Shown piece after piece: positions 1 to 64,000 of a stretch of 64,000 nt of DNA (position 1 is the first letter of the stretch; the number at the start of each line of letters is the position of its first letter). Source of the stretch: an uncultured Hyphomicrobiales bacterium (GTDB taxonomy: Bacteria > Pseudomonadota > Alphaproteobacteria > Rhizobiales > Beijerinckiaceae); NCBI GenBank assembly GCA_903931945.1, contig CAIZEI010000091.1:62001-126000 (forward strand), written 5' to 3'. The notes beneath the pieces were generated by a model. It saw only the letters and a list, made by a program, of their open reading frames with translations. It did not search any database and was not told where the DNA came from. Made by a program: the position numbers and the translations under genes.

Positions 1-820
1 CATGGATTTCCGCGCTCCAGGGCGAAGCGCCCCACAGCGCGTAACACTCAAAGCCCCAATGGCAGGAAAATGGCATGGCGGCGGCAAGGATCAGGATCGA
101 CAGCGCAATCAGGCGCCCGTCGCGCGGCGGCGCCGGCAGCCAGCCCATGCCAAAGGAAAAGCCGGTGAAAAACACCAGTTGCCAGCCGAAGGGATTGAAG
201 AACCAGGGCCGGTCGCTCCAGGGTTCGGCCGGCAGGTCGGTCAGATGGAAATTGGTCGCCAGCCAGAGGATCAGCGAGAATGCGACCATCGCCCTGAAGG
301 ATTTTCCGGCGAGCGCCATCATCAGAGGAACCATTGCCAGGATGACGAGATACATCGGCAGAATGTCGAAGAAATTCGGCACATAGGTCAGCGTCAGGAA
401 GTGGCCGAGGTCCGGACCGGGGTTGGCGAGAAAGGGTTCGAGATTGAGTTCCTCGGACACGACTTTGGTCCCCAGCTTGCCATCAAGCCAGGCGAGCGAA
501 GCGACGCTAACGATAAACACGCCGACATGCGCCCAGTAGACCTGCCAGACGCGGTAGAGGATGCGGGTCGCGCCAATGCGCCAGCCCGCTTTGATAAAGG
601 TTCGTCCGAAGGCGAATGAGGATGCAAAACCTGAGCAGCAGACGAAAATTTCGGTGGCGTCTGAAAAGCCGAAGCGGGCGGGAATCCAGTTGACGAATTC
701 ACTGCCCGGAATATGCGCGTAAAGAATGATGAACATCCCGAGCCCGCGGAAGAAATCGAGGCGGGGATCCCGGGTCGCGCGTCCCGGCGCGGCGGTTTTT
801 GTCGTTGCCCTGTCAGTCAC
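1..820 (-). CDS. opgC: OpgC family glucan-modifying membrane protein (partial, 3' end outside window)
   Basis: The reverse strand encodes about 273 residues before the window edge. After a short polar N-terminus comes the family hallmark: DPRLDFFRGLGMFII, then FGFSDATEIFV, then several hydrophobic helices. OpgC proteins are inner-membrane, multi-helix acyltransferase-like proteins that add succinyl groups to periplasmic glucans. The start is taken as GTG at 820, because the only nearby ATG lies inside the first conserved helix. It begins 17 bases after the stop of the upstream membrane-protein gene, so the two are probably co-transcribed. The family assignment is by motif recognition. The succinyl-transfer role is inferred from the family. 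Confidence 0.8.
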   Translation of the reverse strand, partial: MTDRATTKTAAPGRATRDPRLDFFRGLGMFIILYAHIPGSEFVNWIPARFGFSDATEIFVCCSGFASSFAFGRTFIKAGWRIGATRILYRVWQVYWAHVGVFIVSVASLAWLDGKLGTKVVSEELNLEPFLANPGPDLGHFLTLTYVPNFFDILPMYLVILAMVPLMMALAGKSFRAMVAFSLILWLATNFHLTDLPAEPWSDRPWFFNPFGWQLVFFTGFSFGMGWLPAPPRDGRLIALSILILAAAMPFSCHWGFECYALWGASPWSAEIH

Positions 821-837
821 GGGAGTCTCTGGCAAAT

Positions 838-1335
838 TCAGGTTTTGCGAACCACGGTTACTGCGCCCACAACTAGTCCAAACAGGAGATGGCCCGCCAG
901 CGAGGCATAGGCAAGCGGAATCCAGCCGAGGAATGGCGGGAACCCCGCAAGCAAATGCGCCATCACATAGAGCGCGAAGACAAACAGGCCGGCGCCAAAG
1001 CCCAGCGCCGTCAACGGCCATGGCAGCGCCGGGATGATCGCCCGTTGCAGCGGCCGCGCAATGAACAGATATCCGAGCGGGTAGAAGGCGAAACCGACCA
1101 GCAGATGAATCGCTTCTCCAAGCGGCCGGTTGTGGAACCCGAACACGCTTTCAACCAGCGCCGCAGGCTCCAGCGGCCCATCAATGCCCGGCAGATGTGG
1201 CGTGATAATCCGCGCCCAGATTTCCCAGGTGAGATCTGCCGCAAGCCCCGCCAGCAGCGCTGTGGCCAGCGTGGCGCCGGTCAGTGGCGGAAAAAGCGCG
1301 CGAGGGTGCGATCCGGCTGTCTCGATAGCGGTCAT
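838..1335 (-). CDS. four-helix integral membrane protein of unknown function
   Basis: This 165-residue protein has about four hydrophobic segments, near residues 18-38, 78-98, 105-128 and 135-160. Between the first two lies a conserved-looking loop with WEIWARIITPHLPG and FGFHNRPLGEAIHLL. I do not recognise a characterised family, although the layout recalls small inner-membrane proteins such as the YagU group. It sits immediately upstream of the OpgC gene with a 17-base gap, so a shared transcript and a role in envelope glucan metabolism are possible but unproven. Confidence 0.7.
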   Translation of the reverse strand: MTAIETAGSHPRALFPPLTGATLATALLAGLAADLTWEIWARIITPHLPGIDGPLEPAALVESVFGFHNRPLGEAIHLLVGFAFYPLGYLFIARPLQRAIIPALPWPLTALGFGAGLFVFALYVMAHLLAGFPPFLGWIPLAYASLAGHLLFGLVVGAVTVVRKT

Positions 1336-1374
1336 GGCTGCTCTCCATACGTTTGATAGATGTTGATGTCGATG

Positions 1375-2754
1375 TCAGGCAATCAATTTGAATTGCGGTT
1401 CCGCGTTGGCCGCAAAAGTCTGTTGCCCCCGTGTCCCGGCGGCATGGAACCGCGCACGAAGCAACGCGACAAAACTGTCGTCGCGTTTCAGGATACGGCG
1501 CGTGGAAAGAATCGCCTCCAGAGCCGTTATGTCGCGCCGCTCGCTGGCGAGCCGCGCCAGCAGCCGCACGAACACATCGCGCTGCGCATTGCTGCCGCCT
1601 ATGCGCGGCAGCTCCCGCAATATGGCGGCAAAATCCACCGCGCCGCCATTCCGCTCCGCCAGCCCCAGAATGGCGCGGGCGAGCGGACGTCCGGCGCAGG
1701 CGCGAACCTCTTCCTGATCGTCGTCTTTCGAACCCGGCGCTTCGATGGCCGTGGCCAGTTCGCGCGCTTCGCGCAGATTGCCCGACGCCGCGAGCGCCGC
1801 AAGATTATGCAGCGCTGCGAAAGTGAGAGTTGTATCGCCAGCGCGCGCAGCTGCGATGGCCGCAGGGCCCCGCCAGCGCGCGCAGACATCCACGCCGAAC
1901 TGTTCGACCCGCACCAGCAGGGCCACGGCGTTGGACATATCGCGAAAGTCATCGCTGGCGCGCGGCCACACTTCATTGTCAAAAATGTCCAGCGCCTGGC
2001 TGAGGCGCCCGAGCTCCAGATGAAACAAAGCAGAATGCCAGCTCATATGAAGCGCGAAATTGTTGCAGTTTTTCCAGGTGGCGCGCCGCGATTCGATCCA
2101 GGCGAGACCATCGGCTGCACGGCCCGTCATTTCATGGACATGACCGACCGCATGGATGGCCCAGGAATCCTCCGGCTCGATATCGACCGCACGACGTCCG
2201 ATCTTTTCGGCCGCGTCATAGGCGCCGAGTTCTTCCATGGCAAAGGCGCGGCAGCCCAAGGCAAAGCCATAGCCAGGATGGCTTTCTGGCAGAACAGCCA
2301 ACGTACGGTCGACGCTGTTCATCATGCCGAGCGCGTCGCCCGTCATAAAGCGCAAGGAGTGAGAGAGTTTGGCGATCACGAAGGCGCCGGGATCGCCGAT
2401 AAGATAATCGTCGAGCCGGTCGGCGGCGGAGCTCAATCCACCGTTGACGGCAAGGGCAAGCGCATCGACCATTGCTGCTTCAGCGCACGAACCGCCAGCC
2501 TGCTCCAGCGATGCGCGCGCTCGTGAGAGCCCGCGTTTTGCGAGGGCAGTCGTTTCCCGGCGCGCCAGCATGACGTTGGCGAAACCCAGAAGCGCTTGCG
2601 CGGCAACACAATCGGGCGCGGCATCCAGCGCCGCGTCAAGCGCGACAGCGCCGCCGGGCTTATGCGCGGCAATCGCGTAGGTCGCCTGTTCCAGGGCGTC
2701 AATTGCGCTCTCATCGGCTGTCGCCGTAGTCATTCCGAATCGGTCCGTAGACAT
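1375..2754 (-). CDS. tetratricopeptide-repeat protein, TTC38-like
   Basis: The protein has 459 residues counted from ATG 2754, which is preceded by a good GGGAG ribosome site. An upstream in-frame ATG at 2841 has no such site. The body is all-helical. The segment WAIHAVGHVHEMTGR, then WKNCNNFALHMSWHSALFHLELG, resembles the signature of the TTC38 family, whose members carry degenerate TPR helices. Repeats of AxxxLxxxA type are seen around residues 40-110 and 170-260. There is no signal peptide, so it is probably cytoplasmic. The function of bacterial TTC38 proteins is not established. It is divergent from the sigma-factor gene. Confidence 0.75.
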   Translation of the reverse strand: MSTDRFGMTTATADESAIDALEQATYAIAAHKPGGAVALDAALDAAPDCVAAQALLGFANVMLARRETTALAKRGLSRARASLEQAGGSCAEAAMVDALALAVNGGLSSAADRLDDYLIGDPGAFVIAKLSHSLRFMTGDALGMMNSVDRTLAVLPESHPGYGFALGCRAFAMEELGAYDAAEKIGRRAVDIEPEDSWAIHAVGHVHEMTGRAADGLAWIESRRATWKNCNNFALHMSWHSALFHLELGRLSQALDIFDNEVWPRASDDFRDMSNAVALLVRVEQFGVDVCARWRGPAAIAAARAGDTTLTFAALHNLAALAASGNLREARELATAIEAPGSKDDDQEEVRACAGRPLARAILGLAERNGGAVDFAAILRELPRIGGSNAQRDVFVRLLARLASERRDITALEAILSTRRILKRDDSFVALLRARFHAAGTRGQQTFAANAEPQFKLIA

Positions 2755-2883
2755 CACGCGTCTCCCGCTATGTTGACTATACGGACCGCCGGGCGACATT
2801 GTTACGTCAGCCCTGCGGCGTTCACGCATTTGTGTTCGCAACTGCGAGAAACAGGCCAGCCGCCACCGGGATCACAAGATCGT

Positions 2884-2909
2884 GAAACCTTCCATTTCAA
2901 TGTAACGTT
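2884..2909 (+). promoter_or_regulatory. candidate ECF-type promoter of the sigma/anti-sigma operon
   Basis: GAAAC at 2884-2888 is followed after 17 bases by CGTT at 2906-2909. This matches the GGAAC-N16/17-CGTT layout of many ECF sigma-factor promoters, with one mismatch in the -35 element. It lies 39 bases before the sigma gene, so autoregulation is the natural reading. Called by eye only. Confidence 0.4.
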
Positions 2910-2947
2910 CAACTGGCGGCCGACGAATAACCGGAGAACGAGGGATC

Positions 2948-3499
2948 TTGAGCGCGCGGGATGACGAATTGACAGGTCTGATGCGCGCCGCCAATGGCGG
3001 CGACGCAGTCGCCTACCGGCAGTTGCTTCAGACGCTGGGCATGAGCCTTCGTCCGCTGGTGCGCGCAGCCTGCGCGCGCGTTGGAATGCCGCAAGGCGAT
3101 GTCGAGGATATGGTGCAAGACGTTTTGCTCGCCGTTCATCTCAAACGCCATACGTGGGACCCCGCGCAAAGCCTCGGCCCGTGGCTGCGGGCAATTGTGC
3201 GCCACAAGGTCATCGACGGCATTCGCCGCCGGGGCCGCCACGATGAAATTCCCATCGACGATGTGATTGAGACGCTCCCCGATACACAGGAGGCGCCGCC
3301 GCCTTCGCGCGAGGCGCTCGATCGTTACACATCCGCGCTTGGCGGACGCCAACGCGATGTCGTCCGGGCCGTCAGCATGAATGGCGCCAGCATCGGACAA
3401 ACCGCGCAAAGCTTCGGCATGACCGAAGGCGCGGTGCGCGTCGCTCTGCATCGCGGATTGCAAACGCTTGCGAAGCTGTACCGGAGTTCCGATTTATGA
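2948..3499 (+). CDS. ECF RNA polymerase sigma factor
   Basis: This 183-residue protein has a sigma region 2 at about residues 20-90, with DVEDMVQDVLLAVH and WLRAIVRHKVIDGIRRRGR. An acidic linker follows, then region 4 at about 128-180, including the helix-turn-helix IGQTAQSFGMTEGAVRVALHRGL. The start is TTG at 2948, with AGGGA and GGAG just upstream. The nearest ATG is out of frame. The next gene overlaps by the ATGA junction and encodes a DUF1109/NrsF membrane anti-sigma factor. The pair therefore resembles Caulobacter SigF-NrsF, in which the membrane partner releases sigma under metal or oxidative stress. The stimulus here is inferred. Confidence 0.93.
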   Translation: MSARDDELTGLMRAANGGDAVAYRQLLQTLGMSLRPLVRAACARVGMPQGDVEDMVQDVLLAVHLKRHTWDPAQSLGPWLRAIVRHKVIDGIRRRGRHDEIPIDDVIETLPDTQEAPPPSREALDRYTSALGGRQRDVVRAVSMNGASIGQTAQSFGMTEGAVRVALHRGLQTLAKLYRSSDL

Positions 3500-4137
3500 A
3501 GACAGATGAACTCATCAATGCGCTCAGCGCCGATAATGCGGTTCAGTTATCGCAATCGGAGGCGCGCAACTGGACCCGGGGACTCGCCGCTGGCGCCGCA
3601 GCCGCCGTTCTCATGGTGTTGATGATTGTCAAGGCGCGGCCAGATATCGGGGAGGCCATTCACGACCCCCGCTTCCTCTTCAAATTCGTCGCAGCGCTGG
3701 CGCTGGCGGGTCCGGCCGCTGCGCTCGCTTACCGACTGTCTCGTCCGCAGTCTGGGCCAGGTCCGGGACTTGCCATGCTTGTGCTTGCGCCCGCGTTGCT
3801 GGCGTTGGGATGCGGAATTGACATTGCGCTGACGCCTGCCTCCGGCTGGGGCGCGCAAGCGACCGGAAACTATCCGTTCTATTGCCTTGTCTGCGTGCCG
3901 GTGTTTTCGCTGGCGCCCCTGACGGGGATTTTTCTCGCGCTGTCCCAGGGCGCGCCGACGCATCAGCGGCTGGCGGGATTTGTGGGCGGCCTTGCGGCTG
4001 GCGGCATGGGCGCAGCCGCCTATGCGCTGCATTGCACAGATGATTCCCCCTTGTTCCTCGCGCTTTGGTATTCCATCGCCGTGACGCTGGTCGGCGCTTT
4101 GGGCGCATGGCTCGGCCCGCGGGTTTTGCGGTGGTGA
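3496..4137 (+). CDS. NrsF/DUF1109 family membrane anti-sigma factor
   Basis: This 213-residue protein begins MKTDELINALSAD and has six predicted membrane helices between residues 28 and 210. The C-terminal family signature is visible (LHCTDDSPLFLALWY). Cysteines occur in the periplasmic-side motif FYCLVC and in LHC. Family members such as Caulobacter NrsF use conserved cysteines to sense metals. The gene overlaps the sigma gene by four bases, implying coupled translation and a matched sigma/anti-sigma stoichiometry. It is predicted to hold the sigma factor at the inner membrane. Confidence 0.9.
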   Translation: MKTDELINALSADNAVQLSQSEARNWTRGLAAGAAAAVLMVLMIVKARPDIGEAIHDPRFLFKFVAALALAGPAAALAYRLSRPQSGPGPGLAMLVLAPALLALGCGIDIALTPASGWGAQATGNYPFYCLVCVPVFSLAPLTGIFLALSQGAPTHQRLAGFVGGLAAGGMGAAAYALHCTDDSPLFLALWYSIAVTLVGALGAWLGPRVLRW

Positions 4138-4336
4138 GGAGCGGGACGCGAAGGCTGCGAGATTCCAATTCGCCAGGCCACCGCTCTTTACCTCAACGCT
4201 TTGTTCATCATATCCGGCGGATGATGCCTATTCGCGCGCCACATTTGGCGTAAATGCTCACGTTTCCGCCCCTTTACAAGGCAAATGGGGGTGATACTGG
4301 AGTGTCGCAATTCTGTTGGAATCCTTTGAGGTCCTG

Positions 4337-5509
4337 ATGTCCCCAGCCAAACCCTTGGTTAAACCCGCCGATCCCCGATTCTCCTGCGGGCCGACCGCCA
4401 AGCATCCCGGTTGGGACCCGGCGAAACTCGATTTTTCCCTGATGGGCCGATCGCATCGCTCGAAGGAGGCGCGCGCGCGTATCCGCGATCTCAACGCGCG
4501 CATCCGCCGTGTGCTCGGCGTTCCAGCCGATTATCACATTGGCATGACAGCAGGATCCGACACAGGCGCGATGGAAATGGCGTTGTGGTCCCTGCTTGGC
4601 GCGCGGCCTGTCGATCTGTTTGGCTGGGAGGCCTTCGGCCTCGACTGGGTTGTCGATACAATGGAACAGCTAAAGCCCGCCGGCGCGCAGGCTTATGTGC
4701 CCGAATACGGCGTGCTGCCCGATCTTTCGAAGGCCAATCCGAAAAATGATTGCGTTTTCACCTGGAATGGCACGGCCGCGGGCGTGCGGGTGCCCGATGG
4801 CGACTGGATTTCCGACACGCGTGAAGGGTTGACAATCTGCGACGCCACATCTGCGGTATTCGTCATGGATATTCCATGGCGCAAGATCGATGTGCTCACC
4901 TTCTCGTGGCAGAAGTCGCTGGGCAGCGAGCCCGCGCATGGCACGATTATTATGAGTCCGCGCGCCATCAGGCGGCTGGAAACGCATGTTCCCTCATGGC
5001 CAATTCCGAAATTGTACCGCCTCGCCAACAAGGGCAAGGTGAATATGGATTTCTTCGACACCGAAGTCATCAACACGCCCTCGCTGATGTGCATCGAAGA
5101 CGCGATTGACGCCCTGAAATGGGCCGAAGACATTGGCGGGCGCCCGGCTATGGCGGCGCGCACGCAAAAATCCTATGCGGCGATTGAAGCCTGGGTTGCA
5201 AAAACGCCGTGGATCAGTTTTCTGGCGCGGGATTCGCAGACGCGATCGCAGACATCTGTGTGTTTGATTTACACTGACCCAGAATATCTGGCGCTGAACG
5301 CCGAACGCCGCGCCGATTTCGCCCGTCGCGTCTATGCGCTGCTGGAGGAAGAGCGTGTTGCGCTCGACGCCAACGCTTATAAAGACGCCCCGCCCGGCTT
5401 GCGCATATGGTGCGGCGCGACGGTGGAAGCATCAAACGTGCAAGCCGTTTTACCCTGGATTGAATGGGCCTATGCGCGCGTCAAGGCGGACGTTTTCGAG
5501 TTGGCGTGA
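4337..5509 (+). CDS. serC: phosphoserine aminotransferase
   Basis: SerC converts 3-phosphohydroxypyruvate and glutamate to phosphoserine in serine biosynthesis and uses pyridoxal phosphate. The 390-residue protein matches the alphaproteobacterial type. It has the N-terminal PRFSCGPTAKHPGWD, a glycine-rich TAGSDTGAMEMALW cofactor loop near residue 72, and the Schiff-base lysine at about residue 193 in TFSWQKSLGSEPAHG. The start is ATG 4337, with GAGG upstream. An in-frame TTG at 4316 would add only seven residues. serA is not adjacent. Confidence 0.93.
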   Translation: MSPAKPLVKPADPRFSCGPTAKHPGWDPAKLDFSLMGRSHRSKEARARIRDLNARIRRVLGVPADYHIGMTAGSDTGAMEMALWSLLGARPVDLFGWEAFGLDWVVDTMEQLKPAGAQAYVPEYGVLPDLSKANPKNDCVFTWNGTAAGVRVPDGDWISDTREGLTICDATSAVFVMDIPWRKIDVLTFSWQKSLGSEPAHGTIIMSPRAIRRLETHVPSWPIPKLYRLANKGKVNMDFFDTEVINTPSLMCIEDAIDALKWAEDIGGRPAMAARTQKSYAAIEAWVAKTPWISFLARDSQTRSQTSVCLIYTDPEYLALNAERRADFARRVYALLEEERVALDANAYKDAPPGLRIWCGATVEASNVQAVLPWIEWAYARVKADVFELA

Positions 5510-5530
5510 GTTTGTCGGGGGCCGCGTCCT

Positions 5531-5554
5531 CCCCTCCCCGCAAGCGGGGAGGGG
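5531..5554. repeat. GC-rich hairpin, REP-like intergenic element
   Basis: A perfect ten-base inverted repeat (CCCCTCCCCG / CGGGGAGGGG) around a CAAG loop sits between serC and mobA and is followed by a G-rich run. Hairpins of this composition are common dispersed intergenic repeats in alphaproteobacteria. It has no T-tract, so it is not a classical terminator, although it could stabilise the serC 3' end. Confidence 0.55.
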
Positions 5555-5587
5555 CCGGGGGTGGGGGCCGCCACGGGTCAAATCCCC

Positions 5588-6178
5588 ATGACAGCTCTCA
5601 CCGGCCTCATTCTCGCAGGCGGCAAATCGACCCGTATGGGGCGCGACAAGGCGCTCGTGGACTTTCGCGGGCGAGCGCTGATCGCCCATGCTATCGAACG
5701 GCTTGGACCGCAGGTCGCGCGCCTCGCCATCAGCTGGAATGGCGATCCCGGCGCGCTTGCCGCCTTTGGCTATCCGATTTTGCCCGATGCCAGCGCCTGC
5801 CATCCCGGTCCGCTGGCGGGCGTTGTGGCCGGATTGAAATTCGCGCGCGAAAACAATCATCGTGGCATTGTCACCGTCCCCTGCGATGCGCCCTTCGCGC
5901 CGCGCGACCTGGCAGCGCTGTTGATAGGGGGGACGGACGACATTCATCCAGCAGTCGCCATCGGCCCCCGTGGCGTCGAACCCCTGTTCGCATACTGGCC
6001 GCTGGCGAGACTCGCCGACATCGAGATAGCGCTGGCGGCCGGCCATGAGTCCGTCTGGAAATTATTGGAGCATTTATCGGCGCAGCGCGTCGACATCCCC
6101 GTGATGCCCGGCGAGGACTGGACGCTGAACCTGAATTCCCCCGATGACCTCAGCGCGGCAAACGCCCGCACGCCTTGA
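5588..6178 (+). CDS. mobA: molybdenum cofactor guanylyltransferase MobA
   Basis: MobA transfers GMP from GTP to molybdopterin to make the guanine dinucleotide form of the cofactor. The 196-residue protein opens with the nucleotidyltransferase signature LILAGGKSTRMGRDKAL. It then has HPGPLAGVVAGL and VPCDAPFAP, where the aspartate would bind metal, and ends with LNLNSPDDL, all typical of MobA. The start ATG 5588 is chosen because the signature follows at once. A longer frame from 5561 would run through the GC-rich repeat. Two molybdenum-hydroxylase gene pairs lie elsewhere in the window. Those enzymes more often use the cytosine form, so MobA need not serve them. Confidence 0.9.
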   Translation: MTALTGLILAGGKSTRMGRDKALVDFRGRALIAHAIERLGPQVARLAISWNGDPGALAAFGYPILPDASACHPGPLAGVVAGLKFARENNHRGIVTVPCDAPFAPRDLAALLIGGTDDIHPAVAIGPRGVEPLFAYWPLARLADIEIALAAGHESVWKLLEHLSAQRVDIPVMPGEDWTLNLNSPDDLSAANARTP

Positions 6179-6228
6179 ACGCGCCGCGCCATTGTGGGAA
6201 GCGATAACGGCAACGGAGACCTTCAGCT

Positions 6229-7092
6229 ATGGCGAAAACGGCATTTATTGGACTGGGAGTCATGGGCTATCCCATGGCCGGGCATCTGGTATCCAAAGGC
6301 CATGCGGTTACAGTCTATAACCGTACGGCGGAAAAAGCCGCTGTCTGGGTTGCGCAATACAAGGGCGCTGCAGCGCCGACCCCGCGCGAAGCGGCGATCG
6401 GCAAGGAATTCGTGTTCGCCTGCGTTGGCAACGATGACGATCTCCGGCAGGTCGCGCTTGGGCCCGACGGCGCATTTGCCGGGATGGACGAGGGCGCCAT
6501 TTTTGTCGATCACACCACGGCCTCGGCCGATATTGCGCGCGAACTTCACGCAGCTGCGGCGCGGCGCGGCATTGGCTTTATCGACGCCCCTGTCTCCGGC
6601 GGACAGGCGGGCGCTGAAAGCGGCTTATTGACGGTGATGTGCGGCGGCGACGCTGCGGTATACGCCCGGGCTGAACTTGTGATCGCCGCTTACGCGCGCG
6701 CCTGCCGTTTGATGGGTGCGACAGGCGCGGGTCAGCTCACCAAAATGGTCAACCAGATTTGCATCGCCGGCCTCGTGCAGGGCCTTGCGGAAGGCATTCA
6801 CTTCGCCAAGGCGGCGGGGCTGGACGTCAACGCCGTGATCGAGACCATCTCGAAAGGCGCAGCGCAGAGCTGGCAGATGGAAAACCGTTACAAGACCATG
6901 GACGTCGGCAAATTCGATTTTGGTTTTGCAGTCGACTGGATGCGCAAGGACCTGTCAATCTGTCTTGCCGAAGCACGCCGCAATGGCGCGCAACTGCCAG
7001 TCGCGGCGCTCGTCGATCAATTCTACGCCGAAGTGCAGAAGCTGGGCGGCGGGCGCTGGGATACGTCAAGCCTGCTTGCGCGCCTGAAATAG
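6229..7092 (+). CDS. NAD(P)-dependent beta-hydroxyacid dehydrogenase (3-hydroxyisobutyrate dehydrogenase family)
   Basis: This 287-residue protein has an N-terminal Rossmann motif (FIGLGVMGYPMAGHL). The substrate loop DAPVSGGQAGAESGLL starts near residue 119. The catalytic lysine is at about residue 172 in GQLTKMVNQI, and a helical C-terminal domain follows. Family members oxidise 3-hydroxyisobutyrate or reduce tartronate or succinic semialdehydes. The substrate cannot be read from the sequence alone. A purine-rich site (GGAGACC) precedes ATG 6229. It converges on the caspase-fold gene, with only 15 bases between the stops. Confidence 0.88.
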   Translation: MAKTAFIGLGVMGYPMAGHLVSKGHAVTVYNRTAEKAAVWVAQYKGAAAPTPREAAIGKEFVFACVGNDDDLRQVALGPDGAFAGMDEGAIFVDHTTASADIARELHAAAARRGIGFIDAPVSGGQAGAESGLLTVMCGGDAAVYARAELVIAAYARACRLMGATGAGQLTKMVNQICIAGLVQGLAEGIHFAKAAGLDVNAVIETISKGAAQSWQMENRYKTMDVGKFDFGFAVDWMRKDLSICLAEARRNGAQLPVAALVDQFYAEVQKLGGGRWDTSSLLARLK

Positions 7093-7107
7093 GCCAGTCT
7101 CCAGACG

Positions 7108-9714
7108 CTACCTCGCGCATGCCGGTTCGCCCGGATGTCCGCACGCTGGACGGCGCTGCTGTTCCTGCTGCTGGCGCTGTTGCTGCTGCTGAATTTGCTG
7201 CTGTTGTTGCCGCGCCTGTTCCTGCTGCTGGCGCTGTTGCTGCTGCTGGATTTGCTGCTGTTGTTGCCGCGCCTGTTCCTGCTGCTGGCGCTGTTGCTGC
7301 TGCTGGATTTGCTGCTGTTGCTGCCGCGCCTGTTCCTGCTGCTGGCGCTGTTGCTGCTGCTGGATTTGCTGCTGTTGCTGCCGAGCCTGTTCTTGCTGCT
7401 GGCGCTGTTGCTGCTGCTGGATTTGCTGCTGTTGCTGCCGCGCTTGTTCTTGCTGCTGGCGCTGTTGCTGCTGCTGGATTTGCTGCTGTTGCTGCAACTG
7501 TTGTTGGCGCTGCTGTTGCGCCGCAGCGCCATTGGCGCCCACAGGAACGGGCGGCGCCGGGATACGCGCAGCGCCCGGTTGCGCCGCTCCGGGAAGGATG
7601 CCAGGCTGGATCCGCGGGGGCGCGGACGGAACCGCCACGCCGCCCACAGGCGGAGCGGCTGGCGAAGCGGCGGCGGGCAGTCCGGCGGGGCGTTGCGTGA
7701 CGGCGCCGCCGGCGCCCACAGGAACGGCCGGCGCCGGAATACGCGCAGCGCCTGGTTGCGCCACTCCGGACGGGGCGCCAGGCTGGATCCGCGGAGGCGC
7801 AGACGGAACCGCCACGCCGCCCGCAGGCGGAGCGGCTGGCGAAGCGGCGGCGGGCAGTCCGGCGGCGCGTTGCGTGACGGCGCCGCCGGCGCCCACAGGA
7901 ACGACCGGCGCCGGAATACGCGCTGCGCCCGGTTGCGCCACTCCGGGCAGGGCGCCAGGCTGGATTCGCGGAGGCGCGGACGGAACCGCCACGCCGCCCG
8001 CAGGCGGAACGGCTGGCGAAGCGGCGGCGGGCAGTCCGGCGGGGCGTTGCGTGACGACGCCGCTCAAGCCGGTGCGCGACAGCGCCTGCGGCGTCGCGGC
8101 GATCGGCGGCAAAAAGGGCCGCGCGACCGCTTGCCCCGCTGGCGGCGCAGGCCGCGCTGCAACGCCCGCTGGAGCCGGGGCAAAGCCTGTCACGCCAGCC
8201 TGCCGGCGCTGGCCAAGATTGCTGATCAACTTGCCCGCCACGATACCCGCCGCCAGCGCCGCCGGGATGGCGACATAAGCTGCAGCCCCGGCCCCGCCGC
8301 CGCGATAGGCGTAGGGCGCTGCGGGACGGGCGACATAGGCCGGCACGCCCCACCACGGCGGCGGCGGTGGCGCGGCCGGCTGCGGCAGAAAATAGACTTC
8401 ATCTTCATCTTCAACATAGGCGGGCGGGGGCGGCGGCGCCCACCATCCCGGCGCGGGAGCGTAAAAGGAAACGTCCGGGGGCGGCGCGCCTTCAGGATCG
8501 TAATAAACGGGAGAAGGCCCCTCGAAATAGACATCCTCATCAGGCGGAGGCGCCGGCGTATCGTATTCGACGGGCGCGAATTCCCGAGGCGGCGCCTCAG
8601 CGGCCGCAAGTCGGTCGAGACGGCGGCGCGCATCCCCCGCATGGGGGCCACGCGGATAGCGTGTGAGATATGTCCAGTAGGCGTTGGGCGTATTGACTGC
8701 GAAGGTCCGACGCCACGTCAGCGCCTCGCGCCGCGCGGCCAGCAGGCCCCGCACGTTCTTGGCGTAACGGCTGCGCGGATAGGTCGCCAGAAACTCTTCG
8801 TAACTGCCAATCGTGTCGCGGTCGAGCGTGGCGGCATAGGCGTCTGCATCGTCAAACTCCCGCAATGGCTTTTTTCGCGCAGCGTCGATTTGCGCTATGG
8901 GCGCAGAGGCAACGCCAGCGCTCGCTGGCGCGGGCGGCGTGAGCGCGTAATCGGGATCGACCCGGCTGGCGTCCCACGGGGTCTGCGCGCCCTTTGTCGC
9001 CTGAGCCGTCAGCGTGCGGACGCGAGCGAAAATATCGTTCAGCGGCAGGCCGGGAATGTGCAGCGCCTCGGCCAGAGCCCGCGCATAGGGGCCATAATCA
9101 GCAGTCGGGGTTGGCGCATCGACGCCTGGCGCTGCATTGAAAGCGATCAGCGACCCGGCGTCAGCTTCAACGATGCCAAGACCGGGCGCGGCGCCTTTGC
9201 CAAAGGGGCTGGCGTAGGCAAGATCGAGCGCTGTAAAGCGGGCGCGAGCGGGCGTTGAGTCCAGCGCGCGTGTGAGGTCGGATATCCGCACCGCATTCAG
9301 CGCGAGATCGCCCTCGTTCTGCACTTTGGCGCCAACGGGGATGAAATAATTCTCGCCTTCCGCCTGCACGCCAAAGCCCGAGAGATAGACGCCTGCGACA
9401 GCGTTCGGCCCCGCCGCCGCCACTTTTTCCAGAAATTCGCGATACGAGGCGCGCAACGTGTCCTGATCGAGATTGCGCGCGCCGGTAACGTCAAACCCCG
9501 TTTGTTTCAGGCTTTCGGCGATCAGCCCGGCGTCGTTGGCCGAGGTTTTCAGCGGCGCGCCCTCATAGGCGTCATTGCCGATCACAAAGGCGAAGCGCGC
9601 TTCCGGCGCCTGCGCGCTCGCGGGCCCGGCGAGCGCCAGGCCCAAGATAGCCGCGCAGACCGTGGCGAAGGATTTTGGCGCCAACATGGATTTGAAAGAT
9701 ACGGATTTGAACAT
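7108..9714 (-). CDS. secreted caspase-fold (peptidase C14-like) protein without catalytic residues, with Pro/Ala and Gln-rich repeats
   Basis: With start ATG 9714 the protein has 868 residues. ATG 9687 would also fit, and it begins the signal peptide directly. A signal peptide ends near ...LAGPASA. Residues about 38-240 follow the caspase-like fold (FAFVIGNDAYEGAPL, ENYFIPVGA, LIAFNAAPG, VRTLTAQATKGAQTPW). In the catalytic spots, the usual SGHG reads SGFG (Phe114) and the usual LDACR reads LDLAY (Ala166), so both His and Cys are gone. A proline-rich linker and a hydrophobic helix follow. Then come three 59-residue Pro/Ala repeats and six 19-residue units rich in Gln with Arg, Glu and Ile. It is probably a periplasmic binding or scaffold protein rather than a protease. 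Confidence 0.82.
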   Translation of the reverse strand: MFKSVSFKSMLAPKSFATVCAAILGLALAGPASAQAPEARFAFVIGNDAYEGAPLKTSANDAGLIAESLKQTGFDVTGARNLDQDTLRASYREFLEKVAAAGPNAVAGVYLSGFGVQAEGENYFIPVGAKVQNEGDLALNAVRISDLTRALDSTPARARFTALDLAYASPFGKGAAPGLGIVEADAGSLIAFNAAPGVDAPTPTADYGPYARALAEALHIPGLPLNDIFARVRTLTAQATKGAQTPWDASRVDPDYALTPPAPASAGVASAPIAQIDAARKKPLREFDDADAYAATLDRDTIGSYEEFLATYPRSRYAKNVRGLLAARREALTWRRTFAVNTPNAYWTYLTRYPRGPHAGDARRRLDRLAAAEAPPREFAPVEYDTPAPPPDEDVYFEGPSPVYYDPEGAPPPDVSFYAPAPGWWAPPPPPAYVEDEDEVYFLPQPAAPPPPPWWGVPAYVARPAAPYAYRGGGAGAAAYVAIPAALAAGIVAGKLISNLGQRRQAGVTGFAPAPAGVAARPAPPAGQAVARPFLPPIAATPQALSRTGLSGVVTQRPAGLPAAASPAVPPAGGVAVPSAPPRIQPGALPGVAQPGAARIPAPVVPVGAGGAVTQRAAGLPAAASPAAPPAGGVAVPSAPPRIQPGAPSGVAQPGAARIPAPAVPVGAGGAVTQRPAGLPAAASPAAPPVGGVAVPSAPPRIQPGILPGAAQPGAARIPAPPVPVGANGAAAQQQRQQQLQQQQQIQQQQQRQQQEQARQQQQQIQQQQQRQQQEQARQQQQQIQQQQQRQQQEQARQQQQQIQQQQQRQQQEQARQQQQQIQQQQQRQQQEQARQQQQQIQQQQQRQQQEQQRRPACGHPGEPACAR
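7162..7503 (-). repeat. six tandem 57-bp units encoding Gln-rich 19-residue repeats
   Basis: The unit recurs at 7162, 7219, 7276, 7333, 7390 and 7447, always in register and nearly identical, on the coding frame of the caspase-fold gene. Each unit encodes a run of glutamines with EQAR and IQ at fixed places. This pattern favours a long amphipathic helix or coiled coil. The near identity implies recent expansion, and copy number may vary between strains. Confidence 0.9.
7534..8064 (-). repeat. three tandem 177-bp units encoding Pro/Ala/Val-rich repeats
   Basis: The block that starts GGCGCCCACAGGAAC recurs at exactly 177-base steps (7534, 7711, 7888). Each encodes 59 residues containing RPAGLPAAASPA, GGVAVPSAPPRIQPG and GAARIPAP. 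The units differ by a few percent, so they are older than the adjacent Gln repeats. They lie inside the caspase-fold gene and probably form a flexible extended linker. Confidence 0.9.
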
Positions 9715-9961
9715 CTCTGGCGCAAACTCAAGGCAATCTGCAATCCTGGACATGGGGCGTTTAAAACTGGACATGGGGCGTTTCCGGCTGTTCTGACAAG
9801 CCTATCTGAAAACAACCGGCGTGAATACAGGATGAACGGGCGGCGGCGGGCCCGCAAAGGATACAAGCCAGTCGCTATCCCCTGGACAAATAAGCCGCAG
9901 TGGCCAGAACCTGCGTGAAAACCATGCATCAACGTTCATGGCCTTTCGCAAACCCGTTGTT

Positions 9962-11659
9962 TTAACGCACCTGGATTTTCACAAGCCTGGATGGCGGGCG
10001 ATAGGCCGGCACCCACACCGTGGGGCGCGGCGCCGCCGTATCGACCTTCAAATCTCGCACTTCGTAATTCGACGGCGTCATGAATTCGGTGGATTGCCCG
10101 CTATTCATGTCGATGCGATAGAGCCGCCCGCTGTTGAAATCATGGGTCCAGACGATGTGATTCCTGTCATCCACGCTGGCTGAATAGGGCGCCGCGTAAG
10201 GCGGCGTATAGGGTTTGGCGCCGCGCTGCAGCGGAAATTCCTTGATGACTTTCGTGTCCGGGTCGAACATCGCAAGTTGGCCAGCATAGAATTCCGCCGC
10301 CCAGAGCCGGTCTTGCGCATCAATCTGCCCCCGTCGCGGCCCCGACATGGGCGTTGGCGTTGTGTATTCTGCATAATCGAGAGTTTTTGGATCGAAGACG
10401 CCGATTTTGGCGTCGCGCCAGATGTAAAGGTCGGTGCGTCCCTTCGAATCCGTATCCATGTCATAGATGCCGGCGTTCTTCGGCACAAGATATGTCGTCG
10501 GTTTCTGTTCGGCGCTGTTGGTGTCAACTTTCACCAGTTCGCCATTTTTCCGCATACTCCAGGCGTAGCCTTGGGGATCCAGACCGAACATAGCGCTGCC
10601 GGCGGACCAGCCGGTAAATTTGCCGCTCGCCGGCTCATATTTAACGGTGCCATTGTCCATGCCAATGATGACATTGCCATGGCTGTCGAATTGCAACTCA
10701 TGCGCCCCGCCGCCCGGATCGCCAGGACGGTCGTCCTCTCCGGCGCGCGAACCGCGTCCGGCGCCTTGCGGCACCGTGAATGGCATCTCGACGCCCTCGC
10801 CTGTTTTCACGTCGATGCGGCCCAGAACATATGAGAAATGATCTGTGTAATAGGCATATTTGTCATTCATGATGACATCGTGCGGCCAGACGAAACGCCG
10901 GTCCCCCCGCAACATATAAAGCTCGCGCTTGCCGCCTCGCGGCAGCGCATATTCAGTCACAACAAGACGCGTGGATGCCTCGTCAGTCGGGCGCGGTCGT
11001 TGCTTGAAAGGAATGACTTCGGATGAATCCGGACCCCGGATCGAAACCAGATAGTCGGCGAGCGGCTCAATGAATTGCTTCTGGCTGAAGGCATATGTGC
11101 CGGGCTGATGAATATCGCCAGCGCGTCCCGCCATCTTGCGGATCACTGCAATCCATTCATCCTTGCTGCGCCCGGCCTGCAACGCCCATTGCAGCGTGTG
11201 ACAATTGCCGCATTGAGCAAACAGCGTCTTCTGATGGTCTGTGCCGGGAAGCCCCGCAATGATTTCCGAATCCGTCGCGTCTTCATAGGCGAGCGGTCTG
11301 GATTGCAACGTGAAGTCGATCCTGGCTGGTTTCCCCGGGCTCACCGCCACAGATTGCGCGACCCGCACGAAATCCGGCAATTCGACTGCGACCGAATACG
11401 TTCCGGGGGACAGGTCTGACCATTCGGGGAACGAATATTCGCCCTTGCCATCGGTGTAGACGGCAACCGTGACCGGACTGTTGTCGCGATGCGCCTTGAC
11501 CGGAATTCCAGCCAGCGGCGCCCCTGAGGTCGCAACGATTTTGCCGGCAAGGAGCGCAGACGCATCTTCTGCAAAGGCCGTCGCCGGCGACAACGCGCCC
11601 AAAAACGCGACCGCAATAATGGCGCTGGACGAACGATGGGATCCAGAATGATTTTTCAT
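9962..11659 (-). CDS. secreted Vgb-like beta-propeller protein with carboxypeptidase-regulatory-like domain and one CxxCH haem motif
   Basis: This 565-residue protein starts at ATG 11659 behind a GGAGGGAGG site. A signal peptide spans residues 1-30. Residues about 36-118 look like a carboxypeptidase regulatory-like beta sandwich (LAGKIVATSGAPLAGIPVKA). A single cytochrome c-type CGNCH follows at residues 150-154. The rest is a repeat-built propeller resembling virginiamycin B lyase or SMP-30-like proteins (FDSHGNVIIGMDNG, AQDRLWAAEFYAGQLAMFDPD, VWTHDFNSGRLYRIDMNSG). It is likely periplasmic with one covalent haem. The substrate is unknown, and streptogramin lyase activity should not be assumed. 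Confidence 0.82.
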   Translation of the reverse strand: MKNHSGSHRSSSAIIAVAFLGALSPATAFAEDASALLAGKIVATSGAPLAGIPVKAHRDNSPVTVAVYTDGKGEYSFPEWSDLSPGTYSVAVELPDFVRVAQSVAVSPGKPARIDFTLQSRPLAYEDATDSEIIAGLPGTDHQKTLFAQCGNCHTLQWALQAGRSKDEWIAVIRKMAGRAGDIHQPGTYAFSQKQFIEPLADYLVSIRGPDSSEVIPFKQRPRPTDEASTRLVVTEYALPRGGKRELYMLRGDRRFVWPHDVIMNDKYAYYTDHFSYVLGRIDVKTGEGVEMPFTVPQGAGRGSRAGEDDRPGDPGGGAHELQFDSHGNVIIGMDNGTVKYEPASGKFTGWSAGSAMFGLDPQGYAWSMRKNGELVKVDTNSAEQKPTTYLVPKNAGIYDMDTDSKGRTDLYIWRDAKIGVFDPKTLDYAEYTTPTPMSGPRRGQIDAQDRLWAAEFYAGQLAMFDPDTKVIKEFPLQRGAKPYTPPYAAPYSASVDDRNHIVWTHDFNSGRLYRIDMNSGQSTEFMTPSNYEVRDLKVDTAAPRPTVWVPAYRPPSRLVKIQVR

Positions 11660-11927
11660 GGCGATGACCTCCCTCCGATAGAGCGGGTCCGTCCCGCCTG
11701 ACTTATTTATCTGGGGTAGAAACGGGCCGATGATGGCTGACTGATGGCGAATGCGACGCTGGCTCGATTATCAAGTTTACGCCAAGGGCCGGATGTTGCA
11801 AGCGGGGTCTGGCGCGTCAAACGTTATAAGCCCCCACCGCTTCCGAAGCCTGTTGCCTATCGGCGGCATGAAACTTAAGAGGAGCCGACTAAACCGGTCT
11901 CGCCCATTTTCGATCTGGAACGCATCC

Positions 11928-12464
11928 ATGCAAAATACGACGCCCCTTTCTTCTATCATGGCATTGGCGTTCGCCGCCTGCCTTCCCGCTGGCGCGGCGC
12001 TCGCCAATCCCTCCGCCGCCAAAATCATTCCCGGAGTAGCAGGACAGGATGTGCCGGCGGGCGCCCTTGTGATCAGTCAGAGCCAGCGGCGGATCTATTT
12101 GAAGCAGGGCGATGGAACGGCGCTTTCCTGGCCCATCGCCATTGGCAAATCCGGCAAGGCCTGGCTCGGATGGTCGCGCGTCAATGGCAAATATGTCCAG
12201 CCGGCCTGGTCGCCGCCCGCCGAAGTCAAGCACGACAATCCCCGGATGCCCGATCTCATCCCCGGCGGCGCGCCAAACAATCCGATGGGCGCACGCGCGA
12301 TGACGCTGGACCGTTCGGAAATTGCGATTCACGGCACCACGCCCGCGATGCGCAAATCCATCGGCACCGCCGCCTCCTATGGCTGCATCCGCATGTACAA
12401 TGAGGATGTGATCGACCTCTACGATCGCGTCGGCGTTGGCGCCGCAGTGCTCGCTGTCAAGTGA
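11928..12464 (+). CDS. L,D-transpeptidase (YkuD family)
   Basis: The 178-residue protein has a signal peptide (to about residue 26, AALA). The YkuD catalytic domain carries HGTT (His135) and SYGCIRM, with the nucleophile Cys153. Such enzymes make 3-3 cross-links in peptidoglycan or tether proteins to it, in the periplasm. ATG 11928 gives a compact signal sequence. In-frame ATGs at 11751 and 11868 would add a basic extension unlike the family. It lies directly before the lapA-trpF-trpB run but is not obviously coupled to it. Confidence 0.88.
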   Translation: MQNTTPLSSIMALAFAACLPAGAALANPSAAKIIPGVAGQDVPAGALVISQSQRRIYLKQGDGTALSWPIAIGKSGKAWLGWSRVNGKYVQPAWSPPAEVKHDNPRMPDLIPGGAPNNPMGARAMTLDRSEIAIHGTTPAMRKSIGTAASYGCIRMYNEDVIDLYDRVGVGAAVLAVK

Positions 12465-12550
12465 GCTGGCTGCACGGGCTTGACAAGCGGCGGGCCGTTC
12501 CGGAAGTCTTGTGACGCATGATACGTGAATCGAGCATTGCGGAGGCTGCA

Positions 12551-12871
12551 ATGAAGACCGCCCTTAAATGGCTCCTGCTGACGCCGCTCGCGCTGGCGAT
12601 CGTGGCCTTTGCCGTGCTGAACCGGCAGGTTGTGTCCGTTGTGCCGGATGTGCCGGAATTTTCGTTTGAGGCGCCGCTGTTCGCGATCATGTTCGCCTGT
12701 GGAGCTTTGGGTGCGCTCGCAGGCGGGTTCGTGACCTGGGTCGGTCAAGGTAAACATCGCAGAAACGCGCGGGAGGCCAAAGCCGAGGCGACCCGGTTGC
12801 GCGCCTCGCTGGCCGCCGCTGCGCCCCAGACGCCTGTTCTGCCCGCCGTAATTCCCCGCAAGGTGGCGTGA
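12551..12871 (+). CDS. lapA: LapA domain (DUF1049) inner-membrane protein
   Basis: This 106-residue protein starts at ATG 12551 after a GGAGG site. It has two hydrophobic helices (residues about 6-24 and 40-62), separated by NRQVVSVVPDVPEFSFEAPL, then a basic, alanine-rich tail predicted as coiled coil. This is the LapA/YciS arrangement, a family linked to lipopolysaccharide assembly control. It ends two bases before trpF, so it probably shares that transcript. Confidence 0.78.
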   Translation: MKTALKWLLLTPLALAIVAFAVLNRQVVSVVPDVPEFSFEAPLFAIMFACGALGALAGGFVTWVGQGKHRRNAREAKAEATRLRASLAAAAPQTPVLPAVIPRKVA

Positions 12872-12872
12872 T

Positions 12873-13517
12873 TTGGCGTTGACTGTCAAAATCTGCGGCC
12901 TTTCAACACCCGACACGCTTGCGGCGGCTCTCGATGCTGGCGCCGACATGGTCGGTTTTGTGTTTTTCCCGCCAAGCCCGCGTCATCTCTCATTCGACAC
13001 AGCTCGCGAAATTGGCGCTCGCGTGCAAGGTCGCGCTGCAAAGGTTGCGCTCAGCGTCAACGCGGGGGATGACGACATTGACGCCATGATTGCCGCTTTA
13101 GCGCCGGACTGGTTGCAATTGCATGGCGCAGAGTCGCCGGAGCGCGCGGGCGAACTGAAGCGCCGGACAGGGCTCCGGATTATCAAGGCGATCGGCGTTT
13201 CAGTCGCTGGAGACCTCGACGCCATTCCGGCCTATTGCGGGGTGGCGGACCTGATCCTGCTTGACGCCAAACCGCCGAAAGACGCCACAAGGCCCGGCGG
13301 CAATGCGCTTGCGTTCGACTGGTCGCTGCTTGCCGGAGTCAAAATCGGGCTCCCCTGGATGCTGTCGGGCGGGCTCGATCCCGGCAATGTTGCGGACGCC
13401 ATCCGCATCACGGGCGCTCGGGCGGTCGATGTGTCTTCGGGCGTCGAATCCGCGCCTGCTGTCAAGGATCCCGCGCTGATCGCCAGATTTATCGCCAACG
13501 CGCGGGCGGCAGTGTAA
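12873..13517 (+). CDS. trpF: phosphoribosylanthranilate isomerase
   Basis: TrpF catalyses the third step of tryptophan synthesis from chorismate. The 214-residue TIM barrel shows VKICGLSTPDTLAAAL with the catalytic cysteine near residue 7, FVFFPPSPRH, LLDAKPP with the conserved aspartate, and SGGLDPGNV plus DVSSGVE for phosphate binding. The start is TTG 12873, preceded by AAGGTGG, two bases after lapA. trpB follows after 45 bases. Confidence 0.93.
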   Translation: MALTVKICGLSTPDTLAAALDAGADMVGFVFFPPSPRHLSFDTAREIGARVQGRAAKVALSVNAGDDDIDAMIAALAPDWLQLHGAESPERAGELKRRTGLRIIKAIGVSVAGDLDAIPAYCGVADLILLDAKPPKDATRPGGNALAFDWSLLAGVKIGLPWMLSGGLDPGNVADAIRITGARAVDVSSGVESAPAVKDPALIARFIANARAAV

Positions 13518-13562
13518 GAGGTGAACCGCCCACGCCGCCAGAATTCTCCGGGAGCCCGCGAG

Positions 13563-14780
13563 TTGAACCAGCAAAACCCCAATTCCTTCCGCTCAGGCCC
13601 GGACGCTACAGGGCATTTTGGCATTTTCGGCGGGAGGTTCGTCGCCGAAACCCTGATGCCGCTGATCCTGTCGCTGGAAAAGGCCTATGAGGCGGCGAAG
13701 GCGGACCCGGCCTTCCATGCCGAACTCGCGTATCTGGCCACCCATTATGTCGGGCGCCCGAGCCCGCTTTATTTCGCCGAACGCATGACCGACCATTTGG
13801 GCGGGGCCAAAATCTATTTCAAGCGCGATGAGCTCAACCACACCGGCGCCCACAAGATCAACAATGTTCTGGGGCAGATTCTACTCGCGCGGCGCATGGG
13901 CAAGAAGCGCATCATCGCCGAAACCGGCGCGGGCCAGCATGGCGTCGCGACAGCCACCGCCTGCGCCAAATACGGGCTGGAATGCGTGGTCTATATGGGC
14001 GCTGTCGACGTGGCGCGACAGGCGCCCAATGTGTTTCGCATGAAAATGCTGGGCGCGACGGTTGTGCCGGTGCAATCGGGCGCCCGCACGCTGAAGGACG
14101 CTATGAACGAAGCCTTGCGCGACTGGGTGACCAATGTCAGCGACACCTTTTATTGCATCGGAACGGCGGCTGGGCCGCATCCCTATCCGGCCATGGTGCG
14201 GGATTTTCAATGCGTAATCGGCAATGAAACGCGCGAGCAAATGCAGCAGGCCGAGGGCCGCCTGCCGGATTCTCTGGTCGCCTGCATTGGCGGCGGCTCC
14301 AACGCCATCGGCCTCTTCCACCCGTTTCTCGACGATCCCTCGGTTGAAATCTTTGGCGTTGAAGCGGCCGGGCATGGTCTGGATATACCCGATGGACACG
14401 CGGCCTCCCTGGCGGGCGGGCGCCCGGGCGTGCTGCACGGCAACCGCACCTATCTCTTGATGAACGAAGACGGCCAGATCAACGAGGGCCATTCCATCTC
14501 GGCAGGGCTCGATTACCCCGGCATCGGGCCGGAGCACGCCTGGCTGAAGGAAACAGGCCGCGTCACCTATTTGTCGGCGACCGACGCGGAGGCGCTGGAG
14601 GCATTCCAGCTTTGCTGCAAGCTCGAAGGCATCATCCCCGCGCTGGAACCCGCCCACGCGCTCGCCAAAGTCATCACGCTGGCGCCGACCAAGCCACGCG
14701 ACCACCTGCTGGTCATGAACCTCTGCGGGCGCGGCGACAAGGATATTTTCAATGTTGCGGAACATCTGGGCGGGATGTGA
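13563..14780 (+). CDS. trpB: tryptophan synthase beta chain
   Basis: TrpB joins indole and serine to form tryptophan, using pyridoxal phosphate. The 405-residue protein shows [29 protein letters not shown], the PLP lysine at about residue 98 in HTGAHKINN, and the phosphate loop GGGSNAIG. The start is uncertain. TTG 13563, with GGGAG eight bases upstream, gives the usual N-terminus, whereas GTG 13521 would add 14 residues. trpA, the usual next gene, is absent. dapB follows after 24 bases. Confidence 0.94.
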
Positions 14781-14804
14781 CCTCATCCCTGCGGGAGTTT
14801 GTCC

Positions 14805-15614
14805 ATGGCGGAATTGAAGGTTGTGATCGCTGGCGCCGGCGGGAGAATGGGGCGCACGCTGACGGCGCTCGTTCACGCTGCGCCTGAAATGGTCGTAGCG
14901 GGCGCGCTGGAGCGCGCGGGTTCGGACGCCATTGGCCGCGATGCCGGCGAACTGGCCGGCGTCGGGCGCATTGGCGTTGCGCTGACGCAGGACCCGCTTG
15001 GCGCCGTGCTGCATGCCGACGCCATCATCGATTTTTCTGCGCCCGCCAGCACAGTTGAGCTTGCGGCGCTGGCGGCGCAGGCGCGCATCATTCATGTCAT
15101 TGGCACGACGGGCCTGTCGCCCGACGATATCGCCAAAATTCACGCCGCCGCGCGCCACGCAGTCATCATACGCTCTGGAAATATGAGCCTTGGCGTCAAT
15201 TTGCTGGCGGGCCTCGTTCGCAAGGTTTCTGCCTCGCTGGGTCCGGAATTCGATATTGAAATTGTCGAAACGCACCACCGCATGAAAGTGGACGCCCCCT
15301 CGGGCACCGCCCTGATGCTGGGCGAAGCAGCGGCCCAGGGTCGCGGCATCGATCTTGCGCAGCACAGCCAGCGCGGGCGAGACGGGATCACCGGCCCGCG
15401 CAAGGTCGGCGATATTGGCTTTGCCAGCTTGCGCGGCGGGACGGTCGTCGGGGAACACACCGTTGTTTTTGCAGGTCCCTCCGAGCGCATCGAGCTGACG
15501 CATCGCGCCGAGGATCGCGCCCTGTTCGCTCATGGCGCTATTCGCGCATGCCTGTGGGGACGCGACAAAAAGCCAGGCCATTATTCGATGGCGAATGTTC
15601 TGGGATATGACTAA
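14805..15614 (+). CDS. dapB: 4-hydroxy-tetrahydrodipicolinate reductase
   Basis: DapB reduces the dihydrodipicolinate precursor in the lysine and meso-diaminopimelate pathway. The 269-residue protein begins with a nucleotide-binding motif ([14 protein letters not shown]). It contains [17 protein letters not shown] and the substrate signature [19 protein letters not shown] 14805 lies seven bases after GGGAG. It follows trpB closely, where trpA would be expected. A dapA-like gene at 61.5 kb lacks its catalytic lysine and is unlikely to be this enzyme's partner. Confidence 0.94.
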
Positions 15615-16153
15615 CCAGTTTGCAAGTTCAGAGGTCACGCCGCCCTCGCTCGCAACATGAATATTGTCATGAACTGCCGCGCATCAATGGACTTCAGGAA
15701 TGGACTTCAGGCTCTCTTGACCATGCTGTTATCGTCGTGATGGCGCGGCGTGGAGACCATGGCCTATAGCGATTCCTTCCAGTCGAGGGAGTGGGACGCA
15801 CCATCGGAGCCCGCCGAGCTGTTGCGTTCTTAAAACTCTCCACGTTTGCCATTCGTCGGCGAGGCCCGCTGAAGCAGGTGAGCTGGACGCCAAAGTTTAC
15901 AATCTAGGCTTGTATAATATAAATGATACAATCAAATTTATAAGCCTTCATTACGAAACATGTGCCAAAATCGGTCGATCTTAACTCCGTGTTTACCACC
16001 CGGGCACGAAAGTCCGAATCGGCGATGTTAGGAAACTGAACCCCAATGAACAAACGATTGGCATCGCCGTGAATCTGCGGGCGTAAACCGTTTGGGAACC
16101 GTCAAGCGGACAGTAAATGTATAAACATTCCAATCAAAGCTGATGGATTCTAA
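15615..16153. other. 539-base intergenic stretch between dapB and the exopolysaccharide transferase
   Basis: I see no convincing reading frame. The stretch contains a perfect 13-base tandem duplication at 15686-15711 and an AT-rich patch at 15895-15965 that contrasts with the surrounding GC-rich DNA. The AT patch holds a dyad described separately. It probably carries the promoter of the exopolysaccharide gene. Confidence 0.6.
15910..15931. promoter_or_regulatory. AT-rich dyad containing a TATAAT box
   Basis: TTGTAT and ATACAA form a six-base inverted repeat with a ten-base spacer. Within it is TATAAT (15913-15918), a consensus -10 hexamer, although no good -35 lies 16-18 bases upstream. An operator overlapping a promoter for the sugar transferase gene, about 220 bases downstream, is plausible. 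Confidence 0.35.
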
Positions 16154-17650
16154 ATGCCGTCGAATGGTCAAATGCCAACTTTTTGGCCTGGCGTACGTAC
16201 AAATAGCTTGCTTGATAGCCAAATACTCACGCGTAGACATAGCTCTTCTAATCAGGCAAGTGCGAAAATGGATGGACAGCGCATTTCGCTGGAAGCATGG
16301 GTGATAAAATCAATTATCGTTGATCTTTCTATTCTTGTCAGCTTTGGGGTCCTTTCGAGTTTGATTGGTTCGGGCATCGTTCATTTTGGCGAGGCGGCGT
16401 TCCAACCGCAAATGGCCGTCGTGGTCTCCTCGGCTTTTCTGTATCTTTTGCTGGCGCGCATTGTCGATGCTTATCGCACGCGCCGGATTCTCGATCAGAA
16501 ATATTCGACGAACCGGCTAGCGATAGCTCTTTTACTGACTTTTGCAGGCCTGGTCGCCGTTGGCGCTGCGACCAAAACATCGCAGGATTATTCGCGTATC
16601 TGGTTTTTTTCCTGGGCCGCTGCTGTATGCGTTTTTACGCCGATCGCTCGATTCTGGTCGCTCGCCCGCGTCCGTGCGCAGTTGGCAGAGAATGCCTATG
16701 TCTTTCGCGCTTTCACAGCTGGATTGTTTTGCGCGCCTTTGAGCGCTGACGAAATTGCCCGCAGGAGCGATCGTCAGGTGCGCACGCTCGGCTCCTGCCA
16801 ATATACGTCCTTGGATGAGCTCAGCAGTTTGGCCGATGTCATCGCCCACGACGAGATCGATCAGATATATCTGACAGTTCCGTGGAACGCTGCGCCTGTC
16901 GTGATGCGCGCCTTGCAGGGAATCGGCCATCTATCAGCTGAAGTGTTTGTTTTGCCCTATGATGCAAACATGGGGGCGCCGCCGCTGACTGTTTCCATGA
17001 GGGGCGGGACCTTGTCCTTTACCGCAGTTGACCGGCCCATCAACGGCTGGGACCTGTGGCTGAAGCGCAAGCAGGATATCATGGTCGCCGCGCTTCTGAT
17101 TCTGTTTTTTGCGCCTATATTTTTCGCCGTTGCGGTTGCGATCCGGTTGGACAGTCCCGGACCCATTCTTTTCCGGCAAAAGCGCGTCGGGTTTAACGGG
17201 CGCGTTTTCGAGCTCTATAAATTCCGCTCCATGTGTGTTGAGGGAACAGATCTCGACGCGTCCGTGCAAAGCAGCCGCGGCGATCCGCGCGTAACGAGAG
17301 TCGGTCGCTTCATCCGACGCACCAGTCTTGACGAATTACCTCAGTTTTTCAATGTATTGCAAGGGACGATGTCCGTTGTCGGGCCACGCCCGCACGCCCT
17401 TCAGACCAAAGCAGGCGGCCAACCGCTTGACGACGCCTCAACGCAATACGCCGCGCGCCACCGGGTGAAACCCGGCGTCACGGGCCTGGCGCAGATTAAC
17501 GGAATGCGCGGCGAACTGACCTCGGTTGAAAAACTTCAGCAACGTGTCGCCTATGACATCCAGTATATCGAAAATTGGTCGACATGGCTGGATATCAAAA
17601 TCATCCTGCGCACTGCGCTGATGTTTACGCACGATCCAGCCGCCTATTAG
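16154..17650 (+). CDS. polyprenyl-phosphate hexose-1-phosphate transferase initiating exopolysaccharide synthesis
   Basis: The protein has 498 residues from ATG 16154. ATG 16268 is an alternative and would remove a 38-residue polar extension. Four N-terminal membrane helices lead to a CoA-binding-like cytoplasmic region. A fifth helix and the catalytic bacterial sugar transferase domain follow from about residue 295, with KRKQDIMVAALLILFFAPIF, DSPGPILFRQKRVGFNGR, FELYKFRSM, TSLDELPQFFNVLQG and VVGPRPH. This is the WbaP/PssA-type enzyme that loads the first sugar phosphate onto undecaprenyl phosphate at the inner membrane. A Wza-like export lipoprotein lies 1 kb away on the other strand. Confidence 0.9.
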   Translation: MPSNGQMPTFWPGVRTNSLLDSQILTRRHSSSNQASAKMDGQRISLEAWVIKSIIVDLSILVSFGVLSSLIGSGIVHFGEAAFQPQMAVVVSSAFLYLLLARIVDAYRTRRILDQKYSTNRLAIALLLTFAGLVAVGAATKTSQDYSRIWFFSWAAAVCVFTPIARFWSLARVRAQLAENAYVFRAFTAGLFCAPLSADEIARRSDRQVRTLGSCQYTSLDELSSLADVIAHDEIDQIYLTVPWNAAPVVMRALQGIGHLSAEVFVLPYDANMGAPPLTVSMRGGTLSFTAVDRPINGWDLWLKRKQDIMVAALLILFFAPIFFAVAVAIRLDSPGPILFRQKRVGFNGRVFELYKFRSMCVEGTDLDASVQSSRGDPRVTRVGRFIRRTSLDELPQFFNVLQGTMSVVGPRPHALQTKAGGQPLDDASTQYAARHRVKPGVTGLAQINGMRGELTSVEKLQQRVAYDIQYIENWSTWLDIKIILRTALMFTHDPAAY

Positions 17651-17683
17651 GGCCGTTGACGATCGCGGAAAGCGTTTGCAATT

Positions 17684-18364
17684 ATGAAACGCCAGAACGG
17701 GCTGCAAAACAAAGGCGCAATGTGGCGCGCCCGGATTCTCCGCCGAACGCGGACAGGTTTCTGTTTGCTCGCACTCCTTCCCGCATTCGAAATGGCGCTT
17801 GCGGATTCCTCGCCGCACGGGGTCTTTAACTATGCGGATGAACACGCCTGCGTGTCGGCGGGCAAACTCGACGCCGTGCTTTGTGCGACCGCGGCCGCCA
17901 ACGCCGCCGCGGAATTCGACGAAAAGGCCCCCCGGTTTAACAGTCGCGCCGCCTGCGAGGGAGCGTTCGGCGCGGGGCGTTGCAGTGTCGGATTCATTGG
18001 GGCCCAAGGCTGGCAAGGGCGCAAGAGCGGGCTCTATTTTTCGTTACGGTTCGATGGATTTACGGTCAGGGCGACCTCCAGCAACAATTTCACAGTGGTC
18101 CCGCAGGGCGCCGCCCTTCCATTCAGTCCCCGCACTGCGCTGCATTCAGATACGCATGTCGATCCGCGTATCCGGCAGGCGGCAGCCAGGCCGCCCGCCG
18201 GATTCCACGGCGGTTCGGGCGCTCGATTTGGCGAACAGCAACCCGGCGCTCCTGTCGGAAAGGCTCCGCCTCCGCCTCCGGACGATCCCAATTTTAATTG
18301 TGCGTCGCTGATTGAACCCGGCGCGAGCGCCGCCGACGCCTGCGCTCCCGCGCGACACAAATAA
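17684..18364 (+). CDS. cysteine-containing secreted protein, DUF1190 (YgiB)-like
   Basis: This 226-residue protein has a basic N-terminus and a hydrophobic stretch (FCLLALLPAFEMALA) suggesting export. The mature part has FNYADEHACVSAGKLDAVLC, RFNSRAACEGAFGAGRC and SNNFTVVPQGAALPFSP. This spacing of cysteines and the final conserved block recall the DUF1190/YgiB family of unknown function. The C-terminal 70 residues are low-complexity (Gly, Ala, Pro, with PPPPPDDP). It starts 33 bases after the sugar transferase, so it may be co-transcribed. Confidence 0.65.
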   Translation: MKRQNGLQNKGAMWRARILRRTRTGFCLLALLPAFEMALADSSPHGVFNYADEHACVSAGKLDAVLCATAAANAAAEFDEKAPRFNSRAACEGAFGAGRCSVGFIGAQGWQGRKSGLYFSLRFDGFTVRATSSNNFTVVPQGAALPFSPRTALHSDTHVDPRIRQAAARPPAGFHGGSGARFGEQQPGAPVGKAPPPPPDDPNFNCASLIEPGASAADACAPARHK

Positions 18365-18630
18365 TACCAGGGGCGTTTCGGATTGACCGATGCTCAAAAC
18401 CGAAGCATTCGGCGCGTCAGTCGGATCTTGTTATAAGAACCGCGCGCTTGCCAGCGACGATGTGTCAAGGCGCATCGCCGTTGGTATGATAAGAACGGAG
18501 ATTGAAATTCAAGCGTGAGATGGAGCGAACAAAGCAATTCGCTTCAATGAGCTTATCTCAGCTGGCTCGGGAACGCGAACACCGGTGAGAGACCGGCGTC
18601 AGCCTCTATCGTCAGGAACTCGCCACTCGA

Positions 18631-19203
18631 TCAGAAATAGCGTTCAGGCAAGCGGATGAGATCGCCTGGATAAACGGCGACGCCGGTATTCAGCGGGAAC
18701 TTCTTCAGTTCGGACTCGCCATCCCTTTGGATCAGGACCGAATCATTGCTGGCCCGGTAAGTCTGCCCGCCTGCGACGGCAATTGCGCTCAGGACATTCA
18801 AGCCGCTTTTATAAGGATATTCGCCAGGCTTTTGCACTTCACCGAGAACATAGAATGGGCGAAACGACGACACATCGACCGTGACTTTCGGATTTTTGAG
18901 ATAATCGCCTTTAAACTTTTTCGCCAATTCGCTTTCAAGCTGGCTTTTGGTCAATCCAGCGGCAGGGATGGTTCCAGCAAGCGGTAGCGACACAAAGCCA
19001 CCCGGGTCGATCTCATATTCGCCGGACAATTTGTCTTCGCCAAAAACGGTCACCTTGATCTTGTCGCCGCCGCGCAGAACGGGAGTCAATGTCGCCGGCG
19101 TGGCAAGATCGGCCGCGCTTGCTACAACCGTCGCGCCATTATTGCATCCAGCGACAAACAGGCCCAGGAGGAGCGCACACCCGACATTCCACCAGGATTT
19201 CAT
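18631..19203 (-). CDS. polysaccharide export lipoprotein (Wza/BexD-like)
   Basis: This 190-residue protein has a lipoprotein signal (LLLGLFVAGC, acylated Cys near residue 20). A polysaccharide export domain (VLRGGDKIKVTVFGEDKLSGEYEIDPGGFVSLPLAG) is followed by one SLBB-type domain (FRPFYVLGEVQKPGEYPY). It is probably anchored in the outer membrane, forming or capping the export pore for the polymer begun by the sugar transferase at 16-17.6 kb. ATG 19203 is chosen because it starts the lipoprotein signal. Upstream in-frame codons to 19317 give an unlikely basic extension. Confidence 0.87.
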   Translation of the reverse strand: MKSWWNVGCALLLGLFVAGCNNGATVVASAADLATPATLTPVLRGGDKIKVTVFGEDKLSGEYEIDPGGFVSLPLAGTIPAAGLTKSQLESELAKKFKGDYLKNPKVTVDVSSFRPFYVLGEVQKPGEYPYKSGLNVLSAIAVAGGQTYRASNDSVLIQRDGESELKKFPLNTGVAVYPGDLIRLPERYF

Positions 19204-19313
19204 CTTATCATAGGTCCCGCTGATGAAGGCCGCAAACGAGCGGCGCTGCAGAACGAATCGTGCCGCCAAATATGTCCGGATAGTGTATGATTTGCGAGAA
19301 ATCGTCAATGTTT

Positions 19314-19801
19314 TCATTCGCGCTGAACAGCCGCAAAGGTTGCGCCAGTTCCTGCGGCGGGGTGCGGGCGTTCTTCGGGCGAGGACTGATTCAGAGGCAA
19401 AACGAGTTGGCGCTTCTTCGATAGGGTCTTTTGAAATGCCGGGTCACCGGCAACAAAGCTGACGATATCTTGAGAGAAGAGCGGAAGGGCGTCTCCACCA
19501 GCTACTGTCGCTTGCCTGACGCCTGCGGGAACGTCCCTGCCCCGACGGATTATATCCGAGTTCCCAGCGACGCCGGCATATCCACTGCTGCCCGCGCGAA
19601 CGGCGCGCCTGCGCATCGCCATGGCGCGTCCTGGCGCACCGAACTGGAATCCAGGCTGGCGGCCGGCGGATCGCGAGACATTTCGGGGGCTCTCGGGGAT
19701 TTGATGACCACACGTTCGTGGATCGTGATATCAAAGTCGCGAAAGCTGTTGGCGCCCCTTGTGTTCGCTCTTTGACTATGGGGAGCGACAGAGTCGATCA
19801 T
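19314..19801 (-). pseudogene. probable frameshifted gene upstream of the polysaccharide export lipoprotein
   Basis: Two partial reading frames join into one plausible protein. The first runs from ATG 19801, with AAGGA four bases before it, and ends at TAA 19550 after ...VDMPASLGTRI. The second frame, in -1 register, opens at the same place and continues DIIRRGRDVPAGVRQATVAGGDALPLF to 19314. One added base near 19555 would fuse them as ...GTRDIIRRG.... Codon choice looks coding in both halves. The product would have about 162 residues and no family I can name. It lies upstream of the export lipoprotein and on the same strand, so an exopolysaccharide-linked role is possible. A sequencing error is the alternative. 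Confidence 0.45.
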
Positions 19802-19852
19802 ATTTTCCTTGATAATTCGGGTGTCGGGATCGCTTGAGCGGAAAGAAAGTTC

Positions 19853-21169
19853 ATGCAAGCGACTCCAGGCGGCGATGAGGGACTGGGGCCAACGAGCCCT
19901 GCTCCGACCCTTTGGCGGCGAATCAAAGAGCACCCGCTGTCTCGACTTGGACCGGGCCTTATCACTGGCGTTGCCGACGACGATCCAGGCGGGATCGCCA
20001 CTTACTCGCAGGCCGGGGCTCAATTCGGCCTCAACATGCTATGGACGATGCCGCTGGCGTATCCACTCATGAGCGCCATCCAGGCCATGTGCGCCAACAT
20101 CGGGCGCGTGACCGGCAAGGGGCTTGCGGCCAACATCAAGGATGCCTTCCCGCCAATTGGGCTCAAAGGCGTGGTCGTGCTGTTGCTGATCGCGAATACG
20201 CTCAATATCGCCGCCGATGTCGCGGCCATGGGAGAGGTCGCCGAACTCGTGTCTGGTTTCAATCGCCATCTCATGACGGCGTTCTTTGTATGCGTGACGC
20301 TGCTGTTGCAGATATTCGTTCCCTACCATCGCTACGTCTCTTTCCTGAAATGGTTGACGCTCTCATTGCTGGCTTACGCCGCCGTGCTGTTCACGGTCCA
20401 TGTTCCGTGGGGCGAGGTTGCGCTTCGAACCGTGTGGCCGAAATTTACGCCAAACGGGGAGGCCGCAGCCGTGGTCGTCGGCGTCTTCGGCACAACCATC
20501 AGTCCCTACCTTTTCTTCTGGCAGGCGTCCGAAGAGGTCGAGGATATGCAGGCGAACGGCGGGGCCGCATTGCGCGCACTGGACGCGAAGACCGCCGCGC
20601 CGGAACTTCGCCGCATCAAGTGGGACACCTGGAGCGGTATGCTCTATTCCAACATCACCGCCTATTTCATCATTCTGGCGACCGCTGCCACACTCAACGT
20701 GTCCGGGGTTACCGATATCGAGACGGCTGCGCAGGCGGCAAGCGCGTTGCGGCCGCTGGCCGGTGATTTTGCATTCATGCTGTTCGCTCTTGGCATCCTT
20801 GGCGTCGGACTGATTGGCGTCCCGGTGCTTGCGGGTTCGGGCGCTTATGCCCTTTCGGAAGCCATGGGCTGGAATTGGGGTCTTGAACGCAAGGCGACCG
20901 ATGCCTGGGGTTTCTATGGGGTTATCGCTATCAGCGTGCTCGCAGGCCTCGCGATTCAGTATTCGCCGATCAGCCCGATGAAGGCGCTTTTCTGGAGCGC
21001 CGTGATCAACGGGGTGGTCGCGGTGCCCCTCATGGTTGTCATCATCCTGCTGGCTTCGAAGACATCCGTGATGGGCGCTTTCACCTCAAGCCGGACGCTC
21101 GTCGCCCTTGGCTGGATCGGTACGGCCGTCATGGGCGCAGCGGCGGTTCGGATGTGCATTCCCGGCTAA
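19853..21169 (+). CDS. NRAMP-related transporter with altered metal-site motifs
   Basis: This 438-residue membrane protein has about 11 helices and the NRAMP layout. In helix 1 the canonical DPGN reads DPGG (Asp44 to Gly47), preceded by two more aspartates. In helix 6 the canonical MPH reads SPY, followed by LFFWQASEEVED. Classical NRAMPs use the Asp and Asn of helix 1 and the Met of helix 6 to bind Mn or Fe. Losing Asn and Met points to a different ion, or to an NRAMP-related magnesium-type carrier, but this is inference. No regulator is adjacent. Confidence 0.87.
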   Translation: MQATPGGDEGLGPTSPAPTLWRRIKEHPLSRLGPGLITGVADDDPGGIATYSQAGAQFGLNMLWTMPLAYPLMSAIQAMCANIGRVTGKGLAANIKDAFPPIGLKGVVVLLLIANTLNIAADVAAMGEVAELVSGFNRHLMTAFFVCVTLLLQIFVPYHRYVSFLKWLTLSLLAYAAVLFTVHVPWGEVALRTVWPKFTPNGEAAAVVVGVFGTTISPYLFFWQASEEVEDMQANGGAALRALDAKTAAPELRRIKWDTWSGMLYSNITAYFIILATAATLNVSGVTDIETAAQAASALRPLAGDFAFMLFALGILGVGLIGVPVLAGSGAYALSEAMGWNWGLERKATDAWGFYGVIAISVLAGLAIQYSPISPMKALFWSAVINGVVAVPLMVVIILLASKTSVMGAFTSSRTLVALGWIGTAVMGAAAVRMCIPG

Positions 21170-21288
21170 GCTTTTAGCGCCTTCGTAACTGATATTGAGG
21201 GCTATCAGCGCTCCTTGACAACGCTCCGTCCAGGATCGACGCTCAATGGATCGGGTTCGGTCCATATCCAGCAGGGGAGGGAGCGCAA

Positions 21289-21756
21289 ATGGCGAAACGT
21301 GTCACGCTCAAAATCAACAATCGCCAGCACGACATCGAGATCGACGATCCGGAAATGCCGTTGCTTTATGCGCTACGCGATGAGATCGGTCTCAACAATC
21401 CGCGTTTCGGATGCGGGCTCGGTCAATGCGGCGCCTGCACCGTTCACATCGACGGTCGGACGGCGCGCTCGTGCTCGATATCCGTTTCGGCGGTCGAAGG
21501 TCTTGAGATCACGACCTTGCACGGATTGGGAACGCCCGAGAAGCCGCATCCGCTCCAGATCGCATGGATCGAGGAGCAAGTGAACCAGTGCGGCTATTGC
21601 ATTAACGGCTGGATTATGGAGGGCGCGGCGTTGCTCGCGCGCAATCCAAAGCCGACAGAAAAGGAAGCGCGGGCGGCGTTCAGCACGCTCATTTGTCGAT
21701 GCGGAACGCACAACGCGGCGCTCCGCGCTGTGATGCGCGTTTCAAATCAGGCTTGA
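21289..21756 (+). CDS. [2Fe-2S] small subunit of a molybdenum hydroxylase (isoquinoline 1-oxidoreductase type)
   Basis: The protein has 155 residues, with GGGAGGGAG before ATG 21289. It carries both cluster motifs of xanthine-oxidase-family small subunits: a plant-ferredoxin type CGLGQCGAC near residue 43, then CGYC plus CRCG in the helical C-terminal half. It passes electrons from the molybdenum subunit encoded 11 bases downstream. There is no FAD subunit gene, so, as in IorAB-type enzymes, electrons probably go to a cytochrome or the respiratory chain. Confidence 0.9.
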   Translation: MAKRVTLKINNRQHDIEIDDPEMPLLYALRDEIGLNNPRFGCGLGQCGACTVHIDGRTARSCSISVSAVEGLEITTLHGLGTPEKPHPLQIAWIEEQVNQCGYCINGWIMEGAALLARNPKPTEKEARAAFSTLICRCGTHNAALRAVMRVSNQA

Positions 21757-21767
21757 GGGAGGTCGAC

Positions 21768-24056
21768 ATGAACGAACCTTCGCACATTTTGGCCAACCTG
21801 CATCGCCGCGCGTTTTTGAACGGCGCCGGCGCTCTGGTGGTGGGTCTTGCAAGCCATGACGCTTGGGCGCAGACGCCCTCAGCCGCATCTCCGAATAATC
21901 CCGCGATGCTCGCAACGAAACTCGACTCCTATCTGGCAATCAAAGCCGATGGAACAGTCGATGTTTTTTATGGAGCCATTGATGGTGGACAAGGCCTCGC
22001 GACCTCCATTGCCCAGATGGTCGCCGAGGAGCTCGATGTCGACTTCGCCAGGATCGTCATGGTGATGGGCGACAGCGCACGCACACTCAATATGGGCGGC
22101 GCAAGTGGCGCAACCGGCGTGTCGCGCCGTGGCGTGATGCTCATGAGCATGGCTGCGGACGCACGGCGCATTCTTGTCGAACGCGCCGCTGACAAGCTCG
22201 GCGCAGCGGTGGAAAAACTTGGCGTCGAAGATGGCGTGGTCTTCCTCAAGGCGGAGCCTGCAAGGCGTGTAAGTTTCGCAGAACTGATTGGCGATCGATC
22301 GTTTGGTTCGGATGTCAAATGGAACGGCCAATGGGGCAACGCCCATTCTGCAAATGGCATGGCGTCGGTCAAGAAGCCGTCCGAGTACAAAGTCGTGGGA
22401 AAGTCGTTCCGTCGCGCGGACCTCGCCCGCAAGGTTTTCGGACAGCAGGACTTTCCTGGCGATATCAAGCTTCCAGGTATGCTCCATGCCCGCATGGTGC
22501 GCCCGCCCGTCGCCGGAGCGGTTCCAGTCACCGTCGATGAAAGCTCCATAGGCCAAATTCCCGACGCTCGTCTCGTCCGGGTCAAGGACCTGATCGCTGT
22601 CGTCGCGGCAAAGGAATGGAACGCGATACGCGCCCTGCGCGCGCTCAAGGTCGCATGGTCCACATCGATACCAAACTTTCCTGACCATGATCGCATCCAC
22701 GACCACATTCGCAGCGCCGCCGTAACCCAGCGCACGATCGAGCGGGAGAACGGCGATGTCGAGGACGGTCTCAGGTCAGCCGCGCGCATCTTGTCGGCGG
22801 AATATGAATATCCGACCCACTCGCACGCCAGCATGGGGCCAGCCTGTGGAATCGCCGATGTGCGTGATGACGGTGTGACGATCTACACAAGCACCCAGAA
22901 GCCGCATTACGCGGCGGACGGCGTGGCCGATCTTCTGGGCGTGCCGCGCGAAAAGGTTCGCGCGATCTGGATGTACGGCACTGGCTCTTACGGTCGCAAC
23001 GATCAGGGCGATGCGACAGCGGACGCAGCTGTGCTCTCAAAAGCGCTTGGCGCGCCGGTGCGGGTGCAGTGGATGCGTCAGGAAGCGCTGGGCTGGGACC
23101 CCAAGGGGACCGCCGCCGTCAATCGCCTGCGGGCGGGGCTGGACGCCAATGGAGAGGTCATCGCCTATGAGTTGATTTCCAAGGCCTTTTCCCGAGAGAA
23201 TGTCGCGACGAACGAAGGCCGCGCCGCCGCCACGCTTGCCGGGCAATTGCTCGGCTTTCCGCTCGAGCCAAAGAATACGTTCAACATCCCCTTTGCGTCC
23301 TACACATTCCCCCACAACCGGGTTGGATGGGAAACCATCGCCCCCTTGATGGATCGGGCGTCGCCGCTTCGCTCTACGCACCTGCGCGATCCCTATGGAC
23401 CGCCAATCCTCTTTGGCAGTGAAAGTTTCATGGATGAGATCGCGGTCGAAGCAGGGATGGATCCCGTGGAGTTCCGGCTCAAATATTTGAAACACCCCCG
23501 CGATATTGAGGCTGTGAAAATCGCCGCAGAAAAGGCAGGATGGACGCCGCGCGTTTCTCCCCGAAATGATATCGACCGAAGCTCCGAAGTCCTCGAAGGC
23601 CGGGGCATCGCCTTTCGCCGCCACTTCGACACGTTCATCGGCGTCGTGGTCGAGGTGCGTGTGCATCGCAAAACCGGCGTCGTGGAGCCAACCCGCATCG
23701 TGTGCGCGCACGATTGCGGGCTCATCGTCAATCCGGAAACCCTGAAGCATGTAATCGAACGTCAGCTCGTCTACGGGACCGGTCGCACAACGGTTGAAGA
23801 ACTGACGTGGGATCAGGAAAAGGTCACCAGCGTCGACTGGATTTCCTATCCCGTGCTCCACATGGAGCACGTTCCGCCAAAGATCGAGGTTCATCTCATC
23901 GATCGGCCCGAGGCTGCGCCCTCCGGCGCCGCTGAAATGGCTCTGGGTCTTGTGCCCGCAGCGATGGGAAATGCCGTGTTCGACGCCACAGGCGTGCGAT
24001 TGCGCCGCGTGCCGTTTACCGCCTCCCGGGTGAAGGCGGCGCTCGACAGGGCGTGA
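21768..24056 (+). CDS. molybdopterin-binding large subunit of a molybdenum hydroxylase (IorB-like), Tat-exported
   Basis: This 762-residue protein starts at ATG 21768 after GAGGGAGG. The N-terminus has a twin-arginine-like signal (HRRAFLNGAGALVVGLASHDAWA), so the complex is likely periplasmic. The aldehyde oxidase/xanthine dehydrogenase molybdenum domains follow (GGQGLATSIAQMVAEELDVD, MYGTGSYGRNDQGDATADAA). Near the C-terminus SGAAEMALG carries the catalytic glutamate position, with AE replacing the usual GE. The substrate is an aldehyde or N-heterocycle by family, but is otherwise unknown. Confidence 0.9.
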   Translation: MNEPSHILANLHRRAFLNGAGALVVGLASHDAWAQTPSAASPNNPAMLATKLDSYLAIKADGTVDVFYGAIDGGQGLATSIAQMVAEELDVDFARIVMVMGDSARTLNMGGASGATGVSRRGVMLMSMAADARRILVERAADKLGAAVEKLGVEDGVVFLKAEPARRVSFAELIGDRSFGSDVKWNGQWGNAHSANGMASVKKPSEYKVVGKSFRRADLARKVFGQQDFPGDIKLPGMLHARMVRPPVAGAVPVTVDESSIGQIPDARLVRVKDLIAVVAAKEWNAIRALRALKVAWSTSIPNFPDHDRIHDHIRSAAVTQRTIERENGDVEDGLRSAARILSAEYEYPTHSHASMGPACGIADVRDDGVTIYTSTQKPHYAADGVADLLGVPREKVRAIWMYGTGSYGRNDQGDATADAAVLSKALGAPVRVQWMRQEALGWDPKGTAAVNRLRAGLDANGEVIAYELISKAFSRENVATNEGRAAATLAGQLLGFPLEPKNTFNIPFASYTFPHNRVGWETIAPLMDRASPLRSTHLRDPYGPPILFGSESFMDEIAVEAGMDPVEFRLKYLKHPRDIEAVKIAAEKAGWTPRVSPRNDIDRSSEVLEGRGIAFRRHFDTFIGVVVEVRVHRKTGVVEPTRIVCAHDCGLIVNPETLKHVIERQLVYGTGRTTVEELTWDQEKVTSVDWISYPVLHMEHVPPKIEVHLIDRPEAAPSGAAEMALGLVPAAMGNAVFDATGVRLRRVPFTASRVKAALDRA

Positions 24057-24221
24057 ACGGCGGCGCGATCGAATAGCGCGGGCTGGATCAAAGGAGCAAT
24101 CTGTTGTTGATGAGCGTTGCCTCGCATTGTTATTGACTGTTTGAATATGCGTGATCGTGGACGACGCCGTTGGCCCCGCGTTTGACGGACCGAATCCAGA
24201 ACCGCCAAATGGAGAAAGCGG

Positions 24222-25676
24222 ATGGCCAGCGATGCAACTGCGGCCACCGCCGCCGGCGAGGCCATCAAACGCCTGCTGCCATGGTTGGTGGCCGTCGCAT
24301 TTTTTATGGAATCGCTCGACACAACGATTTTGAACACCGGCGTGCCTGTCATCGCCGAAGCGCTGCAAGTGCCGCCGCTCAGCATGAAGGCTGTGCTCAG
24401 CAGCTATACATTGAGCGTAGCGGTTTTCGTTCCCATCAGCGGGTGGCTCGCCGACCGCTTTGGCACGCGCCGGGTGTTTTCAGCCTCAATCGCGCTGTTC
24501 ACGCTGGGCTCGCTGCTGTGTGGCCTTTCGAGCAACATTCATGTTCTTGTGGCCTGTCGCATTCTTCAGGGGCTTGGCGGCGCGATGATGGTGCCGGTCG
24601 GTCGCCTCACGATGGTGCGAACCTTTCCGAAAGATGAGTTGGTGGCGGCGATGAGCTTTGTCGCGATCCCCGCCCTGATCGGCCCGATGCTGGGGCCAGT
24701 GGTTGGCGGCTTCATCGTTCACTACCTGCATTGGCGGGCCATATTCTTCGTGAACCTGCCCGTCGGGCTGGTAGGTCTCGTTCTGGTCTTTCAGCACCTT
24801 CCAGACTATCGCGCCGAGCGGAGCGATCCACTCGACTGGGTGGGCCTGATCCTGTTCAGCTCGGGCGTCGCGCTCCTGTCGTACGTGCTGGAAGTCTTTG
24901 GCGAACATTCGCTGGCGCGCGGAGAGATTCTGATGCTTCTAGCGATTTCGCTGGCGCTGCTCGCCGCCTATGGCGGCCACGCAGCCAATCTGGCGCGACC
25001 GCTGCTGCGACTGATATTATTCCGCATCCGGACATTCCGGGTTGCGGTCGGCGGCAGCTTCGTGACCCGCCTTGGCGCGGGCGGAATGCCCTTCCTTCTG
25101 CCGCTCCTGTATCAGGTCGGGCTGGGATATTCGCCGGTCCAGTCGGCAATGCTCATTGTTCCCCAGCCGCTGGCCGCGATGATCCTGAAAACCAGCGTGC
25201 GGGTTATCCTGAGGCGGTTCGGTTACAGGCGCGTGTTGACGCTGAACACGATATGCATGGGCGCCCTGATCATGGCCTTTTCCGGCATCGGACCCGATAC
25301 GCCTGTTGCGTTGAACCTGCTTCTGGCGTTTCTGTTCGGCTTTTGCTCTTCGCTGCAGTACAGTAGCATGAACACGCTGGTATATGCGGATATTGTCGAT
25401 GCCGACGCCAGCATGGCAAGCACGATTGCGAGCACAATGCAGCAGATGTCAATGAGCTTTGGCGTTGCGGTGGCGTCGCTCGCAGCGGCTTTGTTTATTC
25501 CCGATTACACGAACGCCACAGCCCCGGAGATGATTCACGGCCTGCATCTGGCTTTCATGATGCTGGGCGCGCTGACGATCATCTCCGCCATGGTCTTCGC
25601 CGAGCTGAAAGCCGACGACGGCGCGAACGTCAGCCACCAGAGCGGGCAACCGCCCACGTTACAACATGCGATTTGA
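24222..25676 (+). CDS. MFS efflux transporter, DHA2 (EmrB-like) family
   Basis: This 484-residue protein is predicted to have 14 membrane helices. It has the drug/proton antiporter signatures LDTTILNTGVPVIAEAL in helix 1 and GWLADRFGTRRVF after helix 2, then motif C-like GPMLGPVVGG in helix 5. GGAGAAAG precedes ATG 24222. It follows the molybdenum hydroxylase pair after 165 bases on the same strand. The substrate is unknown. Confidence 0.88.
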   Translation: MASDATAATAAGEAIKRLLPWLVAVAFFMESLDTTILNTGVPVIAEALQVPPLSMKAVLSSYTLSVAVFVPISGWLADRFGTRRVFSASIALFTLGSLLCGLSSNIHVLVACRILQGLGGAMMVPVGRLTMVRTFPKDELVAAMSFVAIPALIGPMLGPVVGGFIVHYLHWRAIFFVNLPVGLVGLVLVFQHLPDYRAERSDPLDWVGLILFSSGVALLSYVLEVFGEHSLARGEILMLLAISLALLAAYGGHAANLARPLLRLILFRIRTFRVAVGGSFVTRLGAGGMPFLLPLLYQVGLGYSPVQSAMLIVPQPLAAMILKTSVRVILRRFGYRRVLTLNTICMGALIMAFSGIGPDTPVALNLLLAFLFGFCSSLQYSSMNTLVYADIVDADASMASTIASTMQQMSMSFGVAVASLAAALFIPDYTNATAPEMIHGLHLAFMMLGALTIISAMVFAELKADDGANVSHQSGQPPTLQHAI

Positions 25677-25831
25677 ACGCGCGATACAATTGAGGTCACA
25701 GCAATAGCGGTGATCGCAGCGAGTTGTGCGGATCGAACTTGAAGAGCAACGAAGAGGCGACCCTGCCGCCGAATGAAGCGCGTTTTCATTGTATCAAAGA
25801 CGCGGCGCGATTTTAACGATCCTGATTGATA

Positions 25832-26722
25832 TCAGCCGGCTGAGTATTCGGCGCGAATCCTCGCGACGTCGGATACTGTCGGCAACCCGGCTTCGTTCCC
25901 AAGATGTTGAATCTTGAAAGTCGCCGCGGCGCGCGCAAAGTCAAAGTGATCTTCCCAGCTTGCCTCGGGCCGAGCCAGGTACGACGCGACATAGGCTCCG
26001 TGAAAGACGTCGCCTGCGCCAGATGTATCTGTGACCAAAGTGGCTGGAACGCGAAGCGCGGGAAGCCTTCGCACCGTTCCTCCGCGATCATACCAAAGCA
26101 TGCCCTGCTCCCCCTGGGTCACGCCGCCAACCGCGCAACCTCGTGATTTCAGATAGTCCAGCATTCCGTTTGCATCCAGCTTCATTTGCTCACAAAGGCG
26201 GTCGGCGACGATCGCGACATCGATCAGCAGCAGCAATTCATGCGTGTTCGATCGCAGTCCCCCACCATCAAGCGATGTCACTATGCCGAGTTCGCGGCAT
26301 GCTTTCGCATAGTGAATGGCCGCATCCGGTTGGTGTCCATCGAGATGCAGCACACGACACTGCGTTAAATCAAGCATAGGAAATGGATCGCGATAGTCGT
26401 CGTCTCGCGCGCGCAAAATTGCGCGCCGTCCGGCATGAGGACGCACGAAAGACAGCGAGGTTCGATGGACGTTTCGAGCGTGCACAGGAATCTCATATTT
26501 AGCAGCCATCGCAAGGAACATGTGGCCAAGCCAATCGTCCGCCAGCGAGGTGAGAAGTTCGGGCCGCTGTCCAAGCTTCGCGCAGGCGAAGCACGCGGTC
26601 ACAGCGTTGCCACCGAATGACACAGCAAAATTATCGGCAACGGCCTTGTCGTCGCTTTCCGGTAGCGCATCCGCAAGCATTGTGACATCGATATAGGTAT
26701 GGCCGATGAAAAGCGCCTGCAT
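25832..26722 (-). CDS. PfkB family carbohydrate/nucleoside kinase
   Basis: This 296-residue kinase shows the first PfkB signature region (VSFGGNAVTACFACAKLG) and the C-terminal catalytic loop DTSGAGDVFHGAYVA, with GAGD holding the base aspartate and anion hole. The phosphoryl acceptor sugar cannot be predicted. The neighbours are a DHA2 pump (convergent) and a gene-poor stretch, so context does not help. Confidence 0.88.
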   Translation of the reverse strand: MQALFIGHTYIDVTMLADALPESDDKAVADNFAVSFGGNAVTACFACAKLGQRPELLTSLADDWLGHMFLAMAAKYEIPVHARNVHRTSLSFVRPHAGRRAILRARDDDYRDPFPMLDLTQCRVLHLDGHQPDAAIHYAKACRELGIVTSLDGGGLRSNTHELLLLIDVAIVADRLCEQMKLDANGMLDYLKSRGCAVGGVTQGEQGMLWYDRGGTVRRLPALRVPATLVTDTSGAGDVFHGAYVASYLARPEASWEDHFDFARAAATFKIQHLGNEAGLPTVSDVARIRAEYSAG

Positions 26723-27180
26723 TCGATATCCCGCCGGATTTGGACCGCGTTGCAGGAAATACCCGCACGCCCTGCGTCATCTTGTCTCCTCAATAGCATG
26801 GGCCTGAAACGCGCTTCGAAGCAAGCGATTCGAGCCGAAAACTTCAATGAAGACGCAGCATTCAATCAAGACCGCAACCAGCAAATGCTGTCTCTTTGCC
26901 GGCAGCACGCGATATGATCGGTTGAAGTCGCACACGATCCGAGCGGTCCTGACTTGAGCCTACCGGGCGTGTTGGAAAGAGCAGCGACGTTCTGCGACCT
27001 GACCCACTTCGGCGCAATCAAGCCTGGCTTGCGGACAGTTCCAGGATCTTTGATATTTCCGACGGTCGGCCTGGTCCGGATGGCTGCGCTACAAGCGAAA
27101 GCCCGCCACGCCAGACGGTCTGCCTTGAGGCGACCGGGCTGCCTCAGGATTTCGGGAGAACGGCGCTGTGTGCGATTGAT
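26723..27180. other. gene-poor stretch
   Basis: Between the kinase start and the glycine-zipper gene stop I see only short frames without good starts or a family likeness. The bases before 26780 should hold the kinase promoter. I recognise no repeat, RNA or element here. Confidence 0.5.
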
Positions 27181-27429
27181 TTAACGCACTGCGTGATATC
27201 GGCGGTGAAGATAATGCCGGTGAGGCAACCTTCCGGAAACGGCGTGCGTGACGCGCGGGCCCGCAACATATCCTGCCGTTCCACCGACAATCGCGCCAAC
27301 CGGGCCACCCACGATTGCGCCTGCTCCTGCGCCTATCACTCCATCGCGAATCCGCTCTTGCGCCTGCGAGGAATGTAACGACAACAAGCCTGCTGCCGCA
27401 ACGACCAAAATAGCGAAACTGTTTTTCAT
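27181..27429 (-). CDS. small glycine-zipper exported protein
   Basis: This 82-residue protein has a signal peptide (to about residue 23, SSQA). The glycine zipper RDGVIGAGAGAIVGGPVGAIVGGTAGYVAG is followed by a His/Arg-rich tail. Such zippers insert into or span the outer membrane, and proteins like this often respond to envelope stress. AAGGACG precedes ATG 27429. A copy of the GGTA/TTTCCG motif lies 68 bases upstream in the matching orientation. Confidence 0.82.
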   Translation of the reverse strand: MKNSFAILVVAAAGLLSLHSSQAQERIRDGVIGAGAGAIVGGPVGAIVGGTAGYVAGPRVTHAVSGRLPHRHYLHRRYHAVR

Positions 27430-27477
27430 CTGACGTCCTTCATGTAAAGCGCATCGATAATGGAACCCAACGCTGGT

Positions 27478-27498
27478 CGATAGAATCGGAAATTACCC
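27478..27498 (-). promoter_or_regulatory. GGTA-TTTCCG motif, copy L1
   Basis: Read on the minus strand this is GGGTAATTTCCG followed by ATTCTATCG. It faces the glycine-zipper gene, with the first G of GGTA 68 bases from that ATG. It forms an outward-facing pair with the copy at 27569. Matching copies occur at 30.9-31.1 and 36.0 kb. Confidence 0.6.
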
Positions 27499-27568
27499 AG
27501 AGTCGGGTTTTGTCACTCGAAGCCAGAAGAAGTCGCCGGCTGCGCAATCATGCCAACGCGGCGGCTAT

Positions 27569-27589
27569 AGGTATTATCCGACTCTATTC
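27569..27589 (+). promoter_or_regulatory. GGTA-TTTCCG motif, copy R1
   Basis: AGGTATTATCCG is followed by ACTCTATTC. The first G of GGTA (27570) is exactly 79 bases upstream of ATG 27649. The copies before the tiny protein at 31125 and before sodB at 36129 share the same spacing. Confidence 0.6.
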
Positions 27590-27648
27590 ATCAATCCGGG
27601 AGGGGATACCGTGCCTTTCGCCTTTGCTGCGAAGGAGGGCTGTTCGTC

Positions 27649-27837
27649 ATGCGTGTACTCATTCTGGTGATCGCGATTGTCTATCTTGTCGGCGTCGGCG
27701 TCGCGCTGTCGCCGGCCATAAAGGACAAGTGGAATAGCGCGTCGGCGTCCGAACTTGCAGCGAGTGTCGCGCAAGCCCTGCCCAACGCTGTGGCGTGGCC
27801 GGCAAGGGCCTTCCACAGCGCGCCGGATCAGGGTTGA
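27649..27837 (+). CDS. small single-helix membrane protein
   Basis: This 62-residue protein starts at ATG 27649 behind an AAGGAGG site. One N-terminal membrane helix (VLILVIAIVYLVGVGVALSP) is followed by a short amphipathic Ala-rich segment. No family is known to me. The upstream GGTA-TTTCCG motif suggests shared control with sodB. Confidence 0.7.
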   Translation: MRVLILVIAIVYLVGVGVALSPAIKDKWNSASASELAASVAQALPNAVAWPARAFHSAPDQG

Positions 27838-28151
27838 TTGCATTTGCGGGATTCGCAAACGTCGGGCGCCCGGAGATCATTTTTTGAAGCGGCGACCGAC
27901 ATGTCTGGCGCTACGTCGTACCGCAGTGCTTGGTTATGCGCAGGGCGGATTTGCTCGCGCGATGAATTTTATATCGGCTCAAACTGTGTCGATGCATGGC
28001 CGTTCAGCGGGGCGCGAGCGACGTGGCTCGATCATTACGCTTGAATCATTGAGTATTTCCCGAAGGTTCCCGACATGATTGCGTCCCGATACACTCCCAT
28101 TTGGCTTACGTCATGGACCGACTGCAAGCGCCGGGTTGAGGTTGCTGAGGG
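27838..28151. other. intergenic stretch with hairpin after the 62-residue gene
   Basis: Just after the stop, TTTGCG and CGCAAA form a short stem (27844-27859). The ten-base palindrome CGGGCGCCCG (27863-27872) and a run of six T about ten bases later follow, so this could be an imperfect terminator. A 48-residue frame from 27901 (MSGATSYRSAWLCAGRIC...) is possible but has no clear ribosome site. I do not call it. Confidence 0.35.
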
Positions 28152-28406
28152 ATGCAAGTCATGATCATGGACGTCTTTATCAACGATACGAACGCCGCTC
28201 CGTACGGATTGCCCGCCTCCTCCACTGTCGCGGATGCCGGGCAGAACCCTTTCTTCAATATGTTGAGCCGACAGCTCAAACTTGCAGCGAACATTTTGCA
28301 GCTTGGCCTTCGTGCTTGCCGCGCCGCTCGCGGCGGGGCGCGCAATATCCTGCGCAACGTATCCACCATGAGACGCGCGCCCGGCGCGCGATTGGAGTCG
28401 CCATGA
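28152..28406 (+). CDS. small hypothetical protein, translationally coupled to the next gene
   Basis: The protein has up to 84 residues. The start could be ATG 28152, 28161 or 28167. It ends in an ATGA overlap with the gene at 28403. It has a central amphipathic segment (FFNMLSRQLKLAANILQLGLRACRAARGGARNIL) and no known family. The overlap junction and fairly GC-rich third positions are the main support. Confidence 0.45.
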   Translation: MQVMIMDVFINDTNAAPYGLPASSTVADAGQNPFFNMLSRQLKLAANILQLGLRACRAARGGARNILRNVSTMRRAPGARLESP

Positions 28407-28699
28407 ATCTGGTACATTACGAGCTCGTTGCAATTCGGGCGTATGACAGGGATGGCGAAGGTTATGTCGCAAGAGATGAGATGTATCTCAAACCTAATGG
28501 AGACTATGTTCTGCGGCATTCGTCGAATGACGTGAACGGACCCGAGCAATTCAGAACGCTGAATAAAACATCGGCGGAAAACTGGTTGCACGCCGCGCGG
28601 GCGCAAATCGTTTGGCGCACGGGTGATCGCAGTGCGCAAGTTATTCCCTTTCCTTCGGCTTCAAAACGATCATTCGCATCCCGTTCGATTGTTCATTGA
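28403..28699 (+). CDS. small hypothetical protein
   Basis: This 98-residue protein has GGAG before ATG 28403 and overlaps the preceding frame by four bases. The sequence is polar (YELVAIRAYDRDGEGYVARDEMYLKPNGDYVLRH, then ENWLHAARAQIVWRTG) without signal or membrane helix, so it is cytoplasmic. I do not recognise a family. Confidence 0.6.
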   Translation: MNLVHYELVAIRAYDRDGEGYVARDEMYLKPNGDYVLRHSSNDVNGPEQFRTLNKTSAENWLHAARAQIVWRTGDRSAQVIPFPSASKRSFASRSIVH

Positions 28700-28775
28700 T
28701 TAAACGCGCCGCTTGATCCTCGCCGGTCGAGCCGTCAGGCGTTTGTCACATCTCTCGATGCAACTGGAGACTTTT

Positions 28776-29033
28776 ATGGCTTGGCATGTCCGTTACGTCG
28801 ATCGCGCGCTGAAGCATGAACTGCTTTCGCAGGAATTTGATACACGCGCCGGCGCACTTGAAAGCGCGTGGAGCCTGGCGCAGGCGGATAAGGATATAAC
28901 CGCGATTGAAGGGCCAGACGAGGAATTGGTGAGCATAGAGGAGATTAGTGATTGGTTTGATGCGCGCGCATCGCGCCGCGACGCCGATCTCATCATCCCC
29001 GCCAATCAATTGAATGCGTCAAACGATGAATGA
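28776..29033 (+). CDS. small acidic hypothetical protein
   Basis: This 85-residue protein starts at ATG 28776, five bases after GGAGA. An in-frame ATG at 28758 lacks such a site. It begins MAWHVRYVDRALKHELLSQEFDTR and has ALESAWSLAQADKDITAIEGPDEE in the middle. It is soluble, and I do not know a family. The next small frame begins in its stop codon (ATGA). Confidence 0.6.
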   Translation: MAWHVRYVDRALKHELLSQEFDTRAGALESAWSLAQADKDITAIEGPDEELVSIEEISDWFDARASRRDADLIIPANQLNASNDE

Positions 29034-29215
29034 AAACAGCGACCCGCCGAGCAAAAGGCGGCCGCAAAGCGAACCCTGCGTTGCAACTGTTATTTGGTCT
29101 CAACCACCCGGACGCAAAAGCAGCTCCAGCGTCCCGGTGTTCGGGCGCAACGGCGCACATGCAGGATGGCGCTGCGGATCGCGATGTCTCACGGCTCCGC
29201 GCCGCCCGGATGTGA
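29030..29215 (+). CDS. possible small basic protein
   Basis: A 61-residue frame starts inside the previous stop by an ATGA overlap and begins MKTATRRAKGGRKANPALQLLFGLNHPDAKA. It ends seven bases before the convergent gene's stop. Overlap coupling is the only real support. The composition after residue 35 looks random. Confidence 0.3.
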   Translation: MKTATRRAKGGRKANPALQLLFGLNHPDAKAAPASRCSGATAHMQDGAADRDVSRLRAARM

Positions 29216-29222
29216 GGCGCGC

Positions 29223-29861
29223 TCAGCGACCAGCGGGCCGCTCGCCGCCGCCTTCGCCGCCGCGACCGGGTCCGCCAGCGCCGCCGCCTGCATTGGGACT
29301 CTGGCCACCCTGAGGGCCGGCCGGGCGTTCACCGCCGGATGAGCCCGCCTTTGGGCCGCGATCAGGTTGTCCTCCCGCCGGTCGACCGGCTTCGCCTCGC
29401 CCGATACCGGGCGCGCCACCGCCACCGGGCGCTGGCCGTCTTGCGCCCGGCGCGACGGCGGCAGGTCCCGGGTTACGCGCTCCCGCGCGCGGGGGACGCT
29501 GTCCGTTGCCACTCATGGGAATCGCTGGCGCAAATCCCGGCTGCCGGCCCTGCTGCGGCGGCGCCATGACGCGGTCGCGATTGCCCGACGACCTCCAGCC
29601 TTGCCAGCCCTCGCCGCCGCCCCAGCCGAAGCCGCGTCGGGACGCATATCCGCAGCGATACCAGCCGGGGCCCCTCCATCCGATGAGATACCAACAATAG
29701 CGCCTGCCCCCGTAAACATACTGGGCGTTTTCGATATCGTTTGAGGTCGTGGCGCCCAGGAAACCGCTGACCATTGGCGCAGCCACAGCGCGTTGGGCAA
29801 GGAGGTCCGCTCCAGCCGCAAGAGAAATGACAGCTGCTGACGCCAGTATGAGCGTTTTCAT
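29223..29861 (-). CDS. exported Gly/Pro/Arg-rich low-complexity protein
   Basis: The 212-residue protein starts at ATG 29861 behind GGAGAAG. After a signal peptide (to about residue 28, AVAA) there is a short folded-looking part (SNDIENAQYVYGGRRYCWYLIGWRGPGWYRCGYASRRGFGWGGG). The rest is a long disordered tail rich in Gly, Pro, Ala and Arg. Similar YCWY/GWRGPGWY secreted proteins are frequent in Hyphomicrobiales and remain uncharacterised. A longer frame upstream of the ATG crosses the ferritin-like gene antisense and was not used. Confidence 0.75.
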   Translation of the reverse strand: MKTLILASAAVISLAAGADLLAQRAVAAPMVSGFLGATTSNDIENAQYVYGGRRYCWYLIGWRGPGWYRCGYASRRGFGWGGGEGWQGWRSSGNRDRVMAPPQQGRQPGFAPAIPMSGNGQRPPRAGARNPGPAAVAPGARRPAPGGGGAPGIGRGEAGRPAGGQPDRGPKAGSSGGERPAGPQGGQSPNAGGGAGGPGRGGEGGGERPAGR

Positions 29862-29974
29862 GATGCTTCTCCGTTTGAATTCGGCCATCCGGAGATGACC
29901 CGATTTGTTTGCGTTCAACAGAATTGGCGCCGCCGGCATATTTGGCGGTGAGGGCAGGCATGCGGAAAGCGCGC

Positions 29975-30550
29975 CTAGCGCTTTGCCGGCGCCTGCATGG
30001 CCAGAAGATCCTGCATATCGCTCGCGTGTTCTTCCTCGACGGCGAGAATCGACTCGATCATCACGCGCGTGGTCGGATCGTTGTCGCCAAAGAAGCGAAT
30101 CAATTCCCGGTAGTGATCGACAGCAATTCGCTCGGCGATCAGATTTTCGCGGATCATTGCGGTGAGATCGGCGCCGGTCGCATATTCGGACGCCGACCGG
30201 CTGGCGAGGCCGTTGGGGTCGAAATTTGGCTGACCGCCGAGTTGATTGATGCGTTCGGCGACCGCCATCGCATGTTCCTGTTCTTCGGTGGCATGCTGCG
30301 CGAACTCCGATTTGACGCTTTCGCTGGCGAGGCCAGTGGCGGCGATGGAGTGCTGCGTATATCGCAGAACGCATACCAGTTCCGTCGCCAGAACGGTCTG
30401 AAGAATGTCAATGGTCCGGGCTACATCGCCAACATAGGTCTTGCTCACAACACCCTGTTCAATATGCATGCGCGCGCGCGCGCGCAGGGTCTTGACGTCG
30501 CTCAGGAAAGGTTCGGACGCTTCAGTTTTCACGATTGACGGGTTGTTCAT
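29975..30550 (-). CDS. ferritin-like diiron protein (bacterioferritin/Dps-related)
   Basis: This 191-residue four-helix protein has a likely diiron set. Helix 1 holds the Glu in LQTVLATELVCVLRY, helix 2 has HATEEQEHAMAVAERI, helix 3 has NLIAERIAVDHYREL, and helix 4 has AVEEEHASDMQDL. This is the two ExxH pattern of ferritin-like proteins. It is probably involved in iron storage or oxidative protection in the cytoplasm. It is divergent from nothing nearby. Its 3' neighbour on the same strand is the low-complexity exported protein. Confidence 0.85.
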   Translation of the reverse strand: MNNPSIVKTEASEPFLSDVKTLRARARMHIEQGVVSKTYVGDVARTIDILQTVLATELVCVLRYTQHSIAATGLASESVKSEFAQHATEEQEHAMAVAERINQLGGQPNFDPNGLASRSASEYATGADLTAMIRENLIAERIAVDHYRELIRFFGDNDPTTRVMIESILAVEEEHASDMQDLLAMQAPAKR

Positions 30551-30592
30551 GACGGCTCCTGCTTTGCCTGAGATACGACGGAATTCATTCGC

Positions 30593-30835
30593 CTAAACGG
30601 CGGACCGCCGGTGTTGTCGATTGCGATTGGCTACCCGAACCGGGAGCGCGGCCAGTGGCGCAGGTCTCCAGAACAGGGGCCCCAACACGATGACGCTCAT
30701 CCCCAGGAAAAACGGCCACAATTGCATGGCGGATGATGACAAGATCGGCTTTGAAACACCCATGATTTCGGCGCCAGAATGGACCGCCTGGAGCAGGATG
30801 GAGGCGAGAACGACAATTTGAATCCGGACTGCCAT
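30593..30835 (-). CDS. small two-helix membrane protein
   Basis: This 80-residue protein starts at ATG 30835 after GAGGAG. Two hydrophobic stretches (IQIVVLASILLQAVHSGAEI and LWPFFLGMSVIVLGPLFW) are joined by a short loop, with a basic tail. No family is recognised. A longer frame from 30931 is possible. A leftward GGTA-TTTCCG motif lies 139 bases upstream. Confidence 0.6.
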   Translation of the reverse strand: MAVRIQIVVLASILLQAVHSGAEIMGVSKPILSSSAMQLWPFFLGMSVIVLGPLFWRPAPLAALPVRVANRNRQHRRSAV

Positions 30836-30954
30836 CAGGTCGCTCCTCGGTATCATGCGCTTCAATCGAGAAGTGCATTCATCTCGACATTGCGTTGGCG
30901 CGCTCGTTGCAGCGTCGGCCAACAAATGCAAATTAGTCAGGATCGCTCACGTTC

Positions 30955-30975
30955 CGCCAGACTCGGAAACTACCC
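30955..30975 (-). promoter_or_regulatory. GGTA-TTTCCG motif, copy L2
   Basis: Read on the minus strand this is GGGTAGTTTCCG followed by AGTCTGGCG. It points toward the two-helix protein gene and pairs with the rightward copy at 31045. The distance between the paired GG positions is 72 bases, against 73 in the 27.5 kb pair. Confidence 0.55.
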
Positions 30976-31044
30976 ACCAGATAATCATCGCAGCGCGCAG
31001 CGGATGTCGCTTTGTTTGCGCTGGCGGCGCGGCACCCGGCAGGT

Positions 31045-31065
31045 AGGTATTTTCCGGGGCTATCG
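31045..31065 (+). promoter_or_regulatory. GGTA-TTTCCG motif, copy R2
   Basis: AGGTATTTTCCG is followed by GGGCTATCG. The first G of GGTA (31046) is exactly 79 bases before ATG 31125, matching the other two rightward copies. Confidence 0.6.
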
Positions 31066-31124
31066 TCAGGCGTTCGCAGCGTTACACATGCGGTCAGTGC
31101 TTTTTGAGCGACGAGGAACCAGTT

Positions 31125-31202
31125 ATGGGACGAGGAATATTGCTTTGGTTTCTTGGAGTGCCTATCCCGGTCATCATCCTCATCGCGCTTCTTTATCGAT
31201 AG
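31125..31202 (+). CDS. 25-residue membrane peptide
   Basis: The frame encodes MGRGILLWFLGVPIPVIIL and then IALLYR. It is a single hydrophobic helix with a proline kink and basic ends, preceded by GAGGA. Tiny proteins of almost this sequence (MGRGILLWLLGVPIP...) recur across Hyphomicrobiales, from my recollection of the group. The function is unknown. The gene at 31214 follows after 11 bases. Confidence 0.75.
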   Translation: MGRGILLWFLGVPIPVIILIALLYR

Positions 31203-31213
31203 GGACAACGACT

Positions 31214-32125
31214 ATGACGATGCTGGAAATCACAACCCTGTCCGAAGGCGAATTGCACGAAAGCAGCGCATCTGCCGAGAGTCCGGTTTCCTGGAGCGCT
31301 GTTGTTGCGGGCGCGATCGTCGCGGTTGCGTCCTCGCTGGTGTTATTGCTCCTCGGCTCCGGGCTTGGGCTTTCAATGGTTTCGCCATGGTTGTTCAATG
31401 GCGTCAGCGCAGCGACCTTCGCAGTTTCGACGTCCATCTGGCTTATTGTGATCCAGTGGCTTTCCTCAGCGTTAGGTGGCTATCTGACGGGACGGCTCCG
31501 GACAAAATGGGCCGGCTTTCATCCCGATGAAGTATTCTTCCTGGATACGGCTCACGGTCTGCTCGCGTGGGCGCTCGCCACGATTATAGTGGCGGGCGTT
31601 TTGAGTTCCGCCGCAACCACGATTGCCAAAGGCGGCGCTGGCGCCGCCATTGCCTCGTCCGGGATGAATGCAGAAACTGCGGCTCAGACAAGTCCCGCCT
31701 TTGCGACCGGAAAATCCAACCAGTCGATCGGCTATTATGTCGATCTGATGTTCCGTCCCGCAGGAGATCAAGCTTTGGCATCCAATGTTCCGGCTGCCGG
31801 CCAGATCGGGGCAGGCTCCCGGGCCGAAGTCACGCGGATCCTGATGATGACGCCCAATAACGAGCCGATATCCGCCGCCGACAGGAGTTACCTGGCGCAA
31901 CTTGTCGCTGCCCGAACGGGACAGCCGTCAATCGACGCGCAACAACGCGTCGCCAGCGTGATTGGCAAAATGGACCAGGCGCGTGAAAAAGACAAAGAAG
32001 TCCTGGAGAAAGCCAGGAAGGCTGGAATCACGACATCGCTTCTCACCGTTCTGGCGTTGATTGTGGGAGCTTTCATTTCAAGCGCTGCGGCCGCCTTTGG
32101 CGGCCACGTTCGCAGTGAAACCTGA
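31214..32125 (+). CDS. uncharacterised membrane protein with three or four helices
   Basis: The 303-residue protein starts at ATG 31214, with AGGGA upstream. A longer in-frame extension to 30779 runs back through the regulatory motif and the tiny gene and is rejected. Helices lie near residues 27-55, 66-90, 110-135 and 275-298, with a soluble middle containing SNQSIGYYVDLMFRP and a coiled segment AREKDKEVLEKARKAG. PVSWSAVVAGAIVAVASSLVLLLLGSGLGLS near the start is typical of a conserved rhizobial membrane family of unknown role. Confidence 0.75.
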   Translation: MTMLEITTLSEGELHESSASAESPVSWSAVVAGAIVAVASSLVLLLLGSGLGLSMVSPWLFNGVSAATFAVSTSIWLIVIQWLSSALGGYLTGRLRTKWAGFHPDEVFFLDTAHGLLAWALATIIVAGVLSSAATTIAKGGAGAAIASSGMNAETAAQTSPAFATGKSNQSIGYYVDLMFRPAGDQALASNVPAAGQIGAGSRAEVTRILMMTPNNEPISAADRSYLAQLVAARTGQPSIDAQQRVASVIGKMDQAREKDKEVLEKARKAGITTSLLTVLALIVGAFISSAAAAFGGHVRSET

Positions 32126-32166
32126 CGGGGCCCATTCCCCTGAATGGAACAGACGGACGATCGTTC

Positions 32167-32682
32167 ATGAATGATGAGGCCAGTGAAATGGCGCGAACAA
32201 GTCAAATCTCGCACGTTTGGGGAATGATCGACAGGGTTGAAGTCGGCATGTTGACCACGCGATTTTCTGGTGGCCTGCGCGCGCGACCGCTGCAAGCGCG
32301 TACGGACCGCGACGCTGGCGTCATATGGTTCCTGACGGATGAGCGCAGCGACAAGGACTCTGAAATTCATTTGCAGGAAGACGTCGGGCTTGTTTTCGTG
32401 GATGGCGCGAGCCGCGCCTGGTTGTCGATCACAGCCCGCGCCAGCATAACGCGCGACCCGGTCAGGGCAAAAATGATATGGAAGCTGACCGACGACATGT
32501 GGTGGCCCGGCGGGGCCGATGACCCGAATGTGCGCGTGCTTCGCATCCTCCCCGTCACAGCTGAATTATGGAACGGTCCTTCAGGCGCTTTCAGCACGGC
32601 CTTCGAATTCGTCAAGGCAAAACTGACCGGAGAAAAACCATCCCTTGGCGAAAACTGTAAGGCGACCGTTCCGATGCGCTGA
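32167..32682 (+). CDS. pyridoxamine 5'-phosphate oxidase-fold protein (general stress protein 26-like)
   Basis: This 171-residue split-barrel protein shows VGMLTTRFSGGLRARPLQARTDRDAGVIWFLTDERSDK, WLSITARASITRDPVRAKMIW and WWPGGADDPNVRVLRILP. This is the layout of the COG3871 general stress proteins, which bind FMN or related flavins. It sits downstream of the membrane-protein genes on the same strand, fitting a stress-response region. Confidence 0.83.
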   Translation: MNDEASEMARTSQISHVWGMIDRVEVGMLTTRFSGGLRARPLQARTDRDAGVIWFLTDERSDKDSEIHLQEDVGLVFVDGASRAWLSITARASITRDPVRAKMIWKLTDDMWWPGGADDPNVRVLRILPVTAELWNGPSGAFSTAFEFVKAKLTGEKPSLGENCKATVPMR

Positions 32683-32702
32683 TGCGTCGTTTATTTTTGT
32701 TC

Positions 32703-34265
32703 TTATATCACGGCGGCGTTTGGAGGGGCCAGAGAGTTTCTGGCGAAGGGCGCACAAAAGAGTGCGATGACGGTCAATAAGGCGATCAATGCCCAGGCCT
32801 CGTTGATCGATTGCGTCAGCGCTGCTTTTTCAACCAGCGGACGCAAAGTCGCCAGTGCGGCGTCGTCAAACGGACCCGGCGCTCGCGCGTTGAGAAGATC
32901 GAGCGGAACGCCGACAAATTTTGCGACATCGGCATCGACCGCTTGCAGGCGTGCGATGATCGCCTCGCTATGAGCTGCCGCGCGGCTATAGATAACAGTG
33001 TCGATCAATGCGAGGCCGATTGCGCCGCCCAGATTGCGCATCAGATTGAACAGACCGCTGGCGTCGGGCACGCGAACCAGACTCAACTGGCCCAGCGCGA
33101 GACGCGTCGGCGGCAACAGGCAAAACATGATCGCAAAACCGCGGATCGCTTGCGGCCAGAACATGCCTTCGAAATCCGTTTCTGGCGTCTGGAACGCACT
33201 GAGACCAAGCCCAAGCGCGAACAGAGCGAACCCCGCTACCGTCAGCCAGCGAGCGTCGACGCGCCGCTCAAGGCCAACCGCAATCGGGGCGATCAGCAAT
33301 TGTGCGACCCCCGTCACCAGCATGATTTTCCCAATTTCCAGTGAATTCTTGCCCCTGACAAACGCAAGAAATACGGGCATGAGATAGACGGAGCCAAACA
33401 GGCCAATGCCCAGCACGAAGCTGAGAATGCAGCCGATTGTGAAGTTGCGATCGGCAAAAGTGCTCAAGTTGACAATCGGATGCCGTGCGCCAAGCGTTCG
33501 CTGGATGAAGCCGGCCCCGCTGGCGAGGCTCGTCACAACCAGACCGAGCACAAGGCTGCTGGACCAGCCGCGATCTGGCGCTTGCTTCAGCGCCAGTTCG
33601 AGCGCGCCAAGCGCCAGCGCCATCATGGCCAATGACAGAATGTCGAGCGTCCGGCTTTCATGCAGGCGCATGGGGGTCTTTGGCAGGAACACCCCAGCAA
33701 AGGCCGCCGAAAGAATTCCGGGCGCAATGTTGATCAGGAAGAGCCAATGCCATGAATAGATGTCAGTGACCCAGCCGCCGACGACGGGTCCCAAAGTCGG
33801 CGCCAACACCGCCAGCACCCCGGCCAGTGTCGTGGCTATCGTCTGTTGGCGGGCGGGGAAGAGCAGGAAAACAGCAGCAAACACCGCCGGAATCAAGACG
33901 CCGCCGGAAAGCCCCTGCAACACTCGCCAGGAAATCAGAACCGTGAAACTTTCACTGACGGCGCAGCCGAACGACGCCAAAGTGAAAATTGATATTGCGA
34001 TGACAAATAGCCAGCGCATACTGAGCAGTCTTGTCAGAAACCCGGTCAGCGGAATCGCGATCACTTCGGCGATCAGATAGGCCGTCTGCACCCAGCTCAT
34101 ACGATCCGGCGGTATGTCGAGCGCGGTCTGAATGGTCGGCAGCGACGTCGCAACGACCTGCACGTCGAGAATGGCCATGAACATGCCGACGCACATCGTC
34201 GCAAAGCCGACCCATGTGCCGACAACGGTTTGCTCCGCCAGATATGGATCATTGTCTTGCGGCAT
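32703..34265 (-). CDS. MFS exporter, DHA2 (EmrB-like), last gene of the type III PKS operon
   Basis: This 520-residue protein is predicted to have 14 helices, with MAILDVQVVATSLPTIQTAL in helix 1, GFLTRLLSMRWLFV after helix 2 and APTLGPVVGGWVTD in helix 5. Its start overlaps the end of the methyltransferase gene by 17 bases, and that gene overlaps the polyketide synthase by four. The three are surely one operon. The pump is therefore a good candidate to export the methylated polyketide or a precursor. Confidence 0.9.
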   Translation of the reverse strand: MPQDNDPYLAEQTVVGTWVGFATMCVGMFMAILDVQVVATSLPTIQTALDIPPDRMSWVQTAYLIAEVIAIPLTGFLTRLLSMRWLFVIAISIFTLASFGCAVSESFTVLISWRVLQGLSGGVLIPAVFAAVFLLFPARQQTIATTLAGVLAVLAPTLGPVVGGWVTDIYSWHWLFLINIAPGILSAAFAGVFLPKTPMRLHESRTLDILSLAMMALALGALELALKQAPDRGWSSSLVLGLVVTSLASGAGFIQRTLGARHPIVNLSTFADRNFTIGCILSFVLGIGLFGSVYLMPVFLAFVRGKNSLEIGKIMLVTGVAQLLIAPIAVGLERRVDARWLTVAGFALFALGLGLSAFQTPETDFEGMFWPQAIRGFAIMFCLLPPTRLALGQLSLVRVPDASGLFNLMRNLGGAIGLALIDTVIYSRAAAHSEAIIARLQAVDADVAKFVGVPLDLLNARAPGPFDDAALATLRPLVEKAALTQSINEAWALIALLTVIALFCAPFARNSLAPPNAAVI

Positions 34266-34755
34266 GGCGCAATCCCCTCAGCGCGGCCCCCTCAGCGCGA
34301 ATCCGGATCGTTAAAACGATCGCGTTCGCCACCGAGAATATCAAGGCGAACAACGGCAGTCCGAGGCACAACGGCAATGTAGCGATCTCGCCAATCACGA
34401 CGACATAGTTTGGATGTGAGAGAAAGCGGTAAGGTCCTTCGGTTATCAGAGGAGCGCCTGGCAATATGACGATGCGCGTCGTCCAGCGTTCTCCCAGGGA
34501 TTTCAGAACCCACAGCCGCAACCCCTGCAATGCGACAAAGACGGCAAGCCAGCCCCATTGGATGGGCTGGCTCCAGCCAAATATCCAAAGCCCCGCGAGC
34601 CAGGCCGTATGCACGGCCACAATCGCCGGATAGTGGCCCGCAGCAACTTCAAATGCGCCTCTGCCGATGAGCGCCGCTGTGTGACGACGGGCGATCCAGA
34701 GTTCAGCCAGCCGTTCCGCGGTGACAACGGCCAGCAATAGAGTCGCGAGGGTCAT
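34249..34755 (-). CDS. isoprenylcysteine carboxyl methyltransferase (ICMT)-family membrane methyltransferase
   Basis: This 168-residue membrane protein has four or five helices. The ICMT core (GAPLITEGPYRFLSHPNYVVVIGEIATLPL) and a terminal RIRAEGAAL supply the SAM-binding His, Asn and Glu. The start ATG 34755 forms an ATGA overlap with the stop of the type III polyketide synthase. In Streptomyces SrsB, this family O-methylates phenolic lipids made by the type III synthase SrsA, so the same job is likely here. Confidence 0.87.
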   Translation of the reverse strand: MTLATLLLAVVTAERLAELWIARRHTAALIGRGAFEVAAGHYPAIVAVHTAWLAGLWIFGWSQPIQWGWLAVFVALQGLRLWVLKSLGERWTTRIVILPGAPLITEGPYRFLSHPNYVVVIGEIATLPLCLGLPLFALIFSVANAIVLTIRIRAEGAALRGLRHAARQ

Positions 34756-35804
34756 GCGGCGCTCTTCAGCGACACACAGCATGTTGAGAAGCCAGGCCCC
34801 ATTGCTGTAACAAGCGTACGCCGGGGCAGGCCCTTCCTGATCAGGCGGTCCAGAACAAAAAGCGCCGTTGGCGCCGACATGTTGCCATAATCTGACAGGA
34901 CAGCGCGCTCGTGGTCCAGAGCCCCCTGCTCCAGGGAAAGCGCCCGTTCCAGCGCATTGATGACTTTGGCGCCGCCCGGGTGGCAAGCGAAGCGGTCGAT
35001 ATCTGCGATCTTCAATCCGCCCCGGTCGAGAATGCTTTCGATAGCCGGCGCAATATTCGCTTCGGCGAAAGGCGGGATCGCGCGGTCGAAAATCACGCCG
35101 AAACCCTGCGGATCCACATTCCATCCCATGATGTCGAGAGTATCGGGCCAGGTGTGCTGACCATCCATCTCGACTTCCGCAATGCCGGCGTCACCGGCTT
35201 TCAGCACACAGGCCGCTGCGCCATCGCCGAACAGGGCCGTCGCCACAATATTTTCCTTGGTCAATTTATCGAGCCTGAAGGCCAGCGTACATAGCTCGAC
35301 AACCACAAGCAGCACAATGGTTCCGGGGCGGGATCGCGCCAGTCGCGAGGCGACCGAAAGCCCCATCACGCCGCCAGCGCAGCCAAGACCGAACAATGGA
35401 ACCCGCTCAACACCGGGGCGAAAGCCAATCCGGCCGGCGACGCGCGCCTCCAGACTTGGCGTAGCGATGCCGGTTGATGAAACGGTGACGACAGTGTCCA
35501 CGTCAAATGCGCAAACACCGGCGTCATGCAGCGCCCTGCTCGCTGCGTCATGAAATAAATCACACGCTCCATCGAGATAGGCGGCGTTGCGCTCCGGCCA
35601 CCCGAGGGGTTGAAAATACCATTCAAGCGGACGCACCGCGTAACGGCGAGCGATGCCGGAACTTGCAAATACCCGCGCCAGCCGTTCAAAATCCTGAAAG
35701 CGAGCCGCAAACCCATGGTGCGCGGCCATCGCTACATCACGCTGTTCGATGACGTGCGGCGGAACTGCAGTGGCTACGGACATTAGCTTTGCGTTTATGG
35801 ACAT
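34752..35804 (-). CDS. type III polyketide synthase
   Basis: This 350-residue protein is of the chalcone/alkylresorcinol synthase superfamily. The catalytic triad is complete: Cys142 in FGLGCAGGV, His275 in FACHPGG and Asn308 in DYGNMSAP. It extends a starter acyl-CoA with malonyl-CoA and cyclises the chain. With an ICMT methyltransferase next door, an alkylresorcinol or alkylpyrone product is the best guess. ATG 35804 is preceded by AAGGA ten bases away. An in-frame GTG at 35822 adds six residues. It heads a three-gene operon. Confidence 0.92.
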   Translation of the reverse strand: MSINAKLMSVATAVPPHVIEQRDVAMAAHHGFAARFQDFERLARVFASSGIARRYAVRPLEWYFQPLGWPERNAAYLDGACDLFHDAASRALHDAGVCAFDVDTVVTVSSTGIATPSLEARVAGRIGFRPGVERVPLFGLGCAGGVMGLSVASRLARSRPGTIVLLVVVELCTLAFRLDKLTKENIVATALFGDGAAACVLKAGDAGIAEVEMDGQHTWPDTLDIMGWNVDPQGFGVIFDRAIPPFAEANIAPAIESILDRGGLKIADIDRFACHPGGAKVINALERALSLEQGALDHERAVLSDYGNMSAPTALFVLDRLIRKGLPRRTLVTAMGPGFSTCCVSLKSAA

Positions 35805-36015
35805 TCCCGCCGGTTCCTTCACGCTGTCATTCTGACCCCCGGAGCCATTGTATCAGGCTCATATACGCTACGGCGGGAGGATCGGATCGCCAAATCATCC
35901 GCCCCAAAAATCGCGCCGCCAGGAAAAATGCGATTTGGGTGCGCGATCCTGATTTTTGAATTCGGAAAATGCCGTATCGACTGTATGGCGACAATACCCG
36001 CCGCACGACCGGCTT

Positions 36016-36036
36016 GTGCAGGGCCGGAAAATACCC
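36016..36036 (-). promoter_or_regulatory. GGTA-TTTCCG motif, copy L3
   Basis: Read on the minus strand this is GGGTATTTTCCG followed by GCCCTGCAC. It faces the PKS operon, whose start is 231 bases away, and lies back to back with the sodB-side copy. Confidence 0.55.
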
Positions 36037-36048
36037 AGTGGACGCTTT

Positions 36049-36069
36049 AGGTAATTTCCGAGCCTATCT
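36049..36069 (+). promoter_or_regulatory. GGTA-TTTCCG motif, copy R3
   Basis: AGGTAATTTCCG is followed by AGCCTATCT. The first G of GGTA (36050) is 79 bases upstream of the sodB ATG, the same distance as at the two other rightward copies. This points to a shared promoter or activator site controlling an oxidative-stress gene. Confidence 0.6.
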
Positions 36070-36128
36070 GCCCGTGCCTGAGGCGCAATAGTGTCGCGCC
36101 GCCAATGCGCCCGCCTGGAGAAACGCCG

Positions 36129-36728
36129 ATGACTTTCACGCTTCCAGACCTTCCTTACGCCTATGACGCCCTGCAGCCGTATATGTCTAAGGAAACCCTT
36201 GAGTATCACCATGACAAGCATCATCAGGCCTATGTGACGAATGCCAACCATTTGATGACAGGCGCGGAATTCGAAGGCAAGTCGCTTGAAGACGTTGTGA
36301 AAGCGTCCTTTGGCAAGAACGCCGCGCTGTTCAACAATGCAGGCCAGCACTACAACCACAGCCATTTTTGGAAATGGATGAAGCCGCGCGGCGGAGGAGC
36401 TTTGCCTGGCAAGCTCAAGGAAGCTGTTATCGCCGGTTTCGGTTTCATAGAAATATTCAGGGAAGACTTCATTCAGGCCGGCGTAGCGCAATTTGGGTCG
36501 GGCTGGTGCTGGCTGGCCGTGCGAAATGGCAAGATTGAGATTATGAAAACCGCGAATGGGGAAAACCCGCTCGTGCGCGGCGGGGTTCCGATCCTTGGAT
36601 GCGACGTCTGGGAGCATTCCTATTATATCGACTATCGCAACAGGCGGCCCGACTACATGAAGGCTTTCATTGAGCATCTCGTCAATTGGGACTATGTCGG
36701 GGAACTGTTCGAAGCAGCGAACAAATAA
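36129..36728 (+). CDS. sodB: superoxide dismutase, Fe/Mn family (Fe-type features)
   Basis: SOD converts superoxide to oxygen and peroxide. This 199-residue protein has the metal ligands in HHDKHHQAY (His near 27), NHSHFW (His near 79), and DVWEHSYYID (Asp and His near 161 and 165). Gln in NNAGQHYNH is at the position used by iron enzymes, so Fe or cambialistic use is likely. The usual GSGWAWL or GSGWTWL reads GSGWCWL. GGAGAAACG precedes ATG 36129. A GGTA-TTTCCG motif stands 79 bases upstream. Confidence 0.95.
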   Translation: MTFTLPDLPYAYDALQPYMSKETLEYHHDKHHQAYVTNANHLMTGAEFEGKSLEDVVKASFGKNAALFNNAGQHYNHSHFWKWMKPRGGGALPGKLKEAVIAGFGFIEIFREDFIQAGVAQFGSGWCWLAVRNGKIEIMKTANGENPLVRGGVPILGCDVWEHSYYIDYRNRRPDYMKAFIEHLVNWDYVGELFEAANK

Positions 36729-36758
36729 GTTCGAACTCGCATCGGAATCGGGACTGCG

Positions 36759-38024
36759 ATGACAAAATCATCGCTGAATGATTCAGATTTGGCGCGCATT
36801 CGATCGACCAACGGTTTCCTTCACCCGATGCAGGCGACTGGCGCATGTCGCGGGCGCGGAGCGACCGTCCTGCCTGTGTCGGATATGAAATGGGACGCCG
36901 CTTTGCCGGAAATCCCCAACAATCGTCAACCAAAGCGTGAGCCTGCGGCGATCGGGGTCGAAGGCAGTTGCGAAATGCGTTCGCCACCCAGCCCCCAGAC
37001 GATCTTTTCAGGTTGCATTTTGGCGTTGGGGCTTTTTGCGGCGCTCTACGTGGCAAGTTCGTTTATTTTTCCTGTCGTGCTCGCCTTCATGTTGAACCTT
37101 CTTTTGCAGCCGGTTGTTGATCTGCTGGGGCGACTCCGCCTGCCTCGAGTCATCGGTGCGCTGCTGGTCATTCTTGTTGGCCTTGGAACTTTCGTGGGGC
37201 TCATTGCTGCTTTATCCGTGCCAGCTGCGACCTGGGCGCAACGGCTGCCTGAAGGCATCCCGCGCCTTGAAGCTCGCCTCGTTGTGTTAAGCGGTCCCAT
37301 ACAGGCGCTGCAAAACGCCATTCAACAGGTCGAGCAGGCCGCAGGCACGTCCGGACAACAGGGCTTCAACATTGCGCTTCGACCGGATATGGGCCTGACG
37401 GGAGCGCTTCTGGCGGGAGCGCGTGCGGTCCTTGATGGATTGTTTACGACTGTTCTGGTGCTGTATTTTTTGTTGGTGTCCGGCAATATTTTTCTGCGGC
37501 GTATCGTCGAAATTCTCCCGCGGTTCAGCGAGAAGCGGCAAGCCGTCGATATATCCCAGCAGATCGAGAAAGATATTTCCGCCTATCTCCTGACCGTTAC
37601 AGCCATGAATGTGGCGGTTGGATGCGCAACGGCGACTGCCATGTATCTGTGCGGGCTCGGCGATCCGTTGCTTTGGGGCGCGACAGCCTTCCTGCTCAAC
37701 TATATTCCGATTTTAGGCCCATTATTCGGGACAGGCATCTTCTTTCTTGCGGGCATGTTGAGTTTCGATAGTCTGGAGTGGGCGCTACTGCCTCCAGCCC
37801 TCTATTTTGGCATTCACCTCGTTGAGGGCGAAACCCTGACGCCGATGCTGCTTGCAAGGCGTTTCACCTTGAATCCCGTATTGATTATTCTATCGCTGGT
37901 GTTCTGGTTCTGGATGTGGGGAATCCCCGGCGCGGTCCTGGCGGTTCCCATGCTGGCGATCCTGAAAATCATCTGCGACCGGGTGGGCCCGCTGACTGCC
38001 GTCGGACGACTTCTCGAAGGGTAG
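36759..38024 (+). CDS. AI-2E family (PerM-like) membrane protein
   Basis: The frame gives 421 residues. The family body begins near residue 75 (IFSGCILALGLFAALYVASSFIFPVVLAFMLNLLLQPVVDLL), so ATG 36975 is a serious alternative start. Seven or eight helices are visible. The C-terminal motif LLWGATAFLLNYIPILGPLFGTGIFFL and EGETLTPMLLARRFTLNPV are diagnostic. The family includes exporters of autoinducer-2 and Na+/H+ antiporters, and the substrate here is unknown. It follows sodB after 30 bases. Confidence 0.85.
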   Translation: MTKSSLNDSDLARIRSTNGFLHPMQATGACRGRGATVLPVSDMKWDAALPEIPNNRQPKREPAAIGVEGSCEMRSPPSPQTIFSGCILALGLFAALYVASSFIFPVVLAFMLNLLLQPVVDLLGRLRLPRVIGALLVILVGLGTFVGLIAALSVPAATWAQRLPEGIPRLEARLVVLSGPIQALQNAIQQVEQAAGTSGQQGFNIALRPDMGLTGALLAGARAVLDGLFTTVLVLYFLLVSGNIFLRRIVEILPRFSEKRQAVDISQQIEKDISAYLLTVTAMNVAVGCATATAMYLCGLGDPLLWGATAFLLNYIPILGPLFGTGIFFLAGMLSFDSLEWALLPPALYFGIHLVEGETLTPMLLARRFTLNPVLIILSLVFWFWMWGIPGAVLAVPMLAILKIICDRVGPLTAVGRLLEG

Positions 38025-38536
38025 CAGAAGCAATTGGCGCGGCGATGCGTCTCCTGCGCCACGAACTGACGAGCGGCGGGCGATCGACAGCGCCAAATGG
38101 TGCGAATAACGCAACGTTGCATTCGGAAAAGCGAGGGTCCTCATTCCCTGGTCTCCTTCGACCGAGATCAGCGCGTCTTTGCAAATTTGTCCTTGAGCGC
38201 CGCCAGGCGGACCGCTCCCCCATCGCGTCCCGACTGATGACGCAGGAACAGCTTTTCGACGACCGGCGAACTGGCTTGCACGTCTTCATTGCGCGACACC
38301 CTGGATGCCGACGCATTTGGCCGAACGGTCTCGCTAAATCGCCTTGCAGCCGCCCAAGCGCTGTTCAGCATTATCCGCAGGGGCAGCAAGAACCGTCAAA
38401 GCAACCAAAGGCGCCGCAAATCTCCCGCGTCGAAACAATCAAAAGCGTTCCCACTCCCGCTTTTGACCCTCAAAAAAAGCCTCTTGCCAACACTCAGTAT
38501 ATAATTTACATAGACTAAATTGATGGAGGTTTTGGC
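38025..38536. other. intergenic stretch before the sulfur island
   Basis: Most of the 512 bases carry no convincing gene. A 67-residue minus-strand frame (38168-38371, MLNSAWAAARRFSETVRPNA..., ending LAALKDKFAKTR) has coding-like codon use but no good ribosome site and no family I know. It may be a relic. The last 70 bases turn AT-rich and hold the dyad before the first flavoprotein gene. Confidence 0.5.
38503..38521. promoter_or_regulatory. AT-rich dyad in the leader of sulfur module 1
   Basis: AATTTA and TAAATT form a perfect six-base inverted repeat with a seven-base spacer. It ends four bases before the GGAGG ribosome site of the flavoprotein gene, and TATAAT overlaps its left edge (38500-38505). 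This is a good place for an Rrf2-type repressor operator. The only Rrf2 gene in the window is at 51.6 kb. Confidence 0.45.
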
Positions 38537-40165
38537 ATGGCGATCAGAAGACCGGTGGAACAAATTTCGAGCGCTGGCGCGCAGGAGTTTCGCGCCGACG
38601 TGCTTGTCCTCGGGGGCGGGCCGGCCGGAACCTGGGCGGCCATCAACGCGGCCGGCCGCGGGGCCAGCGTGCTTCTTGTCGACAAGGGCTTTTGCGGAAC
38701 GTCTGGCGCCACCGCTCCCTCTGGCACCGGCGTCTGGTACGTCGATCCCGACAGCGCCAAGCGAGAGGCCGCGATGGCCTCGCGCGAAGCGATGGGCGGC
38801 TTCCTTCAGGACCGGCGCTGGATGGCGCGGGTGCTGGATCACGCCTACGACACTGTCCAGCAACTGGCGGACTGGGGCTATCCCTTCCAGACCGACGAGT
38901 ACGGGTTGCAAAGATACGGATCCGTGATGGGTCCCCAATACATGCGTCTGATGCGCAAGCGGGCCAAGCAGGCTGGCGCCAAGATTCTCGATCACAGTCC
39001 GGCGCTCGAACTCATTGTCGATGACCGCGGCGCCGTTCGCGGCGCGTCAGGCATTCGGCAGCAATCGGGCGAGCGCTGGATTGTACGCTCGGGCGCCGTG
39101 GTGATGGCGACCGGCGGCTGCGCTTTTCTGAGCAAGGCGCTTGGATGCAACGTTCTCACCGGCGACGGCTACCTTATGGGCGCGGAGGTCGGCGCCGAGC
39201 TTTCAGGAATGGAATTCTCCAACGCCTACGCCATGTCGCCCGCGTTTTCATCCGTCACAAAGACGCGATTCTACGATTGGGCGACATTCACCGATGCATC
39301 CGGGGAGTTGATCCCCGGCGCGCAATCCAAGGGCGGGCGCTCGAACATCGCTCGCTGGCTGACGAACAACGGCGCGGTTTTCGCCCGGATCGACAAAGCG
39401 GACGCGCCGACGCAAGCCGCCATGCGGCTTGCGCAGCCCAATTTCTTCCTTCCCTTCGATCGCGCCGGTATCGATCCCTTCGCGCAACGCTTCCCGGTGA
39501 CGCTGCGCCTTGAAGGCACAGTGCGCGGCACCGGTGGATTGCGCATTGTCGACGACACCTGCGCGACCACAGTTCCAGGCCTTTATGCGGCCGGCGACGC
39601 GGCGACGCGGGAGTTGATCTGCGGCGGATTTACGGGCGGCGGCAGTCATAACGCCGCCTGGGCGATGTCCTCCGGGTTCTGGGCGGGCGGCGCAGCGGCC
39701 GATCACGCGCTGTCGGTCGGGGAGCCGCGACACGCCGCGCCCGTGAAGCATGCGGGCGGTGTGGCGCTCAGGGAGGGAGCGGAACGTCCCGTCGATTCCG
39801 GGGATTTGATCAAGTCCGTTCAGGCCGAGGTCTTCCCCTACGACATCAACTATTTCCGCAATGGCGAGAAGCTGTCGGGCGCGCTCAATCGGCTCGACAG
39901 CCTTTGGTCCGCGACATCGCGCGCCGGTCGATCCGATGCCTTGCGCGTCACGCGCGACCGCGAGGCGGTTTCGATGTTGGCGACAGCGCGCTGGATGTAC
40001 CGGAGCGCGCTCGAACGCAAGGAGAGCCGCGGCATGGCGCGGCGTCTGGATTATCCCGGTCAGGACTCAGGTCCCAAATACAACGTGCGCGTGGGCGGGC
40101 TCCATGAAGTCTGGAGCCGCCGCGACGCCAATCAACCAGCGCCGATTTTGGAGGCCGCAGAATGA
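38537..40165 (+). CDS. AprA-like FAD-dependent oxidoreductase (sulfur module 1)
   Basis: This 542-residue flavoprotein belongs to the fumarate reductase/adenylylsulfate reductase alpha superfamily. An N-terminal dinucleotide motif (VLVLGGGPAGTWAAINAAG) starts near residue 24. A second FAD contact is seen in TVPGLYAAGDAATRELICGGFTGGGS. The helical C-terminal part has RWMYRSALERKESRGMARRLDYP, which in AprA/SdhA proteins packs on the partner subunit. The ferredoxin gene overlaps its stop (ATGA). GGAGG precedes ATG 38537. With an SsuABC-type importer downstream, a role in reductive or oxidative release of sulfur from an imported organosulfur compound is inferred. Confidence 0.85.
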   Translation: MAIRRPVEQISSAGAQEFRADVLVLGGGPAGTWAAINAAGRGASVLLVDKGFCGTSGATAPSGTGVWYVDPDSAKREAAMASREAMGGFLQDRRWMARVLDHAYDTVQQLADWGYPFQTDEYGLQRYGSVMGPQYMRLMRKRAKQAGAKILDHSPALELIVDDRGAVRGASGIRQQSGERWIVRSGAVVMATGGCAFLSKALGCNVLTGDGYLMGAEVGAELSGMEFSNAYAMSPAFSSVTKTRFYDWATFTDASGELIPGAQSKGGRSNIARWLTNNGAVFARIDKADAPTQAAMRLAQPNFFLPFDRAGIDPFAQRFPVTLRLEGTVRGTGGLRIVDDTCATTVPGLYAAGDAATRELICGGFTGGGSHNAAWAMSSGFWAGGAAADHALSVGEPRHAAPVKHAGGVALREGAERPVDSGDLIKSVQAEVFPYDINYFRNGEKLSGALNRLDSLWSATSRAGRSDALRVTRDREAVSMLATARWMYRSALERKESRGMARRLDYPGQDSGPKYNVRVGGLHEVWSRRDANQPAPILEAAE

Positions 40166-40449
40166 TCGAGGTTATCGACGAAGAGCGTTGCACCGGCTGC
40201 AACATTTGCGTGCACGCCTGCCCGACCAATGTTTTCGACGCGGGCGCGAAAATTCCCGTCATCGCGCGGCAGGATGACTGCCAGACGTGTTTCATGTGCG
40301 AGGCGTGGTGCCCGGAGGACGCGCTCTATGTTTCGCCGCGCGCCGACGATCTGGAGCATCCCGATATCGCCGCGCTGAAATTCAACCACGTCATCGGCAG
40401 CTATCGTGCGGCGATCGGCTGGTCGAAAGGCGATGCGCCCACGATTTAA
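40162..40449 (+). CDS. AprB-like 2[4Fe-4S] ferredoxin (sulfur module 1)
   Basis: This 95-residue ferredoxin has Cys at 10, 13, 16, 20 and 40, 43, 46, 50, giving two CxxCxxCxxxCP motifs. After the clusters is the tail motif VIGSYRAAIGW, shared with the second ferredoxin at 51.0 kb. It overlaps the flavoprotein by four bases, so it should be that enzyme's electron-transfer subunit. The segment lacks the long C-terminal tail of dissimilatory AprB. Confidence 0.9.
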   Translation: MIEVIDEERCTGCNICVHACPTNVFDAGAKIPVIARQDDCQTCFMCEAWCPEDALYVSPRADDLEHPDIAALKFNHVIGSYRAAIGWSKGDAPTI

Positions 40450-40496
40450 TTCTTTCGCGCGCGGTTCACTGCAATGCGCTCAACCGGAATCCGATC

Positions 40497-41570
40497 ATGA
40501 ACAGAATCACCCGCCGCCATTCGCTTGGCGCACTGACGTCTGCTTTCGGCGTCCTCGCCATGCCCCAGCTCGCCCGCGCCGCCGAGCGGCCCCCCGCAAC
40601 CATTCGCATCGCCGGGCCCGGGAATGCCGCCGGCAAGCCCTACGGCAACAATGTGCTCGGCGTCCTGCGCGTCAAGGGTTTGCTTGAGGAAGAATTCAAG
40701 ACGGAAGGCGTGACAATTGACTGGCAGTTCCCGCGCGGAACTGGCCCCGCCATTAACGAAGCTTTCGCCAATGGCCAGCTGGATTTCTCGAATTATGGCG
40801 GCCTGCCGAACGTGGTTGGCCGCGGCGCGGGCTTGCGAACCAGAGCGCTGGCGTCAAACGGCCTGGCGCCCGTTTATATCGTTGCGCGCAAAGGCGCGAA
40901 ATTCGCGTCCGTCGCGGACTTGAAGGGCGCCCGGATTTCGGTGTCGCGCGGCACGATTTACGAATGGTCGCTCAATCGCATTCTCACGCCGGCGGGTCTG
41001 GCCGAGCGCGACGTCCAGATCTTCGACCTGCAAGCCGCCGATCAGATTTCCGCCATTGCGTCGGGAGATATTGACGCCATCCTCGCAGGCAACAACCTGC
41101 TCGAACTCGTCGATCGCGACATCGCAACCCTGGTCTATTCGACCAAGGGCACACGCGCCCCAGGCACCAACTTCGGCTCCTTCGTCGTCTACGAGGACTT
41201 CGCCAGGCGCTACCCCGAAACCACGCAACGCGTCGTCAATAGCTACATCCGCGCCGCCTATTTCGCTTCCCAGGAAGCCAACCGGCAGGAACTCTATGAC
41301 ATCTGGGCTCTGACCGGTGTGCCTCGCGCGGCGTTTGCCCGCGATTACGACGGCGATGACCTCGCCGACCGTCACTCGCCCCTCGCAGATGGTTTCTACC
41401 GCGCCAGCGTTCAGAGCGGGATCGACTTTTCGATCTCGAAAAAGCTCATCCGGGCGTCGTTCGATCCAACCCAATGGATCGACCAAAGCTTTCTCGACAG
41501 GGCGATCGATACCCTTGGCTATCGCCAGGTCTGGCGCGCCTATGACGCAGCCGGCAAACCGCAGAGTTGA
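40497..41570 (+). CDS. ABC transporter substrate-binding protein, SsuA/TauA-like (module 1)
   Basis: This 357-residue protein starts at ATG 40497. The N-terminus RITRRHSLGALTSAFGVLAMPQLARAA is a twin-arginine-like export signal, so it may be exported folded. The mature part has the NMT1/SsuA fold (GLLEEEFKTEGVTIDWQFP, NGQLDFSNYGGLP, DLKGARISVSRGT). It would capture a sulfonate-like ligand in the periplasm and deliver it to the two permeases that follow. The exact ligand is unknown. Confidence 0.88.
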   Translation: MNRITRRHSLGALTSAFGVLAMPQLARAAERPPATIRIAGPGNAAGKPYGNNVLGVLRVKGLLEEEFKTEGVTIDWQFPRGTGPAINEAFANGQLDFSNYGGLPNVVGRGAGLRTRALASNGLAPVYIVARKGAKFASVADLKGARISVSRGTIYEWSLNRILTPAGLAERDVQIFDLQAADQISAIASGDIDAILAGNNLLELVDRDIATLVYSTKGTRAPGTNFGSFVVYEDFARRYPETTQRVVNSYIRAAYFASQEANRQELYDIWALTGVPRAAFARDYDGDDLADRHSPLADGFYRASVQSGIDFSISKKLIRASFDPTQWIDQSFLDRAIDTLGYRQVWRAYDAAGKPQS

Positions 41571-41599
41571 TCGGGTCGATTGTCGGGAGCCAGACATCC

Positions 41600-42478
41600 A
41601 TGTCCATCGAGGTTCTATCAGACCAACGTATCGCCTCTTCCGGGACACTGAGGTTTGCGCGCGTCGCAGGTCGATCGTCCGCGCTGTTTTCACGCCGATG
41701 GATGAAGGTGTGGAAGGGAACCGCCATGGCGGCATTGCTCGGCCTGTCGCTGCCTGCGGCGATCCTGGCGATCTGGACCATTGCTGCGCGCATGGAACTG
41801 GTCGCGCCGCAAATTCTCCCTATGCCGTCGCTCGTTTGGGCAACGACATGGGATTTGACTGTCAGCGGCGATCTGCCGCGTGAACTCGCCGTGAGCCTCG
41901 CCCGGCTGGCGGGCGGGCTGCTGATTGGCGGCGCTCTTGGGCTTGCTTTCGGTCTCCTGTTCGGCCTGTCGCGCGCAAGCGAGGCCTATCTTGGACCGAC
42001 CTTGCGCGCGATCTTTCTCGTGCCCTCCCTTGGCTGGCTACCTTTCTTCATGATGATTTTCGGGATCGGCGAAACCCTGAAGTTCGTGCTCATCGCGAAG
42101 ACGTGCTTCCTGCCTCTGATGGTCAACGTCAGCGGCGCGATCCAGACGCTGCCCGCGAAATACCATGATGTCACGCGTTGCCTTGAACTCTCCCGCCAAG
42201 AGAGATTGCGATATGTGATCATCCCCTCGGTCATCCCCGCGATCGCGATCGGATTGCGGCAAGCCATCGCCAAGGGTTGGAAGACGCTCATTCTCGTCGA
42301 GATGATCTCGTCGGCGGCGGGGATTGGCTACCTCATGATGTGGGGACGCAAATCCTTCCAGCTCGATGTGGTCTTCGCGACAATGATTGTAATAGCCCTC
42401 GTGGGTCTTCTTTTCGATCGTGCGGTTCTGGCGCTTCAGCAGCGGACAGCGGATTGGTCGCTGCACACCGGAGGCTGA
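41600..42478 (+). CDS. ABC transporter permease, SsuC-like (module 1, first permease)
   Basis: The protein has 292 residues with about six helices. ATG 41600 has GGGAG nine bases upstream, whereas TTG 41567 would overlap the previous stop. The EAA-loop region (VSGAIQTLPAKYHDVTRCLELSRQERLRYVIIPSVIPAI) docks on the ATPase. Sulfonate importers usually have one permease acting as a homodimer. Here a second, different permease follows after three bases. Confidence 0.88.
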   Translation: MSIEVLSDQRIASSGTLRFARVAGRSSALFSRRWMKVWKGTAMAALLGLSLPAAILAIWTIAARMELVAPQILPMPSLVWATTWDLTVSGDLPRELAVSLARLAGGLLIGGALGLAFGLLFGLSRASEAYLGPTLRAIFLVPSLGWLPFFMMIFGIGETLKFVLIAKTCFLPLMVNVSGAIQTLPAKYHDVTRCLELSRQERLRYVIIPSVIPAIAIGLRQAIAKGWKTLILVEMISSAAGIGYLMMWGRKSFQLDVVFATMIVIALVGLLFDRAVLALQQRTADWSLHTGG

Positions 42479-42481
42479 TCG

Positions 42482-43270
42482 ATGAATTGGGCGATCGCAT
42501 CGCGCCTGGACTTGAGGCCGTGGCTGGCGCCCATCGCGCTTGCCGCAGTGTGGGCGATCACAACATCGGGAGAGCATGGCGCAAACCCGCAGTTGATCGC
42601 TTCGCCAGTCTCGTTCATTGCTGCGTTGCTGCAAGGCCTGCGCGATGGTTCGCTGCCCGGCGCCATCCTTTCCACGCTTGCGCGCGCGATCACGGGATTT
42701 TTTATCGGCACGATTCTCGGCTTCAGCGTCGGGATTGTGATCGGTTTGTGGCGACGCCCGCGCCTCATCATAAGCCCGACGGTGGACGCCCTGCGGCAGG
42801 TCGCTTTGTTCGCCTGGATCCCTCTGCTCAGCGCCTGGCTCGGCAACGGCGAGGCAATGAAAATAACACTCATCGCGCTTGGCGCGTTTTTTCCCGTCGC
42901 GCTTGCCACTGCCGCTGGTTGCGCCAATGCGCCTTTGCCTTTTCTGGAGGTGGGGAGAGCACTTGAACTCGGTCGCCGCGTTCAGGTGACGAAAATCGTT
43001 CTGCCCGCCGCTGCGCCGGATATTGTCGCCGGTCTCGAGCTATCCCTGAACATTGCCTGGCTTGGCACGATTGGCGCGGAGTATTTGATCGGCACTGGCT
43101 ATATCAACGGCATGGGCGATGGCGTGGGCGCCTATCTCGCTGCGGCGCGCGAGCACGCGCGCATGGATCATGTGCTCGTCGGCGTACTCGCGCTCGCGAT
43201 CATAGGCCTCGCGCTTGACCGCTCGGTCGCGCTTCTCTCCCGGAGATTGTTTCCTTGGCAGTCGCGTTAG
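42482..43270 (+). CDS. ABC transporter permease, SsuC-like (module 1, second permease)
   Basis: This 262-residue protein has about six helices. CGGAGG precedes ATG 42482. The EAA-loop region is ATAAGCANAPLPFLEVGRALELGRRVQVTKIVLPAAAPDI. It probably pairs with the preceding permease as a heterodimer. Its end overlaps the ATPase start by 16 bases. Confidence 0.9.
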   Translation: MNWAIASRLDLRPWLAPIALAAVWAITTSGEHGANPQLIASPVSFIAALLQGLRDGSLPGAILSTLARAITGFFIGTILGFSVGIVIGLWRRPRLIISPTVDALRQVALFAWIPLLSAWLGNGEAMKITLIALGAFFPVALATAAGCANAPLPFLEVGRALELGRRVQVTKIVLPAAAPDIVAGLELSLNIAWLGTIGAEYLIGTGYINGMGDGVGAYLAAAREHARMDHVLVGVLALAIIGLALDRSVALLSRRLFPWQSR

Positions 43271-44058
43271 AAAGCATCTCCGTCACCGGCACGAGCGTCG
43301 AGATATCAGGCGTATCGCGGGTGTTTCGCGTCGATGGGCGCGAGGTCAACGCATTGCGCGACGTGTCGCTCACCGTGCGGCCGGGCGAGTTTGTCAGCCT
43401 TCTGGGTCCAAGCGGCTGCGGAAAATCGACCATGCTGCGCATTATTGCCGGCCTCGATCGCCCCGATGCGGGCGAATGCGTGGTCGATGGCGCGATCGTG
43501 CGAGCGCCAAGTCTCTCCCGCGGCGTCGTGTTTCAGGATCACCGCCTTCTCCCATGGCTGACCGTGCGGGAAAACGTTCTGCTGGCCCTGCACAAAGCCC
43601 CGATCGGGCAGGACGGCAGGGAGGCGCGCGTTCTCGAACTTCTCGATCTCGTGGGGCTTTCCGCATTTGCCGGCGCGAAACCGCATCAACTCTCGGGCGG
43701 CATGTCCCAACGCGCGGCGATCGCGCGAGCGCTCGCGCCGCGTCCGCGGTTGTTGTTGCTCGACGAACCCCTGGGCGCCCTCGACTCGCTGACGCGAAGC
43801 CGCCTGCAAGGCGAGCTTCTGAGACTCTGGGAACACGAAAAGGTCACGGTCATCATGGTCACGCATGACGTCGAAGAAGCCGTTTATCTGTCCAACCGCG
43901 TCTTCGTGATGGAGCCAAGGCCGGGCCGGGTGCGGGGGATATTTGACGTTTCGATTCCCTATCCGCGCCGCCGCGTCGACGCTGATTTTGTGGCTCTAAG
44001 ACAGTCCATTCTCGACATTCTGGAGCGGGAAGCGACCGCTGCCGAATTGACGTGTTGA
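43255..44058 (+). CDS. ABC transporter ATPase, SsuB-like (module 1)
   Basis: The 267-residue ATPase has Walker A LLGPSGCGKST, a Q-loop in VVFQDHRLLPW, the signature LSGGMSQRAAIARAL, Walker B LLLLDEPLGALD and the switch histidine in MVTHDVEEA. The start is TTG 43255, with GGAG upstream, and it overlaps the second permease. It energises import by the two preceding permeases. It is the last gene of module 1, and a 198-base gap follows. Confidence 0.93.
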   Translation: MAVALESISVTGTSVEISGVSRVFRVDGREVNALRDVSLTVRPGEFVSLLGPSGCGKSTMLRIIAGLDRPDAGECVVDGAIVRAPSLSRGVVFQDHRLLPWLTVRENVLLALHKAPIGQDGREARVLELLDLVGLSAFAGAKPHQLSGGMSQRAAIARALAPRPRLLLLDEPLGALDSLTRSRLQGELLRLWEHEKVTVIMVTHDVEEAVYLSNRVFVMEPRPGRVRGIFDVSIPYPRRRVDADFVALRQSILDILEREATAAELTC

Positions 44059-44227
44059 TCGCCCCTGGGACGCTCGGGAGAGTGAAACATTTTTTGGTCG
44101 CGCGCCTGCTTCGCCGGGGATCCATCGCCTTTTTGAGCGTGATTGCAGCGTTTGATTTGGAAGGCGGTTTCATCTTCTGCCCAGCCAGCAGAATGGCTTG
44201 ACTCCTATCATCAACTCAAGTAAGTCT

Positions 44228-44247
44228 ATTAAATAAGTATTTTTAAT
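44228..44247. promoter_or_regulatory. AT-rich dyad before sulfur module 2
   Basis: ATTAAA and TTTAAT form a six-base inverted repeat with an eight-base spacer, ten bases before the permease ATG at 44257. A TTGACT hexamer at 44198-44203 could be a -35 box. Like the dyad at 38503, it lies just before the first gene of a sulfur module. Overlapping it, ATTTAATAGACT on the minus strand resembles ATTTACATAGACT at 38505. Confidence 0.4.
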
Positions 44248-44256
44248 GGTCTTATC

Positions 44257-45003
44257 ATGTTTCGTCACGGATTCACGCTCCTCTTTCTGCTCGCCGCCTG
44301 GCAACTGGGAGCGGGATTTGGCGCGACGGCCTATTACCTGAGCACGCCAGTGCAGGTCGCCGACCGCCTGCTTGAATGGAGCATGTCCGGGTACGTCTGG
44401 CCGCATCTGTTGTCGACAATTGAATGTTCGCTGGCGGGCTTTGGCGTGGCGGCCTTTGTCGGAACCTTGTTCGCATTGGCCATGGCAAGCAGTCCGTCCT
44501 TTGCGAGGCTGCTGGAACCCGCGTTGTTCGCCGCCTTCTCAACCCCCAAGATCGTCATCGCCCCGTTGCTTATCCTCTGGATCGGCGTTGGAACTTTGCC
44601 GGTAATCGCCCTTTCAGCGCTATCGAGCTTCTTCGTGATCTTCTACGGATCTTATGGCGGATTGCGCGATGTTTCGGGGAGCTACATCGATACGGCGGCC
44701 GTGCTCGGCGCGGGTTATTGGACAACCGCTTTCCAGTTTCGCCTTCCCGCAGCCGGGCCCTACATTCTTGCGAGCCTGACGCAGGGGCTCATCTACGCGT
44801 TCCATGGCGCAATTCTCGGCGAGATGACCGCGTCGGACACTGGAATGGGCTATCTGATTGTTTACAGCGCCACGAGCATGGACGCGGCGTCCGTTCTTGC
44901 GGCGCTCGCCGTTATTGGCGCCGTCACCTTCGGCCTCCTTCATCTGCTCGCCAGTGCGACACGAGCGCTGGCGGCGCCCCTGAACGCCGAGGCTCTGGCA
45001 TGA
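44257..45003 (+). CDS. ABC transporter permease, SsuC-like (module 2, first permease)
   Basis: This 248-residue protein has about six helices. The coupling loop reads YGGLRDVSGSYIDTAAVLGAGYWTTAFQFRLPAAGPYIL. There is no strong ribosome site, only an AT-rich leader with a dyad, before ATG 44257. The ATPase gene overlaps its stop by ATGA. It opens the second importer set. Confidence 0.87.
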   Translation: MFRHGFTLLFLLAAWQLGAGFGATAYYLSTPVQVADRLLEWSMSGYVWPHLLSTIECSLAGFGVAAFVGTLFALAMASSPSFARLLEPALFAAFSTPKIVIAPLLILWIGVGTLPVIALSALSSFFVIFYGSYGGLRDVSGSYIDTAAVLGAGYWTTAFQFRLPAAGPYILASLTQGLIYAFHGAILGEMTASDTGMGYLIVYSATSMDAASVLAALAVIGAVTFGLLHLLASATRALAAPLNAEALA

Positions 45004-45827
45004 ACATCCAGGCGTCCCACTCAACTGGCGTATTCGATGTCGAGCCTGGACGCGCGCCAGTTCTGTCATTCCAGGGCGTATCGAAATCGTTCAGCCACGA
45101 GAATCGTTCGACGCCAGCGATCGAGACAATCAATCTCGACATCGCGCGGGGCGAGTTTGTCGCATTTCTGGGGCCGTCTGGATGCGGCAAAACAACTTTG
45201 CTGAATCTTGCAGCAGGCCTCATCAAACCGGACAACGGAGCGGTTCTCCGCGACGGCGAGCCCTTGCGGGGGCCAAATACCCGGGTCGGCTATCTCACGC
45301 AATCGGATGCTTTGCTCCCCTGGCGGACAGTGATTGCCAATGTCACCTTGCCGCTGGAGATCAGGCGTATTCCCCGTGTTGAACGGCAAGCTCGCGCCAT
45401 GGCCATGCTCGAACGGGTTGGGCTCGGCGCGTTCGCGCGCCACCTTCCGGGGCAGTTGAGCGGCGGCATGCGCAAGCGGGCGGCGCTGGCGCGAACGCTG
45501 GTTTACGATCCCAAGACGCTTCTGCTGGATGAGCCCTTCAGCGCACTCGACGCGCAGGCGCGTCTCGCGATGCAACGTCAGTTGCGCGAACTCGTCGATG
45601 AACTCGGGCTTACAGTCCTGCTGGTGACGCACGATCTCAACGAAGCCATCGCGCTGGCGGACCGCATCGTCGTGTTCTCGAAACGGCCGGCCCGTGTTCT
45701 GGAGGATATCGATATCAGGCACGACCCATCCATCTTGCGCCAACGCCGGACGTCGCTCGACGGCTCCCTTCATGATCGGCTTTGGTCTCTCCTGGAAAAC
45801 GAACTGGAAGCTGGAGCCCTCCGATGA
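45000..45827 (+). CDS. ABC transporter ATPase, SsuB-like (module 2)
   Basis: The 275-residue ATPase has Walker A FLGPSGCGKTT, a Q-loop in GYLTQSDALLPW, the signature LSGGMRKRAALART, Walker B LLLDEPFSALD and the switch His in VTHDLNEA. Both ends overlap the neighbouring genes by four bases (ATGA), so the permease-ATPase-permease trio is translationally coupled. It powers the second importer. Confidence 0.93.
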   Translation: MNIQASHSTGVFDVEPGRAPVLSFQGVSKSFSHENRSTPAIETINLDIARGEFVAFLGPSGCGKTTLLNLAAGLIKPDNGAVLRDGEPLRGPNTRVGYLTQSDALLPWRTVIANVTLPLEIRRIPRVERQARAMAMLERVGLGAFARHLPGQLSGGMRKRAALARTLVYDPKTLLLDEPFSALDAQARLAMQRQLRELVDELGLTVLLVTHDLNEAIALADRIVVFSKRPARVLEDIDIRHDPSILRQRRTSLDGSLHDRLWSLLENELEAGALR

Positions 45828-46606
45828 GCGCTATCGTGGCGAGCCCGTCGTTCCATGTGTCGCCGTCCTTGCGACTGGGCATTGGCCGGTTTCTCCTGCT
45901 TGCTGCGGTTCTTGCAGTCTGGCAGTTCGCGCCGGCTTACACACTGATCGATTCGCTGATCAGCCGGCCAACGCTTGTCGCCGAGCGCATTTTTCAGTGG
46001 ATCGCCAATGGATTGCTGATCCGGGAATCCATCGCGACGCTGTCGTCCGTGATTTTCGGGCTTTTCTTCGGTGGCGTTGCTGGCAGCTTTTTGGGTCTTG
46101 TCGCCGGATTCTGGCGACCGGTGGGCGCCATTGTCGAACCCTGGCTCACGGGGTTGTTCGCCCTGCCCAAGAGCGCGTTCATTCCGTTGTTCATCCTGTG
46201 GTTTGGAATCAGCGGACGCCAGCATGTCCTGTTTGTTGCGACCGTCGTATTCTTCTTCTTCTTTTTCGCCATGTTCAACGGCGCCCGCAACGTGCCTGCA
46301 TCATGGCGAAACCTGCTGGCGCTGTCCGGCGCAAACGCCTTCCAGTCAATTAGAATTTTGTATATTCCAGCGAGCTTTGGCTGGCTTTTGGCCGCCATGC
46401 GACTGGCCATTCCGCACGCCTTCGTCGCTGCGATCAGCATCGAAGTCATCGCCTCGCGCGACGGGCTTGGGCACCTCGTCAAAACAAGTTCCGCCGTTCT
46501 GGACGCGACCGGAACCGTCGCCGCCGTTGCATGGCTTGTCGCGCTATCCACGACGCTTGGCGCGACGTCAATCAAACTGGCTGAAAGCGCAAGGTGGAAC
46601 AAATGA
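45824..46606 (+). CDS. ABC transporter permease, SsuC-like (module 2, second permease)
   Basis: This 260-residue protein has about six helices, including an unusually phenylalanine-rich one (ATVVFFFFFFAMFNGARNVP). The coupling loop LLALSGANAFQSIRILYIPASFGWLL binds the ATPase. ATG 45824 overlaps the ATPase stop. It probably forms a heterodimeric pore with the permease at 44257. Confidence 0.88.
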   Translation: MSAIVASPSFHVSPSLRLGIGRFLLLAAVLAVWQFAPAYTLIDSLISRPTLVAERIFQWIANGLLIRESIATLSSVIFGLFFGGVAGSFLGLVAGFWRPVGAIVEPWLTGLFALPKSAFIPLFILWFGISGRQHVLFVATVVFFFFFFAMFNGARNVPASWRNLLALSGANAFQSIRILYIPASFGWLLAAMRLAIPHAFVAAISIEVIASRDGLGHLVKTSSAVLDATGTVAAVAWLVALSTTLGATSIKLAESARWNK

Positions 46607-47640
46607 AATCGTCTTTTCGTACATCGATGGCCCGAGCCTCGACGACATTTGTGCGTCTGGGCCTCGCCTGCGCACTCGTCAGCGCCCCGGCGCGCGGAGC
46701 GGAGCGATTGCAGATCGCGACCTCGGCAGGCGGGTCGAGCGCGATCGCGGCGGCTGTCGCCAAACAACTCGGGTATTTCGAGGCCGAAGGCCTGGAAACC
46801 ACGCTCTTCGACTCCGGCGGTGGGAACAATGCTGTTTCGACAGTCGTCAATGGCGAGGCGCAGATCGGCATTGTCGGCATCCGAAACGCCTCGAAACCAG
46901 TTGAAAAAGGCATGGACCTAAAACTGATCGGCGTCGATACGAACGCGCTGACGCAATATATTTTCGTTCGCTCGAACCTGTTCGATCCCGCCAATGCGCC
47001 GCGAACCCTGGCGGAAAAAGGCGCGCTTTTACGTGGCAAGAAAATCGCCGTCAATGATATCGGCGGCTCGTCGGGCGAATTCGCGCGATACACGCTCGCC
47101 GCAGCGGGGCTTGGCGAACGCGAGGCCACAATCCTCAATATCAATTCGGCGGCGGCTCGCTTGACCGCGCTGAAGGCGGGTCGGATCGACGCGATCGTCG
47201 GCTCCGCTCCCGAGCCGGAGACGGCCATCACCGAAGGATATGGACGAATTCTGGTCGATCCTGTGAAGGACGTCCCGGAAATCAGCGACATCGCATCGAC
47301 GGTTCAACTGGTCAGAGCCGATTATCTGGCGACGCACGCAACGATTCTGCATCGCTATCTCGTTGCGCTCGACAAGGCGCGGCAGCTTGTCAGGACAGAG
47401 CCCGAAAAAGCAAAAGCGGCCTATTACGATTACATGCGGGTTGAAGCCAATGGCGTCGAGTTGGCGCCCGTCGTCAAGGATTTGGCCTGGGCGAGCGTCG
47501 TTTCCGCGACGGCGCCGTCACCGATCCTGTCCGTCGGCGAATACGAACGCGCGCAACAGTTTTTCAAGATTCCCGGAACGGTGAGTTACGAAAAGTTCGT
47601 CGATAACGCGCTCGCCCGCAGCGTCTTTCCCGCAGAATGA
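46603..47640 (+). CDS. ABC transporter substrate-binding protein, SsuA/NMT1-like (module 2)
   Basis: The 345-residue protein starts at ATG 46603, overlapping the permease stop, with AAGGTGGA upstream. The signal peptide ends near APARGA. The mature start RLQIATSAGGSSAIAAAVAKQLGYFEAEGLETTLFDSGGG and NGEAQIGIVG are typical of the family. It differs clearly from the module 1 binding protein, so the two importers should take different ligands. Confidence 0.88.
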   Translation: MKSSFRTSMARASTTFVRLGLACALVSAPARGAERLQIATSAGGSSAIAAAVAKQLGYFEAEGLETTLFDSGGGNNAVSTVVNGEAQIGIVGIRNASKPVEKGMDLKLIGVDTNALTQYIFVRSNLFDPANAPRTLAEKGALLRGKKIAVNDIGGSSGEFARYTLAAAGLGEREATILNINSAAARLTALKAGRIDAIVGSAPEPETAITEGYGRILVDPVKDVPEISDIASTVQLVRADYLATHATILHRYLVALDKARQLVRTEPEKAKAAYYDYMRVEANGVELAPVVKDLAWASVVSATAPSPILSVGEYERAQQFFKIPGTVSYEKFVDNALARSVFPAE

Positions 47641-47704
47641 ACCACCGCGAGCCAACCCCATTCCTGAATTTGTCAAAGACCGGGCGAACCGACCGAAAGG
47701 ATAA

Positions 47705-49282
47705 ATGATGACCGCTCATCCCATTCAGTGGAATATCGAAACGGACGTCGTTGTTGTTGGCGCGGGCGGCGCGGGCCTTGTCACCGCGATCAACGCGCAT
47801 GACGCCGGCGCGCAAGTTCTCGTGCTGGAAAAAATGCCGAATATCGGCGGCATCACCATCCTTGCCGGCGGCGGCGTCAAGGCGGTCAGGGAGGTTGAGC
47901 CCGCGATCCAGTATCTGACCCGGACGCAGGGAGGCCGCGTTTCTCAGGACCTGATCGAAACTTTCGCGCGAGGCCTCAAGGAAATTCCCGACTATCTGCG
48001 TGAGCTGGCCGAGGTCAGCCATGCGACGGTTGAGGTCATCGACGAAGGCCATTCCGGAATCTACGACTTCCCTGGCCGCGAGACCATCATTTCGCTTCGC
48101 GTCACGGATATTCCTGGTTTCTCGGGCTATGACTGGACCTACACAGGCAAAAATCTTTACGGTCAGCGGTTCTTCAAGGTTCTGCTTGATAACGTCGAGA
48201 TGCGTGCGATTCCGATCCTGACAAACGCACCCGCCCGGACGTTGATAACCGATGGCGACGGCGCGGTCATTGGTCTTTGGGCCGATGTCAACAATGTTCG
48301 CACTTCGATCAAAGCCCGCAAGGGAGTCGTGCTCGCGTCGGGCGGGTTTGAATTCAACGAAAAGATGAAAAAGGAGTTTTTCGAGGCGACGCCGATCTTC
48401 TCGATGGGAAATCCGGGCAACACCGGCGACGGCATTCTCATGGCGCAGAAGGCCGGGGCGGCTCTCTGGCACATGTGGCATTATCACGGATCCTACGGAT
48501 TCAAATTCGACGATTATGATGCGGCTTTCCGCATTTCTCCGAGCGGCGCGCGTCACGACAAGCGGCCGATCTCCTGGGTATTGCTGGATCGCGACGGCAA
48601 GCGGTTCATGAACGAGTTGCATCCCGCCTGCCAGGACACAGCGGGCAGGCCGTTAGGCTATTTCGATCCCGACATTGCTGAGTATCCCAGAATACCCGCC
48701 TTGATGATTTTCGACGAAGCGGGACGGAAAATCGGGCGCATCGCAAATCCCCTCACATCGCATCCAGAGCATCGCTACGTCTGGAGCGAGGATAATTCAG
48801 CGGAAATCGATCGTGGCTGGATCAGGCGCTACGGCTCCATCGAAGACCTGGCGCGCGCCGAGCAATTGCCTTTGACCGCCGTGAGCGAAAGCCTCGCCCG
48901 CTGGAATGAGGGCGTAAGCAAAGGACAGGATTTGGACTTCCGCCGGCCGCCAGGCACAATGGTTCCGATTGGGGAGCCCCCATTTTATGTCGTGCCGGTT
49001 TGGCCGATCCTGACCAACACGCAGGGCGGCCCGGAACACGATAGCCAGCAGCGGGTTCTCGATTCCTTCGGCGCGCCAATTCCACGCCTGTACGCTGCGG
49101 GTGAATGCGGCTCGTTTTTCGCGCATCTTTACCTTTTGGGCGGGAACCTCAGCGAACTTCTGATTAGCGGTCGCATTGCGGGAAAGCATGCAGCTTCACT
49201 GATTCAATGGGATGAGAACGCCGACGCAGGTTTTGCATTGCAGAGCGCAAGGGAATCGCGCGCGCTCACTGCTGCAGAATAG
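47705..49282 (+). CDS. FAD-binding fumarate-reductase-like flavoprotein
   Basis: This 525-residue protein has the N-terminal FAD motif VVVVGAGGAGLVTAINAHDAGAQVLVLEK. The C-terminal FAD/substrate region has TNTQGGPEHDSQQRVLD and RLYAAGECGSFFAHLYLLGGNLSELLISGRIAG. This is the flavocytochrome c/KstD-type FAD_binding_2 family, distinct from the two AprA-like proteins. There is no signal peptide. It sits between the module 2 binding protein and the AprA-like gene, so it probably acts on the same imported compound. Confidence 0.86.
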   Translation: MMTAHPIQWNIETDVVVVGAGGAGLVTAINAHDAGAQVLVLEKMPNIGGITILAGGGVKAVREVEPAIQYLTRTQGGRVSQDLIETFARGLKEIPDYLRELAEVSHATVEVIDEGHSGIYDFPGRETIISLRVTDIPGFSGYDWTYTGKNLYGQRFFKVLLDNVEMRAIPILTNAPARTLITDGDGAVIGLWADVNNVRTSIKARKGVVLASGGFEFNEKMKKEFFEATPIFSMGNPGNTGDGILMAQKAGAALWHMWHYHGSYGFKFDDYDAAFRISPSGARHDKRPISWVLLDRDGKRFMNELHPACQDTAGRPLGYFDPDIAEYPRIPALMIFDEAGRKIGRIANPLTSHPEHRYVWSEDNSAEIDRGWIRRYGSIEDLARAEQLPLTAVSESLARWNEGVSKGQDLDFRRPPGTMVPIGEPPFYVVPVWPILTNTQGGPEHDSQQRVLDSFGAPIPRLYAAGECGSFFAHLYLLGGNLSELLISGRIAGKHAASLIQWDENADAGFALQSARESRALTAAE

Positions 49283-49359
49283 GCATCCGGCTCTGGCGCG
49301 CGGGCCAGGTCACGAGACAGCTCGATATTTTCATACACTTGAAAAGAAGGAAATCAACG

Positions 49360-51000
49360 ATGACGCACGATCATTCCGGATACGGCGGAAGTGAATTTGA
49401 TATCGATCTTTCAACCGACGTGCTTGTTATTGGCGGCGGACCCGCAGGCGTTTGGGCCGCGCTTTCCGCCATCGATGATGGCTCGACAGTCGTTGTCGTC
49501 GAGAAAGGCTATGTCGGAACTTCAGGCCCCTTCGGCGTCGGCGCGAACACGGGCATCTACTACATCATGCCAAACGATCGCGAGCAGCGCGATGCGATTG
49601 TCGCAGCCAGGCAACCGATCGCTTTTGGGCTTTCGGATCCCGCGTGGGGCTATCGCGTATTCGATCAAAGCTACGCCAACCTCGACGCCATGGCCAAATG
49701 GGGATTCGAATGGCCGCGCAACAGCGGGGGCAAGGAGGACCGGGGCAGCCTTCGCGGACCGACTATCATGGCCTTTTTACGCTCGGTGTTGCTGAAGAAG
49801 GGCGGCATCGTGCTCGATCACTCGCCCGCTCTTGAGCTTCTCAAAAGCGATGGCGCAGCTGCTGGCGCGCGCGGCGTCAACAAGCAGACCGGCCAGACCT
49901 GGCAGGTGCGCGCAGGCTCGGTGGTGATCGCGACAGGCGGAACAGCGTTCCTGTCGGGTATCGTTGGCGACAGGACGCATACCGGCGACGGCTATTTGCT
50001 GGCGGCGGAAGCTGGCGCCGATTTCTCGGGGATGGAATTCACCGGGCAGTACCATGCCGCGCCACTCGAGACGAACCTTACCCGTGGCGCCTATCGGTCC
50101 GGGGTTGGAACCTATTATGACAATAACGGCAAGCCGACTCTGGAAGGCCGTCAACTCGTTCAGGCGCTGCTTGAAACGGGCGGCGCATGGGATCAACTCG
50201 ACAAGACCAACGATCCCGTCACACAGGATCTCATCCGCAAGACGCATGCACTTTGTTTCCAGTATTTCGAGCGAAAGGGCATCGATCCCTTCCGGCAACG
50301 CTACCCAATTAACTTCGTTCTCGAAGGCACCATGCGTGCGGGCGGCGGCATCGCGATCGACGATGATTTGCAGACGAGGGTTCCTGGCCTCTTCGCGGCG
50401 GGGGACGTCACCAGCCGCGAGAAGCTCGTTGGCGCCGGACCTCCGGGTGGTGGACCGGCCTCGGCCTGGGCCTTCGCAACCGGGCATATCGCGGGGCGTT
50501 CCGCCTCGGCCTTTTCCAAATCGGCGAGAGGCCGTGGCGGCGTTCGCGCAGTGACAGGCGCAGGGCGGATTGGTATCGAGACCGTCGCAAAGCCACGTGT
50601 CACGACGGAAGAGGTGCTTCGGGTTGTCAAGGAGGAGATACATCCGCTTGAGAAGAACTACTGGCGAACGGGCGCTGGCATGCAACGCTCTATCGAACGG
50701 TTTGAAAGCCTCTGGCGCGATGTTGCGACCGGCCTGGGACCTGTTTCTCAAGGCGACGCCAAATCGACGGCGCGCGAGCGGCTGAAGACGCGCGAAGCCG
50801 CTGCGCTGCTGGCTACAGGACGCTGGATCTACGCCTCTGCGAATGAGCGCACGGAATCGCGCGGACTGCACCGCCGGAAGGACTTTCCGGATATGGACCC
50901 GGGACAGGACGGCCAGCACATTTTGAGCGGTGGGCTTGATACGGTGTGGTTGCGGCGCACGCCTCATGTCAACACGCTGACAAACTCACAAGGGACCTGA
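49360..51000 (+). CDS. AprA-like FAD-dependent oxidoreductase (sulfur module 2)
   Basis: This 546-residue protein is a paralogue of the product at 38.5 kb. Shared features are the FAD motif VLVIGGGPAGVWAALSAID, KGYVGTSGPFG, THTGDGYLLAAEAGADFSGMEF, VPGLFAAGDVTSREKL and the C-terminal RWIYASANERTESRGLHRRKDFP. ATG 49360 is preceded by AAGGAAA. An in-frame ATG 49339 adds seven residues. The ferredoxin starts two bases after its stop. It is probably the catalytic subunit of a flavin/iron-sulfur redox pair for an organosulfur substrate. Confidence 0.86.
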   Translation: MTHDHSGYGGSEFDIDLSTDVLVIGGGPAGVWAALSAIDDGSTVVVVEKGYVGTSGPFGVGANTGIYYIMPNDREQRDAIVAARQPIAFGLSDPAWGYRVFDQSYANLDAMAKWGFEWPRNSGGKEDRGSLRGPTIMAFLRSVLLKKGGIVLDHSPALELLKSDGAAAGARGVNKQTGQTWQVRAGSVVIATGGTAFLSGIVGDRTHTGDGYLLAAEAGADFSGMEFTGQYHAAPLETNLTRGAYRSGVGTYYDNNGKPTLEGRQLVQALLETGGAWDQLDKTNDPVTQDLIRKTHALCFQYFERKGIDPFRQRYPINFVLEGTMRAGGGIAIDDDLQTRVPGLFAAGDVTSREKLVGAGPPGGGPASAWAFATGHIAGRSASAFSKSARGRGGVRAVTGAGRIGIETVAKPRVTTEEVLRVVKEEIHPLEKNYWRTGAGMQRSIERFESLWRDVATGLGPVSQGDAKSTARERLKTREAAALLATGRWIYASANERTESRGLHRRKDFPDMDPGQDGQHILSGGLDTVWLRRTPHVNTLTNSQGT

Positions 51001-51001
51001 C

Positions 51002-51403
51002 ATGATCGAGTTTATTGACGAAACGTCTTGCACCGCGTGTGGAAAATGCGTCGAAATCTGCCCGACGGACGTGTTCGATCTTGCCAGCGCGTCCGCGATC
51101 ATCGCTCACAAGGAGGATTGCACGAGTTGCATGAACTGCGAGCTGTATTGCCCGCATGACGCGATCTACGTCTCTCCACTGAAAGACCCTGAGGTGGGCC
51201 TCGATCGGTCAGCTATCATCGCCTCGGGCGTCATGGGTAGTTACCGGAAGGCATTGCATTGGGCCGATGGCCGGGGGCCGTCGGGAACAGGCGACAACTG
51301 GGCTCTTCAACTACGCGAGCGGCAGGGCGAGAGACCGCCGCCGCCGAGCGACAAGATCAGGACCCAACTCTACAGCGTTCGCGACCGGAATCTGATCGGC
51401 TGA
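51002..51403 (+). CDS. AprB-like 2[4Fe-4S] ferredoxin (sulfur module 2)
   Basis: The 133-residue protein has eight cysteines at 10, 13, 16, 20, 40, 43, 46 and 50, exactly as in the module 1 ferredoxin, and the same tail motif (VMGSYRKALHW). A 40-residue extension follows (NWALQLRERQGERPPPPSDK, ending RNLIG), absent from module 1 and possibly binding its flavoprotein. AGGGACC precedes ATG 51002. Confidence 0.9.
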   Translation: MIEFIDETSCTACGKCVEICPTDVFDLASASAIIAHKEDCTSCMNCELYCPHDAIYVSPLKDPEVGLDRSAIIASGVMGSYRKALHWADGRGPSGTGDNWALQLRERQGERPPPPSDKIRTQLYSVRDRNLIG

Positions 51404-51583
51404 TCGTGAGCATCACAGTGGTGGCCTGAGATTTTTTTGGGGCGCATGCCGGCTGTCTGAAGCAGTCAGGCAAGGCCGGCGTTCGCCCGATGACGCCAAA
51501 GCGCCGCGCGCCGGTTGACCCGCAAGAAATATATTCCTTTTCTTATCGGGATACTCAGCTTACATCGCTGGCGGAGGCAGTCG

Positions 51584-52060
51584 ATGATATCCCAACGTTC
51601 CCGCTATGCGCTGAAGGCCCTGATCTCTCTTGCCCGTCTCGGCAGGGGCGAGGCGCGCTCGACCCGGCTCATCGCCGCCGACGAGGGGATACCCAGCGCC
51701 TTTCTTGAGCAGATCATGATCGACCTGAAGCGCGCTGGCTTCATCGCCAGCCGCCGTGGCAAGGAGGGGGGCTATTTCCTCGACAAGGACCCGTCAGAAT
51801 TGTCGTTGGCGACAATCATGCGCCACGTTGATGGGCCGGTGGCGCCGTTGCCGTGCCTGTCGCGCACGGCCTACCGGCGCTGTGAGGATTGCGCCGAAGA
51901 GGCAAGTTGCGCCCTGCGCGCCATTCTCAGCGAAACCTACGAGGCCGCGCTGGCCGTTCTGGAAAAACGCACCCTCGGGGAAGCGCTCGCGCGGGCCGAC
52001 CTCGAGTTCAGCGAACAGGGAAAATTCGGCCCGGATGTTTTCATGGGCGCGTTTATCTGA
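51584..52060 (+). CDS. Rrf2 family transcriptional regulator with four-cysteine motif
   Basis: This 158-residue protein starts at ATG 51584 behind GCGGAGG. The winged helix-turn-helix is MISQRSRYALKALISLARLG, then AADEGIPSAFLEQIMIDLKRAGFIASRRGKEGGYFL. Cys91, 100, 103 and 109 form a C-x8-C-x2-C-x5-C cluster. In IscR/NsrR relatives three such cysteines hold an iron-sulfur cluster. It lies between module 2 and cysPTWA on the same strand and is the obvious candidate regulator of the island. AT-rich dyads stand before both modules. Confidence 0.88.
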   Translation: MISQRSRYALKALISLARLGRGEARSTRLIAADEGIPSAFLEQIMIDLKRAGFIASRRGKEGGYFLDKDPSELSLATIMRHVDGPVAPLPCLSRTAYRRCEDCAEEASCALRAILSETYEAALAVLEKRTLGEALARADLEFSEQGKFGPDVFMGAFI

Positions 52061-52171
52061 CAGCCAACATACTGAAATATATTGAAAATATGATGATTAT
52101 GAAAATTGCTCGGCTTGGGGGTTGCATTTCTAATCAAAACAGTCAGAATTATATGAATTGAGGAGAGCCCC

Positions 52172-53209
52172 ATGGCCGAGCGCGTATTCAGAAACCTTGT
52201 GAACCCTGCATTGGCCGCTGGAGCCTTTGCAGTCTCCCTTTTGACGGTCGTATGCGCCCTCGCGGAAACCTCTCTCCTGAACGTCTCCTATGACCCCACC
52301 CGCGAACTCTATAAGGCGATCAACGCGGCGTTTGAGGCGGATTGGGCGAAGCAGACGGGTGAGAAAATCTCGATCCGGGCTTCGCATGGCGGTTCGGGCG
52401 CGCAGGCCCGCGCAGTCATCGACGGTCTCAAGGCTGATGTTGTGACGCTGGCGCTGGCGCCCGACATCGACGCTATCGCCGCCCAGACGGGCAGGATCGC
52501 GAGGGACTGGCAGACCCGCCTCCCCAATCATTCCTCACCGTGCACATCGACGATTGTGCTGCTGGTGCGCAAGGGCAACCCGAAAGGCGTCAAAGACTGG
52601 GACGATCTCGCCAGGCCCGGCGTTTCCGTCGTCACACCCAACCCGAAGACATCCGGCGGCGCTCGCTGGAACTATCTGGCGGCCTGGGGCTATGCGAACG
52701 CCAAATTCAAGGGCGACGAACAGAAAATCAGGGACTTCGTCGCGGCTATTTATCGCAACGCGCCCGTGCTCGACTCCGGCGCGCGCGGATCGACGGTCAC
52801 TTTCGCCCAACGCGGCATCGGCGATGTCCTGATCGCCTGGGAAAACGAGGCGTTCCTCGCCTTCGAGGAGTTCGGAAAGGACAAGTTCGAAATCATTTCG
52901 CCGTCGCTTTCAATTCTCGCCGAGCCGCCCGTCGCGGTCGTCGACGCCAATGTTGACGCCGACGGCAATCGCAAGGCGGCTGAAGCCTATCTGAAATTCC
53001 TCTACACACCCGCTGCGCAGAAAATCATTGCGAAAAACTACTATCGCCCGATTGACGAGGCCGCAGCGGATCCGGCGGACATCGCGCGCCTGCCGAAGCT
53101 GAACCTGCTGACAATCGACAAGGATTTTGGTGGCTGGGACGTCGCCAACAAGTCGCATTTTTCTGATGGTGGAACCTTCGACCAGATCTACGATCCGGGC
53201 AAGAAGTGA
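52172..53209 (+). CDS. cysP: sulfate/thiosulfate ABC transporter substrate-binding protein
   Basis: This 345-residue protein has a signal peptide (to about residue 31, CALA) followed by the sulfate-binding family hallmarks [57 protein letters not shown] and YRPID near the C-terminus. GAGGAGAG precedes ATG 52172. It captures sulfate or thiosulfate in the periplasm. Its GTGA stop overlaps the first permease. The 111-base leader is AT-rich. Confidence 0.93.
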
Positions 53210-54048
53210 ACGCGCCGGCGACTTTCGTTCGACCCTCGCCATTGCCCGGTTTCGGGCCGGCGCTCGGAGCAACGCTGCTGTGGCTGGGATTGCTCGTGCT
53301 AATCCCGCTCGCCGCGCTTGTCTGGCGCGCCTCCGGCCTTGGCCTGTCAGGCATTCTCGCCATTGCGTCCCAACCCCGCGTCGCAGCCGCGTTGCGCCTC
53401 TCGTTCGGCCTGTCGCTACTGGCGGCGGCGTTGAATGTTATTCTTGGAGGAATCGTCGCCTGGGTCCTGACGCGCTACGAATTCCCGGGCCGACGCCTTC
53501 TCGACGCGGCGGTTGATCTTCCTTTCGCGCTTCCGACGGCGGTCGCTGGCATCGCGCTGACTGCGGTCTACGCCCGGAATGGCTGGATTGGCGGCTTCTT
53601 CGATCGCTTCGGCGTCAAGATCGCCTTCACGCCGCTCGGCATTTTTATCGCGCTCGTTTTCATCGGCCTGCCGTTCATGGTGCGCAGCGTCGAGCCGGTG
53701 CTGGCGGAAATCGATCCAGAGATAGAAGAGGCCTCCGCGACGCTCGGAGCATCGCGGCTGACTACCATCTTTCGGGTCGTGCTGCCGCCGCTCACCACCG
53801 CTTTCGTGACCGGCTTCGCGCTGTCATTGGCTCGCGCCGTCGGAGAATATGGCTCCGTCGTCTTTATCTCCGGCAACATACCGTTTGTTTCGGAAATCGC
53901 TCCGCTGCTCATATTCGTACGCCTGGCGGAATACGACACAGCGGGCGCGACGGCGGTAGCGACCATCATGCTGGCGCTTTCTTTTGCGATGCTGCTCCTC
54001 ATCAACCTCGCACAATCCTGGGCGCGGCGGAGGACGGGCAATGGCTGA
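53206..54048 (+). CDS. cysT: sulfate ABC transporter permease CysT
   Basis: This 280-residue protein has six helices ([18 protein letters not shown] first). The coupling loop [34 protein letters not shown] and [17 protein letters not shown] are CysT/CysU signatures. The start is GTG 53206, inside the cysP stop. It partners CysW. Confidence 0.93.
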
Positions 54049-54919
54049 CATCGCTACCCGCGCGCCGACGCAGAGCCGGGATCGGGACGCCACGGCGGAA
54101 AGCCCCGCCATTCGCGCAGCAATGATCGGCGCTGCAGTCGCCATCCTTTCGTTATTCCTGTTCCTGCCGCTGGCGACGGTTTTTATCGAAGCTTTCGGGA
54201 AAGGCATTGACGCCTATCTCGCCACGCTGTCGGACTCCAACACGCTATCGGCGATCAGACTGACATTGCTCGTGGCGGCGATTTGCGTGCCCGTGAACAC
54301 GGTCTGTGGCGCCGCGGCGGCCTGGGCGATCGCACGTTTCGACTTTGTCGGCAAAAGCCTGCTCACAACGCTCATCGACTTGCCATTCTCGGTGTCGCCC
54401 GTCATCGCGGGCCTCGTTTATGTCTTGCTGTTCGGCGCGCGCGGGCTTTTCGGCCCCTTCCTCCAGGCGCACGATATCGAGATCATCTTCGCTGTGCCTG
54501 GCATCGTGCTCGCGACAACCTTCGTCACGTTCCCCTTTGTTGCGCGCGAACTCATTCCGTTGATGCAGCAGCAGGGCTCGTACGACGAGCAGGCGGCGCT
54601 GACGCTGGGCGCATCGCCGTTTCGGATGTTCTGGACGGTCACTTTGCCCAATATCAAATGGGGCCTGCTTTACGGCGTCCTGCTCTGCAATGCGCGCGCC
54701 ATGGGCGAGTTCGGCGCGGTCGCGGTGGTATCCGGCCACATCAGGGGATTCACCAACACGCTGCCCCTGCATGTTGATGCGCTTTACAATGACTACGACA
54801 TGACCGGCGCGTTCGCGGTGGCCTCGATCCTCGCGCTGCTCGCGCTGCTGACGCTTGGCGTCAAAACCCTTCTGGAATGGCGCTTTGCCGGCGAACTCGC
54901 GCTGCGTCGGAGGCATTGA
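54041..54919 (+). CDS. cysW: sulfate ABC transporter permease CysW
   Basis: This 292-residue protein has CGGAGG before ATG 54041. It overlaps cysT by eight bases. There are six helices. The coupling loop region is ELIPLMQQQGSYDEQAALTLGASPFRMFWTVTLPNI, and ARAMGEFGAVAVVSGHIRG is the CysW signature. It forms the membrane channel together with CysT. Confidence 0.94.
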   Translation: MADIATRAPTQSRDRDATAESPAIRAAMIGAAVAILSLFLFLPLATVFIEAFGKGIDAYLATLSDSNTLSAIRLTLLVAAICVPVNTVCGAAAAWAIARFDFVGKSLLTTLIDLPFSVSPVIAGLVYVLLFGARGLFGPFLQAHDIEIIFAVPGIVLATTFVTFPFVARELIPLMQQQGSYDEQAALTLGASPFRMFWTVTLPNIKWGLLYGVLLCNARAMGEFGAVAVVSGHIRGFTNTLPLHVDALYNDYDMTGAFAVASILALLALLTLGVKTLLEWRFAGELALRRRH

Positions 54920-54924
54920 GAGAT

Positions 54925-56004
54925 ATGACCATGGACATTCACATTCGCGGCGTTACCAAAACCTTTGGCGCATCCCCGGCGCTGCATGGCGTCGATCTCG
55001 ATATCCAATCGGGCGAATTAATCGGCCTGCTGGGTCCCTCGGGCTCGGGCAAGACAACCCTGCTGCGCATTCTCGCGGGGCTTGAGACGCCGACGGGCGG
55101 CGACATCCGCTTCGGCGAACAGGACATGGCGGGCCAATCGGTCCAGGAGCGCCGCGTTGGTTTTGTCTTCCAGAGTTACGCCCTGTTTCGCCATATGAGC
55201 GTTGCGCAAAACATCGGCTATGGTCTGCGCGTGCGGCCCCGCGCGACGCGCCCCTCCGCCAGCGAAATCTCGCGACGCGTCGAGGAATTGCTCGGCCTAG
55301 TGCAATTAAAGGGCTTTGAGAGTCGCTTTCCCGGCCAATTGTCGGGCGGACAAAGACAGCGCGTGGCGCTCGCCCGCGCCCTCGCGGTGGAGCCCCGTGT
55401 GCTGTTGCTGGACGAACCCTTTGGCGCGCTCGACGCGCAGGTGCGCAAGGACCTTCGCCGCTGGCTGCGCGAAATTCATGACCGCACCGGACATACCACT
55501 GTGTTCGTCACACACGATCAGGACGAGGCGCTGGAAATGTCCGATCGCGTGGCCGTCCTCAATCGTGGCGCGCTCGAACAGGTCGCAACGCCGGATGAAA
55601 TCTACGACAATCCCGCAACGCCTTTCATCTATGGTTTTATCGGCGACGCCAATCGCATCGATGTGTCGCTGCGAAACGGACAAGTGGGCCTTGGCGACAC
55701 GGTTCTGGCGCGCGCGCCCGCATCCGCCGAAGGCAAGGCGGAGCTTTTCTTTCGTCCCGAGCACGCGGCGCTCGACGAGGCCCCCGGCGCGACCCGCGGA
55801 ACGCTTGTCGCCCTGCGGCGCACAGGCGCCAAACGTCGCGGTGAAATCAAACTTGATGGCGCGGCGAACACGATCGAAATCGATCTGCCCGCGACAACGA
55901 CTTTGACATTGGGCGATCGCGTTGGCGTTCGGCTCGATCGTTTCTCTGTTTTTTCCGAAGGGCGGCGCGTCTCGGCGCTCGCGCTCGCCACCCGGGCGGC
56001 GTGA
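54925..56004 (+). CDS. cysA: sulfate ABC transporter ATPase CysA
   Basis: The 359-residue ATPase has Walker A LLGPSGSGKTT, signature LSGGQRQRVALARAL, Walker B LLLDEPFGALD and the switch His in FVTHDQDEA. A C-terminal regulatory TOBE-like domain starts at about residue 240 (FIGDANRIDV, LFFRPEHAAL). ATG 54925 and 54931 are both possible starts. It completes cysPTWA. Confidence 0.94.
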   Translation: MTMDIHIRGVTKTFGASPALHGVDLDIQSGELIGLLGPSGSGKTTLLRILAGLETPTGGDIRFGEQDMAGQSVQERRVGFVFQSYALFRHMSVAQNIGYGLRVRPRATRPSASEISRRVEELLGLVQLKGFESRFPGQLSGGQRQRVALARALAVEPRVLLLDEPFGALDAQVRKDLRRWLREIHDRTGHTTVFVTHDQDEALEMSDRVAVLNRGALEQVATPDEIYDNPATPFIYGFIGDANRIDVSLRNGQVGLGDTVLARAPASAEGKAELFFRPEHAALDEAPGATRGTLVALRRTGAKRRGEIKLDGAANTIEIDLPATTTLTLGDRVGVRLDRFSVFSEGRRVSALALATRAA

Positions 56005-56366
56005 ATTATTCGCGCGCGAAAGAAATCGCGCGACTTCGCTGAAATCGAGCCGTCAGTGCAACCGGTCTTCGACTCTTCGTTGGGAGCGAGCGACCTCGTT
56101 GAGGCGCTCTCAAGTCAATGGCGCGCTGAACAGATAGCGAGCGGCCTTCGTCATGACTCTGCCATCGATCCCGATCGTCGCGCCATCGCGCATCGCGACC
56201 AAGTTTGAGATACGCCCCGGGGACATAATGGACGCGCCTGTATATTGCGAATCGGGCGGTAATTTTCGAGCGCTGGCCTTGTTTGGGTCTCGGCTTCCAG
56301 CTCTACTCGAAGCATTGGCGGATACTTTGGTCGCGTAAATTGACCGATATCGCTGGGAGGGTTGGA
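56005..56366. other. intergenic stretch after cysA
   Basis: The 362 bases begin with a 12-base palindrome (TTCGCGCGCGAA, 56009-56020). This could cap the cysA message, though no T-tract follows. A 61-residue frame at 56153 has no support. The last part should hold the promoter of the secreted-protein gene. Confidence 0.45.
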
Positions 56367-57317
56367 ATGGGCAAATCGAGACTCAAGAGCGCGACCTCGC
56401 TGGTTATGTGTCTGGTGGCGTGCAACGTCATGGCGCAGCCGCTGTCATGTGGATTCCAACAGGCCTTCGATCGGCCAGACCAAGGCGGAGCTGGTACGAT
56501 TCACGTTTATGAAAGTAAGCTGGAACCAAAAATTGGCGGGGTCAAGGCGCTTGCCTATGTAAGTTCTCTCAAGGTCAACACAGACGGCACCCGAATTTCC
56601 TACAAGGTTGATGATCCCAAGGCTCAGCATGGCGCAATCAACGACATAAGAAATGCGCTGAGGTCTGGCCGTACAATCGACGAGTTCGAGGCGGCGGCGG
56701 CAGCGAAATGGCAGCCGCTCGATAAGACCTGGCAAATCCTGAACCCGCAGGTCCTCGAAAAGGATACGAAGAAGACGAAATCCGGCGCCCCTTGCGTGGA
56801 TCAGAACAACTACATGATATCAATGACTGCTGACGTTTCTGTCGCGGGCGGATACGGGCGCCAGGGCGATTGTGACGCTACCAAATGGATTGATGCGCTG
56901 TCGGTTCAAGCCATCGTGCTTCCGTCTCCAGAAAACAAGGTTCCAACCCAATTCGACACCAGAGGAGCGACAACCAGAAGCGTGGCGGTGGTCATGACTC
57001 TCGACGGGGCCAGGCGAATTTCCTATGGAATTGTTGGCGACAAGGGGCCGACGCAGAAGCTGGGCGAAGCCTCGGTCGCGATGAACCGCAAGCTAAATGG
57101 CCTTCCCGACGGCGAGAACCCAACCAGTGACGCGGATGCGGTCAAGCGTTTTCAGGCGCCCAATTCAATCGTGCTCCTGTTCCCGGCAAAAGCAAATCGA
57201 TTGCCCTACCCCGTGACTGCGGCAACCGTCGAGAAGTTCGCCATGGCGCGCTTTCATGCCTGGGGTGGCGAGGCGAGGTTGAATGCGTGTCTCGGCGAAA
57301 TGCCAGAAGCCCATTGA
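56367..57317 (+). CDS. exported protein of unknown function
   Basis: This 316-residue protein starts at ATG 56367 after GGGAGG. The signal peptide ends near NVMA. The mature protein contains four cysteines (SCGF, PCVD, DCDATKW and NACLG) and segments KALAYVSSLKVNTDGTRISYKVDDP and TRSVAVVMTLDGARRISYGIVGDKGPTQKLGEASVAMN. The last resembles a substrate-binding beta structure. I do not recognise the family. The gene stands alone between cysA and vapB. Confidence 0.7.
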   Translation: MGKSRLKSATSLVMCLVACNVMAQPLSCGFQQAFDRPDQGGAGTIHVYESKLEPKIGGVKALAYVSSLKVNTDGTRISYKVDDPKAQHGAINDIRNALRSGRTIDEFEAAAAAKWQPLDKTWQILNPQVLEKDTKKTKSGAPCVDQNNYMISMTADVSVAGGYGRQGDCDATKWIDALSVQAIVLPSPENKVPTQFDTRGATTRSVAVVMTLDGARRISYGIVGDKGPTQKLGEASVAMNRKLNGLPDGENPTSDADAVKRFQAPNSIVLLFPAKANRLPYPVTAATVEKFAMARFHAWGGEARLNACLGEMPEAH

Positions 57318-57334
57318 ACAAGCTTCTCATCACG

Positions 57335-57356
57335 TGATATCTATCTCTGATATCTA
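57335..57356. promoter_or_regulatory. direct repeat upstream of vapBC, candidate operator
   Basis: TGATATCTA occurs at 57335-57343 and again at 57348-57356, a 13-base period. Each copy contains the palindrome GATATC. It lies 18 bases before the antitoxin ATG. VapB proteins repress their own operons through such sites. Confidence 0.5.
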
Positions 57357-57373
57357 CCATCCAGGAGCCCTTC

Positions 57374-57661
57374 ATGACCGCCAACGCCCGCAAGACCGAC
57401 CAGACTGGGCCGACAGCCAAGCTGTTCATGCATGGCCGCAGCCAGGCCGTGCGCCTGCCCAAGGAGTTCCGCTTCGAGGGCTCGGAGGTGCGTGTCAGCC
57501 GGGTTGGCGACAAGGTCATCTTGGAGCCGCTTGAAAAGCCGCCGTTCGACGTGAAGGCGTGGCGGGCGCGTCTCGACGCCCTTGGCGCCGCAGAGTTTCT
57601 GCCGGATGGCCTGCCCGACGATCCGCCGCTGGAGCCGGACGAGTCGATTTCGTTTGATTGA
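57374..57661 (+). CDS. vapB: VapB-type antitoxin
   Basis: This 95-residue protein has an AbrB/SpoVT-like DNA-binding N-terminus ([38 protein letters not shown]). An acidic, proline-rich C-terminal tail ([15 protein letters not shown]) would wrap around the toxin. GGAGCCC precedes ATG 57374. The toxin gene starts six bases downstream. It represses the operon and neutralises VapC. Confidence 0.9.
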
Positions 57662-57666
57662 CGCCC

Positions 57667-58074
57667 ATGTTCTGTCTCGACACCAACATCATTGTCTTCG
57701 CAATGAACAAGCGTCGGCCGGAAATCGACGCGCGGCTGCAGACCGAACTGGCGGTGGGGGCGCCCCTCGTTGTTCCCGCCATCGCGCTGTTCGAGCTGCG
57801 ATATGGCATCGCGAAAAGCGATCGTCGCGAACAATCGATGGCGCTTCTGAAGGCTTTTCTCGACGACCGCATCGAAATCGCGCGCTTCGATGCCGAAGAT
57901 GCGGCTGAGGCCGGCGACATCAGGGCGCATCTGGAGTCTATCGGCAAGCCGGTCGGCGCCTACGACATCCTGATCGCAGCGCAGGCGCGCAGGCGCGGCG
58001 CTGTTCTCGTCACCCTCAACCGCCGCGAATTCGAACGCGTGCCGGGCCTCATGGTTACTGACTGGGCCACATGA
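57667..58074 (+). CDS. vapC: VapC-type PIN-domain ribonuclease toxin
   Basis: This 135-residue PIN nuclease has acidic metal ligands visible in FCLDTNIIVF (Asp), ALFELRYG (Glu) and GAYDILIAA (Asp), plus LVTLNRREFERVPG. Such toxins cleave tRNA or rRNA. ATG 57667 gives the usual MFCLDTN start. A TTG three codons earlier overlaps the antitoxin stop. Confidence 0.92.
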   Translation: MFCLDTNIIVFAMNKRRPEIDARLQTELAVGAPLVVPAIALFELRYGIAKSDRREQSMALLKAFLDDRIEIARFDAEDAAEAGDIRAHLESIGKPVGAYDILIAAQARRRGAVLVTLNRREFERVPGLMVTDWAT

Positions 58075-58258
58075 GCGCTCTGGCGGAAAAGACGCGTGCG
58101 GCGAAGGCGTCGACAGGGACGCGCCGCCGCTCGCCAATGCGGGGCGTCCGGTTTCCGGATACGCGCATCGCCACGTAAAACGACGACAACGCAAGACTAT
58201 ATCGTGCTGACATGGCGATGACGCCCGTCGACTTTTTTCCGACGCGGATCGCCTCGTC

Positions 58259-60529
58259 TCAGGTGCGCTGGCCTTCCAGCGTTTTCAGGACGCGCTCCGG
58301 CGTCATCGGAAACTGACGCATCCGCGCGCCGGTGGCGTCGAAAAAAGCGTTGGCGATTGCGGCCGCCGTGGCGCCCATGACCTCCTCGCCAGCGCCGGTC
58401 GAAGGCTCCTCAAGCCTCTGCACGACGACGGGGATGATTTCGGGATGCTCGGCAAAACGCAACACCGGGTAGCTATTCCAGTCGAGGCTCGTGACGCCAT
58501 TGTCGTCGAAGGTCACTTCCTCCTTCAGGACGCGGCTGGTGGACTGAGTCATCTGCCCGATCATCTGGTTTTCGACGAGGGCCGGATTGACCGCAAGGCC
58601 GCAATCCATCGCGCCGTAAAGACGCCTGGCGACGATGACGCCAGTCTTTCGATTAACCTCGATCTCCGCCACTGCCGCTCCATAGGAGACATGGTGCGTA
58701 CCCAGCGCGATGCCGCGACCAGCGACAATCTCACTGTTCGAGAGTTGCGAGCCCATGACTTTGGGCTGCCAGTTCGCGGCCTTTGCGGCGGCTTCCAGCA
58801 CGCCAAGCCAGCGCTCATCGCCAATGTTGCGGCGGCGGAACTCGAGCGGGTCCATCTTCAAGGCAGCGGCAAGTTCGTCCATCGTCTGTTCGGACGCGAA
58901 GGCGAAAGAAAGATCGAGGGGCGAACGCAACGCCGCGCCACGCAGATAGTTCGCCATGGGCGCTGCGTGGCTTGTCACCCGGCGATTGGCAATCTTGTAC
59001 ATTGAGCCGGTGCTGATTGGATTGACGGTGATCGAGCCCGACCCTCCCGCCCGTTCGGCGCCAGGTTTTGCAAGCGCGCTGTCCGATACTGTCGATGTGA
59101 TCGTCCAGCCGTGCTGCCAGCCATCGTATTCATAGGCGATGATATTGCCCAGTTCATCGACTCCGGCGCGGACTTCGGCCAGATGCGCCGGGCCATAATT
59201 GTCCCAGCCAAGTTCATCCCAACGCATATATTGCACACGCACCGGCTTGCCGGTGGCCGTGGCCATGATTGCGGCGGCCTGGGTCGCATCTTCGTAGCAC
59301 GAACGACCGAATGTGCCGGATCCCTCAAAATACTGCAGACGGATTTTTGTCTCCGGAATGCCGAGAATATCGGCAACCTGTTTGCGCGAACTGTAGACGT
59401 CCTGTGTCGAGGATTTGATCGTCAACTGATCGCCGGTGGGATCGGCGAGCGCGCAATTGGGCGCGAAGGGCGCATGTGACTGGTAGGGACAACGATAGGC
59501 CGCCCCGCGCACGAAAGCCGCCTTTTGCATCATGCCGGCGGCATCGCCCTTGCTGGCGATCTGCGTATCGACGGATTTATCCTTGCGTAGCCGTTCAAAT
59601 ACAGTTTCGTTGGTTCCAAGCGAAGGGCCTTTTTTCCAGACAACCGCGAGGTCGCGCGCGGCTTTCACGGCATCCCATTCCCGTTCGGCGACAACGCCGA
59701 CAAAATCACCTTTGCGAATGACTTTTGCGCCCATGATATGTGCGATCGAGGATTCGTCCACGGACAGCGGTTTTGCGCCAACGCCGAAACCGCGCTGCCC
59801 GCGCGGCAGCACAACGCGCCCGTGCAACATTCCCGGAATACGCAAATGTTGCATATGCGTATATTTGCCGGCCGCTTTTTCGGGCATATCGACACGCGGC
59901 GGCCGTTGTCCCACGAGCCGATACCGGTCCGGTGATTTCACCGGCGCAGTGCCCTCGTATTGCAGATTGAATGGCTTGTCGCCCAGCAGTTCGCCATATG
60001 TCACCTTGCGGAAACCGTTCTCGCCCCTGACCGAGACGATTCCATCGCGCACCTCAAGGCTGAAGGCCTGCACGCCGAGGCGCGCCCCCGCGCGCGCCAG
60101 CAGTTCCTGACGCGCCTGCGCTGCCGCAGCGCGCAGGGCGGGCGCGCCACGATGGATCGACGAGCTCGAACTTGTCGCCTGCTGGTCAGGCGTGATGTTG
60201 GTGTCGAGGCGAATCGTGCTGACCTGAGCCATGCTCATCTCCAGCTCTTCTGCGGCAACTTGCAGCAGGCCCGTCTGGTTGCCTTGCCCGAGTTCGCATT
60301 TGCCGGTGTAGATTGTCGCCGTGTTGTTCGCATGGATGGCGATCCACGTATCGACCGCGTGATAGTCCGGCGGGCCGGCGGCGGCGCCCCGCGCGGCTTG
60401 CGCCCGCGCCGGGGCTAACAGGTTGAAGCCAATGACCAGGGCGCCGCCGCCAATGAGCGCGCCGCGCCGCGTCAGGTGAGCAACGCCATTCCTGGCCGGG
60501 TCCTGGGGGTGGGAGTTCATGTCATCCAT
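58259..60529 (-). CDS. molybdopterin-binding large subunit of a second molybdenum hydroxylase (IorB-like), Tat-exported
   Basis: This 756-residue protein starts at ATG 60529 behind GGAGGG. A clear twin-arginine signal (LTRRGALIGGGALVIGFNLLAPARA) indicates periplasmic export. Molybdenum-domain motifs include CELGQGNQTGLLQVAAEELEMS, YFEGSGTFGRSCYEDATQAAA and the catalytic glutamate segment GAGEEVMGATAAAIANAFFDATG. It pairs with the small subunit just upstream. It is similar in plan to, but divergent from, the 21.8 kb copy. Confidence 0.9.
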   Translation of the reverse strand: MDDMNSHPQDPARNGVAHLTRRGALIGGGALVIGFNLLAPARAQAARGAAAGPPDYHAVDTWIAIHANNTATIYTGKCELGQGNQTGLLQVAAEELEMSMAQVSTIRLDTNITPDQQATSSSSSIHRGAPALRAAAAQARQELLARAGARLGVQAFSLEVRDGIVSVRGENGFRKVTYGELLGDKPFNLQYEGTAPVKSPDRYRLVGQRPPRVDMPEKAAGKYTHMQHLRIPGMLHGRVVLPRGQRGFGVGAKPLSVDESSIAHIMGAKVIRKGDFVGVVAEREWDAVKAARDLAVVWKKGPSLGTNETVFERLRKDKSVDTQIASKGDAAGMMQKAAFVRGAAYRCPYQSHAPFAPNCALADPTGDQLTIKSSTQDVYSSRKQVADILGIPETKIRLQYFEGSGTFGRSCYEDATQAAAIMATATGKPVRVQYMRWDELGWDNYGPAHLAEVRAGVDELGNIIAYEYDGWQHGWTITSTVSDSALAKPGAERAGGSGSITVNPISTGSMYKIANRRVTSHAAPMANYLRGAALRSPLDLSFAFASEQTMDELAAALKMDPLEFRRRNIGDERWLGVLEAAAKAANWQPKVMGSQLSNSEIVAGRGIALGTHHVSYGAAVAEIEVNRKTGVIVARRLYGAMDCGLAVNPALVENQMIGQMTQSTSRVLKEEVTFDDNGVTSLDWNSYPVLRFAEHPEIIPVVVQRLEEPSTGAGEEVMGATAAAIANAFFDATGARMRQFPMTPERVLKTLEGQRT

Positions 60530-60530
60530 C

Positions 60531-61031
60531 TCAACCCTCCTTTACAATAGCTGCGGCGGCCGTCTGAATCGATTTCATGATGCGCGGATAAGAGCCGCAC
60601 CGACAGATATGGCCATCCATATGCGCGCGGATTTGGGCCTCGGTCGGGTGCGGCGTCTTTGCGAGGAGTTCTGCGGCCTTGACGGTCTGGCCATTGTAGC
60701 AATAGCCGCAGTGCATGGCCTGTTCGTCCACGAAAGCCTGTGAAAGCGGGTGCATGGCGGGGACAGTGGCAAGGCCCTTCTGCTTCGCGTACAGCTCTGG
60801 CAGGCCTTCGAGCGTGGTGATGGCGCGCGCGCCAACGTCAGAGACAACAGTTTGGCAGGAGCGAATCTCGACGCCATCGGCCAGCACCGAACAGGAGCCG
60901 CATTGGGCAAGTCCGCAGCCAAAGCGGGGGCCCTTCAACTCCAGTTCGTTCATGAGCACATAGAGCAACGGCGTGTCCGGATCTGCACTGACTGGCCAAT
61001 CGCGTCCGTTGACTTTTATATTGATCGCCAT
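60531..61031 (-). CDS. [2Fe-2S] small subunit of the second molybdenum hydroxylase (IorA-like)
   Basis: This 166-residue protein starts at ATG 61031 after GGGAGG. Cluster motifs are CGLAQCGSC near residue 40, then CGYC and CRCG in the helical half. Its stop is one base from the large-subunit ATG, so the two are coupled. It lacks a signal and would be carried out with its Tat-borne partner. There is no FAD subunit nearby. Confidence 0.91.
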   Translation of the reverse strand: MAINIKVNGRDWPVSADPDTPLLYVLMNELELKGPRFGCGLAQCGSCSVLADGVEIRSCQTVVSDVGARAITTLEGLPELYAKQKGLATVPAMHPLSQAFVDEQAMHCGYCYNGQTVKAAELLAKTPHPTEAQIRAHMDGHICRCGSYPRIMKSIQTAAAAIVKEG

Positions 61032-61454
61032 GGGCGTCCTCCCGTGCGCCGGTCTCGCGCCGGCGCCGCTGTGGATGCTAGCGCGCCTGATTTCCGATTG
61101 GAAGGGCTGGCGACTGAGGGCGTGTGTGTGCATTGGCCCACGCCATCGACGCCAGGAGATGTCCCGCTGGATCGCCGTTTTTTCCAGCCCCAATCGCCGC
61201 GGAAATCTTGGATTTCGGAGCTGTTGATATATTGGCGCCGCACCTTATGCAGCCATTGAAAAGCCGCCGACCGATCATCCCCGGAAACAAGCCGCAAGCG
61301 AAAGGCCGTCGCCATGCGCGATCCCGGACCGTTTCCCGGCGCAGTGGAAGCCCGCCCTCGACAGCTTTTGATATTGCAACATTTCCAGACGCTATCGCAC
61401 CTGCCTCGACGGCGCCCACGACGGGCGGGCGCATCATGCGCGCGTGCGCCCTAT
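61032..61454. other. intergenic stretch between the DapA-like gene and the hydroxylase pair
   Basis: The 423 bases carry overlapping short frames on both strands, none with a good start, family likeness or coding-like composition. They should contain the promoter of the minus-strand hydroxylase pair. I see nothing else. Confidence 0.5.
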
Positions 61455-62336
61455 TCAGTCATGGTAGAGGCCCGCGTGCGTAAGTGCGTTACGGACAATC
61501 GCCTTGCTGGCGTCCGTCATGGGCGTCAAAGGAAGGCGGACCTCCTCGGTCAGCCTCTCAAGCGCTGATAGCCCGTATTTCGCTCCGGAGACGCCGGATT
61601 CGACTAACAAGCCGGCATGGAGCGGCGTCAGTCGATCCTGGACCCGCAGCGCTGCGGCGAGATCGCCGCGATCGACCGCCTCGAACAGGTCGACACAGGC
61701 GCGCGGCGCAACGTTGGACGTTACCGAAATGCATCCTCGCGCCCCGGCCGCAATGGACGCCAGGGCCGTCATATCATCGCCCGCCAGCTGGATGAAATCC
61801 GGTCCCAAGGCGTGGCGCTGAAGCGAAATTCGTCCGACGTTGACGGTGGAATCCATAACGCCGGCAATATTCCTCAATTCGAAGAGCCGCTTCATGGTGT
61901 CCACGGACATGTCGATAATTGAACGAGGTTGATTGTTGTGCATGATGATCGGAATGCCGATCGCGTCGTTGATGGCCTTGAAGTGTTGAACGAGCCCTTC
62001 CTGGCCGGGCTTGTTGTAATAGGGCGTTACGACGAGAACGGCGGCTGCGCCCCCTTGTTCGGCTTGCCTTGCCATTCTGACCGCCTCGAGGGTCTGGTTC
62101 GAACTCGCATCAGCGATGACCGGCACTCGACCACGGGACTGCTCGATACAGATTGCAACGACGCTACGATGCTCATCCCTGGACAGGGTGGAGTTTTCGC
62201 CAGAAGTCCCGGCAGGAACCAGGCCATTGACGCCTTGTTCGATTTGCCAGTCGACCAGCGCACGGAAGGCCTCTTGGTCGATCTTTCCATCCCTGAAAGG
62301 GGTGACCAATTCTGTCATCCAGCCTTTGAGTCTCAT
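61455..62336 (-). CDS. DapA-family TIM-barrel protein lacking the Schiff-base lysine
   Basis: This 293-residue protein aligns without gaps to dihydrodipicolinate synthase numbering. It keeps Thr44 (PAGTSGEN), Tyr107 (TPYYNKPG) and Arg138 (QPRSI). At the lysine that forms the Schiff base with pyruvate it has Met161 (NIAGVMDSTVNVGRI), and at Tyr133 it has His (IIMHNNQPR). The lysine-to-methionine change needs only AAG to ATG. Downstream barrel motifs (QLAGDDMTALASIAAGARGCISVTSNVAPRA) are intact, so it is not a decaying gene. Aldolase chemistry through lysine seems impossible. A different activity or a regulatory role is inferred. Confidence 0.88.
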   Translation of the reverse strand: MRLKGWMTELVTPFRDGKIDQEAFRALVDWQIEQGVNGLVPAGTSGENSTLSRDEHRSVVAICIEQSRGRVPVIADASSNQTLEAVRMARQAEQGGAAAVLVVTPYYNKPGQEGLVQHFKAINDAIGIPIIMHNNQPRSIIDMSVDTMKRLFELRNIAGVMDSTVNVGRISLQRHALGPDFIQLAGDDMTALASIAAGARGCISVTSNVAPRACVDLFEAVDRGDLAAALRVQDRLTPLHAGLLVESGVSGAKYGLSALERLTEEVRLPLTPMTDASKAIVRNALTHAGLYHD

Positions 62337-62476
62337 TGACCCGGTTCCGTCTCATGCTGGGTAATAATGAATGAGCAGCCAAATGCTGGCGTTGCATCCC
62401 GGGATAGGCAACCTCTGCGCCCGACGCTCTCCGCGCCATCCGGCGAACGACATCAGGCGTCTGCTCACACGCCCGA

Positions 62477-62956
62477 TCAGCTTTGCAGGAGAGCGACGAG
62501 CAGTAGCACGCCGACCAAACTATAATATATGCAAGCAATAGCTATGCGCCGTCGAACCTCTTGATCGGTCAGCGGTCGAAACGGCTCATCGCTAAACGCG
62601 AAATCGGATTCGATGAAGGCCGTTTTGCCCTGGCTCGGCTCGTCCCGCTCGTTTCGACTTCTATGCTTCGGGTGTTCGGCGGGAGAGAGCGCCCTGGACA
62701 TTCGCCGCAAGGTTCGCGCAAGCAGTCGAGCGAGTCTCAGGACCGGCGAGCTGATCTGAGCCCTGCAATATGCAACGAGCGCGGCTCGCAGGACACGCCG
62801 GCCCGCTTGCTGGAACAAAGTCGCGAGGCGTATTCTCACGCCCTGCGACCGAACCAGCGCGGGAGACGCGCGCCCCTTCGGATTAGCGCGCGCAGATGCG
62901 ATTGATGGAAGCTGCGGAAAGACGATCCGTTGAACCGTGCGACTGACGTTTGTCAT
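62477..62956 (-). CDS. possible basic protein with C-terminal membrane helix
   Basis: A 159-residue frame starts at ATG 62956 seven bases after GGAG. It overlaps the gene above by 74 bases. A shorter start at 62701 is possible. The N-terminal half is very basic (many Arg). The C-terminal part (TAFIESDFAFSDEPFRPLTDQEVRRRIAIACIYYSLVGVLLLVALL) looks more protein-like and ends in a membrane helix. No family is known to me. Confidence 0.45.
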   Translation of the reverse strand: MTNVSRTVQRIVFPQLPSIASARANPKGRASPALVRSQGVRIRLATLFQQAGRRVLRAALVAYCRAQISSPVLRLARLLARTLRRMSRALSPAEHPKHRSRNERDEPSQGKTAFIESDFAFSDEPFRPLTDQEVRRRIAIACIYYSLVGVLLLVALLQS

Positions 62957-63212
62957 TTTTCTGCTCCAGAACTTCGGTTCGCTCGCCAATCACCTCAAGC
63001 GTCCCGTTTCGGCCGCCGCATTCGAAGTCAGAAAATCGCATGGCGGCTTCCTTTGAGACAAAGACGCCGCCATACAGGCCATGCGTCTCCATCACGATCC
63101 ATTGGTTGGCCGAGTCCTTGGCTATGACAAACCGGAGAGGATCGCCGTTTGCCGCAGGCGCCGATTGAAAGGCTTCATAGGGTCGTTGGGGAGGCTCCAT
63201 GAATATGCTCAT
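62883..63212 (-). CDS. small soluble hypothetical protein
   Basis: The protein has 109 residues. ATG 63212 overlaps the stop of the 46-residue gene by ATGA, which fixes the start. The core RFVIAKDSANQWIVMETHGLYGGVFVSKEAAMRFSDFE is a small alpha/beta unit found in many Hyphomicrobiales proteins of unknown role. The tail is polar. Confidence 0.68.
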   Translation of the reverse strand: MSIFMEPPQRPYEAFQSAPAANGDPLRFVIAKDSANQWIVMETHGLYGGVFVSKEAAMRFSDFECGGRNGTLEVIGERTEVLEQKNDKRQSHGSTDRLSAASINRICAR

Positions 63213-63349
63213 TGAAGGACAGCCAAATTTGCAAGCGCGATGATGGCCAAGACGCCTCCAACCGCCAATCCCAGGACTAACCCCGTCAGATCCGTATTCC
63301 ACGGTCGACCGAACGACCGAAGATTTCCGTGTGTTGCCGTGATGAACAT
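63209..63349 (-). CDS. 46-residue membrane peptide
   Basis: ATG 63349 stands after GGAGAATGTC. The product begins MFITATHGNLRSFGRPW and has one helix (GLVLGLAVGGVLAIIALANL). Its stop overlaps the next start by four bases, showing a coupled pair. It is divergent from the kdp side. Confidence 0.65.
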   Translation of the reverse strand: MFITATHGNLRSFGRPWNTDLTGLVLGLAVGGVLAIIALANLAVLQ

Positions 63350-63627
63350 GACATTCTCCGTCGGTGGATCACCGAGCGAGGCCAGCATCGTTCAATCGTG
63401 CATTAAAATTCCATACGTTTTTTGGGTCCTGCGCATAAATTCGGGAGACCCGCGATAACGCGAGCGATTGCTCTGGATCATGGACGCGGGCGCTGGAATA
63501 TCCCCTCTGAACAGGCGACTTTTATGTTTTTTTTATACACAGCGGTCGAATTCCGCATGGAATCTTTATGCGTGTTTCGATCATATCAGTAACGCAAGTG
63601 AAAGCGCTGCGCTCGGAGGTCAAGGCA

Positions 63628-63711
63628 ATGCTGGATGTCATATTCGTTGGATTGACGGTGGTCTTGTTCGCGCTCATGGCGGCCTATGCTTACGCATGCG
63701 ACAAACTGTGA
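63628..63711 (+). CDS. 27-residue membrane peptide upstream of kdpF
   Basis: The frame encodes MLDVIFVGLTVVLFALMAAY and ends AYACDKL, a single helix, with CGGAGG upstream. It ends ten bases before kdpF. Peptides of this type before kdpF occur in related bacteria, from my recollection. It may be an accessory subunit of the Kdp pump. Confidence 0.7.
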   Translation: MLDVIFVGLTVVLFALMAAYAYACDKL

Positions 63712-63721
63712 GGAGAAAATC

Positions 63722-63808
63722 GTGATCGAACCAATCGTGGGGTTGGCCGTGGCGGTTTGCCTTGGCTTCTATCTTCTTTACGCACTCCTTCGCCCCGAAG
63801 AATTCTGA
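63722..63808 (+). CDS. kdpF: KdpF, small subunit of the potassium-transporting ATPase
   Basis: This 28-residue single-helix protein starts at GTG 63722 after GGAGAAAA. The sequence (IEPIVGLAVAVCLGFYLLYAL, ending LRPEEF) has the conserved YLLYALLRPE end of KdpF. It stabilises the KdpFABC complex in the inner membrane. kdpA begins 22 bases after its stop. Confidence 0.88.
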   Translation: MIEPIVGLAVAVCLGFYLLYALLRPEEF

Positions 63809-63830
63809 GTTCAAACCGAGAGGCAACGCC

Positions 63831-64000
63831 ATGACGATCGTCGGCTGGCTGCAGATCTTTTTTGTCCTCGCCGCCGTCGTGGCGTGCGCGATCCCCATTT
63901 CAAGTTACATCGCCAACGTGCTGGATCGAAAGCGAACCTTTCTGACGCCGGTTCTGGCTCCGGTCGAGCGCGGATTCTACAAGCTCGCCGGCGTAGACCC
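63831..64000 (+). CDS. kdpA: KdpA, potassium-binding subunit (partial, 5' end only)
   Basis: The first 56 residues are present before the window ends. They start MTIVGWLQIFFVLAAVVACAIPISSYIANVL and run to FLTPVLAPVERGFYKLAGVD, the typical KdpA N-terminus with its first helix and the PVERGFYKLAG loop. KdpA forms the channel-like potassium pathway of the P-type pump. It follows kdpF in the standard kdpFABC order. Confidence 0.92.
   Translation, partial: MTIVGWLQIFFVLAAVVACAIPISSYIANVLDRKRTFLTPVLAPVERGFYKLAGVD

Follow-up and report, generated by a model that had tools for sequence, protein, structure and literature searches.

The window analysed here is a stretch of 64,000 nucleotides from contig C91 of an uncultured Hyphomicrobiales bacterium. 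It carries two modules, each with genes for a flavoprotein, a ferredoxin and an ABC importer, followed by a regulator and a sulfate importer. The features are listed below with their profile matches or scores, and the Asf names are assigned by homology.

38537..40165, + strand: AsfA-1, FAD flavoprotein of the fumarate-reductase superfamily (FAD_binding_2)
40162..40449, + strand: AsfB-1, ferredoxin with two [4Fe-4S] clusters and the GSYR..W motif (Fer4_7)
40497..41570, + strand: SsuA-family binding protein 1 (NMT1; TIGR01728 129.5 bits, below the cut-off of 163.5)
41567..42478, + strand: importer 1 permease a (BPD_transp_1)
42482..43270, + strand: importer 1 permease b (BPD_transp_1)
43255..44058, + strand: importer 1 ATPase (Pfam match)
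44257..45003, + strand: importer 2 permease a (Pfam match)
about 45000..45827, + strand: importer 2 ATPase (Pfam match)
45782..46606, + strand: importer 2 permease b (Pfam match)
46594..47640, + strand: importer 2 binding protein, an orphan of the NMT1 family (TIGR01728 69.5 bits, below the cut-off)
47705..49282, + strand: second flavoprotein of module 2, flavocytochrome c/ketosteroid dehydrogenase-like (FAD_binding_2)
49360..51000, + strand: AsfA-2, a divergent AsfA (40% identity to AsfA of the CH34 locus)
51002..51403, + strand: AsfB-2, ferredoxin (39% identity to AsfB of the CH34 locus)
51515..52060, + strand: Rrf2-family protein, candidate regulator of the island (PF02082; TIGR00738 over cut-off)
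52172..56004, + strand: sulfate importer, comprising binding protein, CysT, CysW and CysA (sulfate-family profile matches)

The gene orders of both modules are those of the original prediction, with all ORFs on the + strand and a Pfam match for every gene. Inside each module neighbouring genes overlap or lie no more than 80 bases apart, and the modules are separated by 198 bases. AsfA-1 and AsfB-1 overlap by 4 bases, and AsfA-2 and AsfB-2 are parted by 1 base.

Judged by sequence, both flavoprotein/ferredoxin pairs are members of the AsfA/AsfB family of arylsulfonate desulfurization homologues. Pair 1 is 59% identical in both subunits to the AsfA/AsfB locus on replicon 2 of Cupriavidus metallidurans CH34, and AsfA-1 is 66% identical to an Azospirillum homologue. 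Pair 2 is divergent, with 40% (AsfA-2) and 39% (AsfB-2) identity to the CH34 locus. AsfB-2 shares 50% identity with AsfB of Rhizobium daejeonense, the best match of AsfA-2 in 297 genomes sampled from its order reaches 47%, and AsfA-1 and AsfA-2 are 39% identical; within its own genome AsfA-2 scores 357 bits to AsfA-1 versus 48 bits to the next flavoprotein. At E 1e-5, queries with AsfA-1 and with AsfB-2 match the replicon at the CH34 locus and nowhere else. Tag interpolation places it at about Rmet_4338, compared with the published Rmet_4334/5; the replicon's six TauD places were paired by order with six published TauD tags, and four landmarks re-estimated in the same way were off by 3-11 tags.

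As the original prediction stated, the eight cysteines are identically placed in both ferredoxins (10, 13, 16, 20, 40, 43, 46, 50), and GSYRxAxxW is present in AsfB-1 and AsfB-2. Among 111 AsfB-type ORFs of relatives, GxxRx4W occurs in 102 and the narrower GSYRx4W in 84, and 101 combine GxxRx4W with the eight cysteines. Three of the ten ORFs without both features are weak matches (33-34 bits) and probably are not AsfB. The control for specificity of the motif, one other ORF with the cysteine pattern and without the motif, is too small to count.

Each importer has two non-identical permeases, as had been noticed, with 27-29% identity within each pair. The importers resemble SsuABC and TauABC in their NMT1/SsuA-family binding proteins, BPD_transp_1 permeases and ATPases of the same family, but differ in the paired permeases and in lying below the equivalog cut-offs for SsuC, TauC and the Ssu/Tau ATPases. 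The SsuC model gives 143 and 104 bits on the importer 1 permeases versus a cut-off of 347 and is not listed at E 1e-20 for those of importer 2, and the taurine ATPase model gives 214 and 208 bits on the two ATPases versus 357. Once overlapping frames are corrected for, paired permeases are found in 11 of 102 loci besides the window.

The claim that the system had been duplicated does not hold. The permeases of importer 1 are only 26-32% identical to those of importer 2, neither binding protein finds the other at E 1e-3, and AsfA-1 and AsfA-2 lie far apart, in different parts of the tree. Therefore, the modules are not two copies of one module, and a recent tandem duplication of the whole module was rejected. 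The two ATPases are 42% identical. Importer 1 has counterparts in the related asf loci L056 and L083, with respective identities of 60% and 55% for the binding protein and 62% and 61% for permease a, 62% to both for permease b, and 65-66% for the ATPase. For importer 2, the best matches listed reach 27-32% for permease a (109 permeases compared), and those listed outside the window reach 26-30% for permease b and 44-52% for the ATPase. A search at E 1e-30 in 385 genomes sampled from the class gave no match to its binding protein in any of the other 384, and the best-ranked plasmid match is 31.6% identical. Since the permeases and the binding protein are without a close relative among the asf loci compared, the substrate of importer 2 is a guess.

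Co-conservation across genomes, proposed earlier as a check, was followed in the best 80 of at least 535 confirmed loci, ranked by similarity to AsfA-1; these 80 are not independent because they are mostly from Bradyrhizobium and cyanobacteria. In these loci Ssu-type importers lie close to AsfA, and flavin monooxygenases, TauD or SfnB are frequent neighbours. Binding protein, permease and ATPase are all present in 46 of the 80, counted anywhere within the locus rather than within an operon and with ATPase and permease models that can match unrelated ABC genes. A luciferase-family enzyme (LLM), TauD or SfnB is present in 58 and absent in 22 by seed models, which were built from 2-3 proteins each (from one each for Rrf2 and the Cys genes). 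In 17 further loci, two of which (L145, L146) overlap within a single genome, the importer trio is present in 16, and LLM, TauD or SfnB is present in 7 and absent in 10. AsfB directly adjoins AsfA in 65 of the 80 loci, does not by that measure in 15, and is somewhere in the locus in 74. The module 1 order of AsfA, AsfB, binding protein, two permeases and ATPase recurs in L046, L083, L152 and L155, and with two binding proteins in L056. LLM neighbours were observed in 12 of 20 loci versus 1.36 expected from genome densities; the 20 chosen records are 16 of the 80 genome-contig loci, mainly on long contigs, and 4 of 5 plasmid loci, with densities counted by PF00296 and loci by the LLM seed model. 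The flavoprotein and ferredoxin thus recur with an importer among sulfur neighbours, which supports the proposed role in organosulfur uptake and redox chemistry.

The notion of a sulfur island is also supported by the sulfate importer downstream, of which the binding protein, CysT and CysW score over sulfate-family cut-offs; the ATPase is just over TIGR00968 and under the CysA equivalog cut-off. Relatives of the Rrf2 protein (37%) occur near asf in L056 and L154. A LysR gene (PF00126), the AsfR feature of asf clusters, has no match on contig C91. In the CH34 locus, the sole LysR found among the ORFs scanned is ~9.7 kb upstream of asfA, and therefore LysR adjacency may not define the asf family. 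A single-sequence search for LysR was set aside, since it detected LysR-like ORFs in only 4 of 103 sources and overlooked one in L009 that was found by Pfam.

From the lack of SsuD, SsuE and TauD it had been concluded that the sulfur-releasing chemistry may be new. The window indeed has no match to PF00296 or PF02668; however, the conclusion fails because 49 LLM (PF00296) and 12 TauD (PF02668) matches lie elsewhere in the genome. Contig C91 itself carries one LLM match, about 40 kb beyond the window. One of the 49, on contig C171, is SsuD over cut-off; its frame holds one in-frame TAG and is near frames that read, from their translation, as binding protein, permease and ATPase. No SsuE in the genome reaches the cut-off. 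In published descriptions, asf is said to work in addition to ssu.

Overall, it appears probable (roughly 75%) that the island serves under sulfur starvation and combines a sulfate importer with two modules of asf type for scavenging sulfonates. Each module would import an organosulfonate, probably an aromatic sulfonate in module 1, by an Ssu-type ABC importer that has two distinct permeases. In Pseudomonas putida S-313, transposon insertions in asfA abolish the use of aromatic sulfonates, while that of aliphatic ones persists (PMC4267179). In each module the AsfA (FAD)/AsfB (two [4Fe-4S]) pair may transfer electrons that help to break the C-S bond; the break itself would be made by flavin-dependent monooxygenases or TauD-type dioxygenases whose genes lie in other parts of the genome, and the sulfite set free would enter cysteine synthesis. 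The Rrf2 protein may stand in for the LysR regulator of classical asf clusters, and the extra flavoprotein of module 2 may alter the substrate, either ahead of its cleavage or afterwards. Since the modules are two versions of the known bacterial toolkit of AsfA/AsfB and importer for obtaining sulfur from sulfonates, most of the stretch is ordinary; the second version is unusual. Like asfRABC of Pseudomonas putida S-313 and asfRAB of CH34, both modules have an AsfA flavoprotein homologue with an adjacent AsfB ferredoxin, a binding protein and ABC importer nearby, and a sulfonate context. Unlike them, they have no LysR on the contig, two permeases per importer and an Rrf2 gene downstream, and module 2 has a 39-40% pair, an extra flavoprotein and a distant importer.

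It is unlikely that module 1 is the only sulfonate module, and that importer 2 and the second flavoprotein are an unrelated catabolic operon (e.g. for an organic acid or a steroid-like compound) beside a second asfAB. Such an operon would suit the nearest models of the second flavoprotein, which are flavocytochrome c and ketosteroid dehydrogenase, the 20-32% identity that the permeases and binding protein of importer 2 share with the best listed matches from outside the window, and the orphan status of that binding protein in its class sample. However, the module 2 genes are tightly spaced into asfA-2, with gaps of 64 bases upstream of the second flavoprotein and 77 bases downstream. Moreover, the closest plasmid relatives of this flavoprotein (42-43%) lie beside TauD (L161) and, in Shinella (L162), next to two LLM enzymes and an ABC permease annotated for iron, with rhodanese and TauE at a greater distance.

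It is also doubtful that AsfAB itself is the sulfur-releasing or substrate-activating enzyme, with FAD reduced through the two iron-sulfur clusters and acting on the sulfur compound as in PAPS and APS reductases, while the nearby oxygenases serve other sulfonates. In models of moderate confidence (mean pLDDT 73.9 for AsfA-1 and 66.1 for AsfA-2), the predicted fold of AsfA is that of fumarate, PAPS and APS reductases. Foldseek places the alpha subunit of PAPS reductase (8a8o) at rank 4 for the AsfA-1 model and rank 1 for the AsfA-2 model; for APS reductase (1jnr) the ranks are 28 and 13, respectively. The AsfB profile matches PAPS reductase beta (8a8o_C), with about 30 other ferredoxin-type chains scoring higher. 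In the sequence search and in the two fold searches, however, fumarate reductase and succinate dehydrogenase score at least as well, and therefore the fold does not discriminate. In the HMMER alignment, the AsfA profile has Glu and Thr at the positions of the active-site His and Arg of fumarate reductase, and the glutamate is followed by a three-residue insertion; E-G-T-x-R-x-x-G-G is common to AsfA-1, AsfA-2 and the CH34 protein. AsfA differs further from fumarate reductase/succinate dehydrogenase flavoproteins, its best or near-best PDB matches by sequence and fold, in that its neighbours include no membrane subunit genes. With AprAB and the PAPS reductase of M. thermolithotrophicus (8a8o) the pairs share a fumarate-reductase-superfamily FAD subunit and a two-cluster ferredoxin subunit; in contrast to them, they lie below the AprA/AprB cut-offs, are 15-20% identical in the Foldseek alignments listed, and have importers and oxygenases as the gene neighbours observed.

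A precedent for direct action is PAPS reductase, for which published work describes an alpha-beta flavin/ferredoxin architecture and proposes an N5-sulfur mechanism. Against this, the asf literature describes AsfAB as electron transfer during oxygenation (PMC4267179) and as part of a possible electron chain (PMC2864759). Only partial Pyr_redox_2 matches and no separate NAD(P)H domain were recognised in AsfA by Pfam, and therefore a simple NAD(P)H-ferredoxin reductase fits AsfA poorly. A bolder and quite improbable proposal is that AsfAB does not supply electrons to an oxygenase but is itself a flavin/iron-sulfur enzyme that acts directly on sulfonates, akin to PAPS reductase and cleaving the C-S bond reductively or by an N5-adduct. 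The island would then have two such enzymes for different substrates, and the second would be coupled to a dehydrogenase by which an otherwise inert sulfonate is prepared.

It is hardly credible that the pairs act in sulfate or sulfite metabolism as genuine adenylylsulfate (APS) reductases, as the weak likeness to the AprA model (60 bits for AsfA-1, 52 bits for AsfA-2) and the AprB model (28 bits for AsfB-2) falls far below the curated cut-offs of 557 and 135.65 bits, the TfrA/fumarate reductase models score higher, and many neighbours at related loci are Ssu-type importers and oxygenases. TfrA reaches 115.6 bits (AsfA-1) and 109.7 bits (AsfA-2) versus a cut-off of 718, and for AsfB-1 the AprB model is not one of the 25 top-scoring models shown. 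The original label of AprA-like and AprB-like is therefore correct at the superfamily level and not as AprA/AprB membership, since no curated cut-off of these two families is reached among the matches shown.

A third AsfB copy at C85:77234 was considered and rejected, its sequence being like an ordinary ferredoxin, presumably of the FdxA type and adjoining what we take to be an S4-domain-like ORF. AsfA-2 has no match at E 1e-60 in the 11 same-family genomes listed, and the AsfA profile none at E 1e-40 in the 12 listed. With two divergent AsfAB pairs and two distant importers, this organism offers a natural comparison of substrate ranges. The biochemistry of AsfAB is worth settling, since according to published work sulfonates make up much of the sulfur in soil and asfA serves as the marker gene for aromatic sulfonate use. 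Bradyrhizobium, Azospirillum and cyanobacteria are not among the genera that PMC9694294 lists for asfA, although the paper also states that its clones matched Rhizobiales by BLAST. In the present analysis, asfA homologues are frequent in Bradyrhizobium, Azospirillum and cyanobacteria.

The genes considered here form a run of 18 consecutive, co-oriented genes on the plus strand (38537-56004), in which a FAD flavoprotein (AsfA) and a ferredoxin (AsfB) occur twice, as pair 1 (AsfA-1/AsfB-1) and pair 2 (AsfA-2/AsfB-2).

38537-44058 (+): module 1, with AsfA-1 (38537-40165), AsfB-1, a binding protein, two permeases, and an ATPase
44257-47640 (+): importer 2, the first part of module 2
47705-49282 (+): second flavoprotein of module 2
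49360-51000 (+): AsfA-2
51002-51403 (+): AsfB-2
3' of pair 2 (+): Rrf2 regulator gene, then sulfate importer genes

The gene order originally predicted for both modules agrees with the Pfam matches, and the sequences bear out that AsfB-1 and AsfB-2 have eight cysteines at equal positions and share GSYRxAxxW. The binding protein, CysT, and CysW of the adjoining sulfate importer score above sulfate-family cut-offs; its ATPase scores barely above the sulfate subfamily model and below the CysA equivalog.

The AprA/AprB label of the original prediction reflects superfamily resemblance only, the curated cut-offs being missed: the AprA model gave 60 bits for AsfA-1 and 52 bits for AsfA-2 (cut-off 557), and the AprB model gave 28 bits for AsfB-2 (cut-off 135.65). 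In tblastn searches of plasmid and megaplasmid records, AsfA-1 matched 111 records; identity was 60-80% in 21, and replicon 2 of Cupriavidus metallidurans CH34 is among the 111. In the CH34 genome paper (PMC2864759), Rmet_4334/5 are named AsfA/AsfB, a reductase-ferredoxin pair, and six TauD tags are given; six TauD places were found on replicon 2. The tie between locus and tag is indirect, as TauD places were assigned to TauD tags by order, with the 10-kb place as the highest tag. This assignment gives even spacing, and the AsfA match interpolates to about tag 4338; four landmarks re-estimated likewise were off by 3-11 tags. Neither AsfA-1 nor AsfB-2 as the query gave a second match on replicon 2 at E 1e-5. 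Pair 1 is 59% identical to the CH34 locus, AsfA and AsfB alike, and pair 2 is 40% (AsfA-2) and 39% (AsfB-2) identical. The GxxRx4W motif is present in 102 of 111 AsfB-type ORFs, with a single ORF as the specificity control. The family is sporadic: of 398 genomes sampled from the phylum, 12, including the source genome, have an AsfA profile match at E 1e-40.

Aromatic desulfonation requires asfRABC on top of ssu, and asfA transposon mutants of P. putida S-313 can no longer use aromatic sulfonates but still use aliphatic ones (PMC4267179). A second paper likewise states that asf is required on top of ssu (PMC10441942), and a third employs asfA as a marker gene for the use of aromatic sulfonates (PMC9694294). 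No study of purified AsfA was recognised in the non-subscription literature searched. Overall, the finding is real and mostly explained by this known system, from which the two-permease form and module 2 are the departures.

Module 1 is a conserved unit. Its order, AsfA-AsfB-binding protein-permease-permease-ATPase, also occurs in four compared loci (L046, L083, L152, and L155), and in L056 with two binding proteins. The best-matching binding protein, both permeases, and the ATPase of L056 and L083 are 55-66% identical to those of module 1, and the other L056 binding protein is 53% identical. Leaving the window aside, 11 of 102 loci contain paired permeases; those of L153 and L064 do not adjoin AsfAB. 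Rrf2 genes occur in asf loci L056 and L154 (37% identity), and L144, L148, and L149 contain matches to CysT/CysW/CysA models, which are single-seed and may also capture other ABC families.

The search across genomes for co-conservation, proposed with the original prediction, found AsfB anywhere in the locus in 74 and a full importer (binding protein, permease, and ATPase) in 46 of 80 AsfA loci from genome_contigs, these being the best 80 of at least 535 confirmed loci ranked by similarity to AsfA-1, mostly from Bradyrhizobium and cyanobacteria. Of these best 80 of at least 535, 65 have AsfB directly 3' of AsfA, 74 have a binding protein, 51 a permease, 64 an ATPase, and 58 a luciferase-family (LLM), TauD, or SfnB gene; some genomes have several asf pairs per locus, with two or more AsfB genes in eight of the loci. 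All of 17 further loci (two overlapping) have AsfB, 16 have a full importer, and seven have LLM/TauD/SfnB. LLM genes are enriched beside asf loci: when neighbours in 20 loci were compared with the LLM density of the respective genome or record, 12 had an LLM neighbour vs 1.36 expected (P ~4e-11 assuming independence, which the loci do not have). Nostoc, Anabaena, and relatives frequently have AsfA/AsfB loci with LLM, TauD, or SfnB genes (among L043-L107). At L010:18774-21522, just a few genes separate an Azospirillum asf locus from genes annotated as a family 2A encapsulin with its cysteine desulfurase cargo.

The two modules had been described as a duplicated, diverged system; judged by sequence comparison, module 2 is a divergent variant rather than a copy of module 1, as AsfA-2 is far from AsfA-1 in the tree and importer 2 is distant from its counterparts. 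AsfA-2 groups with a single row on a long branch, L145, whose asf locus also contains LLM, SfnB, and importer genes; the exact placement of AsfA-2 is unsure given such branches. Matches to AsfA-2 at E 1e-60 occur in 11 of 297 genomes of its order, including the source genome, with a best identity of 47%. Compared with the best listed counterparts from outside the window, the permeases and binding protein of importer 2 show 20-32% identity and its ATPase 44-52%. The binding protein was without a match (E 1e-30) among the 384 other genomes of the class sample. The nearest plasmid relatives of the second flavoprotein (42-43%) adjoin TauD in L161 and lie beside two LLM enzymes in L162, with rhodanese and TauE further along. 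These neighbours favour, without proving, a sulfur role for this protein; an ABC permease annotated for iron is also near the relative in both loci.

It is possible, though rather improbable, that AsfAB acts on the substrate itself. Members of the fumarate reductase superfamily exchange electrons with the substrate at the flavin, and therefore AsfAB may do so directly. In favour of this, sequence and fold searches group AsfA with fumarate reductase, succinate dehydrogenase, PAPS reductase, and APS reductase. In Pfam, AsfA matches a FAD fold, Pyr_redox_2 is hit only in part, and no distinct NAD(P)H domain appears. In the HMMER alignment, the AsfA profile has Glu and Thr at the positions of the fumarate reductase active-site His and Arg. 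The boldest form of such direct action is more doubtful still. New chemistry, as originally proposed from the absence of SsuD and TauD, is not implied by that absence; the window contains neither, yet LLM, TauD, and SsuD matches are present in the source genome.

This genome (5.0 Mb) has 49 luciferase-family (PF00296) and 12 TauD matches, two of the latter, both on contig C153, overlapping and containing stops. An SsuD-type gene above the curated cut-off (G000:C171:27109-28149, locus L124), with one in-frame TAG, lies close to binding-protein and permease/ATPase frames; no SsuE match in the genome reached the cut-off. Under the known asf system, we infer that the importers would take up sulfonates, aromatic ones for module 1, that electrons would pass through FAD and two iron-sulfur clusters, and that an oxygenase encoded elsewhere in the genome would cleave the C-S bond, with the Rrf2 protein as the candidate regulator. 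The genome is rich in sulfonate- and xenobiotic-type oxygenases, and among the 20 genomes and records compared only G402 (53 matches, 4.8 Mb) reaches its LLM count.

Other genes in the window are as follows.

7108-9774 (-): protein of 888 residues with a caspase domain (PF00656)
21693-24056 (+): molybdopterin hydroxylase large-subunit gene, further to that at 58259-61193
32703-35822 (-): type III polyketide synthase, ICMT-type methyltransferase, and MFS transporter, grouped as in phenolic lipid or pyrone clusters, which they resemble
58259-61193 (-): molybdopterin hydroxylase large subunit and adjoining [2Fe-2S] subunit
57374-58074 (+): MazE-like antitoxin followed by an ORF read from its sequence as PIN-like, likely a toxin-antitoxin pair
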